Source: Geobacter sp. FeAm09
Lineage (GTDB): Bacteria > Desulfobacterota > Desulfuromonadia > Geobacterales > Pseudopelobacteraceae
Assembly: GCF_008330225.1 (NCBI RefSeq)
Contig: NZ_CP042466.1
Coordinates: 1,684,501 to 1,748,500 of the forward strand
Reading direction: 5' to 3'
Length of the DNA stretch: 64,000 nucleotides
The notes under the pieces were generated by a model. That model was not told where the DNA came from. It saw only the letters and a list, made by a program, of their open reading frames with translations, and searched no databases. Both the position numbers and the translations under genes were made by a program. Shown piece after piece: positions 1-64,000 of the stretch (positions within the stretch are counted from its first letter, which is position 1; every line of letters starts with the position of its first letter).

Positions 1-807
1 CTGGACGACGTGCTGCAAGGGGTGCGGGAACTGGCCGCCAACGGCTACCGGGAGGTGGTGCTCACCGGCATTCACCTGGGGGCCTACGGGCTCGACCTCG
101 CGCCGCGGCACTCCCTGGCCGACCTGGTGCGGCGCATCACGGAAGACGGCAGTGTGCCGCGCCTGCGGATCGGTTCGGTGGAGCCCAACGAACTGAGCGA
201 CGAATTGATCGGACTCATGGCCGCCTCGACCGCCGTCTGTCCCCATGTGCATCTCCCCTTGCAGAGCGGCAGCGACACGGTACTGCAGCGCATGGGGCGG
301 CGCTACACGGCCCGCTTCTTCCGCGATCTGGTGGCCCGGGTCACGGCCGCACTGCCGGACGCCTTCATCGGGGCCGATGTGATTGCCGGGTTTCCCGGCG
401 AAACGGACGAGGAATTTCTGGAGACCCTGCACCTGGTGGAGGAGGTGCCGTTTTCCGATCTGCACGTATTTCCCTTTTCCCGGCGGGCCGGCACCAAAGC
501 GGCCGGGATGCCCGCCCAGGTGGCGGCCCAGGTCGTCAGGGAGAGAGGGGAGCGGCTGCGGGATGCTGCTGCGGCCAAAAAGACGGCATTCCTCCAACGT
601 TTCGTCGGGCGCACCCTGCCGGTCCTGGGGCAGACATGGCAGCCGGGAACAGGGTGCATCAAAGGGCTGAGCAGGAATTACCTCCAGGTGGAATACGCCG
701 CAGCGGAAGAATTGGTGAATCGGGAGGCAACCGTCGTGATCGAGCAGATCCGTGACGGGCGGGCACTGGGGCGGCTGGCCGGGTTATGGGCGGAACAACA
801 TTCGTAA
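1..807 (+). CDS. mtaB: tRNA t6A37 methylthiotransferase (MtaB-type), 3' part
   Basis: Reading frame is open from base 1, so the N-terminal part, including the radical-SAM CxxxCxxC motif, lies outside the window. The visible part has the radical-SAM methylthiotransferase core: VVLTGIHLGAYG, then LPLQSGSD, then GADVIAGFPGET. The last ~70 residues fit a TRAM RNA-binding domain. Members of this family add a methylthio group to t6A at position 37 of tRNAs decoding ANN codons, using S-adenosylmethionine and two FeS clusters. MtaB is favoured over MiaB and RimO by the GIHLGAYG wording of the core, which is from memory of the family, so the subfamily is less certain than the family. The coding end overlaps nothing and the next gene starts 83 bases on. 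Confidence 0.85.
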   Translation: MDDVLQGVRELAANGYREVVLTGIHLGAYGLDLAPRHSLADLVRRITEDGSVPRLRIGSVEPNELSDELIGLMAASTAVCPHVHLPLQSGSDTVLQRMGRRYTARFFRDLVARVTAALPDAFIGADVIAGFPGETDEEFLETLHLVEEVPFSDLHVFPFSRRAGTKAAGMPAQVAAQVVRERGERLRDAAAAKKTAFLQRFVGRTLPVLGQTWQPGTGCIKGLSRNYLQVEYAAAEELVNREATVVIEQIRDGRALGRLAGLWAEQHS

Positions 808-890
808 AAACGTATCTTTCCTTGACTGGTCCAACCATTTCTGTGATAATCACGCCCCGTTTTGTCAAATTATTGTTTGAGGAGATGGCC

Positions 891-1682
891 ATGAAGAAGA
901 CGCTTGTTCTGTGCTTAACTGTTCTGTTGTCCCTTGCGGCGGTCTGCGCCTTTGCCGGCGACGGGTCCTGGGAGCGCGTCAAAAAAGAGGGTAAGCTGGT
1001 CATCGGGCTCGATGACGCCTTTCCGCCCATGGGGTATCGCCAGGCAGACGGCAAACTGGTCGGCTTCGACGTTGATGCGGCTGAAGAGGTCGGCAAGCGT
1101 CTCGGCATCAAGATCGCATGGCAGCCCACCGCCTGGGAAGGGGTGATCCACTCCCTGAACGCCAAGAAGTTCGACTGCATCTGGAACGGCATGACCATCA
1201 CGCCGGAGCGGGCCAAGGAAGTGGCCTTCACCAAGCCCTATATCATGGACGGCCAGATTGCGGTGGTCAATTTCAAGGAAAAACGTTTCAAAGGGCTGAA
1301 AGACCTGAAGGGGATCAAAGCCGGCACCCAGAAAGGGTCCTCCGGCCTGGAAGCGGTCAAGAAGCTTGCCACCCCGCCGAAGGAACTGAAGGAATACGAA
1401 GATTACCCCAAGGCGCTGCTTGATCTGGAAGCCGGGCGTATCGACGTGGTGGTGGTGGACAACGTCACCGGCCGCGACATGATCGCCAAGCGTCCCGGAA
1501 AGTTCAAGATCCTCCCCGGCATGATCAGCAAGGAGCCCTTTGGCGTGGCTTTCCGCAAAGAGGACAACGGCCTGCGCGACAAGGTGCAGCAGACCCTGGA
1601 CAAGATGGTCAAGGACGGTTCCATGGCCAAGATCTCCCGGAAATGGTTTGCGGAAGATATCGCTAATCCCAAGAAATTCTAG
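891..1682 (+). CDS. Polar amino-acid ABC transporter, periplasmic binding protein
   Basis: 263 residues with a clear Sec signal peptide (MKK, hydrophobic stretch, cleavage near AFA-GDG at residue 22). The mature part is a bacterial extracellular solute-binding protein family 3 domain: LVIGLDDAFPPMGYR, then GFDVDAAEEVGKRLG, then WNGMTITPERAKEV. It would capture an amino acid in the periplasm and hand it to the permease and ATPase encoded directly downstream. ATG 891 is chosen because GAGGAG (879-884) stands 6 bases upstream; the in-frame ATG at 885 abuts that site. Only 5 bases separate its stop from the permease start, so the three genes form one operon. Substrate cannot be read from sequence alone. 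Confidence 0.9.
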   Translation: MKKTLVLCLTVLLSLAAVCAFAGDGSWERVKKEGKLVIGLDDAFPPMGYRQADGKLVGFDVDAAEEVGKRLGIKIAWQPTAWEGVIHSLNAKKFDCIWNGMTITPERAKEVAFTKPYIMDGQIAVVNFKEKRFKGLKDLKGIKAGTQKGSSGLEAVKKLATPPKELKEYEDYPKALLDLEAGRIDVVVVDNVTGRDMIAKRPGKFKILPGMISKEPFGVAFRKEDNGLRDKVQQTLDKMVKDGSMAKISRKWFAEDIANPKKF

Positions 1683-1687
1683 AGACT

Positions 1688-2704
1688 ATGAAACGTTTTT
1701 ACATACACTTCAGCAGGGTCGCCGTGACCCTGCTTTTTTTGTGGACGCTGGCCGGAACCGCTCTGGCACTGGATGGTGACGCCCTTTCCCGCCAGGCGGG
1801 GGAACTGATGGCCCAGGGGGACCTGCCGGGCGCCGTGGAGCTGCTCAAGCAGGTTCCGGTTCCGGCCAAAGGCGGCGATGCAAGCGCTTTTGTGGCCAGC
1901 CGCATGCAGATGGCCAGGATCTATGTTTCGTTGAACGAGGCCGACAAGGCCCTGGCCGCCAGCCGGGAAGTCCTGGCGCTGTTCCCCGACAACAGCGAGG
2001 CCCGGAACACGGTCGCCGCCATCCAGAAACAGCAGCAGTCGCGCTGGCTCTCGCTCTTGGACGACTGCCGCAAATTCCTCCCGGCCCTGCTCAAGGGTGC
2101 GGTTATGACCCTCTTGCTGGTGCTCTGCACCATGCTGGTATCCCCCTTGGGGGGGCTCCTGATCGCCTTGGGGCGCATCAGCACCTTTCGGCCCCTGTCC
2201 GCCGTCTGCTGGTTCGTGATCTGGTTCTTCCGCGGCACGCCGCTCCTGCTCCAACTGTTCTTCATCTATTACGGCCTGCCGGCCTTCGGCGTGACCCTGC
2301 CGCCCTTGACGGCCGCCGTGATCGGCCTTGGGCTCAACTACTCGGCCTATCTGGGCGAGATCATCCGCGGCGCGATCCAAAGCATCGATCAGGGGCAGAT
2401 GGAGGCGGCCAAGGCCATCGGCATGACCTACGGCCAAGCCATGCGGCGAGTCATCATCCCCCAGACCTACAAGCGCCTGATGCCCCCCATCGGCAACGAA
2501 TTCATCGCCCTGATCAAGGACACTGCCCTGGTATCCACCATCGCCATGGTGGAGTTGATGCGCTCGGCCGACCAGCTTTTCAACACCTATTTCAACATCA
2601 CGGCCCTGGCTCTGGCGGCGGTCATCTATCTCCTCTTGACGAGCATCTTCACCTTCATCTTTGAAAAAATCGAATATCGGGCAGGGATCTATGAGCACCG
2701 CTAG
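1688..2704 (+). CDS. Amino-acid ABC transporter permease with N-terminal secreted TPR-like domain
   Basis: 338 residues in two parts. Residues ~1-28 look like a signal peptide (hydrophobic VAVTLLFLWTLAGTALA). Residues ~29-115 are soluble, alanine-rich and helical with TPR-like pairs (GELMAQGDLPGAVELLKQ; ARIYVSLNEADKALAASREV). From ~130 on it is a HisM/GlnP-type permease with several membrane helices and the cytoplasmic EAA loop (MEAAKAIGM near 238-246) that contacts the ATPase. Family members are usually about 220 residues, so the first ~115 are an addition. The extra domain should sit in the periplasm, where the binding protein docks. Middle gene of a three-gene operon; its stop overlaps the ATPase gene by 14 bases. 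Confidence 0.88.
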   Translation: MKRFYIHFSRVAVTLLFLWTLAGTALALDGDALSRQAGELMAQGDLPGAVELLKQVPVPAKGGDASAFVASRMQMARIYVSLNEADKALAASREVLALFPDNSEARNTVAAIQKQQQSRWLSLLDDCRKFLPALLKGAVMTLLLVLCTMLVSPLGGLLIALGRISTFRPLSAVCWFVIWFFRGTPLLLQLFFIYYGLPAFGVTLPPLTAAVIGLGLNYSAYLGEIIRGAIQSIDQGQMEAAKAIGMTYGQAMRRVIIPQTYKRLMPPIGNEFIALIKDTALVSTIAMVELMRSADQLFNTYFNITALALAAVIYLLLTSIFTFIFEKIEYRAGIYEHR

Positions 2705-3467
2705 GGAGCCGTTGATACGGCTCATGGGCATCACCAAGCGTTTCAAAAACCTGACGGCCGTGGACCGGATCGACCTGGACGTCTTTCCGGGCGAGAAACT
2801 GGTCATCGTCGGGCCGTCGGGATCGGGCAAATCCACACTGCTGCGCTCCATCAACCTGTTGGAAGAGATCGATGACGGGGTAATCCGTTTCCAGGATCGC
2901 GAGGTGGGATACGTCACCCGCCACGGCCGCCGCCATCTCGACCGCCCCCAGGCGGTGTGCGCCCTGCGCACCGAGATCGGCATGGTGTTCCAGCATTTCC
3001 ATCTCTTCCCCCACATGACCGTGCTGGGCAATGTCATGGAGGGGCCGCTGACCGTCCGCAAGATGCCGCTCCCAGAGGCCCGTCAGGTCGCCCTGGACAT
3101 GCTGGTCAAGGTCGGGCTGGCCGACAAGCGGGACGTTTTTCCCGCCACCCTGTCGGGGGGGCAGAAACAGCGGGTAGCCATTGCCCGAGCCCTGGCCATG
3201 CGGCCAAAGCTCATGTTGTTCGACGAACCGACCTCGGCCCTGGACCCGGAACTGGTGGGGGAGGTGTTCGACACCATTCATACCCTGGCCGACGAAGGCA
3301 TGACCATGATCATCGTCACCCATCACATGGGCTTTGCCCGTGAACTGGCCGACCGGGTGATCTTCATGGAATCGGGCCGTTTTCTGGCCCAGGGCGCCCC
3401 CCAGGAGTTTTTCAGCGTTGGCCAGGAAAACGAGCGCATCAGGAGCTTCCTCAACAGGCTGCTGTGA
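2691..3467 (+). CDS. Polar amino-acid ABC transporter, ATP-binding protein
   Basis: 258-residue ABC ATPase of the GlnQ/HisP type that energises the permease encoded before it. Walker A GPSGSGKST at 41-49, Q-loop Q101 in MVFQHFHLFPHMT, signature LSGGQKQR from 154, Walker B LMLFDEP at 174-180 and switch histidine H211 are all present, so it should be active. ATG 2691 was preferred to the upstream in-frame TTG at 2661 because it has a GCAGGGA site just upstream and gives the usual N-terminus. Translation is probably coupled to the permease through the 14-base overlap. A strong terminator follows 25 bases after its stop. Confidence 0.92.
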   Translation: MSTAREPLIRLMGITKRFKNLTAVDRIDLDVFPGEKLVIVGPSGSGKSTLLRSINLLEEIDDGVIRFQDREVGYVTRHGRRHLDRPQAVCALRTEIGMVFQHFHLFPHMTVLGNVMEGPLTVRKMPLPEARQVALDMLVKVGLADKRDVFPATLSGGQKQRVAIARALAMRPKLMLFDEPTSALDPELVGEVFDTIHTLADEGMTMIIVTHHMGFARELADRVIFMESGRFLAQGAPQEFFSVGQENERIRSFLNRLL

Positions 3468-3492
3468 AAAGGCAGGTATCATCACGTTTTCA

Positions 3493-3525
3493 AACCGGAA
3501 GGCCCTGGCGCCTTCCGGTTTTTTT
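3493..3525 (+). terminator. Rho-independent terminator after the ABC operon
   Basis: Perfect 11-bp stem (3493-3503 with 3510-3520, arms AACCGGAAGGC / GCCTTCCGGTT) with a 6-base loop, running straight into a T-tract (3519-3525). It closes the amino-acid transporter operon. Confidence 0.9.
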
Positions 3526-3542
3526 GTGACGTCCGCGGGGGA

Positions 3543-3682
3543 GTGTTAAAATAGTTACCATTGGTAAAAAAACAACAACTTATTGATATTAAAATAATAT
3601 TTAGTTTAGTGTTAAAAAAAGTAACACTTTGTATGATGCTGTAATTATTGGATAAAATTAAAAGTGTTAAAAAAATTACCAT
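3543..3682. repeat. Three 19-bp repeats in an AT-rich island
   Basis: The 3468-3832 gap holds no gene I can support. After the terminator comes a strikingly AT-rich stretch in a GC-rich genome. It carries three same-orientation copies of a 19-bp element starting GTGTTAAAA: 3543-3561, 3609-3627 and 3664-3682, with starts 66 and 55 bases apart. Copies 1 and 3 end TTACCAT. Copy 2 ends TAACAC, making it a dyad (GTGTTA-N7-TAACAC). Copy 1 also contains the dyad TTACCA-T-TGGTAA (3555-3567). They look like binding sites for a regulator of the receiver gene at 3833, but the protein is unknown. Confidence 0.6.
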
Positions 3683-3767
3683 TTTTCTTATGCTTCAAGG
3701 TGCTCCATTGAACGCCGCGCGGAGGTGTGCGTATGCAACGATCCGATACCATGGGTTTTTTGCGAGA

Positions 3768-3782
3768 TGGCACGAGAGTTGA
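3768..3782 (+). promoter_or_regulatory. Candidate sigma-54 (-24/-12) promoter
   Basis: TGGCACGAGAGTTGA matches the sigma-54 consensus TGGCACG-N4-TTGC except for the last base (A for C of the conserved GC). It lies about 50 bases upstream of the receiver gene start and downstream of the three 19-bp repeats, where activator sites would be expected. rpoN is encoded in this window. The -12 mismatch keeps confidence moderate. Confidence 0.45.
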
Positions 3783-3832
3783 TATGAATTTATAGTTATA
3801 CCGTATCCCATGTCCGGCCGACGGAGACATCA

Positions 3833-4252
3833 ATGGCACTATCACTTCAGTCCGCGCACCTTGAGAATGATGGCCAGCAGAAACAGAGAACGATCCTGGT
3901 GGTTGATGACGAGTTGCTGGTGCGGCAGATGTTGCAGGATTGTCTCGAAGAGTACGGCTTTGCGGTGCTTACCGCCACGGACGGGGTCGAGGCGTGCGGA
4001 CTTTTCATGAAAGAGTCCGCGCGGATCGACCTATTGGTGAGTGACGTGCTCATGCCGAAGATGAACGGTTTTTACGCCTATCAGGTCATGTGCCGGGTGA
4101 AGCCGGGGTTGAAGGCCATTCTGGTGAGCGGCTACCCGAATGGTGCCGATATGATCAACGAAGGGAGCGCAAACCCACCGGAATTTCTCTCCAAGCCGAT
4201 CAGTCCCAGGGAGTTGATCTCGAAGATACACGCAATGCTGGGGAGCGTATGA
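3833..4252 (+). CDS. Single-domain response regulator (CheY-like receiver)
   Basis: 139 residues forming one receiver domain and no output domain. Acidic pair D25/D26 (ILVVDDE), phospho-acceptor D71 in LLVSDVLMPKMNG, and K121 in the FLSKP motif are all present, so it should be phosphorylatable. ATG 3833 has the ribosome site ACGGAGA 5 bases upstream. No kinase gene is adjacent, so the partner is unknown. It stands alone between two terminators, behind an AT-rich repeat-bearing upstream region and a possible sigma-54 promoter. Such stand-alone receivers act by protein contact, for example on kinases, motors or phosphorelays. Confidence 0.88.
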   Translation: MALSLQSAHLENDGQQKQRTILVVDDELLVRQMLQDCLEEYGFAVLTATDGVEACGLFMKESARIDLLVSDVLMPKMNGFYAYQVMCRVKPGLKAILVSGYPNGADMINEGSANPPEFLSKPISPRELISKIHAMLGSV

Positions 4253-4357
4253 CGGTCTAGACGGAGAAATTCCGGGCGGCGCGGGAAGGGGGATTGCGGG
4301 AAGTTGCGGTAAAGATTCCGGAATACCCTGCCGAAATGGGAAATGAGGTATTTTGTA

Positions 4358-4396
4358 AACAAAAACGCCCTCTTCGAGCAAGAGGGCGTTTTTGTT
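4358..4396. terminator. Bidirectional terminator between receiver gene and ilvC
   Basis: Perfect 17-bp inverted repeat (4358-4374 with 4380-4396; core ACGCCCTCTT / AAGAGGGCGT) with a 5-base loop and A/T tracts on both sides, so it can work on either strand. The rest of 4253-4533 carries the ilvC promoter and no gene. Confidence 0.88.
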
Positions 4397-4431
4397 GTCT
4401 TGGGAGCCGCCCCGGCTTCTTCTTGTGGTAA

Positions 4432-5550
<1,119 letters not shown>

Positions 5551-5567
5551 AATAATTTTACGCATCC

Positions 5568-5599
5568 GACACCCCTTTGCCCTATGGGAGAGGGGTGTC
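5568..5599. other. Hairpin between ilvC and psd
   Basis: Inverted repeat GACACCCCT (5568-5576) / AGGGGTGTC (5591-5599), with an inner CCC-TAT-GGG (5580-5588). It has no T-tract, so it is more likely an mRNA processing or stability element than a terminator. It sits in the short gap of one operon. Confidence 0.4.
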
Positions 5600-5619
5600 C
5601 GCGTGTTCAGGCAGGTTGC

Positions 5620-6279
5620 ATGAATAACTCGACCCCATTTGCCAGAGAAGGTTATCCCTTCATCATTTGTTCCACCGGATTGACGTTTCTGCTGGCCGTG
5701 GCCGCCTGGAAATGGTGCTCACTGGTGCTGGCCGCCCCCGCTGCGCTGGCCTGCGTGGCGACCCTGTTCATCCTTTATTTCTTTCGCAATCCCGAGCGTA
5801 CCCCGCCTGGCGACGGGCACGCAGTGGTGGCCCCTGCCGACGGGACGGTGATCGTGGCGGAGTGCGTCCCCGATACGCCGCTCGGCACCCCGGCGCTCAA
5901 GATCAGTATTTTCATGTCGGTCTTCAACGTGCATGTGAACCGTGTCCCGTTTGACGGCACGGTGGTGGACACGTTCTACCATCGCGGCAAGTTCTTCGAT
6001 GCCCGTGACGGCCGGGCCTCCTTCGAAAACGAACGCAGCGGCATCGTCCTGGAAACCGCTGGCGGCGTTCGGTTGGCCTTTGTGCAGATTGCCGGCCTGA
6101 TCGCGCGGCGGATCGTGTGCTACGCCCGAACCGGCGACGCCCTGAAGCGGGGGGAACGTTACGGGCTGATTCGCTTCGGATCAAGGGTGGATGTGTATCT
6201 GCCGGTTGACGTACAACCGCTGGTAAAGCTTGGAGATGTGACCGTGGCGGGTGAAACCGTACTGGGGCGTCTCGCCTAG
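5620..6279 (+). CDS. psd: Phosphatidylserine decarboxylase proenzyme
   Basis: 219 residues, the short PSD-A type. It decarboxylates phosphatidylserine to phosphatidylethanolamine and self-cleaves at a Gly-Ser bond to form a pyruvoyl group; the matching site is FGS in IRFGSRVDVYLP near the C-terminus. Two hydrophobic segments near the N-terminus (residues ~10-45) anchor it to the membrane. APADGTV and SVFNVHVNR are family motifs. ATG 5620 gives MNNSTPFAREGYP, a usual start for the Geobacter type; an in-frame ATG at 5584 lies inside a hairpin. The phosphatidylserine synthase gene follows directly, so substrate maker and user are co-transcribed. Confidence 0.94.
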   Translation: MNNSTPFAREGYPFIICSTGLTFLLAVAAWKWCSLVLAAPAALACVATLFILYFFRNPERTPPGDGHAVVAPADGTVIVAECVPDTPLGTPALKISIFMSVFNVHVNRVPFDGTVVDTFYHRGKFFDARDGRASFENERSGIVLETAGGVRLAFVQIAGLIARRIVCYARTGDALKRGERYGLIRFGSRVDVYLPVDVQPLVKLGDVTVAGETVLGRLA

Positions 6280-6295
6280 GCGGAGAAAGCGTGGC

Positions 6296-7090
6296 ATGAA
6301 CTCTGAACTGAATGACAAAAGGGCCGAAAGGGCCGAAAACCTCAAAAAAGGGATTTATATCCTGCCCAATCTGTTTACGACCGGGAGCCTGTTTGCCGGT
6401 TTCTACAGTATGGTGGCCAGTCTCAACGGCAATTTCGACATTGCCGCGCTCTGGATCTTCGCCTCTGCCGTTTTTGACGGCCTGGACGGCAAGGTGGCCC
6501 GTCTGACCGGAACCACCAGCAAGTTCGGCGTTGAATATGATTCCCTGGCCGATCTGGTGTCGTTCGGGGTGACTCCGGGACTGATGATGTATGCCTGGGC
6601 GCTCAAGCCGTTCGGGCGTCTCGGCTGGCTGGCCGCGTTCCTGTTCGTGGTTTGCGGCGCATTGCGCCTGGCGCGTTTCAATGTTCAGGTCAATACGGTG
6701 GAGAGCAAGCGCTTCGTGGGCTTGCCCATCCCGGCGGCAGCCAGCACGGTGGCCGCCACCGTCCTGTTGTTCCATCATTGCGGGTGGCCAAGCTCGTACA
6801 AGCGGCTGGCAATCCTCGCCTTGATCTACCTCCTGGCCTTCCTGATGGTGTCGGGATTCCGCTATTATTCGTTCAAAGACCCGGCGCTGATCAAGCGGCA
6901 GCCCTTCGGCTTCCTGCTTCTGGCCGTGGTGCTGCTGATTGTCGTCGCCGCCGAACCGGCGGTGATGACCTTTGTCATCATGATTGCGTATGTTGTTTCC
7001 GGCCCATTGGGATTTGTGGTCGGTTGGCCGCGTCGCCGCCGCTTGGAAAAGGCCGTGCACAAGGGGCATGGAGCCGCCGCCGGCCGCTAG
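6296..7090 (+). CDS. pssA: CDP-diacylglycerol-serine O-phosphatidyltransferase
   Basis: 264-residue integral membrane enzyme making phosphatidylserine from CDP-diacylglycerol and serine. The complete CDP-alcohol phosphotransferase signature DG-x2-AR-x8-G-x3-D-x3-D is present, starting with DGKVAR and ending with EYDSLAD. Several hydrophobic helices follow to the C-terminus. ATG 6296 has CGGAGAAAG (6281-6289) as ribosome site and lies 16 bases after psd. Together psd and pssA give the phosphatidylethanolamine pathway in one operon with ilvC. Confidence 0.94.
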   Translation: MNSELNDKRAERAENLKKGIYILPNLFTTGSLFAGFYSMVASLNGNFDIAALWIFASAVFDGLDGKVARLTGTTSKFGVEYDSLADLVSFGVTPGLMMYAWALKPFGRLGWLAAFLFVVCGALRLARFNVQVNTVESKRFVGLPIPAAASTVAATVLLFHHCGWPSSYKRLAILALIYLLAFLMVSGFRYYSFKDPALIKRQPFGFLLLAVVLLIVVAAEPAVMTFVIMIAYVVSGPLGFVVGWPRRRRLEKAVHKGHGAAAGR

Positions 7091-7156
7091 TGTCCTCTGC
7101 GGCCTGTCGGTAATTCCGCGCAGCCTGGGCCTACGACAGGGAATGAGACGCGGGGG

Positions 7157-7627
7157 TCAGGGGAGGTCGTGCAGGTGGGCCTTGATGCACTCTTCCGAGA
7201 TTTCAATGGTGGCGAACGTCTTGTTGGCCGACGTCCGCGTCAGCGTGCCGGGGTTGAGGAACAGGATGCCGGATGTGGTGATGCAGGTGGCGCGATGGCT
7301 GTGACCGAACAGCACTGCGTGGGCGCACAACTCCTCTGCCCGTTGCTTCAACCTTTCCAGCCCGCCCTTGACCCCGTAGGCGTCTCCATGCACCAGCAAA
7401 ATCCGTTTTCCCTCACACTCCCACAGCATCTCCCGCGGCGCCGAGGTGTCGTGGTCGCAATTGCCGGAAACGGCAATGACGTCCAGATGCATCAGGTTGC
7501 GCAGCAGGTTTGCGTCTTCGATGCCGTCGCCGAGATGGATGACGGCGTCCACAGGTTCCGTCAGGCTGTGGGCCTGCACGGCAGGGGCAAAATTGCCGTG
7601 GGTATCGGATACGACCAATGCTTTCAT
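7157..7627 (-). CDS. YfcE/MJ0936-family metallophosphoesterase
   Basis: 156 residues. All calcineurin-like phosphoesterase metal motifs are visible: VVSDTHGN (D-x-H) at the start, HLGDG, SGNCDH (GN-x-D), LVHGD and FGHSHRA (GH-x-H). Small proteins of this type hydrolyse phosphodiesters in vitro with Mn2+; the natural substrate is usually unknown. The length is typical of the family. It faces pssA tail to tail and runs away from sppA; its start is 66 bases from sppA's. Confidence 0.88.
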   Translation of the reverse strand: MKALVVSDTHGNFAPAVQAHSLTEPVDAVIHLGDGIEDANLLRNLMHLDVIAVSGNCDHDTSAPREMLWECEGKRILLVHGDAYGVKGGLERLKQRAEELCAHAVLFGHSHRATCITTSGILFLNPGTLTRTSANKTFATIEISEECIKAHLHDLP

Positions 7628-7692
7628 GGTGTTAGTGTACCAGAAATCGGGGTGTCATGGCACCCTAAAATCGCCGACCCGGGTGGCCTTAC

Positions 7693-8580
7693 ATGTTGAA
7701 GAAAATAGCCTTGATCTTCCTTGCCGCCATGGCGGCCTTCCTGATCCTCTTTGCCGGTTCCCTGCTGATCGCCAAGGCGATCATGGGATCAATGGATACA
7801 AAACTGGCGGACAAGGAGGGGGTCGGCCTGGTGGAGGTCCGGGGGATGATCCTTGACTCCAGGGACACGATCCGCCAACTGCGCTATTTCCTCAAGCAGG
7901 ATGCCGTCAAGTCGGTGGTGCTGCGGGTTGATTCACCCGGCGGGGTGGTGGCGCCTTCCCAGGAGATCTACGAAGAGGTCAAAAAGTTCGCCGCCCGGAA
8001 GAAGATCATCGTTTCCATGGGGAGCCTGGCCGCCTCGGGCGGCTACTACATCTCCGCTCCGGCCACGCTGATCTATGCCAACCCCGGTACCATTACCGCC
8101 AGCATCGGCGTGATCCTCAAGCTTTCCAACATCGAGACGCTGATGGACAAGATCGGCATCAAGTCCTATACCCTCAAAACCGGCAAGTTCAAGGACTCGG
8201 GCTCGCCGTTGCGGGAGTTGTCAACGGAGGACCGGGCCATGCTGCAGGCGGTCATCGACAACACCCATGAGCAATTTGTCCGGGCAGTGGCCACCGGGCG
8301 CAAGCTGCCGGTGGAGGATGTCCGCAGGATCGCCGACGGCCGCATCCTCTCCGGAGAACAAGCCAAGGGGCTGAAACTGGTGGACCGCCTGGGCACGCTC
8401 CAGGACGCCATTGAGGAAGCCGGGCGCCTGGCCGGCATCACCGGCGATCCCGAGGTCATCCGTGCCCCCAAGAAAAAGATCGACTACCTGGATGTGCTGG
8501 CCGACGGTATGGAAGGCAAACTGGGCGGCACCCTGAAGAATGCCGCCGGCGGGATGCGGCTGATGTACGAAGCGGAGTAG
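7693..8580 (+). CDS. sppA: Signal peptide peptidase SppA (short form)
   Basis: 295 residues with an N-terminal membrane anchor (residues ~3-27), then an S49 serine-lysine protease domain. Catalytic serine lies in SLAASGGYYI and the general-base lysine in LKTGKFKDSGSP. It degrades signal peptides left in the inner membrane after secretion. Its length fits the 36-kDa form, which has one protease domain and works as an oligomer, unlike the duplicated E. coli enzyme. A GC-rich hairpin (8587-8611) separates its end from the convergent DAHP synthase gene. Confidence 0.9.
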   Translation: MLKKIALIFLAAMAAFLILFAGSLLIAKAIMGSMDTKLADKEGVGLVEVRGMILDSRDTIRQLRYFLKQDAVKSVVLRVDSPGGVVAPSQEIYEEVKKFAARKKIIVSMGSLAASGGYYISAPATLIYANPGTITASIGVILKLSNIETLMDKIGIKSYTLKTGKFKDSGSPLRELSTEDRAMLQAVIDNTHEQFVRAVATGRKLPVEDVRRIADGRILSGEQAKGLKLVDRLGTLQDAIEEAGRLAGITGDPEVIRAPKKKIDYLDVLADGMEGKLGGTLKNAAGGMRLMYEAE

Positions 8581-8621
8581 GGGAGAGCGGCGAGAGCTGC
8601 CTCTTCGCCGCCCTGTCGGGG

Positions 8622-9674
8622 CTATTTCCCCTTTTTCAGCCGGTCGTGGGCGGCGAGGATGATCCGTTCGGTCGTGGCCCAGTCGATACAGGCATCGGTG
8701 ATGGATACGCCGTATTTCAACTGGCCGGGATCGGCGGCGATCTTCTGGCTCCCGGCCTCCAGATTGCTCTCGATCATGACGCCGGAGATGGAGGTGTTGC
8801 CGTCCACGATCTGTTGGATGACGCTCTCCAGAACCTCGGGCTGTTTCTGGTAGTCCTTGTTGGAGTTGCCGTGGCTGCAGTCCACCATGATGGTGGGGAA
8901 CAGCCCGTTCTTCTTCAGGCTTTCTTCGGTGGCCGCGATGTCCTCCGGGGTGTAGTTGACCCTGCGGGAGCCGCCCCGCAAAACGATGTGGACGTCCGGG
9001 TTGCCGCAGGTCTGGATGATGGAGGTGCGCCCCTCCCGGTTGATGCCGAGGAAGCTGTGGGGATGCTGAACCGCCTTCATGGCATCCATGGCGATCTGCA
9101 GATTGCCGTCGGTGCCGTTTTTGAAGCCGACCGGGAACGAGAGGCCGCTCGACATCTCCCGGTGGGTCTGGGATTCTGTCGTCCGGGCTCCGATGGCGCC
9201 CCAGCTGATCATGTCGGCCAGGTATTCAGGGGTAATCGGGTCCAGCATCTCGGTGGCCACCGGCACGTTCAGGGAGGTGACCTTCAGGAGCAGGCCGCGG
9301 GCGATGCCGAGCCCCTTGGAGATCAGGTGGCTGTGGTTCATGTCCGGGTCGTTGATCAGCCCTTTCCACCCGATGGTGGTGCGCGGTTTCTCGAAATAGG
9401 TTCTCATGACCAGCAGCAGGTGGTCCTCGACCTTGCGGGACAGGAGCGCCAGGCGTTTGGCGTACTCGATGGCGGCCACGGGGTCGTGGATCGAACAGGG
9501 GCCGACCACCACCATCAGGCGCCGGTCGCGGCGATGGATGATCTCCTTGACGCGTTCGCGGCTCGTGTTGACGAACTCGCGGTCACGGTCGGAGAGGGGA
9601 AACACCTGGCGCAGGTCGGCGGGGGCGATGACAGGCGTTATGGCGCTGATCTTGAGGTTGTTGGTTTTAATCAT
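8622..9674 (-). CDS. 3-deoxy-7-phosphoheptulonate synthase (class I, AroFGH type)
   Basis: 350 residues, the standard length of the E. coli AroF/G/H type. It condenses phosphoenolpyruvate with erythrose 4-phosphate, the first step of the shikimate pathway. Family motifs are VVVGPCSIHDP, MRTYFEKPRTTIGWKG, the WGAIGARTTESQTHRE stretch and VDCSHGNS near the metal site. The N-terminal extension before the barrel is where members of this class bind aromatic amino acids for feedback control. Transcribed from a promoter with an overlapping dyad (9704-9746), so repressor control is likely. Which of the three E. coli paralogues it matches cannot be told by eye. Confidence 0.93.
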   Translation of the reverse strand: MIKTNNLKISAITPVIAPADLRQVFPLSDRDREFVNTSRERVKEIIHRRDRRLMVVVGPCSIHDPVAAIEYAKRLALLSRKVEDHLLLVMRTYFEKPRTTIGWKGLINDPDMNHSHLISKGLGIARGLLLKVTSLNVPVATEMLDPITPEYLADMISWGAIGARTTESQTHREMSSGLSFPVGFKNGTDGNLQIAMDAMKAVQHPHSFLGINREGRTSIIQTCGNPDVHIVLRGGSRRVNYTPEDIAATEESLKKNGLFPTIMVDCSHGNSNKDYQKQPEVLESVIQQIVDGNTSISGVMIESNLEAGSQKIAADPGQLKYGVSITDACIDWATTERIILAAHDRLKKGK

Positions 9675-9703
9675 AGTGGATTTCGCCTTGTTCGAAAATG
9701 TGC

Positions 9704-9746
9704 TTGCAACGTATGCAAAATAGAATGATTAATGCTGGTTTGTCAA
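9704..9746 (-). promoter_or_regulatory. Promoter and overlapping dyad for DAHP synthase
   Basis: On the minus strand: TTGACA (9746-9741), 18-base spacer, TATTTT (9722-9717). The dyad TTGCA-N5-TGCAA (9704-9718) overlaps the -10 end and the expected start site, the usual place for a repressor. The promoter is well supported; the operator role is inferred. Confidence 0.55.
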
Positions 9747-9792
9747 ATAGTTGTTTACACTATGCCGTGCGGAGCCCTGAGGAGGGGTTGCT

Positions 9793-10422
9793 ATGTTCTC
9801 AAGTGATGTCGCCATCCAATTCCTGACCGTCGGCGGAGTGGCCATTGCCCTCATCGTGGCGGTTGCCTGGTCCACCAAGTCGGTTATCGTCCACGAGGTC
9901 AACAAACGGCACGATCTGTTCAAACAGCAGCTTCAACTGGATGTCACCCATACGCTCGAACAGTTCAGGAACGCCCTGACCGAGGAAAAGATGATCTTCG
10001 GCGCCATGCAGGACAGCAGGTCGGATTCCCTGGTTCAACTGTACGGCATCATGATCGATATCGGCAAAAACGGCCGGATGCTTTCCCGGCCGGGGCAGAG
10101 CAATCTGGCGGCAGTCGTCGCCCTGGCCCAGGACTTCCTCACCTCCCTCCAGGAGTTCTTCGACGTCTACCAGAAGAACGGCATCTATTTCAGCGACGAG
10201 TTCTGCTCAGCCATGAATACCTTCATGACCGAGGATGAGGGCATTGTGGCGGAGATCACCGCCACGGTCGGCACCCCGGCCGCCGCATTCCAGGATGAAC
10301 AGAAGAAGATTGCGGATATTCAACGGTCCTGGGGCACGTTCGAAATGCGGATTCCGGTCATGATAGCGGAAATGAAGAGGGAGTTTCGCCGGCTGGTGGG
10401 CGGTTCGAGCAAATGGTTTTAG
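9793..10422 (+). CDS. Uncharacterised membrane-anchored protein
   Basis: 209 residues I do not recognise. One membrane helix near the N-terminus (about residues 8-26, FLTVGGVAIALIVAVAW) is followed by a long soluble, mostly helical region rich in charged residues (KRHDLFKQQLQLDVTHTLEQF) that could form coiled coil. No cysteine-pair, nucleotide-binding or catalytic motif is evident; a single cysteine occurs in DEFCSAMN. GAGGAGGGG just upstream of ATG 9793 is a good ribosome site. Its last 10 bases overlap gmhB, so the two are co-translated, but that does not show a shared role. Confidence 0.75.
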   Translation: MFSSDVAIQFLTVGGVAIALIVAVAWSTKSVIVHEVNKRHDLFKQQLQLDVTHTLEQFRNALTEEKMIFGAMQDSRSDSLVQLYGIMIDIGKNGRMLSRPGQSNLAAVVALAQDFLTSLQEFFDVYQKNGIYFSDEFCSAMNTFMTEDEGIVAEITATVGTPAAAFQDEQKKIADIQRSWGTFEMRIPVMIAEMKREFRRLVGGSSKWF

Positions 10423-10994
10423 GCGACGGCGTTGGGAGGCGTGCTGTTTTCGTTGACCGGGACGGCACCATCAATGTGGAGAAGGACTACCTCTACCGGA
10501 TCGAGGATTTCGAGTTCATCCCCGGGGCGCCGGAGGCGATCAGGCTTTTGAACGAAGCCGGCTTTCTGGTGGTGGTCGTGACGAACCAGTCCGGCGTTGC
10601 CCGGGGGTATTACACCGAAGAGGATGTGGAGTCCCTGCACCGCCATATTGACGCCGAACTCGCCAAAACCGGCGCGCGGGTGGATGCGTGGCGGTACTGT
10701 CCCCACCATCCGGCGGGCCGTGGCAGTTACTCGCTCCCCTGCCGGTGCCGCAAGCCGTTGCCCGGCATGCTTCTGGATGCGGCCCGCCGCCACACTATCG
10801 ATCTTGCGGCATCGGTCATGATCGGCGACAAGCTGGCCGACGTGGAGGCCGGGATTGCCGCCGGCTGCCGCACGATCCTGGTGCGAAGCGGCTACGGCGC
10901 CGCCGAGGAGGCCCGGGTCTCCCCGGGGACCACGGTGTGCGACGACCTGCTGGCAGCTGTTCTCTCCCTCGTGGGCCAGCGTGATGAGGTTTGA
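10413..10994 (+). CDS. gmhB: D-glycero-beta-D-manno-heptose 1,7-bisphosphate 7-phosphatase
   Basis: 193-residue HAD-superfamily phosphatase. It removes the 7-phosphate of heptose bisphosphate on the way to ADP-heptose for the LPS inner core. Motif I is FVDRDGTI (catalytic D15 and D17), VVTNQSGVARG is motif II, and GDKLADVEAG is motif IV. The zinc-binding insertion typical of GmhB is visible as CPHHP followed by CRCRKP. ATG 10413 overlaps the upstream gene by 10 bases. A histidinol-phosphate phosphatase role is an alternative for this fold, but the LPS and cell-envelope neighbours (rmlA next) favour GmhB. Confidence 0.88.
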   Translation: MVLGDGVGRRAVFVDRDGTINVEKDYLYRIEDFEFIPGAPEAIRLLNEAGFLVVVVTNQSGVARGYYTEEDVESLHRHIDAELAKTGARVDAWRYCPHHPAGRGSYSLPCRCRKPLPGMLLDAARRHTIDLAASVMIGDKLADVEAGIAAGCRTILVRSGYGAAEEARVSPGTTVCDDLLAAVLSLVGQRDEV

Positions 10995-11061
10995 CAGGTT
11001 GCCGTCCGGCATGTAATAATTCCCGTTCACATTAACTTCCTGAAAAGGAAAAGGATCACCC

Positions 11062-11958
11062 ATGACCCTTGGTATCACCAAAGGCATTATCCTGGCCGGA
11101 GGCGCAGGCAGCCGGCTGTTTCCGTTGACCCTGGTGGCCAGCAAACAGCTTCAGCCGGTCTACGACAAGCCGATGATCTACTACCCCCTGGCGACCCTTA
11201 TGGCGGCCGGTATCAGGGATATCCTGCTGATTTCCACGCCCCACGACACCCCCCGCTTCGAGAAACTTCTGGGGGATGGCTCCCGGTGGGGCATCACCAT
11301 CACCTATAAGGTCCAGCCCGAGCCCAAGGGGATCGCCCAGGCTTTCCTGGTGGGAGAGGAATTCATCGACCGCAAGCCGGTATGCCTGATCCTGGGCGAC
11401 AACATCTTCTACGGCAAGATGAACCTGGACCGTATCTTCGCCGAATTTCGGGGCGGGGCGCGCATCTTCGGCTATCAGGTCAACGACCCGGAGCGCTACG
11501 GGGTTGTGGAGTTCGACGCATCGGGCAGGGTGCTCAGCATCGAAGAGAAGCCGAAACAACCAAAATCCCACTATGCGGTCCCCGGCCTCTACCTGTATGA
11601 CGGTACGGTGGTGGATACGGCCAAGTCCATCGTCCCCTCGCCGCGGGGAGAACTCGAGATCACCGACGTCAACACGGCCTACCTGCGCCGGGGAGAGTTG
11701 ACGGTGGAGCGGTTGGGGCGGGGCATCGCCTGGCTGGACACCGGAACCCACAAGAGCCTCCTGGAAGCCAGCAATTTCATCGAAACCATCGAGTCGCGCC
11801 AGGGGCTCAAGATCGCCTGCCTGGAAGAAATCGCCCTGCGGCGCGGGTTTATCGATTGCGCCCGCATGAGGCGGGTCATCGAGGAGACCCCCAATTCGAG
11901 TTACCGTGATTATCTCCTGCGGGTATACGGCGAAAACGAACTCTGCGGCAGCAACTAG
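11062..11958 (+). CDS. rmlA: Glucose-1-phosphate thymidylyltransferase
   Basis: 298 residues, normal for RmlA/RfbA. It makes dTDP-glucose from glucose 1-phosphate and dTTP, the first step of dTDP-rhamnose synthesis. The nucleotidyltransferase motif is [28 protein letters not shown] and VEFDASG are family features. A strong purine-rich ribosome site (GAAAAGGAAAAGG) precedes ATG 11062. The rest of the rhamnose genes are not here; an rmlC lies at 58960-59505 on the other strand, so the pathway is scattered. Confidence 0.95.
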
Positions 11959-12030
11959 CACATTGCCGGGAATAAAGCGGGAGACGCCGGACAGCCGGTC
12001 TCGTATTACGTTCCCTTCGAGTTGACAGTT

Positions 12031-12849
12031 ATGGATTTTTTCAAGAAATATGCCCTTTTCATCCTGACGGCGGTCGGCATACTTGCGGCCCTGATCTTCT
12101 ATTCCCTCAACATCCCCCACAAACGCGACGCCAATATGATCGAACGCGGCATCCTGACCGTTTTTGCGCCGATCGCACAGCCGTTTTCCCAGGTGAGCGA
12201 GTTTGGCGCGACCGTCTGGACCGACTATCTCAACCTGGTGAACGTGCGTCAGGAGAACCGGCATCTGCTGCAGGAGATCAAGGTGCTCAACAGCCGCCTC
12301 ATTGCCGCGCAGGAGGCGGTGCTGGCAAACAAGCGCCTGAGCCAGCTTCTGGACGTCAAAAACTCGATCAAGGCGCCGACCGTCGCCGCCAGCGTGATCG
12401 GCGAGGATCTGAGCCCCTGGTTCGGGACCCTGGTCATCGACCGGGGAAGCTCCAGCGGGATCACCGAGGGGATGGCCGTGGTGGCGGCTGACGGTATCGT
12501 GGGCCAGGTGGTCAAGGTCGCCCCCTCCAGTTCCCGGGTGCTGCTCTTGACCGATCATTCCAGCGGCATTGCCGCCACCATCCAGCGATCCCGCGCCAGG
12601 GGCGTGGTCAAGGGGAAGGGGGAAGGGCTCTGCCAACTGGAGTTCACCACCCGCGAGGAAGACGTCAAGGTCGGCGACATGGTGGTATCATCCGGCATCG
12701 GCGGGGTGTTCCTGAAGGGACTGCCCATCGGCGAGGTGACCATGGTCAAACGGGGCGAATACGGAATTTTCCAGACCGTCACCATCCGTCCCATCGTGAA
12801 TATCGCCCACCTGGAGGATGTTCTGGTGATTGGGAATAGTCATGACTAG
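12031..12849 (+). CDS. mreC: Rod shape-determining protein MreC
   Basis: 272 residues: one membrane helix near the N-terminus (LFILTAVGILAALIFYSL), a coiled-coil stretch (LVNVRQENRHLLQEIKVLNSRL), then the periplasmic beta domain of MreC (VIGEDLSPWFGTLVIDRGSS; DGIVGQV). It scaffolds the elongasome and links MreB to PBP2. ATG 12031 is preferred to the TTG at 12022. First gene of mreC-mreD-mrdA-rodA; mreB is not in the window, and rmlA lies where mreB often stands. Confidence 0.93.
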   Translation: MDFFKKYALFILTAVGILAALIFYSLNIPHKRDANMIERGILTVFAPIAQPFSQVSEFGATVWTDYLNLVNVRQENRHLLQEIKVLNSRLIAAQEAVLANKRLSQLLDVKNSIKAPTVAASVIGEDLSPWFGTLVIDRGSSSGITEGMAVVAADGIVGQVVKVAPSSSRVLLLTDHSSGIAATIQRSRARGVVKGKGEGLCQLEFTTREEDVKVGDMVVSSGIGGVFLKGLPIGEVTMVKRGEYGIFQTVTIRPIVNIAHLEDVLVIGNSHD

Positions 12850-13330
12850 GGCGGGGGTGGCACTGATCGTCGTCATGCTGGCCGTGGTGTTCCAGGCATC
12901 GGTGTTGCCGGTTCATATCGCCTCGCCCTTCAAGCCGGACCTGCTGCTGATCGTCACGGTCTACCTGGCCTTGCGCGGTTCGTTCGCGGCGGGTGCGCCC
13001 CTCTCCTGGGGGCTGGGGGCCGTCAAGGATGTGTTCAGCGGACTCTACCTGGGGCTCAATGCCTTCAGTTTTCTCCTCATCTTCCTGGTCATCAAGAACA
13101 TCTCTGACCGGCTCTATACCGAGAGCGCCCCGCTTTTCGTGATAACCGTGGGCGTGGCGACCCTGAGTTGCGTCTTCATCAATCTGCTTCTGCTGGTCAT
13201 GTTCACGACATCGCCCGGCATCGCCTACTCCATGAGCGTCGGGCTGGTGCCTCACCTGCTGGTGAATGCCTTCGTAGCTTCCCTTGTTCCCCTGATACCC
13301 GGTTTCGACCGTCCGCTGGAAAACCCATGA
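12842..13330 (+). CDS. mreD: Rod shape-determining protein MreD
   Basis: 162-residue, very hydrophobic protein with about five membrane helices; motif KPDLLLIVTVYLAL near residue 30 is typical of MreD. Inner-membrane part of the elongasome. ATG 12842 overlaps the mreC stop by 8 bases and its own stop overlaps the mrdA start by 4, indicating translational coupling through the operon. Confidence 0.9.
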   Translation: MTRAGVALIVVMLAVVFQASVLPVHIASPFKPDLLLIVTVYLALRGSFAAGAPLSWGLGAVKDVFSGLYLGLNAFSFLLIFLVIKNISDRLYTESAPLFVITVGVATLSCVFINLLLLVMFTTSPGIAYSMSVGLVPHLLVNAFVASLVPLIPGFDRPLENP

Positions 13331-15249
13331 AAGAACAACGTTTCGTCCGTGAGATTACGGAGTCCAAGAGAAGGATTCTGATCCTCTCCTTTGTGGTGGG
13401 CGGCATATTCTTCCTGCTGCTGCTGCGCCTGTGGCACCTGCAGATCCTGAGCGCCGACAATTACCGCAACATGTCGGAAAACAACCGCCTGCGGTTCGTG
13501 CCGGTGGCCGCATCCCGTGGGGCCATCATGGACCGCAACGGTACGGTGCTGGTCAGCAACCAGCCTTCCTTCAGCCTGGCGGTGGTGCCCCAGGAGGTGG
13601 AGAACAGGGACGAATTGCTCGATCGCCTTGCAAAACTGCTCGGCATGGATCGCGCCGAACTCAGCGAACGTTGGGAGAAGGGAAAGGGGCGGGCCAAGTA
13701 TTACCCGATCATCCTGGCGTCGAATATCACCCGCGACCAGGTGGAGATCGTGGAGGAAAACCACCTGCGCCTGCCAGGGGTCGAGATCGAGATGAAACCG
13801 GTGCGGGAGTACGCCAGCGGCGTTCTGGCGGCCCATTTGCTGGGGTATATCGGCGAGATTTCAGAGGATGAACTGAACGCCAAGGGGTATGAGGAGTACA
13901 ACCCCGGCGACTATCTCGGCAAGAACGGCATCGAGCGCAGTTGGGAAAAGGAGTTGCACGGCAACGACGGGGGGCGGCAGTTGGAGGTGGATGCGCGCGG
14001 CCGGGTCCTGCGGACCATTTCCGAATCCTACCCCACGGTCGGCAACAGCGTGGTGCTGACCATCGACGCGCGTGTCCAGAAACAGGCGGAAAAGGCCTTT
14101 GGCGACCAGGCCGGGGCGGCGGTCGCCATGGACGTGAACACCGGCGAGATCCTGGCATTCGTCAGCAACCCGGGGTTCGATCCCGCCCTGTTCAGCGGGA
14201 AGATGCCGGCGGATACCTGGAAGGAATACCTGGATGACAAGCGCCACCCCTTGGAGAACAAGGCGCTGACCGGTCAGTACCCACCCGGATCGACTTTCAA
14301 GATCATCACCGCCCTGGCTGGCCTGGAGGACGGCAAGATCGACGAGAACACCACCGTGAATTGCAACGGCACCTATGAACTGGGAACCTCCACCTTCAAG
14401 TGCTGGAACCGGCATGGCCACGGCGTCACCAACCTCAAGAAGTCGCTGCGCGAGTCGTGCGACGTCTATTACTACCAGTTGGGCGAGCGGCTCGGGGTGG
14501 ACCGCATCGCGGCCATGGCGAAGAGATTCATGCTCGGCGCGCCCATGGGCATCGGCCTGGCCCATGAGAAGGCGGGTCTGATCCCCACCGCCGACTGGAA
14601 ACTGAGGCGCTTCGGCAAACGCTGGCTCCACGGCGAGACCGTGCCGGTCTCCATCGGCCAGGGGTATGTGCTGATGACGCCGATCCAGTTGGCCTCCATG
14701 ATCGCCACGGTGGCCAACGAGGGCAACGTGTATCGCCCCTACCTGGTGAAGCGTATCGTCGATGCCGACGGCAAGCCGCTCAAGGAGTTCAAGCCGGAAC
14801 TGATGGGCACGACCGGTATCTCGGCGGATAAGTTCAAGCTGGTCAAGCAGGGGCTGTTTGCCGTGGTGAACGAACCGGGCGGGACCGGGGGCGCGGCGCG
14901 GCTCTACGATGCGCACGTGGCGGGCAAGACCGGTTCCTCCCAGGTGGTCAAGCTGCGCGACAGCAAACAGGCGACCCCGTACCAGTACCGGGACCACGCC
15001 CTGTTCGTGGCCTTCGCCCCCTATGAAAAACCGGAGATCGCCGTGGCGGTGATCGTGGAGCACGGCGAGCACGGCGGCTCGGCCGCCGCCCCCATTGCCG
15101 GGCGCATTCTGCGGGCCTGGTTCGACAGCAAGAAGCCGCCCAGGAAAGAACCGGTACGCCTGAAGGGAGACGATGAAGCAGGGGGCGACGACGAACCGGC
15201 GCCGCCCGTGAAGAAACAGGGTGTGAATGAGGATCAGGCCGATGATTGA
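13327..15249 (+). CDS. mrdA: Penicillin-binding protein 2 (elongasome transpeptidase)
   Basis: 640 residues. N-terminal cytoplasmic tail and one membrane helix (ILSFVVGGIFFLLLLRL), a PBP dimerisation domain starting ASRGAIMDRNGTVL, then the transpeptidase domain. Catalytic motifs: S-x-x-K as STFK in QYPPGSTFK, SCD in the LRESCDVYYY region as the S-x-N-equivalent, and KTG in AGKTGSSQV. It cross-links peptidoglycan during side-wall growth together with RodA, whose gene overlaps. The last ~35 residues are charged and low in complexity. The start follows the mreD overlap; the frame open further upstream is not coding. Confidence 0.94.
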   Translation: MKEQRFVREITESKRRILILSFVVGGIFFLLLLRLWHLQILSADNYRNMSENNRLRFVPVAASRGAIMDRNGTVLVSNQPSFSLAVVPQEVENRDELLDRLAKLLGMDRAELSERWEKGKGRAKYYPIILASNITRDQVEIVEENHLRLPGVEIEMKPVREYASGVLAAHLLGYIGEISEDELNAKGYEEYNPGDYLGKNGIERSWEKELHGNDGGRQLEVDARGRVLRTISESYPTVGNSVVLTIDARVQKQAEKAFGDQAGAAVAMDVNTGEILAFVSNPGFDPALFSGKMPADTWKEYLDDKRHPLENKALTGQYPPGSTFKIITALAGLEDGKIDENTTVNCNGTYELGTSTFKCWNRHGHGVTNLKKSLRESCDVYYYQLGERLGVDRIAAMAKRFMLGAPMGIGLAHEKAGLIPTADWKLRRFGKRWLHGETVPVSIGQGYVLMTPIQLASMIATVANEGNVYRPYLVKRIVDADGKPLKEFKPELMGTTGISADKFKLVKQGLFAVVNEPGGTGGAARLYDAHVAGKTGSSQVVKLRDSKQATPYQYRDHALFVAFAPYEKPEIAVAVIVEHGEHGGSAAAPIAGRILRAWFDSKKPPRKEPVRLKGDDEAGGDDEPAPPVKKQGVNEDQADD

Positions 15250-16342
15250 CCGCCGACTGCTGACAAATATCGACTGGATGCTGATCGGATTTGTGGCCGC
15301 GATCTGCCTGCTGGGCATCATGAACATCTACAGCGCCACGGCGTCCTACAAGATTGTCGGCGCTCCCTACTACCTCAAGCAGTTCAACTGGGTGCTGTTC
15401 GGTTTGCTGGTGGTCACGGTGATCTGCAGTATCGATTACCACATCCTGGAGGATTTTTCCTACTGGTTCTACGGCTTTCTGATCGTCCTGCTCGTGGCCG
15501 TGCTGGTGGTGGGGCGCCGTTCCATGGGGGCGACACGGTGGCTGAACCTCGGCCTGTTCAACGTGCAGCCGTCGGAGTTGATGAAGATCGTCATCATTGC
15601 CACATTTGCCAAGTATTTCAACAATGTGCAGACGGTGGGCGGTTTGAGCGTCAGGGATGTGCTCTTCCCGCTCGGCATCCTGGCGGTGCCGGTCCTGCTC
15701 ATCATGAAACAGCCCGACCTGGGGACCGCGGTCCTTGTCCTTTTGATCGCCCTTTCCATAGCGGTCTATGTGGGGCTCCGGTGGTCCACGGTGGTCACCT
15801 TTGCCGTGGTGACGATGCCGCTTGTCTGGCTGGGCTGGGCAAAATTGCTGCGCCCCTACCAGAAAAACCGCATCCTCGACTTCCTCAACCCGGAGCGTTC
15901 GCGCCTGGGAAGCGGCTACCACATAATCCAGAGCAAGATAGCCGTCGGTTCCGGCGGCCTCCTCGGCAAGGGGTTCGTCAAGGGCACCCAGTCCCAGTTG
16001 CGCTTTTTGCCGGAGCAGCATACGGACTTCGCCTTTTCCGTATTTGCCGAAGAGTGGGGCTTTATCGGCTGCCTGGTGCTGATCGTCCTCTATCTGATCC
16101 TGGTGCTGTGGGGGCTCAACATCGCCCGGCGCTGCAACGACCGGTTCGGCAGCCTGCTGGCGGTGGGGGTGACGGCCATGCTCTTCTGGCACATCGTCAT
16201 CAATATGGGGATGGTGATCGGCCTGTTTCCGGTGGTGGGGGTGCCGTTGCCGTTCTTCTCCTACGGCGGCACGTCCATGATCACTTCCATGGTGGGGATC
16301 GGCATTCTACAGAACATCAGCATGCGGCGGTTCATGTTCTGA
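15242..16342 (+). CDS. rodA: Rod shape-determining protein RodA (SEDS glycosyltransferase)
   Basis: 366 residues, about ten membrane helices, SEDS family. It polymerises lipid II into glycan strands as partner of PBP2. Family features are MNIYSATAS near the N-terminus, RWLNLGLFNVQPSELMK, HTDFAFSVFAEEWGF and the C-terminal PLPFFSYGGTSM. ATG 15242 is chosen because GAGGA lies 8 bases upstream; an in-frame ATG at 15227 is possible. Last gene of the operon, facing ptsP. Confidence 0.94.
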   Translation: MIDRRLLTNIDWMLIGFVAAICLLGIMNIYSATASYKIVGAPYYLKQFNWVLFGLLVVTVICSIDYHILEDFSYWFYGFLIVLLVAVLVVGRRSMGATRWLNLGLFNVQPSELMKIVIIATFAKYFNNVQTVGGLSVRDVLFPLGILAVPVLLIMKQPDLGTAVLVLLIALSIAVYVGLRWSTVVTFAVVTMPLVWLGWAKLLRPYQKNRILDFLNPERSRLGSGYHIIQSKIAVGSGGLLGKGFVKGTQSQLRFLPEQHTDFAFSVFAEEWGFIGCLVLIVLYLILVLWGLNIARRCNDRFGSLLAVGVTAMLFWHIVINMGMVIGLFPVVGVPLPFFSYGGTSMITSMVGIGILQNISMRRFMF

Positions 16343-16391
16343 GCAGGCCGGGAGGGTCCCGGCGCAGCGGGCAAGACGCGTACGGGAAGGC

Positions 16392-18743
16392 CTAGACCTG
16401 CAGTCTTTTGCGTGCTGCGGCCAGCCGGGCCTTGACGTCGGTACTGCTGGCGCAGGCAAGGACCTGGCGCGCCAGGGCGCGGCACTCGGGGAGGCTGTGG
16501 GCGCGGATGGCCTGCTTGACCACCGGGATGCTGGGCGCCGAAAGGCTGAATTCGCGGATACCCATGCCTACCATGAGCAGGGCGTTGATCGGCTCCGTTG
16601 CCATCTCGCCGCAGACCGACGCCTTTTTGCCGGCCTTTGACGCCGCATCGGCCACCCGTTTGATGGATTGCAGCACCGCCGGGTGGTACGGGTCGTAATA
16701 CTGCCGCACCCGGGGATTATTCCGGTCCGCGGCCAGGGTGTACTGGATCAGGTCGTTGGTGCCGATGCTGACGTAATCCACCTCCCTGAGCAGGTGTTCG
16801 ACGATCTGGACGGCCGCCGGTATTTCGATCATGATCCCCAGCGGGATGTCCTTACGCAGTTCATGTCCCTCCTGTTCCAATTCCTCCCGCACCGAAGCGA
16901 GGATCTCCTTCACCTGCCGGATCTCATCCACCGAAGAAATCAGCGGAAACATGATGCTGGGCGTGCCGGCGGGGGAGGAAAGCAGGATTCCGGCCAACTG
17001 CTCCCGGAAGATGTCCTGGCGCTCCAGGGAAACGCGGATGGAGCGCCACCCCAGAAACGGGTTGTCTTCCTGGGGGCAGCTGAAGTAGGGCAACGCCTTG
17101 TCGCCGCCGATGTCCAGGGTGCGGATATTGACCGATTGCCCGGAGAACGCCCCCAGGATCTTGCGATAGACGGCGGCCTGCTGGTGACGGTCGGGGAAGG
17201 TGCTGCGCGTCATGTACGGGAATTCCGTGCGGTAGAGACCGACCCCTTCCGCGCCGTGGGTATTGGCGACCCGCACGTCGGAGACGAGGCCGATATTGGC
17301 ATTCAGGGTAATGGTGACGTGGTCGCGGGTCACCGCCGGCAGGCCCCGCAGGCCTTCCAGCTCTTTCTGGCGTCCGGCGTGGTCCCGCTCCAACCGCTCG
17401 TATTCTTTCTTGATGGCGCCGTCCGGGTTGATGTAAATGTGGCCGGAGGTGCCGTCCACGATGATCTCGTCCTTGACGTTGGAGGCGTCCATGAGCCCCG
17501 GTATCCCGAGGACGGCCGGAATACCCAGCGATTTTGCCATGATGGCGACGTGGGAGTACATGTTGCCCTTCTCGGTCACAATGCCGAGGATCTTGTCGTG
17601 GTCCAGCATGGCCAGGTCCGAGGGGAAGATCTCATCCGTCGCCAGAACCCGCTTTTCCTTCAGGGTCACCGCCGTTTTGTCGTTCCCCTCCAGGCAGTCG
17701 ATCAGACGCCGTCCGATGTCCTCCATATCCGCCGACCGGGCACGCAGATAGGGATCTTCCATGGCCGAGAAGGCCTGCACGTAATGATGGACAACCTCGT
17801 GCACGGCACGGGTCGCCCCCATGCCCTGATCGATCAGGTCGCAGACCTTGCTGGAAAACCCCCGGTCCTCGAGGATCATCAGGTGGGTGTGGAAAATGGC
17901 GGCGTCATCTTCGGAAAGGGTCTCGCTGACCCGTTTCTCCATGTAGAGGGTCTGGATCTTCACCTTTTCCAGGGCCAGGCTGAGCTTGCGGTGTTCATCG
18001 GCCTTGGTGCCGACCTTGGCCACCTTGATGACCTTGTCGTTGAAGCGGTCGAGGATGTAGACCTTGCCGCGGCAGAATCCCGCCGAAACGGCGCTGCCGG
18101 AGAGCATGCGCGGCGGAGACGAGACCTTTTTGTCGGCTTTTTTCGCGGCCGGCGGTTCGCTCATGGCGTCGCCGTTCATCATTTTGGCCAGTTCCTGCTC
18201 AAACCAGGCGCGTTCCTGCTCGGTGCGCTGGATGGAATCGAGCAGGCGGGCGTTGTGCACGATGCTGCTGATCTGGAAGGTAATGGTGCGTAGGGCGCTG
18301 ATCTCGTCTTCGCTGAAATCCCGCGCCTCGCGGGTCTGGATGACGATGACGCCGATGGGGGTCTTGCGCTCGAACAGCGGCAGGCCGAGAAACGAGAGGA
18401 ATTTTTCCTCTTTGGATTCCTTGAAGTACTTGTAGCGGGGATGGGCCGGGGCGTTGTCGGTCATGACCATGCCGCGGCTCTCGAACGTAAGGCCGGTGAG
18501 CCCCTCGTGGACCTTCATGGATACGCGGTTGACCGATGCCTTGGAAAGCCCCTTGCTGGCCTTCAGCACCAGGGTCTCGCCATCCTGCTCCAGGAGGTAG
18601 ATCGAGCAGACGTCCGTGCCCATGCGTCTGGCCACGATGGTGACGATATTGTCCAGTGTTTCGTGAAGATCATGGGAATGGAGAATGATGGCGCTGATGT
18701 CTTCCAGGGTGCGCAGGCCGATGGAGTGATGGCTCTCTTTCAT
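16392..18743 (-). CDS. ptsP: Phosphoenolpyruvate-protein phosphotransferase PtsP (GAF-EI-Ntr)
   Basis: 783 residues: GAF sensor domain (about 10-165), then a complete enzyme I: phosphohistidine motif MYSHVAIMAKSLGIPAV, and the PEP-binding barrel with [26 protein letters not shown] and CGEMA. It takes phosphate from PEP and gives it to an HPr-type protein; the GAF domain suggests control by a small molecule (glutamine or ketoglutarate in other bacteria). ATG 18743 has TTGGAG 6-8 bases upstream; an open frame further upstream is not preferred. A second enzyme I (ptsI) lies at 30704, so two EI paralogues may compete for the single HPr seen here. Confidence 0.92.
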   Translation of the reverse strand: MKESHHSIGLRTLEDISAIILHSHDLHETLDNIVTIVARRMGTDVCSIYLLEQDGETLVLKASKGLSKASVNRVSMKVHEGLTGLTFESRGMVMTDNAPAHPRYKYFKESKEEKFLSFLGLPLFERKTPIGVIVIQTREARDFSEDEISALRTITFQISSIVHNARLLDSIQRTEQERAWFEQELAKMMNGDAMSEPPAAKKADKKVSSPPRMLSGSAVSAGFCRGKVYILDRFNDKVIKVAKVGTKADEHRKLSLALEKVKIQTLYMEKRVSETLSEDDAAIFHTHLMILEDRGFSSKVCDLIDQGMGATRAVHEVVHHYVQAFSAMEDPYLRARSADMEDIGRRLIDCLEGNDKTAVTLKEKRVLATDEIFPSDLAMLDHDKILGIVTEKGNMYSHVAIMAKSLGIPAVLGIPGLMDASNVKDEIIVDGTSGHIYINPDGAIKKEYERLERDHAGRQKELEGLRGLPAVTRDHVTITLNANIGLVSDVRVANTHGAEGVGLYRTEFPYMTRSTFPDRHQQAAVYRKILGAFSGQSVNIRTLDIGGDKALPYFSCPQEDNPFLGWRSIRVSLERQDIFREQLAGILLSSPAGTPSIMFPLISSVDEIRQVKEILASVREELEQEGHELRKDIPLGIMIEIPAAVQIVEHLLREVDYVSIGTNDLIQYTLAADRNNPRVRQYYDPYHPAVLQSIKRVADAASKAGKKASVCGEMATEPINALLMVGMGIREFSLSAPSIPVVKQAIRAHSLPECRALARQVLACASSTDVKARLAAARKRLQV

Positions 18744-18963
18744 GAACATCTCCAATGCAAGAATATCTCCAAAGTATAAATTATTTTGTCTCGAAGTAAT
18801 AGTCTTTAATGATCCTGTTTGATGAAATCGAACCGGCATATGGTATACGGGGGAGGGGGACATTCCGGGGGGGGGCGATCCATTAATTTTGTGGAAACAT
18901 CGCGGGCAGTTCTGGTATCTTGCCAGCAGCCGTTACCACTACCTGCCATTACAGGAGACAACC

Positions 18964-19761
18964 ATGCCCGACAAACTTCTTCACGAGCTATTGCGTAAAG
19001 GTATCGATCTCCTCGAGTCGGGAGATGCTCCGGCGGCGGCCGCCGTCCTGGAGGAGTACCGGAAGGCGTACCCCGATGACCCGGACGGCTGGTTTTGTTG
19101 TGGGGACGCCCTGGCTGAGAAGGGGAGCCTGGACGACGCCATCGCCAGTTACCGCGAGGGGCTGCAGCGTGCGCCGGATGATCTGGATGCGCTGACGACC
19201 CTGGGGGATCTCTATTTTGAGGCATCCCGGCCCCGGGAGGCCATTGCCAGCTATCAGCGCGTGCTGGATCTGGACCCCAGGGATGCGGATGCACTGGTCA
19301 GCATCGGCCTGGTTTACAACAGCCAGGAGCGCGGCGACGATGCCATTCGCGCCTTTCATCAGGCGCTCGAACTGGAGCCGGACAATGTCTTTGCCTGGAA
19401 TGCCCTGGGAGATGCCCTTTATGGGCAGGATGATGCGGAAGGCGCGGTGGCGGCTTACCGGAAGGGGATAGAGATCGATCCGGAGGATCCCGCCGTTCAC
19501 TACAATCTGGGGGAGCTGTACTACGACCTTGAAGAGCTGGAGGAGGCCGAAGAGGAGTGCCGCGAGGCGGTCCGGCTCGACCCCTGTTTCAGCATGGCCT
19601 ACCTGACCCTGGGGGGGATCTGCATGGATCAGGATCGGACCCGGGATGCCGTGCGCTACTTCGAGCAGTACCTCAAATGCGAAAAGTCCCCCCAGGCGGA
19701 GGAGATGGTCGCCGAGGTAAAGGCGGTGGTCGAAGGGTTGAAGGAAGAGTTGAAGGAGTGA
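18964..19761 (+). CDS. Tetratricopeptide-repeat protein
   Basis: 265 residues made almost wholly of TPR units, about seven (for example WFCCGDALAEKGSLDDAIASY; VFAWNALGDALYGQDDAEGAV). No signal peptide or membrane helix is visible, so it is probably cytoplasmic. Very acidic. Its partner cannot be inferred. ATG 18964 has an AGGAGAC site. The gap before it (18744-18963) has a G9 tract near 18867-18875 and no gene. A perfect hairpin terminator follows. Confidence 0.85.
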   Translation: MPDKLLHELLRKGIDLLESGDAPAAAAVLEEYRKAYPDDPDGWFCCGDALAEKGSLDDAIASYREGLQRAPDDLDALTTLGDLYFEASRPREAIASYQRVLDLDPRDADALVSIGLVYNSQERGDDAIRAFHQALELEPDNVFAWNALGDALYGQDDAEGAVAAYRKGIEIDPEDPAVHYNLGELYYDLEELEEAEEECREAVRLDPCFSMAYLTLGGICMDQDRTRDAVRYFEQYLKCEKSPQAEEMVAEVKAVVEGLKEELKE

Positions 19762-19791
19762 TGCCGTCTCCGGTCGGCAGGAGTTTTGTTT

Positions 19792-19830
19792 GTCATGAAA
19801 AAACCGGCATTTCGCCGGTTTTTTCATGAC
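19792..19830. terminator. Bidirectional terminator between TPR gene and ackA
   Basis: Perfect 17-bp inverted repeat (19792-19808 with 19814-19830; core AAAAAACCGGC / GCCGGTTTTTT) with a 5-base loop and A/T runs on each side. Serves both convergent genes. Confidence 0.92.
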
Positions 19831-19857
19831 AGGAGTGCAAGGGTGGGGATGGCTGCG

Positions 19858-21123
19858 CTATTTGCGGGCAAAGCCCTCTTTGCCGAAGGAGTATTCGAAG
19901 TGCATGTGGTCGGTATAGGTGCCGTTCAGGATGGCCACCACATCCTCGGTGAAGACCAGCTCCTCGTCGGTGGGGATCACGAAGACCTTGACCGGCGAAT
20001 CGTCCGTGGTGATCAGGGACTCCCGCTTGCGCGTCATGGCGTTTTTGTTCCGTTCCCTGTCCAGGATGATGCCCAGGTGCTCCAGCCCCTCGATGGCCTT
20101 CTCGCGAATCGGGGCGCCCATCTCGCCGACGCCGGCGGTGAACACCACCGCATCCAGCCTGCCCACAACCGACATGAATGCGCCGATATACTTCTTCAGC
20201 CGATAGGCTTCTATTTCCAGGGATAGCTGGCAGCGGGGATCGCCGGCCTGGGCGTGTTCGATCACATCCCGGCGGTCGGTGAACCGTCCGGTGATGCCCA
20301 TGACGCCGCTCTTTTTGTTGAGGATGCTGTCGATCTCCTTGGCGGACAGATTTTCCTTCTGCATCATGAAGGCGGGGATCGCCGGGTCGATATCGCCGCA
20401 GCGCGTCCCCATGACGGCCCCTTCCAGGGGCGTGAGCCCCATGGTGGTATCCACTGAAACGCCGTTTTTGATGGCACAGTGGGAAACGCCGTTGCCGATA
20501 TGCATGGTGACGATGTTGCACTCTTTGGGAGACTTGCCCAGGAGGACTGCCGCACGTTTGGATACATACAGGTGCGAAGTGCCGTGGAAGCCGTAGCGCC
20601 GGACCTGGTACTTCTCGTACCATTCGTAGGGCAGCGGATAGATATAGGCGTGCTCCGGCATGGTCTGGTGGAATGCGGTGTCGAAAATGGCCACGTGGGG
20701 GATGGTGGGCATGAGCGTCTGGGCCGCCTCGATCCCCTCGATGTTGGGCGGATTGTGGAGCGGAGCCAGATGCTGGACCTCCTTGACCGCATCGAGGACG
20801 TTGTCGTCGATCAGCACCGAACAGGTGAACTTCTCGCCGCCATGCACCACGCGGTGGCCCACGGCGGAGATTTCGGCCACGCTTTTCAGCACGCCGTTGA
20901 CCGGGTCGGTGACGGTCTTGATGACCAGGTCGATGGCAGCCTGGTGGTTGGGGCAGTCCTGCTCGTAATGGTGGGTCTCGCGACCGGGGACTTCGTGCAT
21001 GATGAACGAGTCGCCGATGATGACCCGCTCCACCATGCCCTTCGCCACGATCTCCTTGCGCTCCCAGTCGAAGAGCTGGTACTTGACCGAGGAACTCCCG
21101 CAGTTCAGCGCCATTATAATCAT
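19858..21123 (-). CDS. ackA: Acetate kinase
   Basis: 421 residues. Interconverts acetate plus ATP with acetyl phosphate plus ADP. Family motifs: NCGSSSVKYQL at the N-terminus, GHRVVHGGEKF, YGFHGTSH, and HIGNGVSHCAI. ATG 21123 is preceded by GGGAGGAC. The usual partner, phosphotransacetylase, is not adjacent. In acetate-oxidising Geobacter this enzyme works in acetate activation; that is inferred from the likely organism. Confidence 0.96.
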   Translation of the reverse strand: MIIMALNCGSSSVKYQLFDWERKEIVAKGMVERVIIGDSFIMHEVPGRETHHYEQDCPNHQAAIDLVIKTVTDPVNGVLKSVAEISAVGHRVVHGGEKFTCSVLIDDNVLDAVKEVQHLAPLHNPPNIEGIEAAQTLMPTIPHVAIFDTAFHQTMPEHAYIYPLPYEWYEKYQVRRYGFHGTSHLYVSKRAAVLLGKSPKECNIVTMHIGNGVSHCAIKNGVSVDTTMGLTPLEGAVMGTRCGDIDPAIPAFMMQKENLSAKEIDSILNKKSGVMGITGRFTDRRDVIEHAQAGDPRCQLSLEIEAYRLKKYIGAFMSVVGRLDAVVFTAGVGEMGAPIREKAIEGLEHLGIILDRERNKNAMTRKRESLITTDDSPVKVFVIPTDEELVFTEDVVAILNGTYTDHMHFEYSFGKEGFARK

Positions 21124-21291
21124 GCTGTCCTCCCTCGAATAAATAGCGATAAGTTTATAATATCAGTAAAAAAGAATACTCACACTAAAATAACCCGCTA
21201 AAATAAAACTGTTTTTGATATATACCGTAGTGCCGTTTTGAATTCAACACATTTCGTAAAAATCCACAATGAGGGGTAACGCAATCTTGAC

Positions 21292-21320
21292 TGGACAACT
21301 GATCGGGGACATGGTATACA
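21292..21320 (+). promoter_or_regulatory. Candidate sigma-70 promoter for the ferredoxin gene
   Basis: TGGACA (21292-21297), 17-base spacer, TATACA (21315-21320). It lies about 50 bases before the ferredoxin start. The 21124-21368 gap holds this and otherwise AT-rich leader sequence, no gene. Confidence 0.5.
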
Positions 21321-21368
21321 TTAAGATGTTTTCCGCAAGGAAAGCGCATCTTACAAGGAGGTGAAACC

Positions 21369-21536
21369 GTGGCTCATACGATTACCGACGACTGCACCAA
21401 TTGCGGCGCATGTGAGGATTCCTGCCCGGTGAACGCCATCAGCGAACAGGGGGCCAAGCGTACCATCGACGCCGATACCTGTATTGACTGTGGTGCTTGC
21501 GTGGATACCTGTCCCGTGAATGCTATCCATGCCTAA
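21369..21536 (+). CDS. Small 2[4Fe-4S] ferredoxin
   Basis: 55 residues from a GTG start with a perfect ribosome site AAGGAGGTG (21355-21363). Two classic CxxCxxCxxxCP motifs: C9, C12, C15, C19 and C38, C41, C44, C48, each followed by VNAI. This is the clostridial-type low-potential bacterial ferredoxin. It serves as soluble electron carrier, for example for oxoacid:ferredoxin oxidoreductases. No adjacent oxidoreductase points to a partner. It is a single-gene unit with its own promoter and terminator. Confidence 0.93.
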
Positions 21537-21561
21537 TCCGCATTGAGGCAACGCTGCTGAA

Positions 21562-21590
21562 AAAGCCCGTGGCAACACGGGCTTTTTTTT
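21562..21590 (+). terminator. Terminator after the ferredoxin gene
   Basis: Perfect 10-bp stem AAAGCCCGTG (21562-21571) / CACGGGCTTT (21576-21585) with a GCAA loop, followed by a run of T to 21591. Confidence 0.92.
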
Positions 21591-21629
21591 TATGGTATAC
21601 GGCGTCGTTTTCACCTTTCCTCGCCGGCG

Positions 21630-21842
21630 CTATTTTTTGATGAGCCAGAGGATGAAGGATATGGCGGCCGAGATCAAAATGCAGGTGGCGAGCGGAAAAT
21701 AAAAACTGAAATGTTCCCGTTTGATGGTGATGTCTCCGGGCAGCCTCCCCAGCCACGGCAGACGTGGGGCAAGGGACAGCGCGAGCCCCGCTGCCACCAG
21801 GACGAGTCCCATGATGATCAGGGGGCGTCCCGGCCCGTTCAT
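21630..21842 (-). CDS. DUF2905 small membrane protein
   Basis: 70 residues with two membrane helices (LIIMGLVLVAAGLALSLA and PLATCILISAAISFILWLI) joined by a loop containing WLGRLPGDITIKRE, the conserved GRLPGDI signature of DUF2905. No function is known. Its start overlaps the queH stop by 4 bases, so it is co-translated with queH on the minus strand. Confidence 0.85.
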   Translation of the reverse strand: MNGPGRPLIIMGLVLVAAGLALSLAPRLPWLGRLPGDITIKREHFSFYFPLATCILISAAISFILWLIKK

Positions 21843-22381
21843 GGCCGTTTCTCCCGCGGGGCGTAGCGCTCCTTTTCGCTGTAGATGCAGCCGCAGTACT
21901 GCTGACGGTACAGCCCCATCTCCTTCGACAGTCTGATCCCCTCCTGCCAGCCGGTGCGAAAATCCTCGTAAAAGAAGGTTACGCCAAACTCCCGGCCCGC
22001 CTGTTCCCCAAGGGCCCTGATCTCTTCGTGACGCTGGTAGCGGCTGTACAAGAGCGAAGTGGTGAACGCCGCAAAGCCGTGCCCGGAAGCCGCCGCCGCC
22101 GTTGCTCTCAGGCGCGAGGCGTAACAGTAGCTGCAGCGTTTGTCCGGCTCGGCGGCGACATTGGCCAGGAACCCTTCCAGATCATACTCGTCCCGCACGA
22201 TGAGGGGCATGGTTTCGCCGTCGGCCATCTGTTGCGCCGCGTCCCGCCGGCGAGCGTATTCCTGATAGGGATGGATGTTGTGGTTGAAGAAAAAGCCGGT
22301 GACGTCATGGGCGGCGGCGCGCAGCCTGTGCAGAGGATAGATGGCGCACGGTCCGCAGCAGGTATGGAGAAGAATGTTCAT
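21839..22381 (-). CDS. queH: Epoxyqueuosine reductase QueH
   Basis: 180 residues, DUF208/QueH family, which performs the last step of queuosine synthesis in tRNA (epoxyqueuosine to queuosine) as a non-cobalamin alternative to QueG. The cysteine motifs that bind its FeS cluster and metal are visible: CCGPC at 8-12, DKRCSYCYASRL, and QQYCGC near the C-terminus. The ATG at 22381 gives the standard MNILLHTCCGPC start; a longer frame upstream is not preferred. Confidence 0.92.
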   Translation of the reverse strand: MNILLHTCCGPCAIYPLHRLRAAAHDVTGFFFNHNIHPYQEYARRRDAAQQMADGETMPLIVRDEYDLEGFLANVAAEPDKRCSYCYASRLRATAAAASGHGFAAFTTSLLYSRYQRHEEIRALGEQAGREFGVTFFYEDFRTGWQEGIRLSKEMGLYRQQYCGCIYSEKERYAPREKRP

Positions 22382-22568
22382 GGCTGAAGAGTGTCCTGGT
22401 CGGGGATGTATGTCATTTATGCCGTTATTGTACCCCCAACCGCCCGGCGGTTCAAAGGAAAATCGGAGCGCCGGCATCAGGTCGGGGCGCGGTGGGGACC
22501 GCGGGCGCATCATCAATGGTTGCTATTTTTTCCGATTTTAGGTATGTACTGCAACGCCTGACTGAAAC

Positions 22569-23573
22569 ATGTCCGGCACAATGACTCAAGCAGAGGCGGA
22601 ACTCGAAATGATTCTAGAAAAAGCCAAGTGGGTGATACAGACGGAAGCCGAAGCCCTGCTGGCTATGGCGGAAAGAATCGGCAGCGCCTTTGAGGCGGCG
22701 GTAGAGCTCATATTGGCCTGCAAGGGGCGTGTGGTGGTCAGCGGCATGGGGAAATCGGGACTGGTCGGGCAAAAGATCGCCTCCACCATGTCTTCCACCG
22801 GCACGCCGGCCTTCTTTCTCCATCCCGCCGAGGGGATTCATGGCGACCTGGGGATGATTATGACCGGCGACGTGGTGATCGCCATATCCAATAGCGGAGA
22901 GACCGAGGAGGTGCTGCGCATCCTGCCGGCCATCAAGAGGATCGGCGCCCGCCTGATTGCCATGAGCGGCAATCCCGGCTCCGCCCTGGCGCGCAGCAGC
23001 GATGTCTTTCTGGACGTCTCGGTCAGGGAAGAGGCGTGCCCCCTGGGGCTCGCGCCGACGGCGTCCACCACCGCCACCCTGGCCATGGGCGATGCGCTGG
23101 CGGTAGCCCTTCTGGTAAAGCGGGGCTTTCGCGCCGAGGATTTCGCCATCTTTCATCCCGGCGGTTCCCTGGGCAAGAAGCTGCTGCTGCGGGTGGAGGA
23201 CATCATGCATGGCGGCGAGGCGATACCGCTCGTTTCCGGGGATATGCTGATGAAAGACGCCCTGTTCGTCATCACCGCCAAAGGGCTGAGAGTGACCGGC
23301 GTGACCGGAGAGGGGGGGGCGCTCAAGGGGGTCATTACCGACGGCGATCTCCGCCGGGCCCTGGAGCACGGCTATGACATCCTCGGCAAGCAGGCCTCCG
23401 AGATCATGAAGCTCAATCCCAAGCACATCATGCGCCAGGAGTTGGCTGCGGCCGCGTTGCAGATCATGGAGCGTTGTTCCATTACCTCGCTGTTCGTCTT
23501 TGACGACGAAGGGGCGAACGTTCCGTGCGGAATCATCCATCTGCACGACATCCTCAGGGCCGGTATCGCATAA
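22569..23573 (+). CDS. kdsD: Arabinose-5-phosphate isomerase (KDO pathway)
   Basis: 334 residues: SIS sugar-isomerase domain (about 40-180; VVSGMGKSGLVGQKIA, HGDLGMI, SNSGETEEV) followed by two CBS domains (about 210-330). It converts ribulose 5-phosphate to arabinose 5-phosphate, the precursor of KDO. First gene of the LPS string and 1 base from kdsC. Confidence 0.95.
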   Translation: MSGTMTQAEAELEMILEKAKWVIQTEAEALLAMAERIGSAFEAAVELILACKGRVVVSGMGKSGLVGQKIASTMSSTGTPAFFLHPAEGIHGDLGMIMTGDVVIAISNSGETEEVLRILPAIKRIGARLIAMSGNPGSALARSSDVFLDVSVREEACPLGLAPTASTTATLAMGDALAVALLVKRGFRAEDFAIFHPGGSLGKKLLLRVEDIMHGGEAIPLVSGDMLMKDALFVITAKGLRVTGVTGEGGALKGVITDGDLRRALEHGYDILGKQASEIMKLNPKHIMRQELAAAALQIMERCSITSLFVFDDEGANVPCGIIHLHDILRAGIA

Positions 23574-23574
23574 C

Positions 23575-24093
23575 ATGGACAAACGGCTCGCACCAATCAA
23601 GCTGCTGCTTCTCGATGTGGACGGCGTCATGACGGACGGCGGCATCATCTATGATGGCAACGGTCTCGAAACCAAGGTTTTCAACGTCAAGGACGGACAT
23701 GGCATCAAGATGCTGCAGCGCGCCGGCATCCAGGTGGGGATCATCACCGGGCGCTCGTCCGCCGTGGTGAATGTCCGCGCCCAGGAATTGGGGATCGAGC
23801 TGGTCTATCAAGGCGCCCTGAGGAAGCTGGAAAGCTACGAGGACGTCAAGCGGAAGACCGGCCTGGGCGACAGCCAGATCGCGTACGTGGGGGATGACGT
23901 CATCGACGTGCCGGTCATGCGCCGCGTCGGATTTGCCGCCGCGCCCCGCGACGCCCTTGCCGAGGCACGGAATGCGGCGCATTACATTACGGAGCGCGAC
24001 GGCGGGCGGGGAGCGGTGCGCGAGGTGTGCGACCTGATTCTCAAGGGATGCGGAAAATGGGATGAGGTCGTGGCGCGTTATGAATTGTTTTGA
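23575..24093 (+). CDS. kdsC: 3-deoxy-D-manno-octulosonate 8-phosphate phosphatase
   Basis: 172-residue HAD phosphatase of the cap-less KDO8P type: LLLDVDGVMTDGGI (motif I), IITGRSS (motif II), VGDDVIDVPVM (motif IV). It releases KDO from KDO 8-phosphate. ATG 23575 is 1 base beyond the kdsD stop. KdsA and KdsB genes are not in the window. Confidence 0.94.
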   Translation: MDKRLAPIKLLLLDVDGVMTDGGIIYDGNGLETKVFNVKDGHGIKMLQRAGIQVGIITGRSSAVVNVRAQELGIELVYQGALRKLESYEDVKRKTGLGDSQIAYVGDDVIDVPVMRRVGFAAAPRDALAEARNAAHYITERDGGRGAVREVCDLILKGCGKWDEVVARYELF

Positions 24094-24138
24094 TTATTCA
24101 ATCTCTGTGCCAAAAAACGAGCATGGCGTACCTTTTGC

Positions 24139-24167
24139 TGGACAGCCCTGCCGGCCGATGGTATAGT
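24139..24167 (+). promoter_or_regulatory. Candidate sigma-70 promoter just upstream of lptC
   Basis: TGGACA (24139-24144), 17-base spacer, TATAGT (24162-24167). Transcription from it would begin near 24174, only about 4 bases before the lptC ATG at 24178, which would make a leaderless message. No Shine-Dalgarno site precedes that ATG. Confidence 0.45.
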
Positions 24168-24177
24168 ATACGCCGAT

Positions 24178-24756
24178 ATGGTATCGCCCGGAAACATCAG
24201 GCTGGCATTGGCTTTTCTTGTCATGACGGCGATTATCGGCATCGTGGCCGCCATTACCCTGAAAGGCCCGCGCCAGGCGGCCCTACCGGAGCCGGTCTCC
24301 CGGCAACTTCCCCAGAACATCGACATGGCCATACACGACGCACGCTTTTACGAGGTGCGGGAGGGTGCGGCTGTCTGGGAACTGGTTGCCAAGAAGGCCG
24401 AGTATGACAAAACCGGCGATGTCGCCCATCTGTCCGATATCCACATGGACTTTGCAAGGACGGCCACTGCCGGCGCCATTACGGTGACGGCGGCACAGGG
24501 GACCTATTTCAGCAAAAGCAGAAACGTCGCTTTGCGCGGCAAGGTGCATGTGGTGACGGAGAGCGGCGTTACGTTCGATACCGAGGCCGTTGATTACGTG
24601 GCGGTGCGCTCCCAGTTCAGAACCTCGGACAAGGTGACGTTCCGGCAGCAGCGCCTGACCCTGACCGCACAGGGGATGGTGTTGGATGTAACGAGCCAGA
24701 AAGCCCGCTTCCTCAAAAACGTTGATGCCGGCGTGGCCGGTTTGAAGAGTCGATAG
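24178..24756 (+). CDS. lptC: LPS export system protein LptC
   Basis: 192 residues: N-terminal membrane helix (LALAFLVMTAIIGIVAAI), then a periplasmic beta-jellyroll domain of the LptC/YrbK type (ARFYEVREGAAVWELVAKKAEY; KVHVVTESGVTFDTEAVDY). It receives LPS from the inner-membrane LptBFG transporter and passes it to LptA. Stop and lptA start abut (24756/24757). The start lacks a ribosome site; see the promoter entry. Confidence 0.9.
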   Translation: MVSPGNIRLALAFLVMTAIIGIVAAITLKGPRQAALPEPVSRQLPQNIDMAIHDARFYEVREGAAVWELVAKKAEYDKTGDVAHLSDIHMDFARTATAGAITVTAAQGTYFSKSRNVALRGKVHVVTESGVTFDTEAVDYVAVRSQFRTSDKVTFRQQRLTLTAQGMVLDVTSQKARFLKNVDAGVAGLKSR

Positions 24757-25272
24757 ATGAATAAGATGAAAATTAAATCATTATTATTTATAATACCTCT
24801 CAGCCTGATGCTTCCGCTGGCCAGCGCATCGGCCGCCGCCCACAAGGACCGGTCGAGCCTGCCCATCGCCATCAAGGCCAACGAGCTGGCCGCCGACAAC
24901 AAGGGCAAGACCGCGATCTTCAGCGGCAAGGTCGTGGCAAAGCAGGGGGATATCACCATCTATGCCGATCGGCTTACCATCAATTACGGCGACAAGAAGA
25001 GCGACGTCGAAAAGATCGAGGCGGACGGCAATGTGCGCATTGTCCAGGAAAACCGTATCGGGACCGCCTCCCATGCGGTCTATGAAAGCAAGCAGGGGCG
25101 CATCACCCTGACCGGCAACCCCAAGATCATGCAGGGAGCCGACACCATGACGGGCAATACCATTACCTACTTCATCGATGAGGACCGCAGTGAGGTCTCC
25201 AGCGGAGCCGGCCGTCCGGTAGAGGTGGTCATTCATCCGACGGGCAAAAAAGGCAATGCCGGCACACGCTGA
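24757..25272 (+). CDS. lptA: LPS transport periplasmic protein LptA
   Basis: 171 residues with signal peptide ([20 protein letters not shown]) and the OstA/LptA beta-jellyroll ([21 protein letters not shown]...; [12 protein letters not shown]). It forms the periplasmic bridge carrying LPS from LptC to LptD. It abuts lptC and overlaps lptB by 17 bases. Confidence 0.93.
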
Positions 25273-25996
25273 GCCTCTGAGGCTCTGGACCCGCGGCCTG
25301 CTCAAGAATTACGGCGGCCGCCAGGTGGTCAAAGGGGTGGACCTCTCCATCCAGGCGGGCAGGGTGGTGGGGTTGTTGGGGCCGAACGGCGCCGGCAAAA
25401 CCACGACCTTCTACATGGTGGTCGGCCTTGCCCGCCCCGACGGCGGCCAGGTTTTCCTGGGGGACGACGAAATTACGGGGCTACCCATGTACCAACGGGC
25501 TCGCCGGGGCATCAGCTATCTCCCCCAGGAGGCGTCGGTCTTTCGCAAGCTTTCCGTGGCCGATAATCTCCTGGCGATTCTGGAAACGGTCGAACCGGAG
25601 CGTGCCAGCCGCAAGCGCCGAATGGAGGAGCTTCTCGAAGAGTTCGGGATCACCCATATTGCCGGCGCGAAAGGCTATGCCCTCTCCGGCGGCGAGCGGC
25701 GGCGGGTGGAGATCGCCCGGGCGCTGATCACGAATCCGGCCTTTATCCTGCTGGACGAGCCCTTTGCCGGCATCGATCCCATTGCCGTGGCCGATATTCA
25801 AAACCTGATCGTGTCGCTCAAGGAACGCAATATCGGCGTGCTCATCTCGGATCACAACGTGCGCGAGACCTTGGGGGTCTGCGATGAAGCATACATTCTG
25901 AGCGGCGGCGAGGTGTTGGAATTCGGTTCGCCGGACGACATCGCATCCAGCCGCAAAGCGCGGGAGATCTATCTGGGAGACGATTTCCGCCTCTGA
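25256..25996 (+). CDS. lptB: LPS export ABC transporter ATP-binding protein LptB
   Basis: 246 residues. ABC ATPase of the LptB type with Walker [10 protein letters not shown], signature [15 protein letters not shown], Walker [17 protein letters not shown] and switch ISDHNVRET, all intact. It powers LPS extraction with LptF and LptG, whose genes are not in the window. Overlaps lptA by 17 bases. rpoN follows 88 bases later, the conserved lptB-rpoN order of many proteobacteria. Confidence 0.95.
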
Positions 25997-26084
25997 TGGA
26001 AGGTATAAAGATATAGACGAGTTACCGGTTCCAGCTTCGGTGTGCATACACTGATCATTACGTCCTGTCCGAGGTAGAAGCAGC

Positions 26085-27524
26085 ATGGCAATGGAGATGC
26101 GCCAACAACTGAAGATGACCCAGCAACTGGTGATGACGCCCCAGTTGCAGCAAGCCATCAAGCTGCTCCAGTTGACCCGCTTGGAGCTTCAGGATGTCGT
26201 GCGCCAGGAGTTGGAAGAGAACCCGCTCCTGGAAGAGAGCGTCGAGACCGAGGAGGTCCGCGAGCCCGAATCCCTGGAGATCGATGAGAAGGAAAGCGAA
26301 CCGGCACAGGACGGCGAGGAGTTCCACGAGGTAGAAACCGGCGAAGATACCCTGCGGGACTGGGACAGCTATCTGGACGGCTACAACTACAGTTCCGGCG
26401 AGCAGTACAGCGGAGAGGACGACCGGCCGTCGTTCGAGAGCATGCTGACCCGCAAGGGGACCCTGAACGACCATCTGCTCTGGCAGCTCCATATGGGGCG
26501 CTTTTCGGATGACGAGGTCCAGGTGGGCGAAGAGATCATCGGCAATATCGACGAAAGCGGCTATCTGCGCGCCGCGGTGGAGGAGATAGGCCAGGTCTGC
26601 CATTGCGATGCCGACAAGGTGCTGTCGGTTCTGGAGCGCATCAAGGAGTTCGATCCGACCGGTGTCGGCGCCCGCGATCTCAGGGAATGCCTTCTCATCC
26701 AGGCCCGTTTCCTGGGGATGGAGGGGAGCGTCGTCGAGCGGGTGCTGCTCAACCACTTGAATGACCTGGAGACCCGCAAATACAAGCAGATCGCCCGCGA
26801 TCTGGGGGTCGATCTCAACCAGGTGCTGATGGCGGCCAAGATCATTGCCGGCTTTGACCCGCGTCCGGGCAGGATTTACGGTTCCGAAGAGGTGCAGTAC
26901 ATCTCGGCGGATATCTTCGTCTACAAGGTGGGCGAAGAGTATGTGGTCATGCTGAACGAGGAAGGGCTGCCCAGTCTCCGTCTGAGTCCCTATTACACCG
27001 AGGTGAAGGGCAACGCCGGAGTCGATTCCCGGGCCGAGGAGTATATCAACGAAAAGGTCCGCTCGGCCATGTGGTTGATCAAGAGCATTCAACAGCGCCA
27101 GCGCACCATCTACAAGGTCGCCAAGAGCATCATCAGGTTCCAGCGCGAGTTTCTCGACCGGGGCATCGAGTTTCTGCGCCCCCTGGTGCTGCGGGATGTG
27201 GCCGACGATATCGGCATGCACGAATCCACCATCAGCCGGGTCACCACCAACAAATACATGCAGACTCCCCAAGGGCTGTTCGAGTTGAAATATTTCTTCA
27301 ACAGCGGCCTTTCGACCAGCGAGGGGGAATTCGTCGCTTCGGAGAGTGTCAAGAACCGCATCAAGGAGATTATAGAAAAGGAGGATCCGCGCAAACCGCT
27401 CTCGGATCAGAAGATTGCCGAGATGCTTTCCGGGCAGACCGTCAATATCGCCCGGCGCACGGTTACCAAGTACCGCGAACTTCTGAGGATCGGCTCCTCA
27501 TCCGAACGGAAACGGCATTTCTAA
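26085..27524 (+). CDS. rpoN: RNA polymerase sigma-54 factor
   Basis: 479 residues, full length. Region I glutamine-rich activator-interacting part (MRQQLKMTQQLVMTPQLQQA), acidic region II (about 45-115), core-binding domain, helix-turn-helix region (MHESTISRVTTNKYMQTPQG) and the RpoN box near the C-terminus, here ARRTVTKYRE with T where the textbook box has A. It recognises -24/-12 promoters and needs NtrC-type activators such as the one at 34751. Confidence 0.97.
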   Translation: MAMEMRQQLKMTQQLVMTPQLQQAIKLLQLTRLELQDVVRQELEENPLLEESVETEEVREPESLEIDEKESEPAQDGEEFHEVETGEDTLRDWDSYLDGYNYSSGEQYSGEDDRPSFESMLTRKGTLNDHLLWQLHMGRFSDDEVQVGEEIIGNIDESGYLRAAVEEIGQVCHCDADKVLSVLERIKEFDPTGVGARDLRECLLIQARFLGMEGSVVERVLLNHLNDLETRKYKQIARDLGVDLNQVLMAAKIIAGFDPRPGRIYGSEEVQYISADIFVYKVGEEYVVMLNEEGLPSLRLSPYYTEVKGNAGVDSRAEEYINEKVRSAMWLIKSIQQRQRTIYKVAKSIIRFQREFLDRGIEFLRPLVLRDVADDIGMHESTISRVTTNKYMQTPQGLFELKYFFNSGLSTSEGEFVASESVKNRIKEIIEKEDPRKPLSDQKIAEMLSGQTVNIARRTVTKYRELLRIGSSSERKRHF

Positions 27525-27576
27525 ACCTCAAAGTCCGAGGCACCACTCTAACTACACGAAACACGAGGAGGAAGGT

Positions 27577-28125
27577 ATGCAGATAACGACGACATTCAGA
27601 CACATGGAACAGAGCGATGCCCTCAAATCCTATGCCGAGGAAAAACTCGAACGGGTAACCAAATATATCGACGGTCCGATCACCGCCCAGGTGTTCTTTA
27701 CGGTTGAAAAGAAGATTCGCCACATCGTGGAGATCGTCATAAACGCAAAAGGCGTCAGCAGCAAGGCATCCGAGGCGACCAACGACATGTACGCCGCCAT
27801 CGATGCCGTGATCGACAAGATGGAACGCCAGCTCAAACGCTACAAGGAAAAGATCAAGACCCACAAACCGGCTTCCGATGAGCGGGGCCGCCAACTGACC
27901 AAGAAGGTGTTCCAGGCCGAGAGCATCGAGGCCAGCGGCGAACCGGTGGTCATCAAGGCCAAGACGGAGACCGCCAAGCCGATGTCGGTGGAGGAAGCGG
28001 TCATGCAGATGGACCTGCTCCATAAGGATTTCATCGTCTTTACCGACTCGGCCAACAGCGAAATCAACGTTCTTTATCGTCGCAAGGACGGCAACTTCGG
28101 CCTGATCGAGCCTCAGCGGGCGTAA
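27577..28125 (+). CDS. hpf: Ribosome hibernation promoting factor, long form
   Basis: 182 residues: N-terminal RaiA/HPF ribosome-binding domain (1 to ~98), linker, and a C-terminal dimerisation domain (MSVEEAVMQMDLLHKDFIVF) that marks the long form able to make 100S ribosome dimers by itself. GAGGAAGG precedes ATG 27577. The rpoN-hpf neighbourhood is widely conserved. Confidence 0.94.
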   Translation: MQITTTFRHMEQSDALKSYAEEKLERVTKYIDGPITAQVFFTVEKKIRHIVEIVINAKGVSSKASEATNDMYAAIDAVIDKMERQLKRYKEKIKTHKPASDERGRQLTKKVFQAESIEASGEPVVIKAKTETAKPMSVEEAVMQMDLLHKDFIVFTDSANSEINVLYRRKDGNFGLIEPQRA

Positions 28126-28150
28126 TTGCCGGACCACCGGCGCGCTGGAG

Positions 28151-29116
28151 ATGCCATTGGAGGGAATCAGCCTTTCCATACAGGAAATCCTGGATGACAG
28201 CGAGTACGGTCTGGGCCTGAAACTCCTTGCCGGCCAGGCGGGGATGGGTAACCGGATCTACAGTCCGCGCATCCAGAAGCCCGGTCTTGCCCTGAGCGGT
28301 TACACCGAGCACCTGCATCCCGAACGGATTCAGGTGCTCGGCAACACCGAAATCTCCTATCTCAACCAGGTCGACGACCGCCTGGCCGCGGAGAGCATCA
28401 AGGCGCTCTGCGTCTTCCCGATCTCCTGCTTTATCATCACCAAGGGGCTGCTGCCGCCCCACTGCCTGCTGGATGCGGCCGAGAACGCCGCCATTCCGGT
28501 CCTCAGCACCCCGCACCAATCCTCGACCTTCATCTCGCTGATCACCAAGTTCCTGGAAGAGCGCCTGCTCCCCACCACCCACCTGCATGGTGTGCTGGTT
28601 GACGTGTTGGGGGTCGGCATCCTGCTGACCGGCAAGAGCGGCATCGGGAAAAGCGAATGCGCCCTCGACCTGGTCATCCGGGGGCATCGGCTGGTGGCCG
28701 ACGATATGGTCTTCATCAAGAAAAAGGTGCCGGCGGCGCTCGTGGGCCAGGCCGAAGAGGCCATCCAGCACCTGATGGAGATCCGCGGGTTGGGCATCAT
28801 CAACATCAAAGACCTTTACGGCGTCTCGTCCATCCGGGAGAAGAAGATCATCGACATGGTGCTGGAACTGGTGGAGTGGGACCCCAACCAGGAATACGAC
28901 CGCCTCGGCCTGGACGACCGCCGGAAGACCATCCTGGGGGTCGATATCCCCCACATCTGCATACCGGTGAGGCCCGGGCGCAACCTGGGGTCGATCATCG
29001 AGGTGGCTGCCCGCAACTTCCTGCTCAAGGGGATGGGTTATCATTCCGCGCGGGATTTTCAGGAACGGCTCATGTCGCGGCTTGAACTGCGCCCCCTGGG
29101 CAACGAGGTGGAGTAG
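28151..29116 (+). CDS. hprK: HPr kinase/phosphorylase
   Basis: 321 residues, full length. It phosphorylates HPr at Ser46 with ATP and removes that phosphate. N-terminal HPrK_N domain (1 to ~130), then the kinase domain with P-loop TGKSGIGKSECAL, and the signature MEIRGLGIINI. HPr with an intact Ser46 is encoded 1.3 kb downstream, so the substrate is present. rapZ follows 3 bases later. Confidence 0.95.
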   Translation: MPLEGISLSIQEILDDSEYGLGLKLLAGQAGMGNRIYSPRIQKPGLALSGYTEHLHPERIQVLGNTEISYLNQVDDRLAAESIKALCVFPISCFIITKGLLPPHCLLDAAENAAIPVLSTPHQSSTFISLITKFLEERLLPTTHLHGVLVDVLGVGILLTGKSGIGKSECALDLVIRGHRLVADDMVFIKKKVPAALVGQAEEAIQHLMEIRGLGIINIKDLYGVSSIREKKIIDMVLELVEWDPNQEYDRLGLDDRRKTILGVDIPHICIPVRPGRNLGSIIEVAARNFLLKGMGYHSARDFQERLMSRLELRPLGNEVE

Positions 29117-29119
29117 GCC

Positions 29120-29983
29120 ATGCGCATCATCGTGATAACCGGCATGTCTGGTTCGGGAAAGTCCACCGCGGTGAGGGCCCTGGAAGACGAGGGGTTCTAC
29201 TGCATCGACAACCTGCCGGTGCGCCTCTTCAAGCGCTTTGTGGACCTGATCGAGAAATCGGGCGAGACCTTCAAGGGGATCGTCCTGGTGGCCGATATCC
29301 GCGGCCGTGAATTTCTCAAGGGCTACGAGATCGCCTTTCAGAAGATTCGCAATGCCGGCCACAGCGTCGACATCTTCTTCTTCGACGCCCTCGATGAAAC
29401 CCTGATCAGGCGTTTCTCCGAAACCCGCCGCCGCCACCCCGCCGCCGAACATTGCTCGGTGGGCGAGGGGATCCGCATGGAGCGCAAACAGCTTTCCGGC
29501 CTGCGGCAGATGGCGTCCAAGATCATCGACACCTCGGAATTCAACGTTCATCAGCTCAGGGACTTCGTGCTGCGGATCGTCAGGGGCGAGGAGGGGGGCA
29601 GCCCGTTCGTCGTGGATGTCCAGTCCTTCGGCTTTCGTTACGGCATTCCCATGGAGTCGAGCATCGTCATGGATGTGCGGTTTCTCCCCAACCCGTTTTT
29701 CGTCCCGGAGATGAGGAACCTGTCGGGACTTGACCCCGAGGTGCGGGATTATGTCATGGGGCTCCCGGAGACCAAGGCCTTCATCGACTCCTTTTTCCCG
29801 CTGGTGAATATGCTGATACCGGCCTATCAGCGGGAGGGCAAGGCATATCTGACCATCTCCATCGGCTGCACGGGGGGACGGCACCGTTCGGTGGCCATTG
29901 CCGAAGCAACGGCGGCACATCTGCGGCGCAGTTTTCCCGCAGTACGTACTACTCACAGAGACATTGAAAAGGGACAGCAATGA
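29120..29983 (+). CDS. rapZ: RNase adapter / nucleotide-binding protein RapZ (YvcJ)
   Basis: 287 residues, full-length RapZ/YvcJ. P-loop GMSGSGKST near the N-terminus, and the conserved C-terminal IGCTGGRHRSVAIAE. In E. coli it guides RNase E to the glmZ small RNA and senses glucosamine 6-phosphate; in bacteria without that sRNA the role is open. The stop overlaps the EIIA start by 4 bases (ATGA). Confidence 0.93.
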   Translation: MRIIVITGMSGSGKSTAVRALEDEGFYCIDNLPVRLFKRFVDLIEKSGETFKGIVLVADIRGREFLKGYEIAFQKIRNAGHSVDIFFFDALDETLIRRFSETRRRHPAAEHCSVGEGIRMERKQLSGLRQMASKIIDTSEFNVHQLRDFVLRIVRGEEGGSPFVVDVQSFGFRYGIPMESSIVMDVRFLPNPFFVPEMRNLSGLDPEVRDYVMGLPETKAFIDSFFPLVNMLIPAYQREGKAYLTISIGCTGGRHRSVAIAEATAAHLRRSFPAVRTTHRDIEKGQQ

Positions 29984-30375
29984 CAGGACTGGTTCTGGTA
30001 ACTCATGCGGGCTTGGCAGGGGCGCTGCTGCATACGGCCGAGATGATCGTCGGCCCGATCGATGCCTGCGAAAAGATCGAGGTTGCCCCCGATGAACGTT
30101 CCGAGCAGATTATGGCCAAGGTGGTCGCCGCTGTGGAAAAGACGAGCGGGGACGGCGCCGTCATCATGACCGACCTGTTTGGCGGGACCCCCTCCAACAT
30201 GGCCATGCCGTTTTTGAAAGACGGCTCCGTCGAAGTGCTGACCGGAGTCAACCTGCCCATGATCATAGAATTTTGCGCAAAACGTTCCCGGATGGGGATT
30301 CCCGAGTTGGCGGCCGAGCTCCAGCGGTGCGGTCGCGAAGGTATCATCATTGCCGGCGAGTTCCTGAAAAAATAG
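29980..30375 (+). CDS. PTS EIIA component, mannose family
   Basis: 131 residues, one PTS EIIA-Man domain. The phosphorylatable histidine is H9 in VLVTHAGLAGALL, and MTDLFGGTPSNMAM is the family signature. No EIIB, EIIC or EIID gene is near, so it is unlikely to transport sugar; a regulatory output is inferred. Overlaps rapZ by 4 bases. Confidence 0.9.
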   Translation: MTGLVLVTHAGLAGALLHTAEMIVGPIDACEKIEVAPDERSEQIMAKVVAAVEKTSGDGAVIMTDLFGGTPSNMAMPFLKDGSVEVLTGVNLPMIIEFCAKRSRMGIPELAAELQRCGREGIIIAGEFLKK

Positions 30376-30435
30376 CGGCACCGGATTCACACCCCCATAC
30401 GGAGCAGTGCGCTCCCACGAGGTCTTAACTACGCC

Positions 30436-30702
30436 ATGCTCCAGAAGGAATGCACGATTGTCAACAAGCTCGGCCTGCATGCCCGCGCTTCGGCCCTGTT
30501 CGTCAAGACGGCCAGCCGGTTCGTCTCCGAGATCCGGCTGGAAAAAGAGGGGATCGAGGTAAACGGCAAAAGCATCATGGGGATCATGATGCTGGCGGCC
30601 TCGAAGGGAACGACGGTCCGCCTGAGCGTAAACGGCGACGACGAGGAAGAGGCCCTGCAAACCATGGGAGACCTGATTGCCAATGGCTTCGGCGAAGAAT
30701 GA
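30436..30702 (+). CDS. ptsH: Phosphocarrier protein HPr
   Basis: 88 residues. H15 in [10 protein letters not shown] is the EI-dependent phosphorylation site; S46 in [11 protein letters not shown] is the HprK site. Both kinds of control are therefore possible. The 60-base gap from the EIIA gene has only a weak ribosome site. ptsI begins 1 base after its stop. Confidence 0.95.
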
Positions 30703-30703
30703 C

Positions 30704-32446
30704 ATGCGCCTGTTTTCCGGCATTGCAGCGTCCCCCGGCATTGCGGTGGGACGGTTGCAGGTCGTTGACCGCCAAAGCCCGACGGTCGAAGCCTATTTGG
30801 TCGAACACGACAACATCGATACCGAGATCGAGCGCCTGCGGACCGGCATCGAACAAACCCGCGCCGAACTAGAAGCGATCAGGGCGCGGCTCGCCGAAAA
30901 TGCCGGTTCCGACCACCTCATCTTCATAGAAACCCATCTGCTCATCATGTCCGACGACCGCCTGTTCAGCGAGTCGGCGGCGATCATCGAGAACTCGCGC
31001 ATCAATGCGGAAGGGGCCTTGCGCCGCACCCTCCACAAGTACCGGGAATTCTTCTCCGGCATCGAGGATGCATACCTGCGGGAACGGATCAGCGATGTGG
31101 AGGCGGTGGTCGAAAGGATCCTGCGCACCATGACTGGCCAGGTTCAGACGCCCATCTCCGCGGAGCAGGGCCAGACCATCGTGGTTGCCCATGATCTCAT
31201 GCCGGCCGACATCCTGCAGATGGACAAGACGCGCATTATCGGCATGGTCACGGAGGCCGGCGGCCGAACGACCCATGCCGCAATTCTGGCACGTGCCTTC
31301 CGGCTGCCCGCTCTGGCGGGCATCGACGATATTGCCGATCTGGACTACGACCATGCCCCGGCCATTCTCGACGGCATCAGCGGGACCCTGATCCTGAACC
31401 CCGACCAGGCGACCTTCCGGCGCTACCTCAAGCTGAAACAACGCTATGAATACGACGAACAGGCGCTGCTCAGGAGCGCCGCGCTTCCCTCCGTGACCCT
31501 CGATGGCCATCGCCTCGAGCTCAGGGGCAACGTGGAGGTGCCGGAAGAGGGCGCTTTCGTGCTCAGCCATGGCGGGGAGGGGGTCGGGCTGTACCGCACC
31601 GAGATGCTCTTCATGAACCGACTGGAGATGCCGGAAGAAGACGAGCAATACCGTATCTATAGCGCCATGCAGCAGGCGGTCGCCCCCCATCCGCTCACCA
31701 TCCGGACGCTGGATGCCGGCGGCGACAAGCTTTTGGCCGGGATCCCCCTCGGCGGCGAGCAGAATCCCGCCATGGGGATGCGCGCCATCAGGCTGACTCT
31801 GGCCATGCCGGGCGAGTTCAAGAAGCAGTTGCGGGCCATCCTGCGGGTCAGTGCCGCCGGCGCCACCCGTATCATGTTTCCCATGATTGCGGGTCTGGAC
31901 GAGCTGCGCCATGCGCTGGTCCTGCTGGATGAGGCCAAAAACGAGCTTGCGGCGGCCGGCATCCCCTTCGACAGGGACATCAAGGCCGGCATCATGGTCG
32001 AGATCCCCTCGGCGGTGACCATCGCCGATCTTCTGGCGAAGGAAGTCGATTTCTTCAGTGTCGGCACCAATGATCTGATCCAATACACCCTTGCCGTGGA
32101 CCGCGCCAACGAACAGTTGGCCCCCATGTACCAGCCGCTGCATCCGGCCGTGCTCCGTTCCTTGCGGCGGGTGGTCGAGGCGGCCCACCGGGCGGGCATA
32201 CCGGCCTGCATCTGCGGGGAGATGGCCGGCGACCCATTCTTCTTGCCGATCCTGCTCGGGCTCGGTTTCGACGAACTCTCCATGAATGCCTCGGCGATTC
32301 CGCGGGTCAAGCAGATGGTGCGCAGTTGCAGCAGGGAGCGCGCCGCGGAGATCGCCACCGCCTGCTTTTCCTTTGCCACCGCCGCCCAGATAGAAGAATT
32401 CCTGAAACAACAGATAGCCATCCATTTTCAGACAGGTCGTGAATGA
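30704..32446 (+). CDS. ptsI: PTS enzyme I
   Basis: 580 residues, standard enzyme I without the GAF domain of PtsP. Phosphohistidine motif [17 protein letters not shown]-binding [26 protein letters not shown] and the catalytic cysteine region CICGEMAG are present. It passes phosphate from PEP to HPr H15. ATG 30704 follows the ptsH stop by 1 base; the stop overlaps pilD by 4. Confidence 0.95.
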
Positions 32447-33234
32447 TGTCTCCTCTCCTTGTCCTCACCATGTTCGTCTGTGCGTTCGGCCTGGTCATCG
32501 GTTCCTTCCTGAACGTCTGCATCAGCCGCCTGCCCCGGCACGAATCGGTGGTTTTCCCGCCGTCCCACTGCCCCCTCTGCCAGTACCGCATCCGCTGGTT
32601 CGACAATATTCCGCTTCTGAGCTATCTGCTGCTTCGGGGCAGATGCCGCGGCTGCGGGGCGCACATCTCCTTGCAATATCCGCTGGTGGAGCTGCTGAAC
32701 GGGCTTTTGACCCTGGCCCTGTTCTGGCGGTTCGGGCTTTCCCTGAGCTTTGTGGTGCTGTTGCTCTTCTGCTCCGCCCTGGTGGTGATTACCTTCATCG
32801 ATATGGAACACCAGATTATCCCCGACGAAATCTCCCTGCCCGGGATCGTGATCGGCTTCATCTTCTCCTTCTTCCTGCCGTGGCAGACCTGGCTCGGCTC
32901 CCTGGCGGGAATCCTCCTGGGAGGAGGCAGCCTGCTGCTGGTTGCCTCCTGCTACCAGTGGCTCACCGGCAAGGAGGGCATGGGAGGGGGCGACATCAAG
33001 CTGTTGGCCATGATGGGGGCCTTCCTGGGGTGGAAAGCTGTTCCGTTCATCATCTTTGCCAGTTCCCTGGTCGGTTCGGTGGTGGGGATAACCATCATGC
33101 TGATCCAGAGGAAGGATTCCAAGCTGGCCATCCCCTTCGGCCCCTATCTTGCCTTTGGCGCGGTGTTGTACATCTTTTACGGCAGGCAGCTCATCCAGTG
33201 GTATCTCCACGTGGGCAGCGCCGTACGGGGATAA
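32443..33234 (+). CDS. pilD: Prepilin peptidase / N-methyltransferase
   Basis: 263 residues, about eight membrane helices. N-terminal domain with [12 protein letters not shown] and two zinc CxxC pairs (CPLC and CRGC), then the aspartyl protease with its two catalytic aspartates in [12 protein letters not shown] and GGGDIK. It cleaves the leader of type IV prepilins after glycine and methylates the new N-terminus. The four minor pilins at 43.2-46.0 kb carry matching G-F sites and are likely substrates. Start overlaps the ptsI stop. Confidence 0.95.
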
Positions 33235-33236
33235 CG

Positions 33237-34750
<1,514 letters not shown>

Positions 34751-34754
<4 letters not shown>

Positions 34755-35977
34755 CAGACAGCCCCAAACATATCCTGATCATCGACGACGAGGAAAACCT
34801 GCGTCACATGCTCTCGGTCATGCTGGCCCGCCAGGGATACCGGGCCGACACGGCGGCCAACGGCATTGCCGGGCTGGAGCGCCTCAGGTCGGCGACCTAC
34901 GATTTCGTCCTCTGCGATATCCGCATGCCGGAAATGGACGGCAAGACCCTTCTGGCAGAGGCGCTGGCGGCGGGCATCGCCTCGCCGTTCATCATGATGT
35001 CCGCCTATGGGACGGTGGACACGGCGGTGGCATGCATGAAGATGGGGGCCTACGACTTCATCTCCAAGCCGTTCAAAAAAGACGAGATCGTGATGGTGCT
35101 GAAAAAGGCCGAGGAACGGGAACGCCTCAAATCGGAGAACAGGAGGCTGCGGGAGATCGTGGCCGGCAAGGACGGTTTCTGCGGCATCGTCAGCCGCAAT
35201 CCGGCCATGCAGCAGATATTCTCCCAGATCCGCCGGATCGCCGATCTTAAGACCACCGCCCTGATCCTGGGGGAATCGGGCACCGGCAAGGAGCTTGTGG
35301 CCAACGCCATCCATACCTGTGGGAACAGGGCAAAGAAACCGTTCGTGGCGGTCAACTGCGGCGCCATCCCGGAGAACCTGCTGGAAAGCGAACTGTTCGG
35401 CCATGTGCGGGGTGCCTTCACCGACGCTTCCGGCGACAAGGCCGGGCTGTTCGAACAGGCCGACAACGGCACCCTCTTCCTTGACGAGATCGGCGAGATG
35501 CCCCAGGCCCTGCAGGTCAAACTTTTGCGGGTGCTCCAGGATGAGGAGATCCGCCGGGTGGGGGCCGCTGCGCCCCGTAAGGTCGATGTGCGGGTCGTTT
35601 CGGCCACGTCGCGGGATCTGGAGGCGGATGTGCGTTCAGGCCGTTTCCGGGAAGACCTCTACTTTCGGCTCAATGTTTTCAGCATCACCCTGCCGCCGCT
35701 CCGGGAACGGGTCGAGGATATTCCACTCCTGGCCGAATACTTCATTGCCAAATACGGGGCCGGCGGTGACGCCGCCCCGATCAGGATCGCCCCGGAGGCG
35801 CTGCGGCTGTTGACGGCATACGACTGGCCCGGCAATGTCCGCGAGTTGGAAAACGTCGTCGAACGCGCCACTATTCTGCGCACCGGCGACGCTATCACCG
35901 CCGAATGCCTGCCGCCCCGGGTCCGGGGGGGGCGGGAACCGTCGAAGTCCACCCGTCCGACGAAAACCTCTCCATAA
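34751..35977 (+). CDS. NtrC-family sigma-54 response regulator, receiver and AAA+ part (truncated by frameshift)
   Basis: 408 residues as it reads. Receiver domain with acceptor D56 (LCDIRMPEMDG) and K107; AAA+ domain with Walker A GESGTGKE (174-181), sigma-54 contact loop GAFTDA (221-226, G to D compared with textbook GAFTGA), Walker B TLFLDE (241-246) and WPGNVRELENVV. After residue ~392 the frame runs through a G8 tract (35925-35932), gains an unrelated tail and stops at 35977. The missing Fis-type DNA-binding domain is found in the -1 frame right after. GTG 34751 overlaps the kinase stop. As read, it cannot bind DNA specifically. Confidence 0.88.
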
Positions 35978-36120
35978 AGAAGGCTGAAGACGCCCTGGAG
36001 CGGGACCTCATCCGCAGGGCGCTGCTCAAGACCGGCGGCAACCGCACCAAGGCGGCCGTCATCCTGGAGATCAGCCATCGGTCGCTGTTGTATAAACTCA
36101 AAGAGTTCGGGATTGAGTAA
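35905..36120 (+). pseudogene. Detached Fis-type HTH domain of the NtrC-family regulator
   Basis: The -1 frame after the G8 tract encodes the expected C-terminus of the regulator: a linker (about TVEVHPSDENLS), then a Fis/NtrC helix-turn-helix with LERDLIRRALLKTGGNRT and SHRSLLYKLKEFGI, ending at the stop 36118-36120. The sequence is well conserved, which argues that the domain is, or was until very recently, joined to the upstream part. The real protein would span 34751-36120. It is unlikely to be made alone, since no ribosome site precedes the first ATG of this frame. Confidence 0.8.
35925..35932 (+). other. G8 tract causing the frameshift in the regulator gene
   Basis: Eight G bases. One more G would join the AAA+ frame to the HTH frame. 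The run also offers a homopolymeric slip site for -1 frameshifting or transcript slippage, and would be a natural phase-variation switch. A one-base error in the assembly is equally possible. Confidence 0.75.
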
Positions 36121-36287
36121 GCAAAAATTGCGTAGCGGCACGTTGCCGTGCCGACCAGCTATGAAAAAATTGCAGAGCAATGGGACGCCAGTTTGAAAAA
36201 ACACCGAAAAACGGCGTGTTGCGTGAGCTGTGCTTTAAGGCATTCATTTTGCTTGTTTTTCCACACCATTTCCTGAAAGGAATCACC

Positions 36288-37067
36288 ATGCTCAAGATAT
36301 TGTTTGCCGTTGCCGCATTTATCACCCTTTGCACCTCGCCGCTCTTCGCCATGGATAAAGCGGGCCACAGCAGCGACTGCACGTCATGCCACACCCTTTC
36401 GAACACGGAGGCCGCGGAGCTGCTCAAGGCTACCGGGGGGACGGTAAAGTCCATCAAACCGGCCCCCATAAAGGGGATGTTCGAAGTCCTGATGGAAAAA
36501 GAAGGCCGGCAGGGCGTCATCTATGTGGATTACGCCAAAAAACGCCTCATGCAGGGGCTCATCGTCGATCTGGCGACCCTGCAGCCGGTTTCGGCGCACG
36601 TGCCGGAACAGCCCCAGCAGAAACAGGCACTCGATACCGCCACCATTCCCCTGGAAAACGCGGTGGTCATGGGCAACCCCAAAGGGGCCAGGAAGCTGTA
36701 CGTCTTCAGCGACCCGGACTGCCCCTATTGCCGTAAATTCCACGCCGAACTGAAGAGCCTGACCAAGGCGGCGCCGGATGTGGCGATTTACCTCGTTCCC
36801 TTCCCCCTGGCCATGCACCCGGGCGCCTACGACAAGGCGCGGGCGATCCTGGAGGCGAAGAGCCTGGATGTGCTGGACAGGGCCTTCGAAGGCAAGGAAG
36901 TCCCCAAGCCGACGAAGGATGCCAGCAAAGCCCAGGTGGATGCCAACATCAAGTTCGGCAATGCCAACGGCATTACCGGCACCCCCACGATGGTCATGCC
37001 GGACGGCAAGATCGTGGTGGGGGGCAGGGATGCGGAGACGTTGAAGAAGATGCTGGAGGGAAAGTAG
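36288..37067 (+). CDS. Heme-motif DsbC-like disulfide isomerase, copy 1
   Basis: 259 residues. Signal peptide (about 1-21), then CTSCH at 31-35, a CxxCH c-type heme site at the start of the mature protein. Next comes a DsbC-type dimerisation domain (~40-100; TVKSIKPAPIKGMFEVL resembles DsbC's own) and a thioredoxin-fold catalytic domain with CPYC at 145-148 in FSDPDCPYCRKFH and the cis-proline GTPT. It would isomerise or reduce disulfides in the periplasm. Ordinary DsbC has no heme site. GAAAGGA precedes ATG 36288. Followed after 8 bases by a paralogue, then by a cysteine-rich PilY1. Confidence 0.85.
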   Translation: MLKILFAVAAFITLCTSPLFAMDKAGHSSDCTSCHTLSNTEAAELLKATGGTVKSIKPAPIKGMFEVLMEKEGRQGVIYVDYAKKRLMQGLIVDLATLQPVSAHVPEQPQQKQALDTATIPLENAVVMGNPKGARKLYVFSDPDCPYCRKFHAELKSLTKAAPDVAIYLVPFPLAMHPGAYDKARAILEAKSLDVLDRAFEGKEVPKPTKDASKAQVDANIKFGNANGITGTPTMVMPDGKIVVGGRDAETLKKMLEGK

Positions 37068-37075
37068 GCTAATGC

Positions 37076-37864
37076 ATGAATTTTAAAACGTATATTACGA
37101 TAGGCTCCCTGTTGCTGCTGTCATCGCCAGCGCTATCGCGGGCTCATGAAAACACGGTCCGGGGCGATTGCGCTTCGTGTCACATCCTCTCGCCGGAAGA
37201 AGCCACTCAACTTCTGAAGAGAGGGGGGGGGACGGTCAAATCCGTCAAGCAGGCCCCCAATCGGGGCATGTTCGAACTGCTTGTGGAAAAAGACGGTCGA
37301 GAGGGAATCGTGTATCTGGATTACGGCAAAAAGTTCCTGATACAGGGATTGGTTCTCGGCCTGGACACCTTTCAGCCGGTGGCATCCCATGGCACTCCGG
37401 CCTTGCAGCCCCAGAGAATTGCCACCATTAACCCGGTTTCCCTTCCGGATCAGTACGCCCTGAACCTGGGGAACCCCGACGGAGCGAAACGCTTGTACGT
37501 CTTCACCGATCCCGACTGCCCTTATTGCCGCAACTTGCACGACGAGTTGAAAAAACTCGAAAAGATGGCCCCGCAAGTGTCGATCCGTGTCATGCTTTTC
37601 CCGTTGCCGACACATCAGGGGGCCTATGATAAGGCGCGGGTCATCTTGGGGCGGAAAAGCCGGGAACTGCTTGATATGGCCTTTGAAGGGAAAGCCCTGC
37701 CGCAGCCGATGGGTGACGAAGGCAAGGCGCCGCTTGACGCCGTCATGGGGTTTGCGTATGCCCATGGTTTTACCGGCACTCCTACCATTGTATTTCCCGA
37801 TGGGTCGGTGGTGGTGGGCGTTCGTGATGCCGCGACGCTAAAAAACTTGTTGGAACGCATGTAA
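37076..37864 (+). CDS. Heme-motif DsbC-like disulfide isomerase, copy 2
   Basis: 262 residues, a diverged tandem copy of the preceding protein with the same order: signal peptide (~1-23), CASCH at 32-36, DsbC dimerisation domain, and CPYC at 148-151 in FTDPDCPYCRNLH. Both the heme motif and the redox pair are kept, so both features appear to be under selection. Spacing to its neighbours is 8 bases upstream and 27 downstream, consistent with one operon with pilY1. Confidence 0.85.
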   Translation: MNFKTYITIGSLLLLSSPALSRAHENTVRGDCASCHILSPEEATQLLKRGGGTVKSVKQAPNRGMFELLVEKDGREGIVYLDYGKKFLIQGLVLGLDTFQPVASHGTPALQPQRIATINPVSLPDQYALNLGNPDGAKRLYVFTDPDCPYCRNLHDELKKLEKMAPQVSIRVMLFPLPTHQGAYDKARVILGRKSRELLDMAFEGKALPQPMGDEGKAPLDAVMGFAYAHGFTGTPTIVFPDGSVVVGVRDAATLKNLLERM

Positions 37865-37891
37865 CGCAGCAGCCAGGCAGGAGGATTTGTC

Positions 37892-40800
37892 ATGATACAG
37901 GGAAGTTTCAAGCTCGGGGCGGTTCTCACGGCGTTGGCACTGGCGTTGGGAAGCGGGGCCACCATGCTGCACGCGGCATCCAGTCAGACGACCTATGCCC
38001 CGAGCATGTCGGATTACTGTGTGCAGCCCCCGTTCCTGGCCGGATATGTGCCCCCCCAGGTGCTGTTCACCATGGGGAAGGATCACAAGTTCTATTATCC
38101 GGCCTATAACGACGCCTCGGATATCGACGGCGATGGCCAACTCGAAATCTCCTACAAAAATGATTTCGAATATTATGGTTATTTCGACTCCTACAAGTGC
38201 TACAACTATACGAGCGGCCGCTTTGAGCCCTACGGCAATACCAGCAGCAAGTACTGCACCGGTACTAATGCCGGTAAGTGGAGTGGCAATTTTCTCAACT
38301 GGGTCGCCATGTCCCGGGCCGATGTGATCAAGCTGGTGATATACGGCGGTTATCGAACCGCGGACAACCAGGGGACCAACTACGACGAAATCAGCGGCGA
38401 ATATATTCCCCAGGACGGCCATATCTGGGGTAAGGAGTACGTGGGGAGCGACGCCGCCAGTCTTTTTCCTGGCGGGGTCAGCAACAGCCGCGCCTTGTTT
38501 TGCGTCAACGGGGTCACGACCAACGGCAACAGTATCTCACAGTTGAATGTGATTCCCGAAGCCGACAAGATTAAAAATTCGTCAGGGAATTATGTGACCG
38601 GTCTGCGGGCCTGGAACTGGGTCAACGTGGACGGCAACAGCAATATCTGCTCCGGCACCGCCATTGATCTGAATAACGACGGACAAGCCGAGTCCGCCAC
38701 CTTGACGGGGCTGGCCAAGTACAACGTCTCGGTCAAGGTCTGCGATCCGTCGTCAGGCTTCATCAACGACGCCACTTGGGAGACGAAGCACTGCAAGCAA
38801 TACGGTTCCAACTACCGCTCCATCGGCCTGATGCAGCTTTACGGCGAAACTTCCAGCAGCGCCAAGGTCTGCAGCAAGGATATGTACACCTCCTGTACCA
38901 GTGACAGCACCTGTTCCTCCATCAGCAAGGGGCAGTGCGTCAATGCGGCCAACATGTTCTTCGGCTTGATCGCCGGGTCGTACCAGAATCCCAAGGCAGG
39001 TGGCTTCATTCGCAAGGACGTTTACAGCATCAACGAAGAAACCAACCAAAGCAACGGTCAGTTCCAGACCTCCGCCAGCAGCGGCAAGGGGTTGCTGATC
39101 AAATCCATCGAGCAGTTCAAGGCCCAGGCGTCCTATCCGTTGAACACCCAATGGGGCAACCCCATCGGTGAGATTCTGTACGAAGGGATGCGCTACTGGG
39201 CCGGCAAGGGCACCCCGACTTCCGACTTTGTTTCCAGTATCTCCAGCGGCTCCAACGGCGACAACAGCAACTACGCCTCCAAGCCGGACTGGGACACGCC
39301 GGCAACCCTGTACCCTACCTGTTCCATGCGTTTCAACCTGGTCTTTTCCGACGTTTACAACAGCTTCGACGACGACCAGTTGCCCGGCTCGGCTTTCAAT
39401 ACCAGTTTTAGCGGCGACTTGACGAACCTGAACGTCCAGACGCTGGCCGACCGGATAGGGAACAATGAAAGTCTGGGCACTTCCATGGTGGTGGGGGAGT
39501 CGCTGGCGACCAGTAGCCTATCAGGGCGTTGCGACAACAAGACCTCCATCGCCGGCATGGGGAGCGTCCGCGGGCTCTGTCCGGCTGAGGGGGATTTGAA
39601 GGGGAGCTATTATCCGGCCGCTGTGGCCTTGTACGGACACAACTCCATGCTTGCCAACACCAATACGTCCAACGTACTGACCTATGTGGTGGCCTTTACC
39701 TCCAATGTGCCCGAGGCCAGGGTGACGACAGCGGATGGAACCCAGGCCTTGATCATGCCCTACGGCAAATCGGTGTCCAGCAGTTACGGCTGGAACTGCA
39801 CCACCACCAATACAACCTTCACCGTTGCAGGCGTCAGAGATGCTACAAATACAAGCGTGCCGAACCTGAAAATCGATGCAAAATCCGGTTACACCACTTC
39901 AAGTTGCCCCTCCATGGCGACGGTCGGCTATTATGTGCTTGATAAAATGTACAACTCATCAAATAAACTCAACTATATCCAATTTCTTACCTCCTATGAC
40001 GACTTGGGGGGGGGCGACTATGATCTGGACGTGCTGGCCAAATATACGGTCTGCGCCGCAGGTAACAGTAATTGCTCGGATTTGACCGGAAGTCAGGTCC
40101 GGGTGACGGTGGAACGCGTGTATTCGTCGGCGGGCAACCCGAACGCTTTCGGCTTCACTGTTGCGGGCGTCGGCTCTTTGTCCGGAACCTACATGATCGT
40201 GCAGCATACCTCGAGCCCGCCGTCAGGGACGTCATGGGCTACCACCAGCACCCCACTTCCCACTACCTCCCAGTCCATGATTTTTAATGCCGCCTCCTCA
40301 ACCGTCACCCTGCCCAAGCCTCCCTTGTGGTATGCGGCCAAATACGGCGGCTTCAAGGATACGGACGGCACGGGACTGCCGTACACCGATGACACCTGCG
40401 ATCCCGCCACCCGAGGCTCGAACACGCGCAACACCCGCTGCAACCAATGGGACACCGTGGGGAACGGTACCCCGGACAATTACTTCCTGGTGACCGACCC
40501 GAGCAAGATGGAAGCGCAACTGCGCCTGGCGCTGGATTCCATTCTGGCGCGGGTCGCCTCGGGGACGGCGGCCTCGATTCTCAACAACAGCCAGGGGAGC
40601 GGTGCCAGCCTGATCCAGGCGGTCTTCTTCCCGCGCAAGGATTTCGACAACGGGACGTCGGGCTACTGGGTCGGCGAACTCTACAATATGTGGTATTACC
40701 TGGATCCGTTCCTCCAGACGACCTCCATCAGGGAAGATACCAACAAAGATTTTTCATTGAACCTGAGAAACGACAGGATTGCCCAGTTCTATTTCGATTC

Positions 40801-43147
40801 ATCCCAGAACAAGACCCAGGTGCAACTGTACAGCGATGCGAATGGCGACGGCTCGCCGGACTCGGCGACACCGGACGTGGTGGTGGACCCCGATGCGATC
40901 AGCAGCCTCTGGAAAGCCGGGAGATCCTTGTGGAGCAGGAATCCGACCAGTGACCCGCGCCTGCTCTATACCCATACCGATGATTCGACCCTGGATATCT
41001 TCAACAACAATAGCCTGACCAAATTTACGACCCTGACCAGTGCCTACAATCCGGCATTGCAGAACAAGAGCACCATCCTGTCGCTGCTTGGCATGTCCGA
41101 CATTACCAAGACCGGCAAGGTGATCGACTACATCAACGGCAGCGACCAGAGCGCGGACAGTGACGGCACCCTCTACCGCAGCCGCAAGGTCAGCATCAGC
41201 AATTGCGGCATCACCAGCACCAATCTGGAATCAACGTCCTCCGACAGTTGTTACCGTGTCTGGAAACTCGGCGATATCGTGACGTCCACCCCCAAGGTGG
41301 TTTCAACGGTAAGCCAGAATTCCTATAACAACGCCGTGCCCAACGGTTATAACGATCAGACCTACACCAAATTTCTCAACTCCTCGACCTACCAGAATCG
41401 GGGAATGGTGTTTGTCGGCAGCAACGACGGCATGCTGCATGCTTTCAGGCTGGGGGTGCTGAAGGAACTCTCCGGTAGATACGACAAGGCGCAGTTTTAT
41501 TATTCCGGCAGTCCGGCAACCAGCAGCAGCAACCTTGGACGCGAGGAGTGGAGCTTCATCCCGAAACAGGCACTGCCCTATCTGCCGTATCTGAAGGATA
41601 CCGCTTATTGTCATCTTTATTACGTCGATAAATCCCCGTCGCTTATTGATGCCAGCGTCATCAAGCCGTCAACGTGCTCCTCGTCCGCAAATTACTGGGA
41701 TTGCACCAAGAGTTCGGACGGTTCCACCTGGGAGACCGTGCTGGTTGGGGGAATGGGATATGGTGGCGCGGCCAAATGGAACGGCGACTCGACCTACACC
41801 GCCCCGACAGACAGCGTCAAAACGCCGGTTAAGGGGACAAGCACCGCGACCGGCGTGGGGTATTCCTCCTATTTCGCCCTTGATGTGACTGATCCTACCA
41901 CCCCCAAGTACCTCTGGGAGTTCCCGGGGACAACCTCCGCCGTCGGGCAGTTGGGCTTTTCCACCACCGGCCCGGCATTCGTCCGTATTGCGGGAAAGGT
42001 CAAAGCGACGGACGGCGTGACGGATACGGCGTCACCTGATCATACGAAAAATGGCCGTTGGTTTGCCGTGTTCGCCTCAGGTCCCACAGGGTACATCGAT
42101 ACCGTGCAGCATACCTTCCTGGGGCAGTCTGACCAGCAACTGCGGATTTTCATTGTCGATCTGGCCACCGGTGCCCTGGTGCGGACGATCGACAAATTCG
42201 CCGATAATACGACGCTCCCGACGTACGCATTTGCCGGCTCCCTGTCCACGAGCGTCATCGACACCGACCGGTGGAATTCGGGGTCCAGCGGGTGGTACAG
42301 TGATGACGCTGTCTATATCGGCTATGTGCAAAAGGCCAGCGACGGCACATGGACCAACGGTGGCGTGATACGACTATTGACCAAGGAAAGCACCGATCCC
42401 AGCACGTGGGTCGCCTCGCCCCTTATCAGCGGTATTGGTCCCGTCACTACCTCGGTTACCAAGCTGCAAGATCGCAGCAACAAAAATCTCTGGCTGTACT
42501 TCGGGACCGGCCGGTATTTCTTCAAAGGTGACGATGCTACGGGACAGCGGGTTCTGTACGGTGTCAAGGAACCCTGCTACAGTACCATAAATCGATATGC
42601 CAGAACCGGGCTTAACAACATAAATGGTGGAACGGACAACGACATCGACTCAACTTGCACCGACTCATCGCCATCAGGGCTGGTGAATCAATCGGGTTCG
42701 GCCTCATCAGCGCCGGCCACAACCCTCAGCACGAACGCCCCAGGGTGGTACATCAATCTGGATGGGGCCGACAGCACCAACTCCATCAATGCCGAGCGGG
42801 TGATTACCGACCCGGTTGCCAGTGCCGCCGGCGCGGTGTTTTTCACCACCTTGAAGCCGAGCGGGGACGTCTGCAAGTTCGGTGGAGATACGCTGATATG
42901 GGCGGTACGCTATGATACCGGCGGCGCTCCGCCTTCCGCGGCCATGCAGGGGAAAGCCCTGATACAGGTTTCCACTGGGGCATTCTCGCAGATATCGTTG
43001 CAGTCAGCCTTCAGCAGTTCAAACCAACGGTACAATTCGAGGCGTCTGTCAACCGCGATTTCCGGAGTTCCCCCTGTTTCCCAGGGGCTTTCACTGGTTA
43101 CGAACCCGCCACCGGTGAAGAAGTTCTTGCATGTGAAAGAAAAATAA
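37892..43147 (+). CDS. pilY1: PilY1/PilC-type pilus tip adhesin
   Basis: 1751 residues with a signal peptide (cleavage near residue 29). Calcium-loop-like motifs are visible (SDIDGDGQLE near residue 75; DLNNDGQAES; DANGDGSPDS). The C-terminal third holds the PilC/PilY1 beta-propeller (MVFVGSNDGMLHAF; WSFIPKQALPYLP; YFALDVTDPTTPKYLWEF). About 28 cysteines are scattered along the chain, many in close pairs, so disulfides are expected. PilY1 caps type IV pili with the minor pilins encoded next. AGGAGG precedes ATG 37892. The central region is rich in Ser, Thr and Asn and is not otherwise recognisable. Confidence 0.92.
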   Translation: MIQGSFKLGAVLTALALALGSGATMLHAASSQTTYAPSMSDYCVQPPFLAGYVPPQVLFTMGKDHKFYYPAYNDASDIDGDGQLEISYKNDFEYYGYFDSYKCYNYTSGRFEPYGNTSSKYCTGTNAGKWSGNFLNWVAMSRADVIKLVIYGGYRTADNQGTNYDEISGEYIPQDGHIWGKEYVGSDAASLFPGGVSNSRALFCVNGVTTNGNSISQLNVIPEADKIKNSSGNYVTGLRAWNWVNVDGNSNICSGTAIDLNNDGQAESATLTGLAKYNVSVKVCDPSSGFINDATWETKHCKQYGSNYRSIGLMQLYGETSSSAKVCSKDMYTSCTSDSTCSSISKGQCVNAANMFFGLIAGSYQNPKAGGFIRKDVYSINEETNQSNGQFQTSASSGKGLLIKSIEQFKAQASYPLNTQWGNPIGEILYEGMRYWAGKGTPTSDFVSSISSGSNGDNSNYASKPDWDTPATLYPTCSMRFNLVFSDVYNSFDDDQLPGSAFNTSFSGDLTNLNVQTLADRIGNNESLGTSMVVGESLATSSLSGRCDNKTSIAGMGSVRGLCPAEGDLKGSYYPAAVALYGHNSMLANTNTSNVLTYVVAFTSNVPEARVTTADGTQALIMPYGKSVSSSYGWNCTTTNTTFTVAGVRDATNTSVPNLKIDAKSGYTTSSCPSMATVGYYVLDKMYNSSNKLNYIQFLTSYDDLGGGDYDLDVLAKYTVCAAGNSNCSDLTGSQVRVTVERVYSSAGNPNAFGFTVAGVGSLSGTYMIVQHTSSPPSGTSWATTSTPLPTTSQSMIFNAASSTVTLPKPPLWYAAKYGGFKDTDGTGLPYTDDTCDPATRGSNTRNTRCNQWDTVGNGTPDNYFLVTDPSKMEAQLRLALDSILARVASGTAASILNNSQGSGASLIQAVFFPRKDFDNGTSGYWVGELYNMWYYLDPFLQTTSIREDTNKDFSLNLRNDRIAQFYFDSSQNKTQVQLYSDANGDGSPDSATPDVVVDPDAISSLWKAGRSLWSRNPTSDPRLLYTHTDDSTLDIFNNNSLTKFTTLTSAYNPALQNKSTILSLLGMSDITKTGKVIDYINGSDQSADSDGTLYRSRKVSISNCGITSTNLESTSSDSCYRVWKLGDIVTSTPKVVSTVSQNSYNNAVPNGYNDQTYTKFLNSSTYQNRGMVFVGSNDGMLHAFRLGVLKELSGRYDKAQFYYSGSPATSSSNLGREEWSFIPKQALPYLPYLKDTAYCHLYYVDKSPSLIDASVIKPSTCSSSANYWDCTKSSDGSTWETVLVGGMGYGGAAKWNGDSTYTAPTDSVKTPVKGTSTATGVGYSSYFALDVTDPTTPKYLWEFPGTTSAVGQLGFSTTGPAFVRIAGKVKATDGVTDTASPDHTKNGRWFAVFASGPTGYIDTVQHTFLGQSDQQLRIFIVDLATGALVRTIDKFADNTTLPTYAFAGSLSTSVIDTDRWNSGSSGWYSDDAVYIGYVQKASDGTWTNGGVIRLLTKESTDPSTWVASPLISGIGPVTTSVTKLQDRSNKNLWLYFGTGRYFFKGDDATGQRVLYGVKEPCYSTINRYARTGLNNINGGTDNDIDSTCTDSSPSGLVNQSGSASSAPATTLSTNAPGWYINLDGADSTNSINAERVITDPVASAAGAVFFTTLKPSGDVCKFGGDTLIWAVRYDTGGAPPSAAMQGKALIQVSTGAFSQISLQSAFSSSNQRYNSRRLSTAISGVPPVSQGLSLVTNPPPVKKFLHVKEK

Positions 43148-43217
43148 TGCTGTTATGTGTCGCTCAACAGTTACAATTTCCTGTGATGGTTTCGAGGCGC
43201 GGCGGGGAGACATGAAC

Positions 43218-43730
43218 ATGAGTAGAGCCGGATTCTCGTTGATCGAGTTGATTGTCACCATGGCTATCATTGGGATACTGCTTTCTGTCGCTACGCTCAA
43301 TTTTACCGCCATGCAGCGCAAGGCCCGGATCGAGAGCGAGACGCGGCAGATTTTTGCCGACCTGAATGATGCCAGGCTCAATGCCATCTATCTGAAGAGG
43401 AACTATCGGGTCACGTTCCAACCCGGCAGCTATGTGATGAAAAACTACACCAGCGACAATGAGGCCACAACGGCCGGGAAAACCCTTTTTACCAAAACAG
43501 TCCCCTATCAACTGAGCCTGAGCAATGGCGGTTCCATTGCAAATGCCGTTGCTGAATTCGACAAGAGGGGGCTTGCCACCGATCAGACGACCCTGAACAT
43601 TTTCTATGTCAATCCGGCAAAGAGCGGCGCCATAATTGATTGTATCGTTATTGGCGTGGCAAAAACAAATATGGGGCAGGGAGTGGACAGTGACAATAAT
43701 GGGCAGGCGGAAAGCTGCAGTGTCAAGTGA
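43218..43730 (+). CDS. Minor pilin, FimT/GspH type
   Basis: 170 residues with a type IV prepilin leader: MSRAG cut before FSLIELIVTMAIIGILL, with E at +5. The remainder fits a FimT/GspH pseudopilin (ARIESETRQIFADLNDARLNAI). ATG 43218 is chosen because GGGGAGA lies 7 bases upstream; ATG 43212 is also possible and only lengthens the leader. The C-terminus ends with a short Asp/Asn-rich segment (VDSDNNGQAES). Overlaps the next pilin gene. Confidence 0.87.
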   Translation: MSRAGFSLIELIVTMAIIGILLSVATLNFTAMQRKARIESETRQIFADLNDARLNAIYLKRNYRVTFQPGSYVMKNYTSDNEATTAGKTLFTKTVPYQLSLSNGGSIANAVAEFDKRGLATDQTTLNIFYVNPAKSGAIIDCIVIGVAKTNMGQGVDSDNNGQAESCSVK

Positions 43731-44103
43731 CCGTGGTTTTACTCTTATCGAGTTCCTTGTGGCCCTCGTCATCCTTATGGTGGGACTCTTGGGACTTTTG
43801 CAGGCCGTCAACGTCTCCCTGAATCACAATCTGCAGAACCAGTTGCGGAACGAGGGGGTTATCGTTGCGGATGAACAGATGGCCAAGGAAATGGCCAAAG
43901 GGTATGATCTCGTTTCCACATCTACCCGTACCTATGTCGTCAGTAATCGCCCGGTTTTGAATGCGTTGAAGAATTTTTCGGTTAGCCGATCCGGTACAAC
44001 CATCCAGAACTCCAAGCAGGTCAATATTGTGGTCACCTGGCACCACAAGGGGGCTTCGTACAATCATGAGGCGGCAGCGGTAATCACCAAGACAAATCAG
44101 TGA
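43699..44103 (+). CDS. pilV: Minor pilin PilV-like
   Basis: 134 residues. Prepilin leader ending DRG before FTLIEFLVALVILMVGLLGL; the PilV signature VALVILMVGLLGLLQ is clear. ATG 43699 gives a 13-residue leader; GTG 43720 would give a 6-residue one (MSSDRG) with an upstream CAGGCGGAA, so the true start is uncertain. It overlaps both neighbours, showing translational coupling. Confidence 0.85.
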   Translation: MGRRKAAVSSDRGFTLIEFLVALVILMVGLLGLLQAVNVSLNHNLQNQLRNEGVIVADEQMAKEMAKGYDLVSTSTRTYVVSNRPVLNALKNFSVSRSGTTIQNSKQVNIVVTWHHKGASYNHEAAAVITKTNQ

Positions 44104-44114
44104 ACGGAAATACT

Positions 44115-45398
44115 ATGCGATCGAATAACAGCGGTTTTACTCTGATTGAAGTGTTGATTGTCACGGCTGTTTTCGTGATTGTGCTGCTGATAACGGGAAG
44201 TGCCTTCAAGACGATCCTCGGGCAGAGCGCCAAGGTGTTTCGGAGCGAGGAGAGCAACATAGAAGGTATCATTGGTCTCGAAATGTTGCGGCATGACCTG
44301 CAGCAGGCCGGTTTGGGGCTGTTTACCGAAACCTCGACGGTCAGTTATACCGGCGAAGCCCTGAATGCTCCCGCAAGTACCTATAACGACTTCAATGCCG
44401 GTACGGAGCCGCCGCGGCCGATCGTCGCCGGCAATAATGTGGCGTCTGTTGCGTCGGACCCGGACAGCAGCGGCAATTATAAAATTCTTGCCGGCACCGA
44501 CTACCTGGTCGTAAAGGCCGCCACGGTCAGTACTTCCAAGACGGCACAGAAATGGACCTACCTTGAAATTTCGCCACCCAACGTCACGTCCCATTCCTGG
44601 CCATCCGCTGCGGAGAACCTGGGGAGCGGCGACAATGTGGTCCTGTTGAAGCGGCAGGTGAGTACCAGCGGCCAGAGCACGACCTTAACCCCCACCCTTA
44701 CGAACCAATTCTATTACACGTACAGCAATACGGCCTTTGCCCAGTTCTCATCGGCGAGCAACACCATATATACGGCGTATGGCATTGACAGCTCCACGCC
44801 CCGCATGCCCTTCAACCGGGCCGATTATTTTGTCGGGCTTCCAGTTATCGGTTCCGGTACACCCGATTCGAGCAGGATTCCCGATGTCTGTGCCAAGGAT
44901 GCCAGCGGCAGTCCCAGCCCCTATGTGGGAATCCTCTACAAGGCAACGGTCAATCATGCCGATGGCAAACTGACGTACCATCCGCTATTGGACTGCGTTG
45001 CCGATATGCAAGTGGTCCTCGGGTGGGATATGAACAGCGATGGCGCAATTGATTGTTATTCGAATGCGGATGGCACGGTCATGATCGGTAGTTGTACCGC
45101 ACCAACCGGCGGTACGGCGGCGGACGCCCTTTCAGCGACAAACAAAAACAACGCCTCCGCTGCCACAGTGCCGAATATCAGGAACAACCTGAAAATCGTA
45201 AAGGTTTACCTATTGGCCCAAAACGGCAGGCGTGATCCCAATTATACGAGTCCTTCACCGATTGTCGTCGGTGACACGGCGGCAGCTGAAACGAGTTTGA
45301 CTAATTCTTATGACTTAGCCGCCAAAGGACTGCTCAATTATCGTTGGAAACTGTATCGCGTCGTGGTTCGTCCCAAAAATCTCTTCTCCAATGAGTAG
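44115..45398 (+). CDS. pilW: Minor pilin PilW-like
   Basis: 427 residues. Leader MRSNNSG before FTLIEVLIVTAVFVIVLLI, then a long PilW-type periplasmic domain (IEGIIGLEMLRHDLQQAGLGLF is the typical stretch). Calcium-loop-like WDMNSDGAIDC is visible. ATG 44115 is preferred to the GTG at 44100, which overlaps pilV. Larger than most PilW proteins (about 270-350). Confidence 0.86.
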   Translation: MRSNNSGFTLIEVLIVTAVFVIVLLITGSAFKTILGQSAKVFRSEESNIEGIIGLEMLRHDLQQAGLGLFTETSTVSYTGEALNAPASTYNDFNAGTEPPRPIVAGNNVASVASDPDSSGNYKILAGTDYLVVKAATVSTSKTAQKWTYLEISPPNVTSHSWPSAAENLGSGDNVVLLKRQVSTSGQSTTLTPTLTNQFYYTYSNTAFAQFSSASNTIYTAYGIDSSTPRMPFNRADYFVGLPVIGSGTPDSSRIPDVCAKDASGSPSPYVGILYKATVNHADGKLTYHPLLDCVADMQVVLGWDMNSDGAIDCYSNADGTVMIGSCTAPTGGTAADALSATNKNNASAATVPNIRNNLKIVKVYLLAQNGRRDPNYTSPSPIVVGDTAAAETSLTNSYDLAAKGLLNYRWKLYRVVVRPKNLFSNE

Positions 45399-45407
45399 TC
45401 TGAGGTG

Positions 45408-46031
45408 ATGGTCTTGAACAGGATAAAGAATGAAGATGGTTTCGCCCTGGTCACATCCTTGATGCTGACCCTGATATCGCTCACGATTGTCATGGCTCTG
45501 CTCTACATGATGACCCAGAGCATCCACGTGTCGGGGATGAACAAGCGTTACAAGACCGCGGTTGAGGCGACCTATGGCGGAGCAGAGATATACGCCAAGG
45601 ATATCCTGCCGTTTATCATGCGGAACTACTCGAGTTCCACTTCCACCCTGTCGTCGAATCTTCAGACTGCCTTTGGCACCGGTGTTCAGTTGAATTCCAG
45701 CGAGTCATGTATGCGGAGCAAACTGACCAAATCGACCGCCAATTGGCCAGCTGGATGCAGTAACACACCCAACCCGAAACAGAATTACGATATGAGTTTC
45801 ACCATGGCAGCCGTTAAGGGCAGTCCGTTTGTCGTGTATTCCAAGATTGTCGACACGGTGAAGGGTAATTCCGATACGAGCGGTCTTCAACTGGAGGGTT
45901 CTGGAGTTGCGGAATCCAGTACTGTTCTCACGCCCCAGTCGATTCCATATATTTACCGTATGGAGCTTCAGGGAGAACGACAGAATAATCCCATGGCGCA
46001 AGCTAATATTGAAGTTCTTTACGCGTATTGA
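45408..46031 (+). CDS. pilX: Minor pilin PilX-like
   Basis: 207 residues. N-terminal EDG before FALVTSLMLTLISLTIVMALL, matching the PilX N-terminal domain, where alanine or similar replaces the glutamate +5 region of major pilins. The rest is a soluble pilin body with two cysteines. The start is uncertain among GTG 45405, ATG 45408 and TTG 45414, because GAGG at 45402-45405 best fits the last. Ends the pilY1-fimT-pilV-pilW-pilX string. Confidence 0.83.
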   Translation: MVLNRIKNEDGFALVTSLMLTLISLTIVMALLYMMTQSIHVSGMNKRYKTAVEATYGGAEIYAKDILPFIMRNYSSSTSTLSSNLQTAFGTGVQLNSSESCMRSKLTKSTANWPAGCSNTPNPKQNYDMSFTMAAVKGSPFVVYSKIVDTVKGNSDTSGLQLEGSGVAESSTVLTPQSIPYIYRMELQGERQNNPMAQANIEVLYAY

Positions 46032-46110
46032 AACATGGTGGAATGCTTTCAGGAATGTTGCGTCCTTAATTTATTCTTATTAGTTTGGTGTGGATAATGA
46101 TAAAAAACGC

Positions 46111-46140
46111 TTGACAAATAACTACATACATGGTTTTAAA
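46111..46140 (+). promoter_or_regulatory. Candidate promoter for the multiheme cytochrome operon
   Basis: TTGACA (46111-46116) and an 18-base spacer to TTTAAA (46135-46140). It lies in an AT-rich gap of 157 bases after pilX and about 45 bases before the GTG start of the cytochrome. The -35 is perfect; the -10 is weak. Confidence 0.5.
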
Positions 46141-46188
46141 GCACAGCTGCACTGTTATGTTTGACTTGATTGAAGGAGGGCTTGCGCT

Positions 46189-47541
46189 GTGCACAGGAAG
46201 ATTCCATGTGGTGTGGTTGTGTCGTTCGTCGTTTGTTTGCAACTCCTCGTGTCCCCCGGCTCTGCACATAATGCCCTTGCGTTGTCCAATCAACCCGCCC
46301 CCCCAAAGGTGTCCTGCGTCACCGCCGACTGCCACGGCAAGATGGGCACCGAAAAGTACGTGCACGGTCCCGTGGCGACGGGCGACTGCACCTTCTGTCA
46401 CAAACAGGCGGGAAAACACAAGTTCGAAGCCATAGAGAACACGGGCAAGCTGTGCGCCGAGTGCCATGAGCGGCTCGATACCCACAAATACGTACATGCC
46501 CCGGTGAAACAGGGCAAGTGCTTCACCTGCCACGATTCCCACCAGTCACCCAACAAATACCAACTTCGCGCCGCCGGCGCGGAACTCTGCTTCAAGTGCC
46601 ACGACCGCTCCATCATGAAGGGCAAATTCGTCCATGGGCCGGTTGCCGTGGGGAGTTGCACCACCTGTCACGCCGTGCACCAGGGCGATTTCCCCAAGCT
46701 GCTGCGGACAACGGCCAACGCCGTCTGCTTCGAATGCCACGCCGACAAGGCCGAGGCCTTCAAAAACAAGAAGTTTACCCATGCTCCGGTTCAGAAGTCC
46801 TGCACCCTCTGCCATGACCCCCATAACGGCGGATACCGGTACAACTTCAAGGCCGATGGTTCGGAAGAACTCTGCCTTGGCTGCCACAAGGACAAGCAGA
46901 CGGACATCAACTCGGCCACCGTGAAGCACAAGGGGCTCGCCACGGAAAAGAAATGCCTCGCCTGCCATGACCCCCACGTGTCCGATTACGTCAAACAGTT
47001 GACCATGCAGCCGGCAGACCTCTGCATGAGCTGCCACAACAAGGAGTATGGGGCCGGCGCGACGCGGGTGGCGAATATGAAGGCCATGCTGGATGCCAAT
47101 ACGGATTTTCACGGCCCCATCAAGCAGAAGGACTGTTCGGGGTGCCACAACACCCACGGTTCCAAGAATTTCAGGATCCTGCGCGAAAATTTTCCCCCCG
47201 TCTTTTATGCCGGCTATAACCCGGAAAACTACAAGCTGTGCTACATGTGCCATGAAAAATCCCTGGCCGACGACGAGCGCACGACCAAGTTGACCGCCTT
47301 CAGAAACGGCGACCAGAACCTGCATTTCGTCCATGTCAACAAAACGGTGAAGGGGCGTACCTGCCGGGCCTGCCACGATGCCCACGCCACCAACAACCCG
47401 CGCCACGTGCGGGATTCGGTCCCCTTCAACGCCTGGAAGCTGCCGGTCGGTTTCGAGAAGACCGCCGACGGCGGGCGTTGCCTGCCGGGGTGCCACAAGC
47501 TCTTCGCCTATGACCGGAAGCATGCGGTGAAGAATCAATAA
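46189..47541 (+). CDS. Multiheme c-type cytochrome, up to 15 hemes
   Basis: 450 residues from GTG 46189, with GAAGGAGGG as ribosome site 8 bases upstream. Signal peptide about 1-26. Thirteen CxxCH motifs (CTFCH, CAECH, CFTCH, CFKCH, CTTCH, CFECH, CTLCH, CLGCH, CLACH, CMSCH, CSGCH, CYMCH, CRACH), plus CX4CH at 43-49 (CVTADCH) and CX3CH at 431-436 (CLPGCH). Repeats of the form HGPV-x5-CxxCHxxH indicate doubled-CXXCH units. It is expected to be a periplasmic or outer-surface electron-transfer wire. No lipoprotein cysteine is evident at the cleavage site. Not recognisable as one of the named Omc cytochromes by eye. Confidence 0.92.
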   Translation: MHRKIPCGVVVSFVVCLQLLVSPGSAHNALALSNQPAPPKVSCVTADCHGKMGTEKYVHGPVATGDCTFCHKQAGKHKFEAIENTGKLCAECHERLDTHKYVHAPVKQGKCFTCHDSHQSPNKYQLRAAGAELCFKCHDRSIMKGKFVHGPVAVGSCTTCHAVHQGDFPKLLRTTANAVCFECHADKAEAFKNKKFTHAPVQKSCTLCHDPHNGGYRYNFKADGSEELCLGCHKDKQTDINSATVKHKGLATEKKCLACHDPHVSDYVKQLTMQPADLCMSCHNKEYGAGATRVANMKAMLDANTDFHGPIKQKDCSGCHNTHGSKNFRILRENFPPVFYAGYNPENYKLCYMCHEKSLADDERTTKLTAFRNGDQNLHFVHVNKTVKGRTCRACHDAHATNNPRHVRDSVPFNAWKLPVGFEKTADGGRCLPGCHKLFAYDRKHAVKNQ

Positions 47542-48101
47542 TGGCGGCTGGCACGAAGCGTTTGACGGCACACTCCCCCTTGCGCCTGCCTGGCGGCGGG
47601 CGGTGGGGCGTACGTGCCGTCATGGCCGCACTCATGGTCGCCGCTCCCTGGACGGCGGGTGCGGCAGCGCCCGAGGCCGCGGCCCCGGCGCAAACGGCAC
47701 CGCCCGTTGTCGCCCCGGTCGCCCCGGGTTCCGGGGACAGTGAGCTTTTCAGCCTGCGGGAGCAGATCGCGCGGGCGCCGGAGGACGCCGTCCTTCATGT
47801 GCGCCTGGGGTACCTGTTGCTGAACGCCGGCGCCCTGGCAGAGGCGAAGACGGCGTTCGACGAGGCGCTGAAGCACAACCGCCACTCCCATGCCGCCATG
47901 ACCGGGGAGGGGATTCTCCTGGCCCGGGCCGGCAACCTCAAAGAGGCCGAGCAGGTACTGCTGGCGGCCCTGGTCCGCAATCCCGACCCGGTCAGGACCC
48001 ATTACGAGCTGGGGCGCGTGTACGAGGCGTCGGGCGATCTCGACAAGGCGCTGGCCGAGTATAAAGAGGGCATCGCCAAGTACCGGCAGGGGAGAAAGTA
48101 A
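47541..48101 (+). CDS. Secreted or membrane-anchored TPR protein
   Basis: 186 residues. Hydrophobic N-terminal segment (AVMAALMVAAPWTAGAAA), an Ala/Pro-rich linker, then three or so TPR units ending EYKEGIAKYRQGRK. Its start ATG shares a base with the cytochrome stop, so it is made with the cytochrome and probably acts with it. Its last ~67 residues are almost the same as the C-terminus of the next gene: bases 47900-48101 match 49327-49528. Confidence 0.83.
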   Translation: MAAGTKRLTAHSPLRLPGGGRWGVRAVMAALMVAAPWTAGAAAPEAAAPAQTAPPVVAPVAPGSGDSELFSLREQIARAPEDAVLHVRLGYLLLNAGALAEAKTAFDEALKHNRHSHAAMTGEGILLARAGNLKEAEQVLLAALVRNPDPVRTHYELGRVYEASGDLDKALAEYKEGIAKYRQGRK

Positions 48102-49528
48102 CGGTTCCGTTCCCCTGCGCCACGAAGGTGTGCCGCACGTACCTGTCAGAAGGAACGATGATCACGACCATCCCCCCATCCCCCGTTTGGGCCGCCTTGA
48201 AAAAAAGCGCGCTGCTGGGCGTTTTGTTCGCGGCCTGCGCTGTTCTGCCCCCCACACCCGCCCATGGGACGCTCCAGCAGCTCCAGACCGGCATGGAGGC
48301 CCCCGACTTCTCCCTGTACCAGGCGGCCGGTGAAAAGAGATCGTTTGCCGACCTGAAAGGGGAGAAGCTGACGATCCTCCTGATCTGGTCCACCTGGGAC
48401 AAGAAATCGGAGAAGGCTCTGGCCCGGATGGAGCAACTGTACCGGAAGTACCGCGGCCGGGGACTGGCGGTCGTGGCCATCGAAGCGGATGTGCGGGGCG
48501 GCGCGGATGCCGACCCGCACATCCGTTCAATAGTCGGGCGGCTCGGGCTGACCTATCCGGTGCTGGTGGACCGGGGGCTGGACTATTTCCACGATATCGG
48601 CATCATCGCCCTGCCCACGACGGTCATCGTTGATCGGGAGCGGGTCATCCGGTACGAGCTTTCCGGCTACCCGCTGGTGGGTGCGGAGGAGATGGCGGAT
48701 TTCGTGACCGCCTCCCTGGAGGGGGCGAGGCCGGCCATAGCGGCGAAGAAGGGGTATCAGCCGGCCAAGAGTGCGCTTCGTTTCTACAACATGGGGCGGA
48801 ATACGCTGAAATCGGGACGCATGGCCGAGAGTTCGGAGATGTGGTTCAAGAAGGCCATTGAGGCCGACCCCGCGTTTGTCCTGCCCCACATCAGTCTGGG
48901 CAAATTCTATCGGGAGCGGGGCGACAAGGCCCTGGCTGAAGCGCAGTTCCGGGAGGCCCTGAGCAAGGAGCCGACCCATGTCATCGCCCTGTGCGAATCG
49001 GCGCTGCTCATGTTCGAGGACGGGCGGCTGGCAGAAGGGCAGAGCTTGCTGGAGAGCGCATTGAAGGCGGACGAATCCTACACGCCGTGCTATTACTACG
49101 CGGGTTTTGCCTATGGCCGGCAGGACAAGCCGGAGCAGGCGTTGCAGATGTTCGACGAGGCGGAGCGGATCAACCCCCTGGACTATAACCTGTACGTGTA
49201 CAAGGGGCGGGTGTTTGAAGAGCGGAAGCGACCGCGGGAAGCGGCCGGGGCCTATCGCAAGGCGCTGGAAACCATCCTCCAGATCGATGAAACCCTGAAA
49301 CGCACTGGGCAGACCCCCGGCGCCAAGACCGGGGAGGGGATGCTCCTGGCCCGGGCCGGCAACCTCAAGGAGGCCGAGCAGGTACTGCAGGCGGCCCTGG
49401 TCCGCAATCCCAACCCGGTCAGGACCCACTACGAGCTGGGGCTCGTGTACGAAGCGTCGGGCGATCCCGACAAGGCGCTGGCGGAGTATAAAGAGGGCAT
49501 AGCGAAGTATCGGCAGGGAAGAAAATAG
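47900..49528 (+). repeat. 202-bp direct repeat encoding a shared TPR tail
   Basis: Bases 47900-48101 and 49327-49528 are the same length and nearly identical, starting GACCGGGGAGGGGAT. They encode the C-terminal TPR tail of the small TPR protein and of TlpA-like copy 1. This is a second duplication layered on the 1-kb one. Confidence 0.85.
48158..49528 (+). CDS. TlpA-fold/TPR protein lacking redox cysteines, copy 1
   Basis: 456 residues. Signal peptide (about 1-37), an AhpC/TlpA thioredoxin-fold domain (APDFSLYQAAGEKRSFADLKG; LPTTVIVDRE with cis-Pro), then about six TPR units. Where TlpA has WCxxC the sequence reads WSTWDKKSE: both cysteines are replaced (D and S), so thiol chemistry is lost. 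AGAAGGA precedes ATG 48158. The C-terminal ~67 residues duplicate the end of the preceding TPR protein. Probably a periplasmic binding or scaffold protein for the cytochrome; that is inference. Confidence 0.84.
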   Translation: MITTIPPSPVWAALKKSALLGVLFAACAVLPPTPAHGTLQQLQTGMEAPDFSLYQAAGEKRSFADLKGEKLTILLIWSTWDKKSEKALARMEQLYRKYRGRGLAVVAIEADVRGGADADPHIRSIVGRLGLTYPVLVDRGLDYFHDIGIIALPTTVIVDRERVIRYELSGYPLVGAEEMADFVTASLEGARPAIAAKKGYQPAKSALRFYNMGRNTLKSGRMAESSEMWFKKAIEADPAFVLPHISLGKFYRERGDKALAEAQFREALSKEPTHVIALCESALLMFEDGRLAEGQSLLESALKADESYTPCYYYAGFAYGRQDKPEQALQMFDEAERINPLDYNLYVYKGRVFEERKRPREAAGAYRKALETILQIDETLKRTGQTPGAKTGEGMLLARAGNLKEAEQVLQAALVRNPNPVRTHYELGLVYEASGDPDKALAEYKEGIAKYRQGRK

Positions 49529-50684
49529 CACATCAGGCGTGAGTTGAAGAGCGGAAGGTATAATGTCCCGAAAAAGAGTTCCAAGCCCCCATCCGGTTTT
49601 GAAGAAAACCGCGCTCCTGGCCACACTGCTCACCGCGTACGGCATGTTCCTGTTCACCCCGGCGGCGGCGACGCTCCAGCAGCTCCAGACCGGCATGGAG
49701 GCCCCCGACTTCTCCCTGTACCAGGCGGCCGGTGAAAAGAGATCGTTTGCCGACCTGAAAGGGGAGAAGCTGACGATCCTCCTGATCTGGTCCACCTGGG
49801 ACAAGAAATCGGAGAAGGCTCTGGCCCGGATGGAGCAACTGTACCGGAAGTACCGCGGCCGGGGACTGGCGGTCGTGGCCATCAATGCGGACGGGCAAAA
49901 GATCTCCGACGCCGACCTGGCGCGCATCCGTTCAATCGTCGAGCGGCTCGGGCTGACCTATCCGGTGCTGGTGGACCGGGGGCTGGACTACTTCCACGAT
50001 ATCGGCATCATCGCCCTGCCCACGACGGTCATCGTGGACCGGGAGCGGGTCATCCGGTACGAGCTTTCCGGCTACCCGCTGGTGGGTGCGGAGGAGATGG
50101 CGGATTTCGTGACCGCCTCCCTGGAGGGGGCGAGGCCGGCCATAGCGGCGAAGAAGGGGTATCAGCCGGCCAAGAGTGCGCTTCGTTTCTACAACATGGG
50201 GCGGAATACGCTGAAATCGGGACGCATGGCCGAGAGTTCGGAGATGTGGTTCAAGAAGGCCATCGAGGCCGACCCCGCGTTTGTCCTGCCCCACATCAGC
50301 CTGGGCAAATTCTATCGGGAGCGGGGCGACAAGGCCCTGGCTGAAGCGCAGTTCCGGGAGGCCCTGAGCAAGGAGCCGACCCATGTCATCGCCCTGTGCG
50401 AATCGGCGCTGCTCATGTTCGAGGACGGGCGGCTGGCAGAAGGGCAGAGCTTGCTGGAGAGCGCATTGAAGGCGGACGAATCCTACACGCCGTGCTATTA
50501 CTACGCGGGTTTTGCCTATGGCCGGCAGGACAAGCCGGAGCAGGCGTTGCAGATGTTCGACGAGGCGGAGCGGATCAACCCCCTGGACTATAACCTGTAC
50601 GTGTACAAGGGGCGGGTGTTTGAAGAGCGGAAGCGACCGCGGGAAGCGGCCGGGGCCTACCGCAAGGCGCTGGAAACCATCCTC
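48269..50684 (+). repeat. Tandem direct repeat, about 1 kb, within the two TlpA-like genes
   Basis: Unit 1 is 48269-49279 and unit 2 is 49671-50684. They start ACGCTCCAGCAGCTCCAGAC and differ by a few silent changes, plus one diverged patch (about 48480-48530 against 49882-49935) with a one-codon length difference. Offset is 1402 bases before and 1405 after the patch. The patch suggests gene conversion with a third copy or selection at that loop. Confidence 0.88.
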
Positions 50685-50696
50685 GGCATCCACTAG
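49563..50696 (+). CDS. TlpA-fold/TPR protein lacking redox cysteines, copy 2
   Basis: 377 residues. Different signal-peptide region (MSRKRVPSPH...), then nearly identical to copy 1 across the thioredoxin fold and TPR units, including WSTWDKKSE in place of the CxxC site. A short patch (about residues 107-123, AINADGQKISDADLARI) differs. It lacks the extra C-terminal TPR tail of copy 1 and ends ETILGIH. Recent tandem duplication is evident at DNA level (see repeat entry). Confidence 0.84.
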   Translation: MSRKRVPSPHPVLKKTALLATLLTAYGMFLFTPAAATLQQLQTGMEAPDFSLYQAAGEKRSFADLKGEKLTILLIWSTWDKKSEKALARMEQLYRKYRGRGLAVVAINADGQKISDADLARIRSIVERLGLTYPVLVDRGLDYFHDIGIIALPTTVIVDRERVIRYELSGYPLVGAEEMADFVTASLEGARPAIAAKKGYQPAKSALRFYNMGRNTLKSGRMAESSEMWFKKAIEADPAFVLPHISLGKFYRERGDKALAEAQFREALSKEPTHVIALCESALLMFEDGRLAEGQSLLESALKADESYTPCYYYAGFAYGRQDKPEQALQMFDEAERINPLDYNLYVYKGRVFEERKRPREAAGAYRKALETILGIH

Positions 50697-50732
50697 CCTG
50701 CCGGCATGACTGCGTGCACCTGCAGGGGGCGG

Positions 50733-51698
50733 CTACCTTTTTTGATACTCGAGAATAAAGGCTTTTTCGATGTCGGCAGCCTTGACATCCAGGCTGGTCA
50801 GGGAAAGATAGCGAAGTCCGCCGTCGATCGTGTTTTCACTGGCGCTGAGAGGCCCGTCATGGGGGTCCCTCACCTCTTCGTTCTGCATGCCGACCACCAG
50901 CAGGGTGTTGTCGTAGAGCGTACCTTTGACATTGACCTTCGGGTTGGACCGCTCATCGACCTTTGAGCGGAGCGCCATGATCCGGTCCGTCAGTGTGGCC
51001 CTTTTCTGGCGCAGCTCCTCGATTTCCTGAAGCGTTCCCGCCTCTCCGCTTTGCTTGTGGTTGAGGGCGAGTTCCTCCATGAGCCTTTCGAGCTCTTCGG
51101 CATCGTGATAATCGACCCCCACGGTCAGCTTTGTCCTGACCGATGCCAGCGATCCGATTTTCTTGGCCTCGACCCCCCCCAACGCGGCATACGTCCCGCC
51201 GGCAATCGCACCCTTGTTGACGATGATCCTGCCCAGCGTCCTTACGGTGCAATTGTGCAACTCCACCTCCACAAAGATATCGCCGGCGCATTCGATGGTG
51301 CAGTCGTGGATGAACTGCGCCGTGATGTTGCCGCCGCACGCTATGGTTCCCTTGCCCTGGCCATCCATGCCGCAGAAGGAGATGTCGCCGCCGCTCTCGA
51401 TGCGGCAGTTGCCGATATTGCCGCTGACGCGCAGCCCCTTGGTGGCGTGGACGCTGAAGTCGTCGAGCACGTCGCCCCGCACCTCCACGACGCCGTTGAA
51501 GACGATGGAGCCGACCCGGAAATTCACATCCCCGGACACCACGTACTCTTCCTCGACGGATATTTCACCGGATGCCACGCACACCCTGCCCGCGGCAGCG
51601 GCAACAAGCCGCTCCCCACTGTCCTCGGCGGTGATATTCTTGCCGATCTTGAGGGCCAGGGGTTTGCCCGGGACGGGGGGAATGGTTTCGCCGGTCAC
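50733..51698 (-). CDS. FapA/DUF342-family protein, C-terminal part (split by frameshift)
   Basis: 321 residues. Right-handed beta-helix-like repeats (VSGDVNFRVGSIVFNGVVEV; GDISFCGMDGQGKGTIACGG) typical of DUF342/FapA, then a coiled coil (EELERLMEELALNHKQ...). Its nominal start (ATG on the minus strand at 51698) is inside the family's conserved linker, so it is not a true start: the N-terminal half is the next entry. One extra C in a C7 tract would join them and restore the TPPTPG-x-x-GK linker. Family roles include polymer or surface-structure functions; none can be assigned here. Confidence 0.8.
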   Translation of the reverse strand: MTGETIPPVPGKPLALKIGKNITAEDSGERLVAAAAGRVCVASGEISVEEEYVVSGDVNFRVGSIVFNGVVEVRGDVLDDFSVHATKGLRVSGNIGNCRIESGGDISFCGMDGQGKGTIACGGNITAQFIHDCTIECAGDIFVEVELHNCTVRTLGRIIVNKGAIAGGTYAALGGVEAKKIGSLASVRTKLTVGVDYHDAEELERLMEELALNHKQSGEAGTLQEIEELRQKRATLTDRIMALRSKVDERSNPKVNVKGTLYDNTLLVVGMQNEEVRDPHDGPLSASENTIDGGLRYLSLTSLDVKAADIEKAFILEYQKR

Positions 51699-52171
51699 GC
51701 TTTTGCCGGCAGATCCGGGGGTGGGGGGGTGACACGGGCGATCTCGTCGCCCGGCATGACGTTGATAAAGGTCTGAACCTGATGCAGGTCGATGGCTGCG
51801 GCATCGTCGCCATCCGGCTGGACGGAGGCGGATGGTTGCACCGTATAGGAGAGCGAGCCGTCGATGCCGTTGGCGGGTGGGATGCCGGTTGCCACCACCA
51901 CGCTGTGCAGCGTCTGTCCGGCCGCGGCGTTGACCGCAAAGGTGCTGAGGGCCTTTTCGTCAAAATCTCCCTTCACTCCGGCCGCGGCAAGGTAGCCGTT
52001 CAACTCGTCCCTGGTCATCATGGACCCCTGCTGGCGCGGTACGTAGCTGCAGAGGCATTCCTGCTTGTCCTTGGATATGGCGATAAACAGGCTGTAGCCG
52101 AGTTTTTTGAACTCCTTGCCCGGGATGCTGTTTTCCCTGGCCCCATCTCCTGCCGGCGTGTCGCTCATCAT
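51695..52171 (-). CDS. FapA/DUF342-family protein, N-terminal part (truncated by frameshift)
   Basis: 158 residues from ATG at 52171 (an adjacent ATG at 52168 is equally possible). The sequence MTRDELNGYLAAAGVKGDFD and ALSTFAVNAAAGQ is the N-terminal FapA domain; it runs to VMPGDEIARVTPP and is then thrown out of frame by the C7 tract, ending PPDLPAKA. The continuation is in the other frame. The intact protein would span 50733-52171 and about 478 residues. Confidence 0.8.
   Translation of the reverse strand: MMSDTPAGDGARENSIPGKEFKKLGYSLFIAISKDKQECLCSYVPRQQGSMMTRDELNGYLAAAGVKGDFDEKALSTFAVNAAAGQTLHSVVVATGIPPANGIDGSLSYTVQPSASVQPDGDDAAAIDLHQVQTFINVMPGDEIARVTPPPPDLPAKA
51723..51729 (-). other. 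C7 (G7 on plus strand) tract causing the frameshift in the DUF342 gene
   Basis: Seven G on the plus strand, next to a G5 run (51717-51721). One additional base joins both DUF342 frames. Same direction and kind as the G8 frameshift at 35925-35932. Confidence 0.72.
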
Positions 52172-52349
52172 GACGATAGCTCCGTTCGTTGGATTGATCC
52201 CCGGTTATTTGGCGTGTAAACGCTCTGGCGTTGTTATGAGGGAGGATCGCTCGAGTATGATTGGTGCTTTCATTAATATCGGCAGAATGCATCCGGATTT
52301 GTAGGAATATTTGAACTTTTTGTTACGGGGCGCAGAGAGGGGCGGTATG

Positions 52350-52374
52350 GCTCCCCCGGCTTTGCCGGGGGAGC
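52350..52374. terminator. GC-rich hairpin downstream of htpG
   Basis: Perfect 11-bp stem GCTCCCCCGGC (52350-52360) / GCCGGGGGAGC (52364-52374), loop TTT, ten bases after the htpG stop. It lacks a T-tract on the htpG strand, so termination efficiency is uncertain. The 52172-52383 gap otherwise shows no gene. Confidence 0.5.
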
Positions 52375-52383
52375 TTTAATCCG

Positions 52384-54321
52384 TTATTTCGCGGCTGCTT
52401 TGACCATCAGTTCGCTGACCAGCTTCGTAAAACGCAGCGGGTCCTTGATGGGCGACCCCTCGGTCAGGAGCGCCTGGTCGTAGAGCAGGTCGGCGTAGTC
52501 GCCCAGGGCCGGGGCTGCCTTGTCCGCCGTGTGCAGTTCGGCCATAACCCTGAGGATGGCGTGGTCCGGGTTCAGTTCCAGGATACGTTTGGATTCGGGC
52601 ACGCTCTGGTTGAGCGCCTTCATGATGCGCTCCATGTTGGCGTTCATGCCGTGCTCGTCGGCAACCAGGCAGCAGGCGCTGTCGGTCAGGCGGTTCGAGA
52701 AGCGCACCTCCTTGACCTTGTCCTTCAGGCGGTCCGTAATGAGGGAGATCAGGTCGGAGAACTCCTTCTGGGCCTCTTCACGTTTCTTTTCCTTTTCCTT
52801 CTTCTCATCTTCGCTGTCCACGCTGATATCGCCGCGGTCAACCGCCTTGAGCTGCTTGCCGTCGTACTCGGTGAGCGCCTGGACCACCCACTCGTCCACC
52901 GGGTCGGTCAGGAACAGCACCTCGAACCCCTTTGACCGGAACACCTCCAGGTGGGGCGACTGCTCCAGGGCTTCACGGCTGGTGCCGGTGATGAAATAGA
53001 TCTCCTTCTGCGCCTCGGGCATGCGTTCCACATACTCTTTCAGCGACACAAAGGAACCGTTCTCGCTCCTCGTGCTTTCGAACAGGAGCAGGTCCTGGAG
53101 CTTCTCCTTGTTGGCGAAGTCGAAGTGGACCCCCTCCTTGAGGACCGGGCCGAACTCCTTCCAGAAGGCCACATAGGAATCGTAGTTCTTTTCCTTCTCG
53201 TCGGCCAGGGTGGAGAGGACCTTGCCGACCAGGTTCTTCTGGATGCGCTTGATCTGCACATCCTCCTGGAGGATCTCGCGGGAGACGTTGAGGGGGAGGT
53301 CGGAGGAGTCCACCACCCCCTTGACGAAGCGCAGATAGTCGGGGATCAGTTCCTCGCACTTGTCGGTGATGAACACCCGCTTGACGTAGAGCTGCAGCCC
53401 CTTTTTGCGGTCGGAGAAGAACATGTCGAACGGTTTGCGGGCCGGCAGGTACACCAGGGCCTTGAATTCGCTGGTGCCTTCCGCCGAGAAGTGGATGGTG
53501 CGATAGGGGGCCTCGAAGTCATGGGAGATATGTTTGTAGAATTCGTTGTATTCCTCTTCGGTCACGTCGCTTTTGGCACGCGCCCAGATGGCCTTCATGG
53601 AGTTGAGGATTTCCTCCTCCGTCTTCTCGATGGTGCCGGCCCCCTCGATCTCCTTGCCGTCCACCCCCTTGGGCACTTCGGTGCGGGTGACGTCCATGAC
53701 CACGGGGTACTGGATGTAATCCGAGTATTTCTTCACGATGGAGCGGATCTTCCACTCGTCCAGGTACTCCTTGAACTCGTCCTTCAGGTGCAGGACGATC
53801 TCGGTGCCGCGTTTTTCCCGGCTGCACCCCTCGATGGTGTAGGAGCCGTCGCCGGCGGATTCCCAGCAGCATCCCGACTCGATGGAGCCGGCCGCGCGCG
53901 TAAAGAGCGTCACCTTGTCGGCGACCATGAACGAGGCGTAGAAACCGACGCCGAACTGGCCGATCAGTTCCGGGTTGTCGCTGGTCACCTTGTCCTTGAG
54001 GCTCTGCATGAAGGCCTTGGTGCCGGAGCGGGCGATGGTGCCGATGTTCTCCTCGACTTCGGCCATGTTCATGCCGATGCCGTTGTCGCGGATGGTCAGG
54101 GTGCCGGCATCCTTATTGGGGATGAGCTTGATCTTCCAGTCGCTGTTCCCTTCCAGCACCGATTCGTTGGAGTGGGCCTCGAAGCGCACCTTGTCGATGG
54201 CGTCGGAGGCGTTGGAGATCAGCTCGCGCAGGAAAATATCCCGATTGGAGTAGAGGGAATGGATGACCAGATCGAGAAGCTGCTGCACCTCGGTCTGGAA
54301 CTGCTTGGTGGTCTTGGACAT
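52384..54321 (-). CDS. htpG: Chaperone protein HtpG (Hsp90)
   Basis: 645 residues, full length. GHKL ATPase domain with [20 protein letters not shown], and [12 protein letters not shown]; middle domain with [21 protein letters not shown] and [11 protein letters not shown]-terminal dimerisation domain. ATP-dependent chaperone in the cytoplasm. AAAGGAGA precedes the start on the minus strand. No CIRCE or clear sigma-32 site was seen upstream. Confidence 0.96.
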
Positions 54322-54416
54322 GCTTATGCGTTCTCCTTTGTGGGATGGAATCGATACGGAAACAACCTAATCATCGCAGGGGAGTTTTTCAAGGGGAGCC
54401 GCGGCCCGAAATGGGG

Positions 54417-54466
54417 GCCGCGTGCGCCGTGCCGGAAAAAATGAACTCCGGCACGGCGCACGCGGC
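54417..54466. other. Perfect 19-bp hairpin between the flavoprotein gene and htpG
   Basis: GCCGCGTGCGCCGTGCCGG (54417-54435) pairs with 54448-54466 around a 12-base loop. Very GC-rich, no T-tract. It sits 8 bases after the stop of the flavoprotein gene. A second hairpin (about 54399-54421) overlaps one arm, so two structures compete. Terminator, processing site or attenuator are all possible. Confidence 0.6.
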
Positions 54467-54473
54467 ATGGACG

Positions 54474-55577
54474 CTAATTCTCCATCTTCTTCCTGATGGC
54501 CTCCACGACGTGGTAGGCGTCGTTGATGGCGGTGTAGATCAGGTTGGGGTGCTTCTCCTCGGCAATGGCTCCCGCGTTGATCTTCATATAGGACGGCGAG
54601 ATGGCGCCGCCGATGACGTAGACCCCCCTGCGGGTGGATTCGAACTCGGAGGAGAGGAGTACCAGGCGGTCCCCCTCCTTGGCGATCTTGCAGACCCCGG
54701 CCGCGCAGGTGATCATCTGGATGCCGAGTTTGTCGAAGACCGGCATGGGCCCTTGGGAACCGATGCAGGCGATCACGTTCTCCATGGGAAAGCTCAGGGC
54801 GTGGTACAGGTCGATGCCGTCCGCCTGCTTGAATTCGTTGATGCGGATGACCAGACGGTCAACCCCCTCCTTGTCCACCTCGCCGATGCGCGGCGTGGCC
54901 CCGGGATACAGGCGGATATTGCCCCCCAGGAGGATCTCTTCGCCCAAACGCTGGGCCGTCTCCTTGTTGACGTCGAATTTTCCCGACGTGTGGGACCAGT
55001 AGACCGGTTGGTTGTCGTTGACCTCCCGCTTGGCCTTGAGTATGGCGATGACCACGTCCGCCGCGGTGTTGCCGCCGCCGATGACCAGCGTCTTGACGCC
55101 CACGTATTTGCCGGCGTCCTCCAGGTTCTTGGCCACCATCTTGGCGTCGCCGTATACCGACAACTCCCGGGGAATGCTGCTGCCGAAGGCCAGCACGACC
55201 TTGCGCCCGCGAAATACGCCCTTGTCGGTTAGCACCGAGAGCACGTCCCGCTCTTCCCGGATATCCTCGAAGGCGACCTCGGTGCGCACATTGATCTTCT
55301 CGTGCTGCACGAAATGCTGCACATACTGGATGTAGCTCTCCACCGTGACCGGCTTGTCGGGCGGCCGCAGCTCATCCACCAGGAACGGTTCCGGCGCATC
55401 CTTGGGCTTGGAGGCATACACATGCTTGCCCTCGGGATAGGTATTGGCGATCCCCTGGAATACCGACTTGCCCGATTCGAGCACCAGGTAGGAGAGACCA
55501 TGCTTGTGGCACAGGTAGGCGGTGGCCAGGCCGGCCGGTCCGCCGCCTATGATGAGTACATCGTACAATGAGCTCAT
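54474..55577 (-). CDS. FAD-dependent pyridine-nucleotide oxidoreductase (YpdA/TrxR-like)
   Basis: 367 residues. N-terminal FAD motif LIIGGGPAGLATAY (about 6-19) and a central NAD(P)H motif VIGGGNTAADVV; C-terminal GVYVIGGAI...NAGAIAEEKHPNLIYTAIND. The fold is that of thioredoxin reductase, but the CxxC active site is absent. That resembles YpdA-type bacillithiol-disulfide reductases and related flavoproteins of unknown role. The minus-strand ATG at 55577 gives the standard start, with AGGGG upstream. Monocistronic, flanked by a strong hairpin. Confidence 0.82.
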   Translation of the reverse strand: MSSLYDVLIIGGGPAGLATAYLCHKHGLSYLVLESGKSVFQGIANTYPEGKHVYASKPKDAPEPFLVDELRPPDKPVTVESYIQYVQHFVQHEKINVRTEVAFEDIREERDVLSVLTDKGVFRGRKVVLAFGSSIPRELSVYGDAKMVAKNLEDAGKYVGVKTLVIGGGNTAADVVIAILKAKREVNDNQPVYWSHTSGKFDVNKETAQRLGEEILLGGNIRLYPGATPRIGEVDKEGVDRLVIRINEFKQADGIDLYHALSFPMENVIACIGSQGPMPVFDKLGIQMITCAAGVCKIAKEGDRLVLLSSEFESTRRGVYVIGGAISPSYMKINAGAIAEEKHPNLIYTAINDAYHVVEAIRKKMEN

Positions 55578-55755
55578 GAGGTGCCCCTGTCGTGAGATAA
55601 TGGTTATTATACGAAATTTTATAACATGACTTCCGACCAAGATAAAGGCATTCGGGAAAAATTGTGGCGCTGGGGGAAAGGGAGGGCGAACAGTGGATTT
55701 TTCCGCCCGGTGGGGTACAATAAAACAACAGACATCAGCACGAAGGAGGACGGTC

Positions 55756-56097
55756 ATGGAGGACAGAGATAAAAAGGTTGCTGCGGCGGCATTGCTGATG
55801 GTGGCGGGTGGTATCGTGGGCGCCGGGCTTGCGCTGCTTTTGGCCCCCCAGTCCGGCCAGCGCACGCGCCGGGACATCTCGCGCTATGCGCGGCGCGCCA
55901 AGACCCGGGCCGATGAGGCGGTGGAGGACATTACGACCAATATCAACGACCTGGTGGAAACCATCGGCGAGAAGACCGATGAACTGGTCGAAAAGGGCAG
56001 GGATGTGGCCAGCGGCGCCCGCAAGGACTTGGTGCGGCTGATCGAAGAAGGCGCAGCACGCCTCGAGAAGTTCCGGACCAAGCTGAGCCGGATGTAA
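55756..56097 (+). CDS. YtxH-domain membrane protein
   Basis: 113 residues. One membrane helix with small residues (ALLMVAGGIVGAGLALLLAP, about 12-31), followed by QSGQRTRRDI and a long charged coiled coil, the YtxH/Gas-vesicle-like pattern. AAGGAGG precedes ATG 55756. Related proteins are stress-linked, but no function is established. It faces the DUF3047 gene tail to tail, 6 bases apart. Confidence 0.85.
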   Translation: MEDRDKKVAAAALLMVAGGIVGAGLALLLAPQSGQRTRRDISRYARRAKTRADEAVEDITTNINDLVETIGEKTDELVEKGRDVASGARKDLVRLIEEGAARLEKFRTKLSRM

Positions 56098-56103
56098 CAG
56101 CGC

Positions 56104-56949
56104 CTATTGCTGGTTTTGACCGGGTGGAAGGGCGACCGGAGGCGCCGGATGCGAGGTGGCGCCGTTGGGCTGCTCCTTGGGCAACGGCTCCTTCGGCTTT
56201 GCCGGGTGTGCCTTGGCCGGTTGCTCTTTGGGCGCCTGCTCTTTGGCGGCCGGTTCCTTCTGCTTCGGTTTCTGCTCATCTTCCCGGGCTGCCGGGAGCA
56301 CGGTTATGTCGCCGTAGTAGCCGGTTGCGGACTCATGGGTGTTGTCGCTGTCGGTCATGATGGCGATGGCGCCGACCCTGGGCGCCTCCTCGCCGAAGGC
56401 GGCACGGTAGTCGTCGGCAAAATTGCGCCGGTGAGCAGTCCAGTGCCCGGCCAGTTCATCCCCTCCATCCACGGCAATCATGACCACGTTCTTCGAGTAG
56501 GGATTGCGGATGCTCTCTCCCTTGCGCAGGACGTTGCCCCACACGTACTCGATGGCCCGGGTCTGGGAGAAGAAGCCCCGGGGAAACACCACGTAGAGGC
56601 GGGCGGCAAAGTCGTGCCCGTCTTTGATCCTCTCGTTGCCCTTTTTGACCGTATGGTCGATCTTCCATGACCATCTGATGACCGGATGCGTCTTGGGGTC
56701 GATATCGATTTTGTGGAGCAGCCCCGACGCCGTATCGTGGCTTTTTCCCATGAGAACGCTCTTTCCGTTGTCCTGGACAAAGGTGTAGGTCGATTTTTTC
56801 GAGCCGAAAACGGTCTGTTCCTTCCACCCCGCCAGCTCCGACGAACTGAACTTGCCGATGCGCAGTTCGGATTCGGCGGCCAGGGCGGGGAAAGCGGCCA
56901 GAAGAGAGGCGATGACAACAGCGGTGCGCAGGGACCGGTAAGGGTGCAT
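56104..56949 (-). CDS. DUF3047 secreted protein
   Basis: 281 residues. Signal peptide (about 1-24, ending ALAAES), then DUF3047 with VIRWSWKIDHTVKKGNE, FAARLYVVFPRGFF and AIMTDSDNTHESATGYYGDI. The last ~55 residues are a low-complexity Lys/Pro/Glu/Ala tail of near-repeats (KEPAAKEQAPKEQPAKAHP). No function is known for DUF3047. The start lies 5 bases after the stop of the HAD gene, so they are co-transcribed. Confidence 0.82.
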   Translation of the reverse strand: MHPYRSLRTAVVIASLLAAFPALAAESELRIGKFSSSELAGWKEQTVFGSKKSTYTFVQDNGKSVLMGKSHDTASGLLHKIDIDPKTHPVIRWSWKIDHTVKKGNERIKDGHDFAARLYVVFPRGFFSQTRAIEYVWGNVLRKGESIRNPYSKNVVMIAVDGGDELAGHWTAHRRNFADDYRAAFGEEAPRVGAIAIMTDSDNTHESATGYYGDITVLPAAREDEQKPKQKEPAAKEQAPKEQPAKAHPAKPKEPLPKEQPNGATSHPAPPVALPPGQNQQ

Positions 56950-56954
56950 ATGGT

Positions 56955-57644
56955 TTAGCCTTTTGAGATGGTGATGGTTTTTTCGCCGTTGCCCGGTATC
57001 AGGGCGCTGAAGTACTCGATGGAGGCGAAGGCGGCAGAGGGTTTCGGCTGGATCGTGGAGCTGAAGCGGCTGATGTACACCGGATACCTGATGCCGTACC
57101 GCTGTGCCGTGGCAAGGTTGATTTCGCTGTCTTCCCCCAGCATGGTCCGGGCGGGATCGTAGCGGACAACCCTCTGGAGTTCCTCCCAGAAACGGTCGTC
57201 CTCCTTGGGCAGGCCGACCTCGTGCGCCGAGATGATGCCGTCGAAGTATGCCCCGATACGGGTGGTTTTCATCTTCAGGTCCAGGGTCTTGGCATGGGCG
57301 TTGGTCACCAGCCGGACATCCTTGCGGTTGTGCCGCAGAAATAGCAGGAATTCCACCACAAAGGGGTGAACGGCGATCAGGTGCTCCACCTCCCGCTTCA
57401 GCTGGGGGATGTCCAGTTTCAGGCGTTCGGACCAATAATCCAGATCGGTCCAGTTGAGGGTCTGTTCTTGGGACTTGAACAGGGCATGCAGGTGCTTCCG
57501 GGCGTACTCCTCCGTCGTGCCGTTGCGGGCGGCCCACCGTTTGGGAACGTGTTCCAGCCAGAAGTGGTCGTCGAAGTGCCTGTCCAGCAGGGTGCCGTCC
57601 ATGTCCAGGAGGACGGTGTCGATGGTATTCCAGTCAATAATCAT
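56955..57644 (-). CDS. HAD hydrolase, GMP/IMP nucleotidase YrfG-like
   Basis: 229 residues. HAD motif I LLDMDGTLLD, motif II LVTNAHAKTLDLKM, and GEDSEINLATAQRYG near motif IV. The RHFDDHFWLEHVPKRWA stretch is characteristic of the YrfG group, which dephosphorylates purine nucleotides. The substrate is from family similarity only. Same strand and operon as the DUF3047 gene and the MFS gene upstream. Confidence 0.85.
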   Translation of the reverse strand: MIIDWNTIDTVLLDMDGTLLDRHFDDHFWLEHVPKRWAARNGTTEEYARKHLHALFKSQEQTLNWTDLDYWSERLKLDIPQLKREVEHLIAVHPFVVEFLLFLRHNRKDVRLVTNAHAKTLDLKMKTTRIGAYFDGIISAHEVGLPKEDDRFWEELQRVVRYDPARTMLGEDSEINLATAQRYGIRYPVYISRFSSTIQPKPSAAFASIEYFSALIPGNGEKTITISKG

Positions 57645-57682
57645 GGCAGAGACGTGAGGAGCGCTTTCAGGGTTTCAGTTGT

Positions 57683-58963
57683 TCAGCGTCTGCCGTTGGC
57701 CATTTTCAGGCTTTCGGGAGAGCGGCGGAGCCACCACATGAAGAACGGGCCGGCCAGCCCGCCGATGCCCAGGCTGGCAAAGGCCAGGCCCCAGGCGCCG
57801 GTGATGCCGGGGAACGGCTGCCACCCCCGGAAGGTATCCAGGGTCCAGCCGAAGACCGTCGGCGAGATCGAGGCCAGGGAGTAGCCGATCAGGGACTGAA
57901 GCCCCATGGCGGCCCCCAGGTAGCCGGGGGCGACCAGTTCCGTCAGCCCGGTGGAGAAGACCGGCGACTCCGCCACCACCAGATAACCGTACAGCAGACC
58001 GATGGCCGAGGTCAACCATATGTTGGTGTTGATCAGCCAGCCGAAGGAAAAAGAGAGCAGGGCGCTGGCGAGCATGACCATGGCGATGGTGGCGGTGCGG
58101 CCGAAACGGTCGGAGAGGGTGCCGGTCACGGCGGTCGAAAACGCGCCGATGCCGACCAGCAGTGCGGCAATGGTGGAGGCGAGGGCGGTGGCGCGCCCCT
58201 GGCCGTAGCCCCACCCCACCAGGGCGGCCGTGAAGAACGGGGCCAGCCAACTCCGCATGCCGTACATCTCCCACATGTGGGAGCCGTAGCCTAAGATCAT
58301 CAGGATGGCCGGCCGGTTGCGGGCCACCTCCGCCGTGTAGCCGCCGGTGATCTGGGCCCTGGGGGCGGGGTGGTACCCGCGGAACAGCGGAACGGCGAGC
58401 AGTGCCCCGGCAAACACGCCGACGGAACAGCAGGTAAAGGCGGCGCGCCAGCCATAGAGCCCGCTCAGCCACCCGGTGACGGCCAGGGAGAGCGACGAGC
58501 CCAGCATGAGCGAGCCGACGTAGATGCCGATGGCCCGGCCGCGCCTGGCCGGGGCGAACCGTTCCGCCACCAGCTTGAGCCCCGGCATGTAGGTGCCCCC
58601 CATGCCGATGCCGGTCAGGGCGCGCAGGACCATGCCGCTGGCGAAGTCATGGGCGTACCGGGCAAAGAGCAGGTTGGCGGCGGCGGACCAGAGGGCGGCG
58701 CCGATGAAGATCAGCTTGGTGTTCATGCGGTCGGTGAGGGTCGAGAGGATGACCCCGGAGGCGATGTAACCCACTTGGTAGACCGAAAAGATCATGCCGG
58801 CCCGGGTGTTGCTCATGCCCCATTCCTGGCGCAGGATGGGCAGGATGGCCGAGTAATTGATAAACACCAGCATGATGAAGAGCTGGCACAGGCAGAGTAG
58901 CAGGAGCCAGCGGGTGTTCTGCCGTTCCCGGCCGGCGCCGGTGCTGGGCGGAGTGCCGGTCAT
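57683..58963 (-). CDS. MFS transporter
   Basis: 426 residues, twelve predicted helices. MFS signatures include DRMNTKLIFIGAALWS (loop 2-3) and the second-half equivalent LSDRFGRTATI; GLYGWRAAF is a typical domain-A motif. Annotated homologues are usually nitrate/nitrite- or anion-type; the substrate cannot be read. Start overlaps the rmlC stop by 4 bases, so the two are translationally coupled. Confidence 0.88.
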   Translation of the reverse strand: MTGTPPSTGAGRERQNTRWLLLLCLCQLFIMLVFINYSAILPILRQEWGMSNTRAGMIFSVYQVGYIASGVILSTLTDRMNTKLIFIGAALWSAAANLLFARYAHDFASGMVLRALTGIGMGGTYMPGLKLVAERFAPARRGRAIGIYVGSLMLGSSLSLAVTGWLSGLYGWRAAFTCCSVGVFAGALLAVPLFRGYHPAPRAQITGGYTAEVARNRPAILMILGYGSHMWEMYGMRSWLAPFFTAALVGWGYGQGRATALASTIAALLVGIGAFSTAVTGTLSDRFGRTATIAMVMLASALLSFSFGWLINTNIWLTSAIGLLYGYLVVAESPVFSTGLTELVAPGYLGAAMGLQSLIGYSLASISPTVFGWTLDTFRGWQPFPGITGAWGLAFASLGIGGLAGPFFMWWLRRSPESLKMANGRR

Positions 58964-59505
58964 GGAAACAGGTCTGCTTCCTTGAACCGTTTGCCGTCGC
59001 GGTCCTTGGCCGAAATGGTCGGTTCGGCGGCAAGGGGCCACGCGATCGCCAGGTCCGGGTCATTCCAGGCGATGCAGCGTTCATGCTCCGGCGCCCAGTA
59101 ATCGGTGGTCAGGTACAGGAACTCGGCATGTTCCGAAGTAACGCAGAAACCGTGGGCGAATCCGGGGGGCACCCACATCTGCCGCTTGTTTTCGGCGGAG
59201 AGGGTGGCGCCGAACCAGGCGCCGAACGTGGGCGAACTGCGGCGGATGTCCACCGCCACGTCGAAAACCTCGCCGACAATGACCCGCACCAGTTTCCCCT
59301 GGGGGTGCCGGATCTGATAGTGCAGCCCGCGCAGGACCCCGCCGGTCGAACGGGAGTGGTTGTGCTGGACGAACGTGACGTCAAGCCCGGTCAACTGGCG
59401 CCAGATCCGTTCATTGAAACTTTCGAAGAAAAATCCGCGTTCATCGCCGAAGACTTTGGGCTCGAGGAGGAGAACGTCGGGAAGGGTGGTGGCAATAATG
59501 TTCAT
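58960..59505 (-). CDS. rmlC: dTDP-4-dehydrorhamnose 3,5-epimerase
   Basis: 181 residues, normal for RmlC. Cupin motifs FESFNER, FVQHNHSRSTGGVLRGLHYQ (with the catalytic His), and VRVIVGEVFDVAVDIRRSSP; PPGFAHGFCV near the second half. It performs the third step of dTDP-rhamnose synthesis. rmlA lies 48 kb away at 11062, so the pathway is split. First gene of a minus-strand operon with the MFS gene. Confidence 0.94.
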   Translation of the reverse strand: MNIIATTLPDVLLLEPKVFGDERGFFFESFNERIWRQLTGLDVTFVQHNHSRSTGGVLRGLHYQIRHPQGKLVRVIVGEVFDVAVDIRRSSPTFGAWFGATLSAENKRQMWVPPGFAHGFCVTSEHAEFLYLTTDYWAPEHERCIAWNDPDLAIAWPLAAEPTISAKDRDGKRFKEADLFP

Positions 59506-59640
59506 GACACTGCTCCGAAGGAAATGGGATGGTGGACCTGTTCTAGCAAATTCAGGGAGTAGGCCGCAAGATATACTTTTTTTGCGCGGGCGCTCCCGAA
59601 ACAGGGTAGATTTTTCTGAAAAGCGCGGTATGATGTGGTC

Positions 59641-60900
59641 ATGATAAATTCTACCGTCTTACCCAATGGCGTCAGGCTCATCAGTCAGCGTGCCGAACAT
59701 ATGCACACCGTTTCCATCGGCATCTGGGTGGCCAATGGCACGCGCCACGAATCCCACGACAATAACGGCATCGCCCACTTCATCGAGCACCTTCTCTTCA
59801 AGGGGACAAAGCGGCGCACCGCACGCCAGATATCCCACGAGATCGACTCCATGGGGGGGATCCTCAATGCTTTCACCGGCCACGAATACGTCTGCTATTA
59901 CGCCAAGGTGCTGGCTTCGTTCCTCCCCAGGGTGGCGGACCTCCTGACCGATATCTTTCTCCACTCGAATTTTCCGGCCGACGAGATCGAGCGGGAGCGG
60001 AAGGTGATCCTTCAGGAGATCAAGATGCGGGACGATGCGCCGGAAGAGTGCATCCACGACCGTTTTCACCAGAATTTCTGGAAGGGGCACCCCCTGGGGT
60101 TGTCGGTGCTTGGCTCGGAAGAAACCATCAGCCGGCTCTCCCGCAATGACATCGTTGCGTACAAACAGAGCCGCTACCGCCCCGAGGACATCATCATCTC
60201 GGCCGCCGGCAACGTGGACCACGCCGAGCTGGTTTCTCTCATGCAGGGAGCCTTTTCGGGGCTTTCGTCAAGCTGGGTACCCGTCGCCGCGGGAGAAACC
60301 GCCTCTCCCGGCCGGTGCGTCAGCCTGATCGAGCGGGACCTGGAACAGGCCCTGATCTGTCTGGGAACACGGGCGTTGCCCCAGAACCACCCCGACCGTT
60401 ACGCCCTGTTCCTGCTCAACACCATTCTGGGGGGCGGCATGAGTTCGCGCCTCTTCGACGAGGTGCGCGAGAAAAAGGGGCTGGCCTATTCGGTCTATTC
60501 CTATGTGATTTCCCACGCCGACTCGGGTTCGCTGGTGGTCTACGCCGGGACGGAGCAGGAGCATTGCCGGGAGGTCATCGATATCGCCCTGCGGGAGATG
60601 GGGCGGCTGAAGCGCGAAGCGGTGCCGGAGGATGAGCTCGACTCCTCCCGGGAGCAGCTCAAGGGGAAGATCCTCATGTCTCTGGAGAGCACCGACAGCC
60701 TGATGACCCGTCTGGCCAAGAACGAGATCTACCTGCAACGGTACCAGCCGGTCGAGGAGGTCCTGGCCGGTTTCGACGCCGTCACCGCCGGCGACATCAT
60801 GGTGCTGGCGAACGAACTTTTCGACGGCAGCAAGCTGAATCTGGAAGTGATGGGCAAGGTCGCCGGCCTTGACGTGACCGGGGACCGTCTGGCCTTTTGA
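59641..60900 (+). CDS. M16-family zinc metalloprotease
   Basis: 419 residues. The inverted zinc motif HxxEH is HFIEH at 46-50, followed by LFKGT and the downstream glutamate region ILQEI of the family. The C-terminal half is a second M16 lobe (GGGMSSRLFDEVREKKGLAYSVYS with conserved R/Y). It cleaves peptides in the cytoplasm or periplasm; there is no signal peptide, so cytoplasmic. ATG 59641 is preferred to GTG 59635. Confidence 0.92.
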   Translation: MINSTVLPNGVRLISQRAEHMHTVSIGIWVANGTRHESHDNNGIAHFIEHLLFKGTKRRTARQISHEIDSMGGILNAFTGHEYVCYYAKVLASFLPRVADLLTDIFLHSNFPADEIERERKVILQEIKMRDDAPEECIHDRFHQNFWKGHPLGLSVLGSEETISRLSRNDIVAYKQSRYRPEDIIISAAGNVDHAELVSLMQGAFSGLSSSWVPVAAGETASPGRCVSLIERDLEQALICLGTRALPQNHPDRYALFLLNTILGGGMSSRLFDEVREKKGLAYSVYSYVISHADSGSLVVYAGTEQEHCREVIDIALREMGRLKREAVPEDELDSSREQLKGKILMSLESTDSLMTRLAKNEIYLQRYQPVEEVLAGFDAVTAGDIMVLANELFDGSKLNLEVMGKVAGLDVTGDRLAF

Positions 60901-60910
60901 TGCCCTGCGG

Positions 60911-61375
60911 TCAATCCCTGCCGGTGTGGCCAAAACCTCCAGCACCGCGTGAACTATCCTGGCTGAACTCATCGATAATGCTCAATTCTGCCTGGGTCAC
61001 CGGTACGAACAGCATCTGGCAGATGCGTTCGCCCGGCTCCACGGTGTAGGCAGTTGTGCCCCGGTTGAGAATGCCGATGCCGATCTCCCCCTGGTAGTCC
61101 GAATCGATAACCCCCACCGTATTGGCCAGTACGATCCCGTGTTTGATCCCCAGCCCGGAGCGCGGCACCAGCAGGGCCACCAGGTTCCGGTCGTGGATGC
61201 TGATGGCTATGCCGCTGGGGATCAGCACGGTCTGGCCCGGCTGCACCGTGAGGGGGGCGTCCAGGCAGGCCCGCAGGTCCATGGCCGCCGAACCGCCGGT
61301 GGCATAGGTGGGAAGCGGGATGCGCGAGCCCATCAGGGGGTTCATGATTTTGGTTTCAATTTTATGACGGTTCAT
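60911..61375 (-). CDS. dut: Deoxyuridine 5'-triphosphate nucleotidohydrolase
   Basis: 154 residues, the normal trimeric dUTPase length. Five motifs seen: SAAMDLRA (I), [12 protein letters not shown] (II), [12 protein letters not shown] (III), RICQMLF (IV) and [12 protein letters not shown] (V, P-loop-like). It hydrolyses dUTP to dUMP, keeping uracil out of DNA. Convergent with the M16 gene, 11 bases apart, and divergent from the aminopeptidase. Confidence 0.96.
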
Positions 61376-61481
61376 GGTAGTTTTTCCCGTGATTCAGAGT
61401 GAATGTGGCTCGGCTGCCACCATAAACGGGAGCGGCTGCCGAGCGCAACCAAAATCTGACGGCGCAAAGGACGTGTGAACG

Positions 61482-62579
61482 ATGAAAGACACTAGAATTA
61501 CTCAGTTTGCAGAAATATTGGTGGACTATTCCACGCGGGTGAAAAAAGGGGACGTGGTGTTGATCAACGCCGCCGGCCTGGAAGCCCTGCCCCTGGTCAA
61601 GGAACTCCATGCCCTCTGCCTCAAGCGGGGCGCCGCGTATGTGGAGTATGCCTTTTCCGTCCCCGAGATCGACCGCAATTTCTACAACCTGGCCAACAAA
61701 CAGCAGTTGGACCATTTCCCCCAGCACAAGCTGGATTTCTTCAAGACCCTGACCGTCTATATCGGCATCGCGGCCGGCGACAACTCCATGGTCATGGCCA
61801 ATGCCCGCCAAGAGGCCATGGTGGCCTACCAGAAACTCACCAGACCGCTGGTGGACCAGCGGGTCAGGCACACCCGCTGGGTGGTGACCCGGTACCCGAC
61901 TCATGCCGCGGCCCAGGAAGCCAGGATGAGCTTGGATGAATACGAGGATTACCTCTTTTCCGCCTGCTGCATCGACTGGCGCGCGGAATCGAAGAAACAG
62001 GACAAGCTCAAGAAGCTGATGGACAAAACCAAGCAAGTACGCATCGTTGCGCCGGATACGGATCTTGCGTTCAGCATCGACGGCCTGCCGGGGATCAAGT
62101 GCGACGGGCGTTTGAACATGCCGGACGGCGAGGTGTTCTCCGCACCGGTCCGGAATTCGGTCCAGGGGCACATCACCTATAACTGCCCCAGCATCTACCA
62201 GGGCAAGGAGTTCAACGGCGTGCGCTTCGAGTTCAAGGACGGCAGGATCGTCAAGGCCAGCGCCGAGGCGGGCATGAGCGGGGCGCTCAACAAGATCCTG
62301 GATACGGACGAGGGGGCCCGCTACATCGGCGAATTCTCCCTGGGGATCAACCCGGGCATCCGCCGCCCCATGCGCAATATCCTCTTTGACGAGAAGATCT
62401 TCGGCTCGATCCACTTCACCCCGGGCCAGGCCTACGATGAGTGCGACAACGGCAACCGCTCCGCCGTCCATTGGGACCTGGTGAGAATTCTCGCCGACGG
62501 CGAAATCTGGTTCGATGGCGTCCTGATCCAGAAAAAGGGGACATTCGTCCACAAGGATCTGTTGGAACTTAATCCGTGA
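61482..62579 (+). CDS. M29-family aminopeptidase
   Basis: 365 residues, length and layout of thermophilic-type M29 aminopeptidases. Visible family stretches are DLAFSIDG, CDGRLNMPDGEVFSAP (metal site), GARYIGEFSLGINPGI and FDEKIFGSIHFTPG with SAVHWDLV. It removes N-terminal residues with two divalent metals in the cytoplasm. Its stop overlaps the upstream reading frame of the next gene, so they may be coupled. Confidence 0.9.
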   Translation: MKDTRITQFAEILVDYSTRVKKGDVVLINAAGLEALPLVKELHALCLKRGAAYVEYAFSVPEIDRNFYNLANKQQLDHFPQHKLDFFKTLTVYIGIAAGDNSMVMANARQEAMVAYQKLTRPLVDQRVRHTRWVVTRYPTHAAAQEARMSLDEYEDYLFSACCIDWRAESKKQDKLKKLMDKTKQVRIVAPDTDLAFSIDGLPGIKCDGRLNMPDGEVFSAPVRNSVQGHITYNCPSIYQGKEFNGVRFEFKDGRIVKASAEAGMSGALNKILDTDEGARYIGEFSLGINPGIRRPMRNILFDEKIFGSIHFTPGQAYDECDNGNRSAVHWDLVRILADGEIWFDGVLIQKKGTFVHKDLLELNP

Positions 62580-62599
62580 CAGGAGTGGAACTTATCCGT

Positions 62600-63103
62600 A
62601 TGAGTGACGTGAAACAGCCCGAGATCGAGTTTGATCACGATGATTTCGAGAGTGTGTCTCTCGACGATGAGCTCCGGGTGGATGAGTGCTGCCAGGAATT
62701 GCTCAAGCGCTTTTACTTAAGCCTGGTGGGCAGGGGCATGACGCCGGAGCAGGCATCGGAGTTGGCCTTCAGCGCCGATCTCTATCTGCGGGACTATGTG
62801 GTGGACTTTGCCCGCCAGAACGTGGCCCGGCCGCAGCCGGGCATTGTCAGGTGTTTTGCGGCCACGTGGTTCATCACCCATACCCTCGACCCGGAGATGC
62901 GCATTCTGGAACGGCATCTGGCCGGCATCCGCGAGTTGTACCGCTATCTGCACGCGCAGCATCTGATCTCCCGTGAGGAACTGGATTTTCTCGAAGCGGA
63001 GGCGGACCAGACCGATTACTATGGCCAACGTATCGAGAGTTTTCTCGCGATCGTGGGCGATGGCTATTTTGCCTGGGAGGCGGAGTGCCCCCTCCGGGGC
63101 TGA
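62600..63103 (+). CDS. Uncharacterised protein
   Basis: 167 residues that I do not recognise. Acidic N-terminus (IEFDHDDFESVSLDDEL), then helical, with CCQELLKRFYLSLVGRGMTPEQASELAF and YLRDYVVDFARQNVARP. No signal peptide or membrane helix. ATG 62600 follows AGGAG at 62581 by 14 bases; GTG 62585 and GTG 62576 are in frame. Lies between the aminopeptidase and a cysteine-tail protein. Confidence 0.78.
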   Translation: MSDVKQPEIEFDHDDFESVSLDDELRVDECCQELLKRFYLSLVGRGMTPEQASELAFSADLYLRDYVVDFARQNVARPQPGIVRCFAATWFITHTLDPEMRILERHLAGIRELYRYLHAQHLISREELDFLEAEADQTDYYGQRIESFLAIVGDGYFAWEAECPLRG

Positions 63104-63106
63104 ACA

Positions 63107-63283
63107 ATGCCGGAATCCGCGATGCCGCCATGCCTGCTTGTCCGGAAGGCCTCAGCCTTTGCTTTCAAAGAAATGCCGCAACCTGCCGGAGTACCGTCAG
63201 AATGAGTGACGTGTACGACACGGGCGGCGTGCAGGCTCCAGCTCTTCTGGCCACTACGGCATTCCGGCATCACGGATTCCGGG
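63107..63283. repeat. Imperfect inverted repeat flanking a ~140-bp spacer
   Basis: ATGCCGGAATCCGCGATGCC (63107-63126) is nearly the reverse complement of 63265-63283 (CGGCATCACGGATTCCGGG). About 17 of 19 positions match. It occupies the 63104-63315 gap, which otherwise shows no gene. It may be a small REP or MITE-like element; chance is not excluded. Confidence 0.45.
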
Positions 63284-63315
63284 AATCTCTACGGCGTAAA
63301 AGGAGCCGGCACACC

Positions 63316-63717
63316 ATGGCAGGCAGACGTTTGAAAGGGATAACCATAACGATCCTGGCTCAGGAACACGCGAGGCAGGACTGGCACTTCGACTTCGAGG
63401 CGGATCTCTTCCGCCGCTTTTGCGAGAACCTGGCGCGGGATATGAAAAAGCTGGGGGTTGCGCTCACCGTCGTGCGCAACCGCGACGCGACCATCACCAT
63501 CAACAGCTACGCCGACCTGCTGAACTGCGTCAAGATATCCTCCCCCGACGACGGCCATGCCAACCAGTGCGTCGGGCATATCATCGGCAAGAGCGAACAT
63601 CTGGATATCATGGAGGATATCGGGGCCGCGGTGCGGCGGATCGCCTTTGCCCCGGAGACTGTTGCCCCGTCGAGCGAATTCAGAAAGGTATGCCACAACT
63701 GCGGTTGCGGATGTTGA
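63316..63717 (+). CDS. Uncharacterised protein with C-terminal cysteine cluster
   Basis: 133 residues. Soluble alpha/beta sequence (ITITILAQEHARQDWHFDFE; LLNCVKISSPDDGHANQCVGH), ending in CHNCGCGC, a CxxCxCxC run that looks metal- or FeS-binding. AAAAGGAG lies upstream of ATG 63316; the in-frame ATG at 63202 would add residues without homology visible to me. A DUF815 ATPase gene follows 9 bases later, so they are co-transcribed. Function unknown. Confidence 0.78.
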   Translation: MAGRRLKGITITILAQEHARQDWHFDFEADLFRRFCENLARDMKKLGVALTVVRNRDATITINSYADLLNCVKISSPDDGHANQCVGHIIGKSEHLDIMEDIGAAVRRIAFAPETVAPSSEFRKVCHNCGCGC

Positions 63718-63726
63718 AACAGGACC

Positions 63727-64000
63727 ATGATAGATAACGCGGAAAGATTCGGAGCATTGCTGGAGAGGGTGGAGCGGCTTGTGGAAGGGATGATGCCCGC
63801 CGCCGTCGCCCCTCCCGATTGCGAGCATTTCCTGGCGTTCCGCTGGGAACGGACCGGCGAGCGGGGGCGCCTGGCACCGGTGATGTATCCCCACCTCTTT
63901 GATCTGAACGAATTGGTGGGCATCGACGACATCAAGGAAGAGGTGGTCCGCAACACCACCCAGTTCGTGGAGGGGCTGCCGGCCAACAATGTGCTCCTGT
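63727..64000 (+). CDS. DUF815 ATP-binding protein, 5' part
   Basis: Open from ATG 63727 to the window end, 91 residues seen. The region FRWERTGERGRLAPVMYPHLFDLNELVGIDDIKEEV and FVEGLPANNVLL is the start of DUF815, an AAA-type ATPase family; the P-loop should lie just beyond the edge. Function is not known. AGGACC precedes the start, and it follows the cysteine-tail gene by 9 bases. Confidence 0.85.
   Translation, partial: MIDNAERFGALLERVERLVEGMMPAAVAPPDCEHFLAFRWERTGERGRLAPVMYPHLFDLNELVGIDDIKEEVVRNTTQFVEGLPANNVLL

Follow-up and report, generated by a model that had tools for sequence, protein, structure and literature searches.

A CxxCH-bearing DsbC-like protein encoded before PilY1 in Geobacterales as a candidate PilY1 maturation factor, with a separate multiheme cytochrome cassette in Oryzomonas

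Introduction

PilY1 is a pilus-tip adhesin and sensor, and to our knowledge little is known about how it folds. In a genome of the genus Oryzomonas the PilY1 gene lies within a run of genes that also encodes two DsbC-like proteins with a CxxCH motif, minor pilins and a multiheme cytochrome. This raises the question of which of these genes belong together and what a DsbC-like protein with such a motif might do in front of PilY1. A sequence-only reading of this DNA had answered with a single tip complex. The window, i.e. the whole 64-kb stretch of DNA that was analysed, covers positions 1684501-1748500 of a 4.10-Mb single-contig genome. The genome searches sampled relatives, and some of their contigs end inside the region. 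All coordinates below refer to the window and all features lie on the + strand.

Results and discussion

Layout of the locus

According to the ORF list and the translations eleven genes span 36288-50696. The sequence-only reading had counted ten. Its placement on a single strand and its gene order agree with the ORFs and translations, and the short gaps it described are found between most genes, the exception being the 157 bp between the PilX-like gene and the cytochrome gene. It had also noted pilD and a two-component pair upstream, and the same order recurs in relatives. pilD, which codes for the prepilin peptidase (32443..33234), was identified from its ORF and stands just before pilS, pilR and DsbC in relatives. 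It is followed by a PilS-like sensor histidine kinase (33240..34754, start approximate), recognised from its translation and conserved in order, and by a PilR-like NtrC-family response regulator (34751..35977), also recognised from its translation. The gene of the latter starts either at GTG 34751 or at ATG 34718, and the pilR ortholog precedes DsbC in relatives. No RNA families or tRNAs were found in the 64-kb window.

Judged by sequence and synteny, the run is made up of two modules, a tip operon and a cytochrome-TPR-TlpA cassette. The first, DsbC1-DsbC2-PilY1-FimU-PilV-PilW-PilX, is a predicted type IVa pilus priming/tip operon, with the operon structure read from the spacing. The gap of 157 bp between the modules (46032..46188) contains a TTGACA, and the scan found no terminator-like match on its + strand. 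We rejected a single operon of all genes, as synteny speaks against it for the cassette.

The CxxCH-DsbC proteins

Both DsbC-like proteins with CxxCH that had been described earlier were confirmed by sequence and Pfam. DsbC1 (36288..37067; identified by Pfam, AlphaFold2, Foldseek and alignment) has 259 aa, with a signal peptide-like start, the motif CTSCH at residues 31-35, a DsbC_N dimerization domain and then a thioredoxin domain with CPYC. Its paralog DsbC2 (37076..37864; Pfam) adjoins PilY1, is 51% identical to DsbC1 and has a signal peptide-like start, a CASCH motif and a CPYC active site. The signal-like N-termini were judged by eye. For the DsbC_N family we obtained 36.6 bits in DsbC1, above the cut-off of 25, and 20.2 bits in DsbC2, below it. 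Against the NCBIfam DsbC equivalog the pair scored 76.6 and 51.9 bits and did not reach the cut-off of 215. By these scores the proteins have a predicted DsbC-like fold and are not classed as E. coli-type DsbC equivalogs. The AlphaFold2 model of DsbC1 (33 sequences, pLDDT 89) displays the two-domain DsbC fold, and its best Foldseek match was DsbC 1eej (E 1.4e-14). The CxxCH sits on a short extension at the N-terminus, immediately before the part that aligns with solved DsbC proteins.

Of the 133 homologs that were collected, 118 retain the motif, and 39 different middle pairs occur in it; because of this retention we do not regard the motif as a chance occurrence. The active site across the 133 homologs was CPYC in 101 and CPFC in 21. 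A variable middle pair in CxxCH as opposed to a rigid CPYC/CPFC is what would be expected for heme attachment and not for a thiol site; the signature of heme c is a free middle pair together with a His that immediately follows the second Cys. CxxCH-DsbC is probably a mono-heme c protein. A Cys or His at most 7 residues upstream of CxxCH, giving C-x3-4-CxxCH, was present in 105 of the 118 homologs and absent in 13, among them DsbC2 of the window. A zinc site at CxxCH was rejected, as the fourth ligand is not conserved. We also rejected a His in the linker as universal distal heme ligand: it is kept in the window's family and missing in those Geobacteraceae members that retain CxxCH. The alignments revealed no conserved distal heme ligand among the CxxCH-DsbC homologs. 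Two further proteins of the window genome, the DsbC-like L243 and the short L244, which consists of a thioredoxin domain only, have no CxxCH.

Synteny and distribution

The order pilD-pilS-pilR-[CxxCH-DsbC]-PilY1-FimU-PilV-PilW-PilX recurs in the window's family, in Geobacteraceae and in other Geobacterales families. In many relatives the tip operon is immediately followed by a small HTH gene and pilM-N-O-P-Q, and most relatives have one DsbC gene where the window has a pair. By a strict count PilY1 came next after DsbC in 35 of the 46 window-family loci with enough downstream DNA and was not found beside it in the other 11. The pilR ortholog preceded DsbC in 47 of the 55 loci of this family with enough upstream DNA. 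In other Geobacterales families PilY1 lies next to DsbC in 13 of 18 loci, and the five loci without an adjacent PilY1 are second, non-pilus DsbC copies. Synteny over Geobacterales thus supports a coupling of CxxCH-DsbC to PilY1 and the minor pilins. The sequence-only reading had named a lack of synteny in relatives as an observation that would count against it. The order of CxxCH-DsbC, PilY1 and minor pilins is conserved and the cytochrome is not syntenic outside Oryzomonas, so the objection applies to the cytochrome half only. The open-access papers searched contained no account of a CxxCH-DsbC next to PilY1.

The CxxCH-DsbC_N module is widespread in the class Desulfuromonadia, with matches in 147 of the 187 good genomes and 64 of the 82 genera. 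At the loci examined outside Geobacterales the CxxCH-DsbC gene has no pilus genes around it. Often an mntP-like gene lies on one side and fabI on the other, and in Nitrospirota and other phyla its neighbours are dap or heme biosynthesis genes. As Nitrospirota and other Desulfuromonadia have the subfamily without a pilus link, the original client was not PilY1. In the tree the Geobacterales proteins group together (support 0.93), and 86 of their 92 leaves are linked to pilR or PilY1. The simplest history would be a single recruitment of CxxCH-DsbC to the pilus operon in Geobacterales.

Natural separations of the two halves

In two genomes (G001 and G034) of the genus that contains Trichlorobacter (g2), the PilY1 operon is separated from pilD-pilS-pilR and carries a stand-alone CxxCH-DsbC_N gene of 123-140 aa two genes before PilY1 (L241 and L242). 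The order is the exported CxxCH-DsbC_N gene, a small exported protein of ~95 aa and PilY1, and the gap after the stand-alone genes contains no thioredoxin remnant. The two copies are 60% identical over 90 codons, with a dN of 0.31 and a saturated dS of about 2.9, and we therefore consider the genes to be under selection. They group with the DsbC2-type proteins in the tree (0.95). The stand-alone form was encountered in these two genomes of one genus only, and both also keep a full CxxCH-DsbC elsewhere. The reverse separation occurs in four genomes of another genus (g18), where a full DsbC with CPFC stands before PilY1 and CxxCH is lost. As the gene was kept there without the motif, CxxCH must be dispensable somewhere, and the two forms taken together indicate that either half can be retained near PilY1 independently of the other.

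PilY1 and the minor pilins

The earlier count of about 28 cysteines in PilY1 (37892..43147) is borne out, as the protein of 1751 aa contains 28 Cys. Among the relatives a motif scan gave 8 to 77. The name itself could not be taken from Pfam alone: the whole protein had no match in Pfam and PF05567 gave a weak score of 20.4 bits, below the cut-off. A profile of orthologs was required, and with ten of them the PDB search returned P. aeruginosa PilY1 (3hx6, 1.1e-20) and with it the C-terminal beta-propeller domain. At about residues 982-990 we found the EF-hand-like calcium motif DANGDGSPD, which fits Dx[DN]xDGxxD, the calcium motif described for PilY1 (PMC8833165).

Four minor pilins had been proposed. 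Three of them carry N-methylation motifs: a FimU/GspH-like protein (43212..43730; N_methyl PF07963 and GspH-like matches), a PilV-like protein (43699..44103; N_methyl and PilV/GspI-like matches) and PilW (44115..45398; PF16074 PilW with 30.2 bits, above the cut-off). The fourth (45405..46031) is PilX-like by sequence and is placed by its position, with orthologs that follow PilW in relatives. It has no match in Pfam or NCBIfam, starts with GFALVTSL and lacks Glu5.

The cytochrome-TPR-TlpA cassette

The multiheme cytochrome (46189..47541) belongs to the paired-CxxCH superfamily (Pfam/NCBIfam). Its 15 motifs, as counted before, comprise 13 CxxCH, one CX3CH and one CX4CH, and all are invariant in 13 orthologs. 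The DmsE model TIGR03508 gave 153.7 bits and did not reach its cut-off of 192.2. The TPR protein and the two redox-dead TlpA-fold proteins of the earlier description are likewise all present. The exported TPR protein (47541..48101; Pfam TPR) occupies the equivalent place in relatives. The two TlpA-fold + TPR proteins (48158..49528 and 49563..50696; repeat comparison and relatives) both have WSTWDKKS in place of CxxC and are redox-dead; the cassette TlpA proteins examined in relatives are also without CxxC. The pair consists of tandem duplicates of about 1.4 kb that are 93% identical, and the region contains direct repeats that are 242-300 nt long, spaced 1402-1427 apart and 88-98% identical. 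The first copy ends with a duplicate of the last part of the TPR gene. An assembly artefact was rejected, as the duplicates occur in 4 of the 5 Oryzomonas genomes with the cassette.

Many other genera have orthologs of the cytochrome (54-77% identity), nearly always in a cytochrome-TPR-TlpA unit; at one locus (L291) no TPR gene was detected. In none of the 17 loci examined outside Oryzomonas does a PilY1/minor pilin operon lie beside the cassette, and its neighbours there are unrelated genes, often other multiheme cytochromes. We observed the cassette after PilX in Oryzomonas genomes only, namely in the window and in four others of the genus. A sixth Oryzomonas genome (L119/L036) has the tip operon without the cassette behind it. 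In the window genome pilM-Q is found ~190 kb away (L120) and the cassette occupies its place. The synteny indicates that the cassette is a separate conserved unit and not part of a pilus tip complex. The TPR and CxxC-less TlpA proteins are likely assembly partners of the multiheme cytochrome. Terminal redundancy of one contig (G000) had been suspected, since two cytochrome copies on it, one at 74.6 kb and one at 4.088 Mb, scored equally; it was rejected, as the expected overlap did not match.

Proposed role of CxxCH-DsbC and rival explanations

A CxxCH protein from a pilus tip operon has an experimentally known counterpart in TfcP of Myxococcus xanthus (cluster_1, Mxan_0363), a small cytochrome c encoded in a PilY1/minor pilin operon (PMC8833165). 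By promoting calcium binding TfcP makes PilY1.1 more stable. It resides in the periplasm, is not found in pili and works outside electron transport; the authors of that study found no homologs outside Myxococcales (PMC8833165). CxxCH-DsbC resembles it in its predicted export, in its one CxxCH, in its PilY1/minor pilin operon and in its conserved position in the cluster, and we infer that it helps PilY1 as well. However, TfcP lacks a thioredoxin domain and has a cytochrome c fold, His/Cys ligation and a charged C-terminal helix, whereas in Geobacterales the module consists of DsbC_N and is usually joined to an isomerase domain. It would work like TfcP without being a member of its family.

On balance we think it probable that the CxxCH-DsbC encoded before PilY1 is a periplasmic maturation factor dedicated to PilY1, likely mono-heme and TfcP-like, and that the cassette is separate. 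The observations behind this proposal are the gene order and its conservation, the domains, the conservation of the motif, the two separations and the separate cassette. Against it weigh the lack of a conserved distal heme ligand, the subfamily members without a pilus link, the loss of CxxCH in g18, the 11 family loci where PilY1 was not found beside DsbC, and the stand-alone form being seen in two genomes of one genus only. The CPYC thioredoxin domain would reshuffle disulfides in the large, Cys-rich PilY1. The N-terminal CxxCH most likely binds one covalent heme c. Together with the DsbC_N dimerization domain it would make up a module that binds and stabilises the client, the part played by TfcP for PilY1.1. 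After its presumed export, DsbC would act on its putative client in the periplasm, on folding or calcium binding, at a stage when PilY1 and the minor pilins have not yet entered the pilus machine; it is not expected at the pilus tip itself. The proposal thus predicts a dedicated folding factor for PilY1. The DsbC gene is fixed beside PilY1 and has been split both ways by evolution, so that natural variants separate the heme, dimerization and isomerase parts.

In the single complex of the sequence-only reading, DsbC, PilY1, the minor pilins and the multiheme cytochrome would be assembled as one unit so that the tip conducts electrons. Synteny supports a coupling of CxxCH-DsbC, PilY1 and the minor pilins, and does not support a complex with the cytochrome, TPR and TlpA proteins, which form the separate cassette. 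The genes do lie on one strand with short gaps and the arrangement is repeated in four other Oryzomonas genomes, but the cassette is found elsewhere in 17/17 loci of other genera, the sixth Oryzomonas genome has the tip operon without it, and 157 bp separate the modules. Furthermore the defect table of the G. sulfurreducens electrode Tn-seq study contains pilQ, P, O and M, and no entry for GSU2034-2039 was found alongside them (PMC5585712). TfcP, which acts outside electron transport and is not in the pilus, is a further reason not to interpret a CxxCH next to PilY1 as wiring. We regard the conducting tip complex as highly improbable, and the adjoining multiheme cytochrome is no evidence for it.

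Two further explanations concern the DsbC proteins themselves. CxxCH-DsbC could be a general periplasmic disulfide isomerase whose heme draws electrons from the cytochrome pool to reduce CPYC, without DsbD or beside it, with the pilus position merely reflecting a client of high demand. The wide distribution of the module in the cytochrome-rich Desulfuromonadia and its non-pilus loci outside Geobacterales would fit. However, the window genome encodes a CcdA/DsbD-type protein, the stand-alone module has CxxCH but no CPYC site, and in four genomes CPFC is retained although CxxCH is missing. We also know of no precedent for a transfer from a one-electron heme to a two-electron disulfide, and find this explanation decidedly unlikely. 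Slightly less so, though still doubtful, is a second redox disulfide or a zinc/copper site at the N-terminal CxxC(H) with no heme bound. The upstream Cys or His of most homologs points in this direction, as does a cytoplasmic-looking J-domain/zinc-ribbon protein at these loci whose CxxCH is probably not a heme site. Against it, the extra ligand is missing in the 13 homologs that include DsbC2 of the window, the adjacent His and the free middle pair match the heme c signature, and the protein is probably exported, in hosts that make many cytochromes.

A further possibility is a heme-bearing DsbC subfamily whose CxxCH-dimerization module, separable from the isomerase, serves PilY1 as a heme-protein chaperone. 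It would be the second of its kind, having evolved independently of TfcP and converged on it. We advance this tentatively, as a possibility that we consider less probable than not. If true, c-type heme proteins would be a recurrent solution to pilus-tip folding.

Comparison with other known systems

With E. coli DsbC (1eej) the window protein shares the two-domain fold, the CxxC thioredoxin site and the DsbC_N dimerization domain; it differs in the N-terminal CxxCH extension and the fixed place before PilY1. In Geobacter, GSU2029-GSU2039 cluster PilM-P, PilX, PilW, PilV, FimU and PilY1; GSU2039 is a further gene of the cluster, named PilL, and the cluster is up together at 1% oxygen (PMC6964889, PMC2700814). 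The open-access papers searched gave no account of a CxxCH-DsbC in this cluster. Unlike in GSU2029-GSU2039, pilM-Q of Oryzomonas lies elsewhere and its place is taken by the cytochrome cassette. In the structure database the cytochrome matches the 333-aa chain 6r2q_A, which we take to be MtrA. It shares paired CxxCH repeats with DmsE/MtrA-type and doubled-CxxCH cytochromes and is set apart from the DmsE/MtrA type by its 15 motifs and by its fixed TPR and CxxC-less TlpA partners.

Duplication of the TlpA-TPR genes

The cytochrome cassette has two TlpA-TPR genes because a segment of ∼1.4 kb was recently duplicated in tandem (window 47857-50696). Copies inside one genome share 89-94% identity, which mostly exceeds their identity to the orthologs in the genus. 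This suggests either that the duplication occurred more than once or that the copies underwent gene conversion.

Variation around DsbC and PilY1

In genus g18 (loci L226 and L246-L248) the DsbC linked to PilY1 lacks the CxxCH motif, which represents a loss, and an additional pilin-like gene sits between pilR and DsbC. At two loci of genus g2 a small exported protein of ∼95 aa is encoded between the CxxCH-DsbC_N gene and PilY1 (L241 8885-9181, reverse strand; L242 8307-8628). Other relatives carry similar short genes at this position, with weak similarity, and there is no short gene of this exported type before PilY1 in the window. In several genomes a gene between DsbC and PilY1 encodes a membrane-anchored, J-domain-like zinc-ribbon protein of 177-182 aa (L047 5988-6524; also L053, L056, L057, L065 and L071), the CxxCH of which is probably part of the zinc ribbon rather than a heme site. 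One genome of genus g2 has an insertion of a RelE/HigB-like and antitoxin-like gene pair immediately 3' of DsbC (L068 5994-6658).

Apparently interrupted reading frames

Two Nitrospirota CxxCH-DsbC genes (L184 and L191) each appear to be broken into two reading frames. At the pilM-Q locus of the window's own genome (L120, G000:C1:1520001-1540000), pilM is apparently frameshifted close to its 3' end (locus positions ∼8592-9650), giving pieces of 296 aa and 51 aa.
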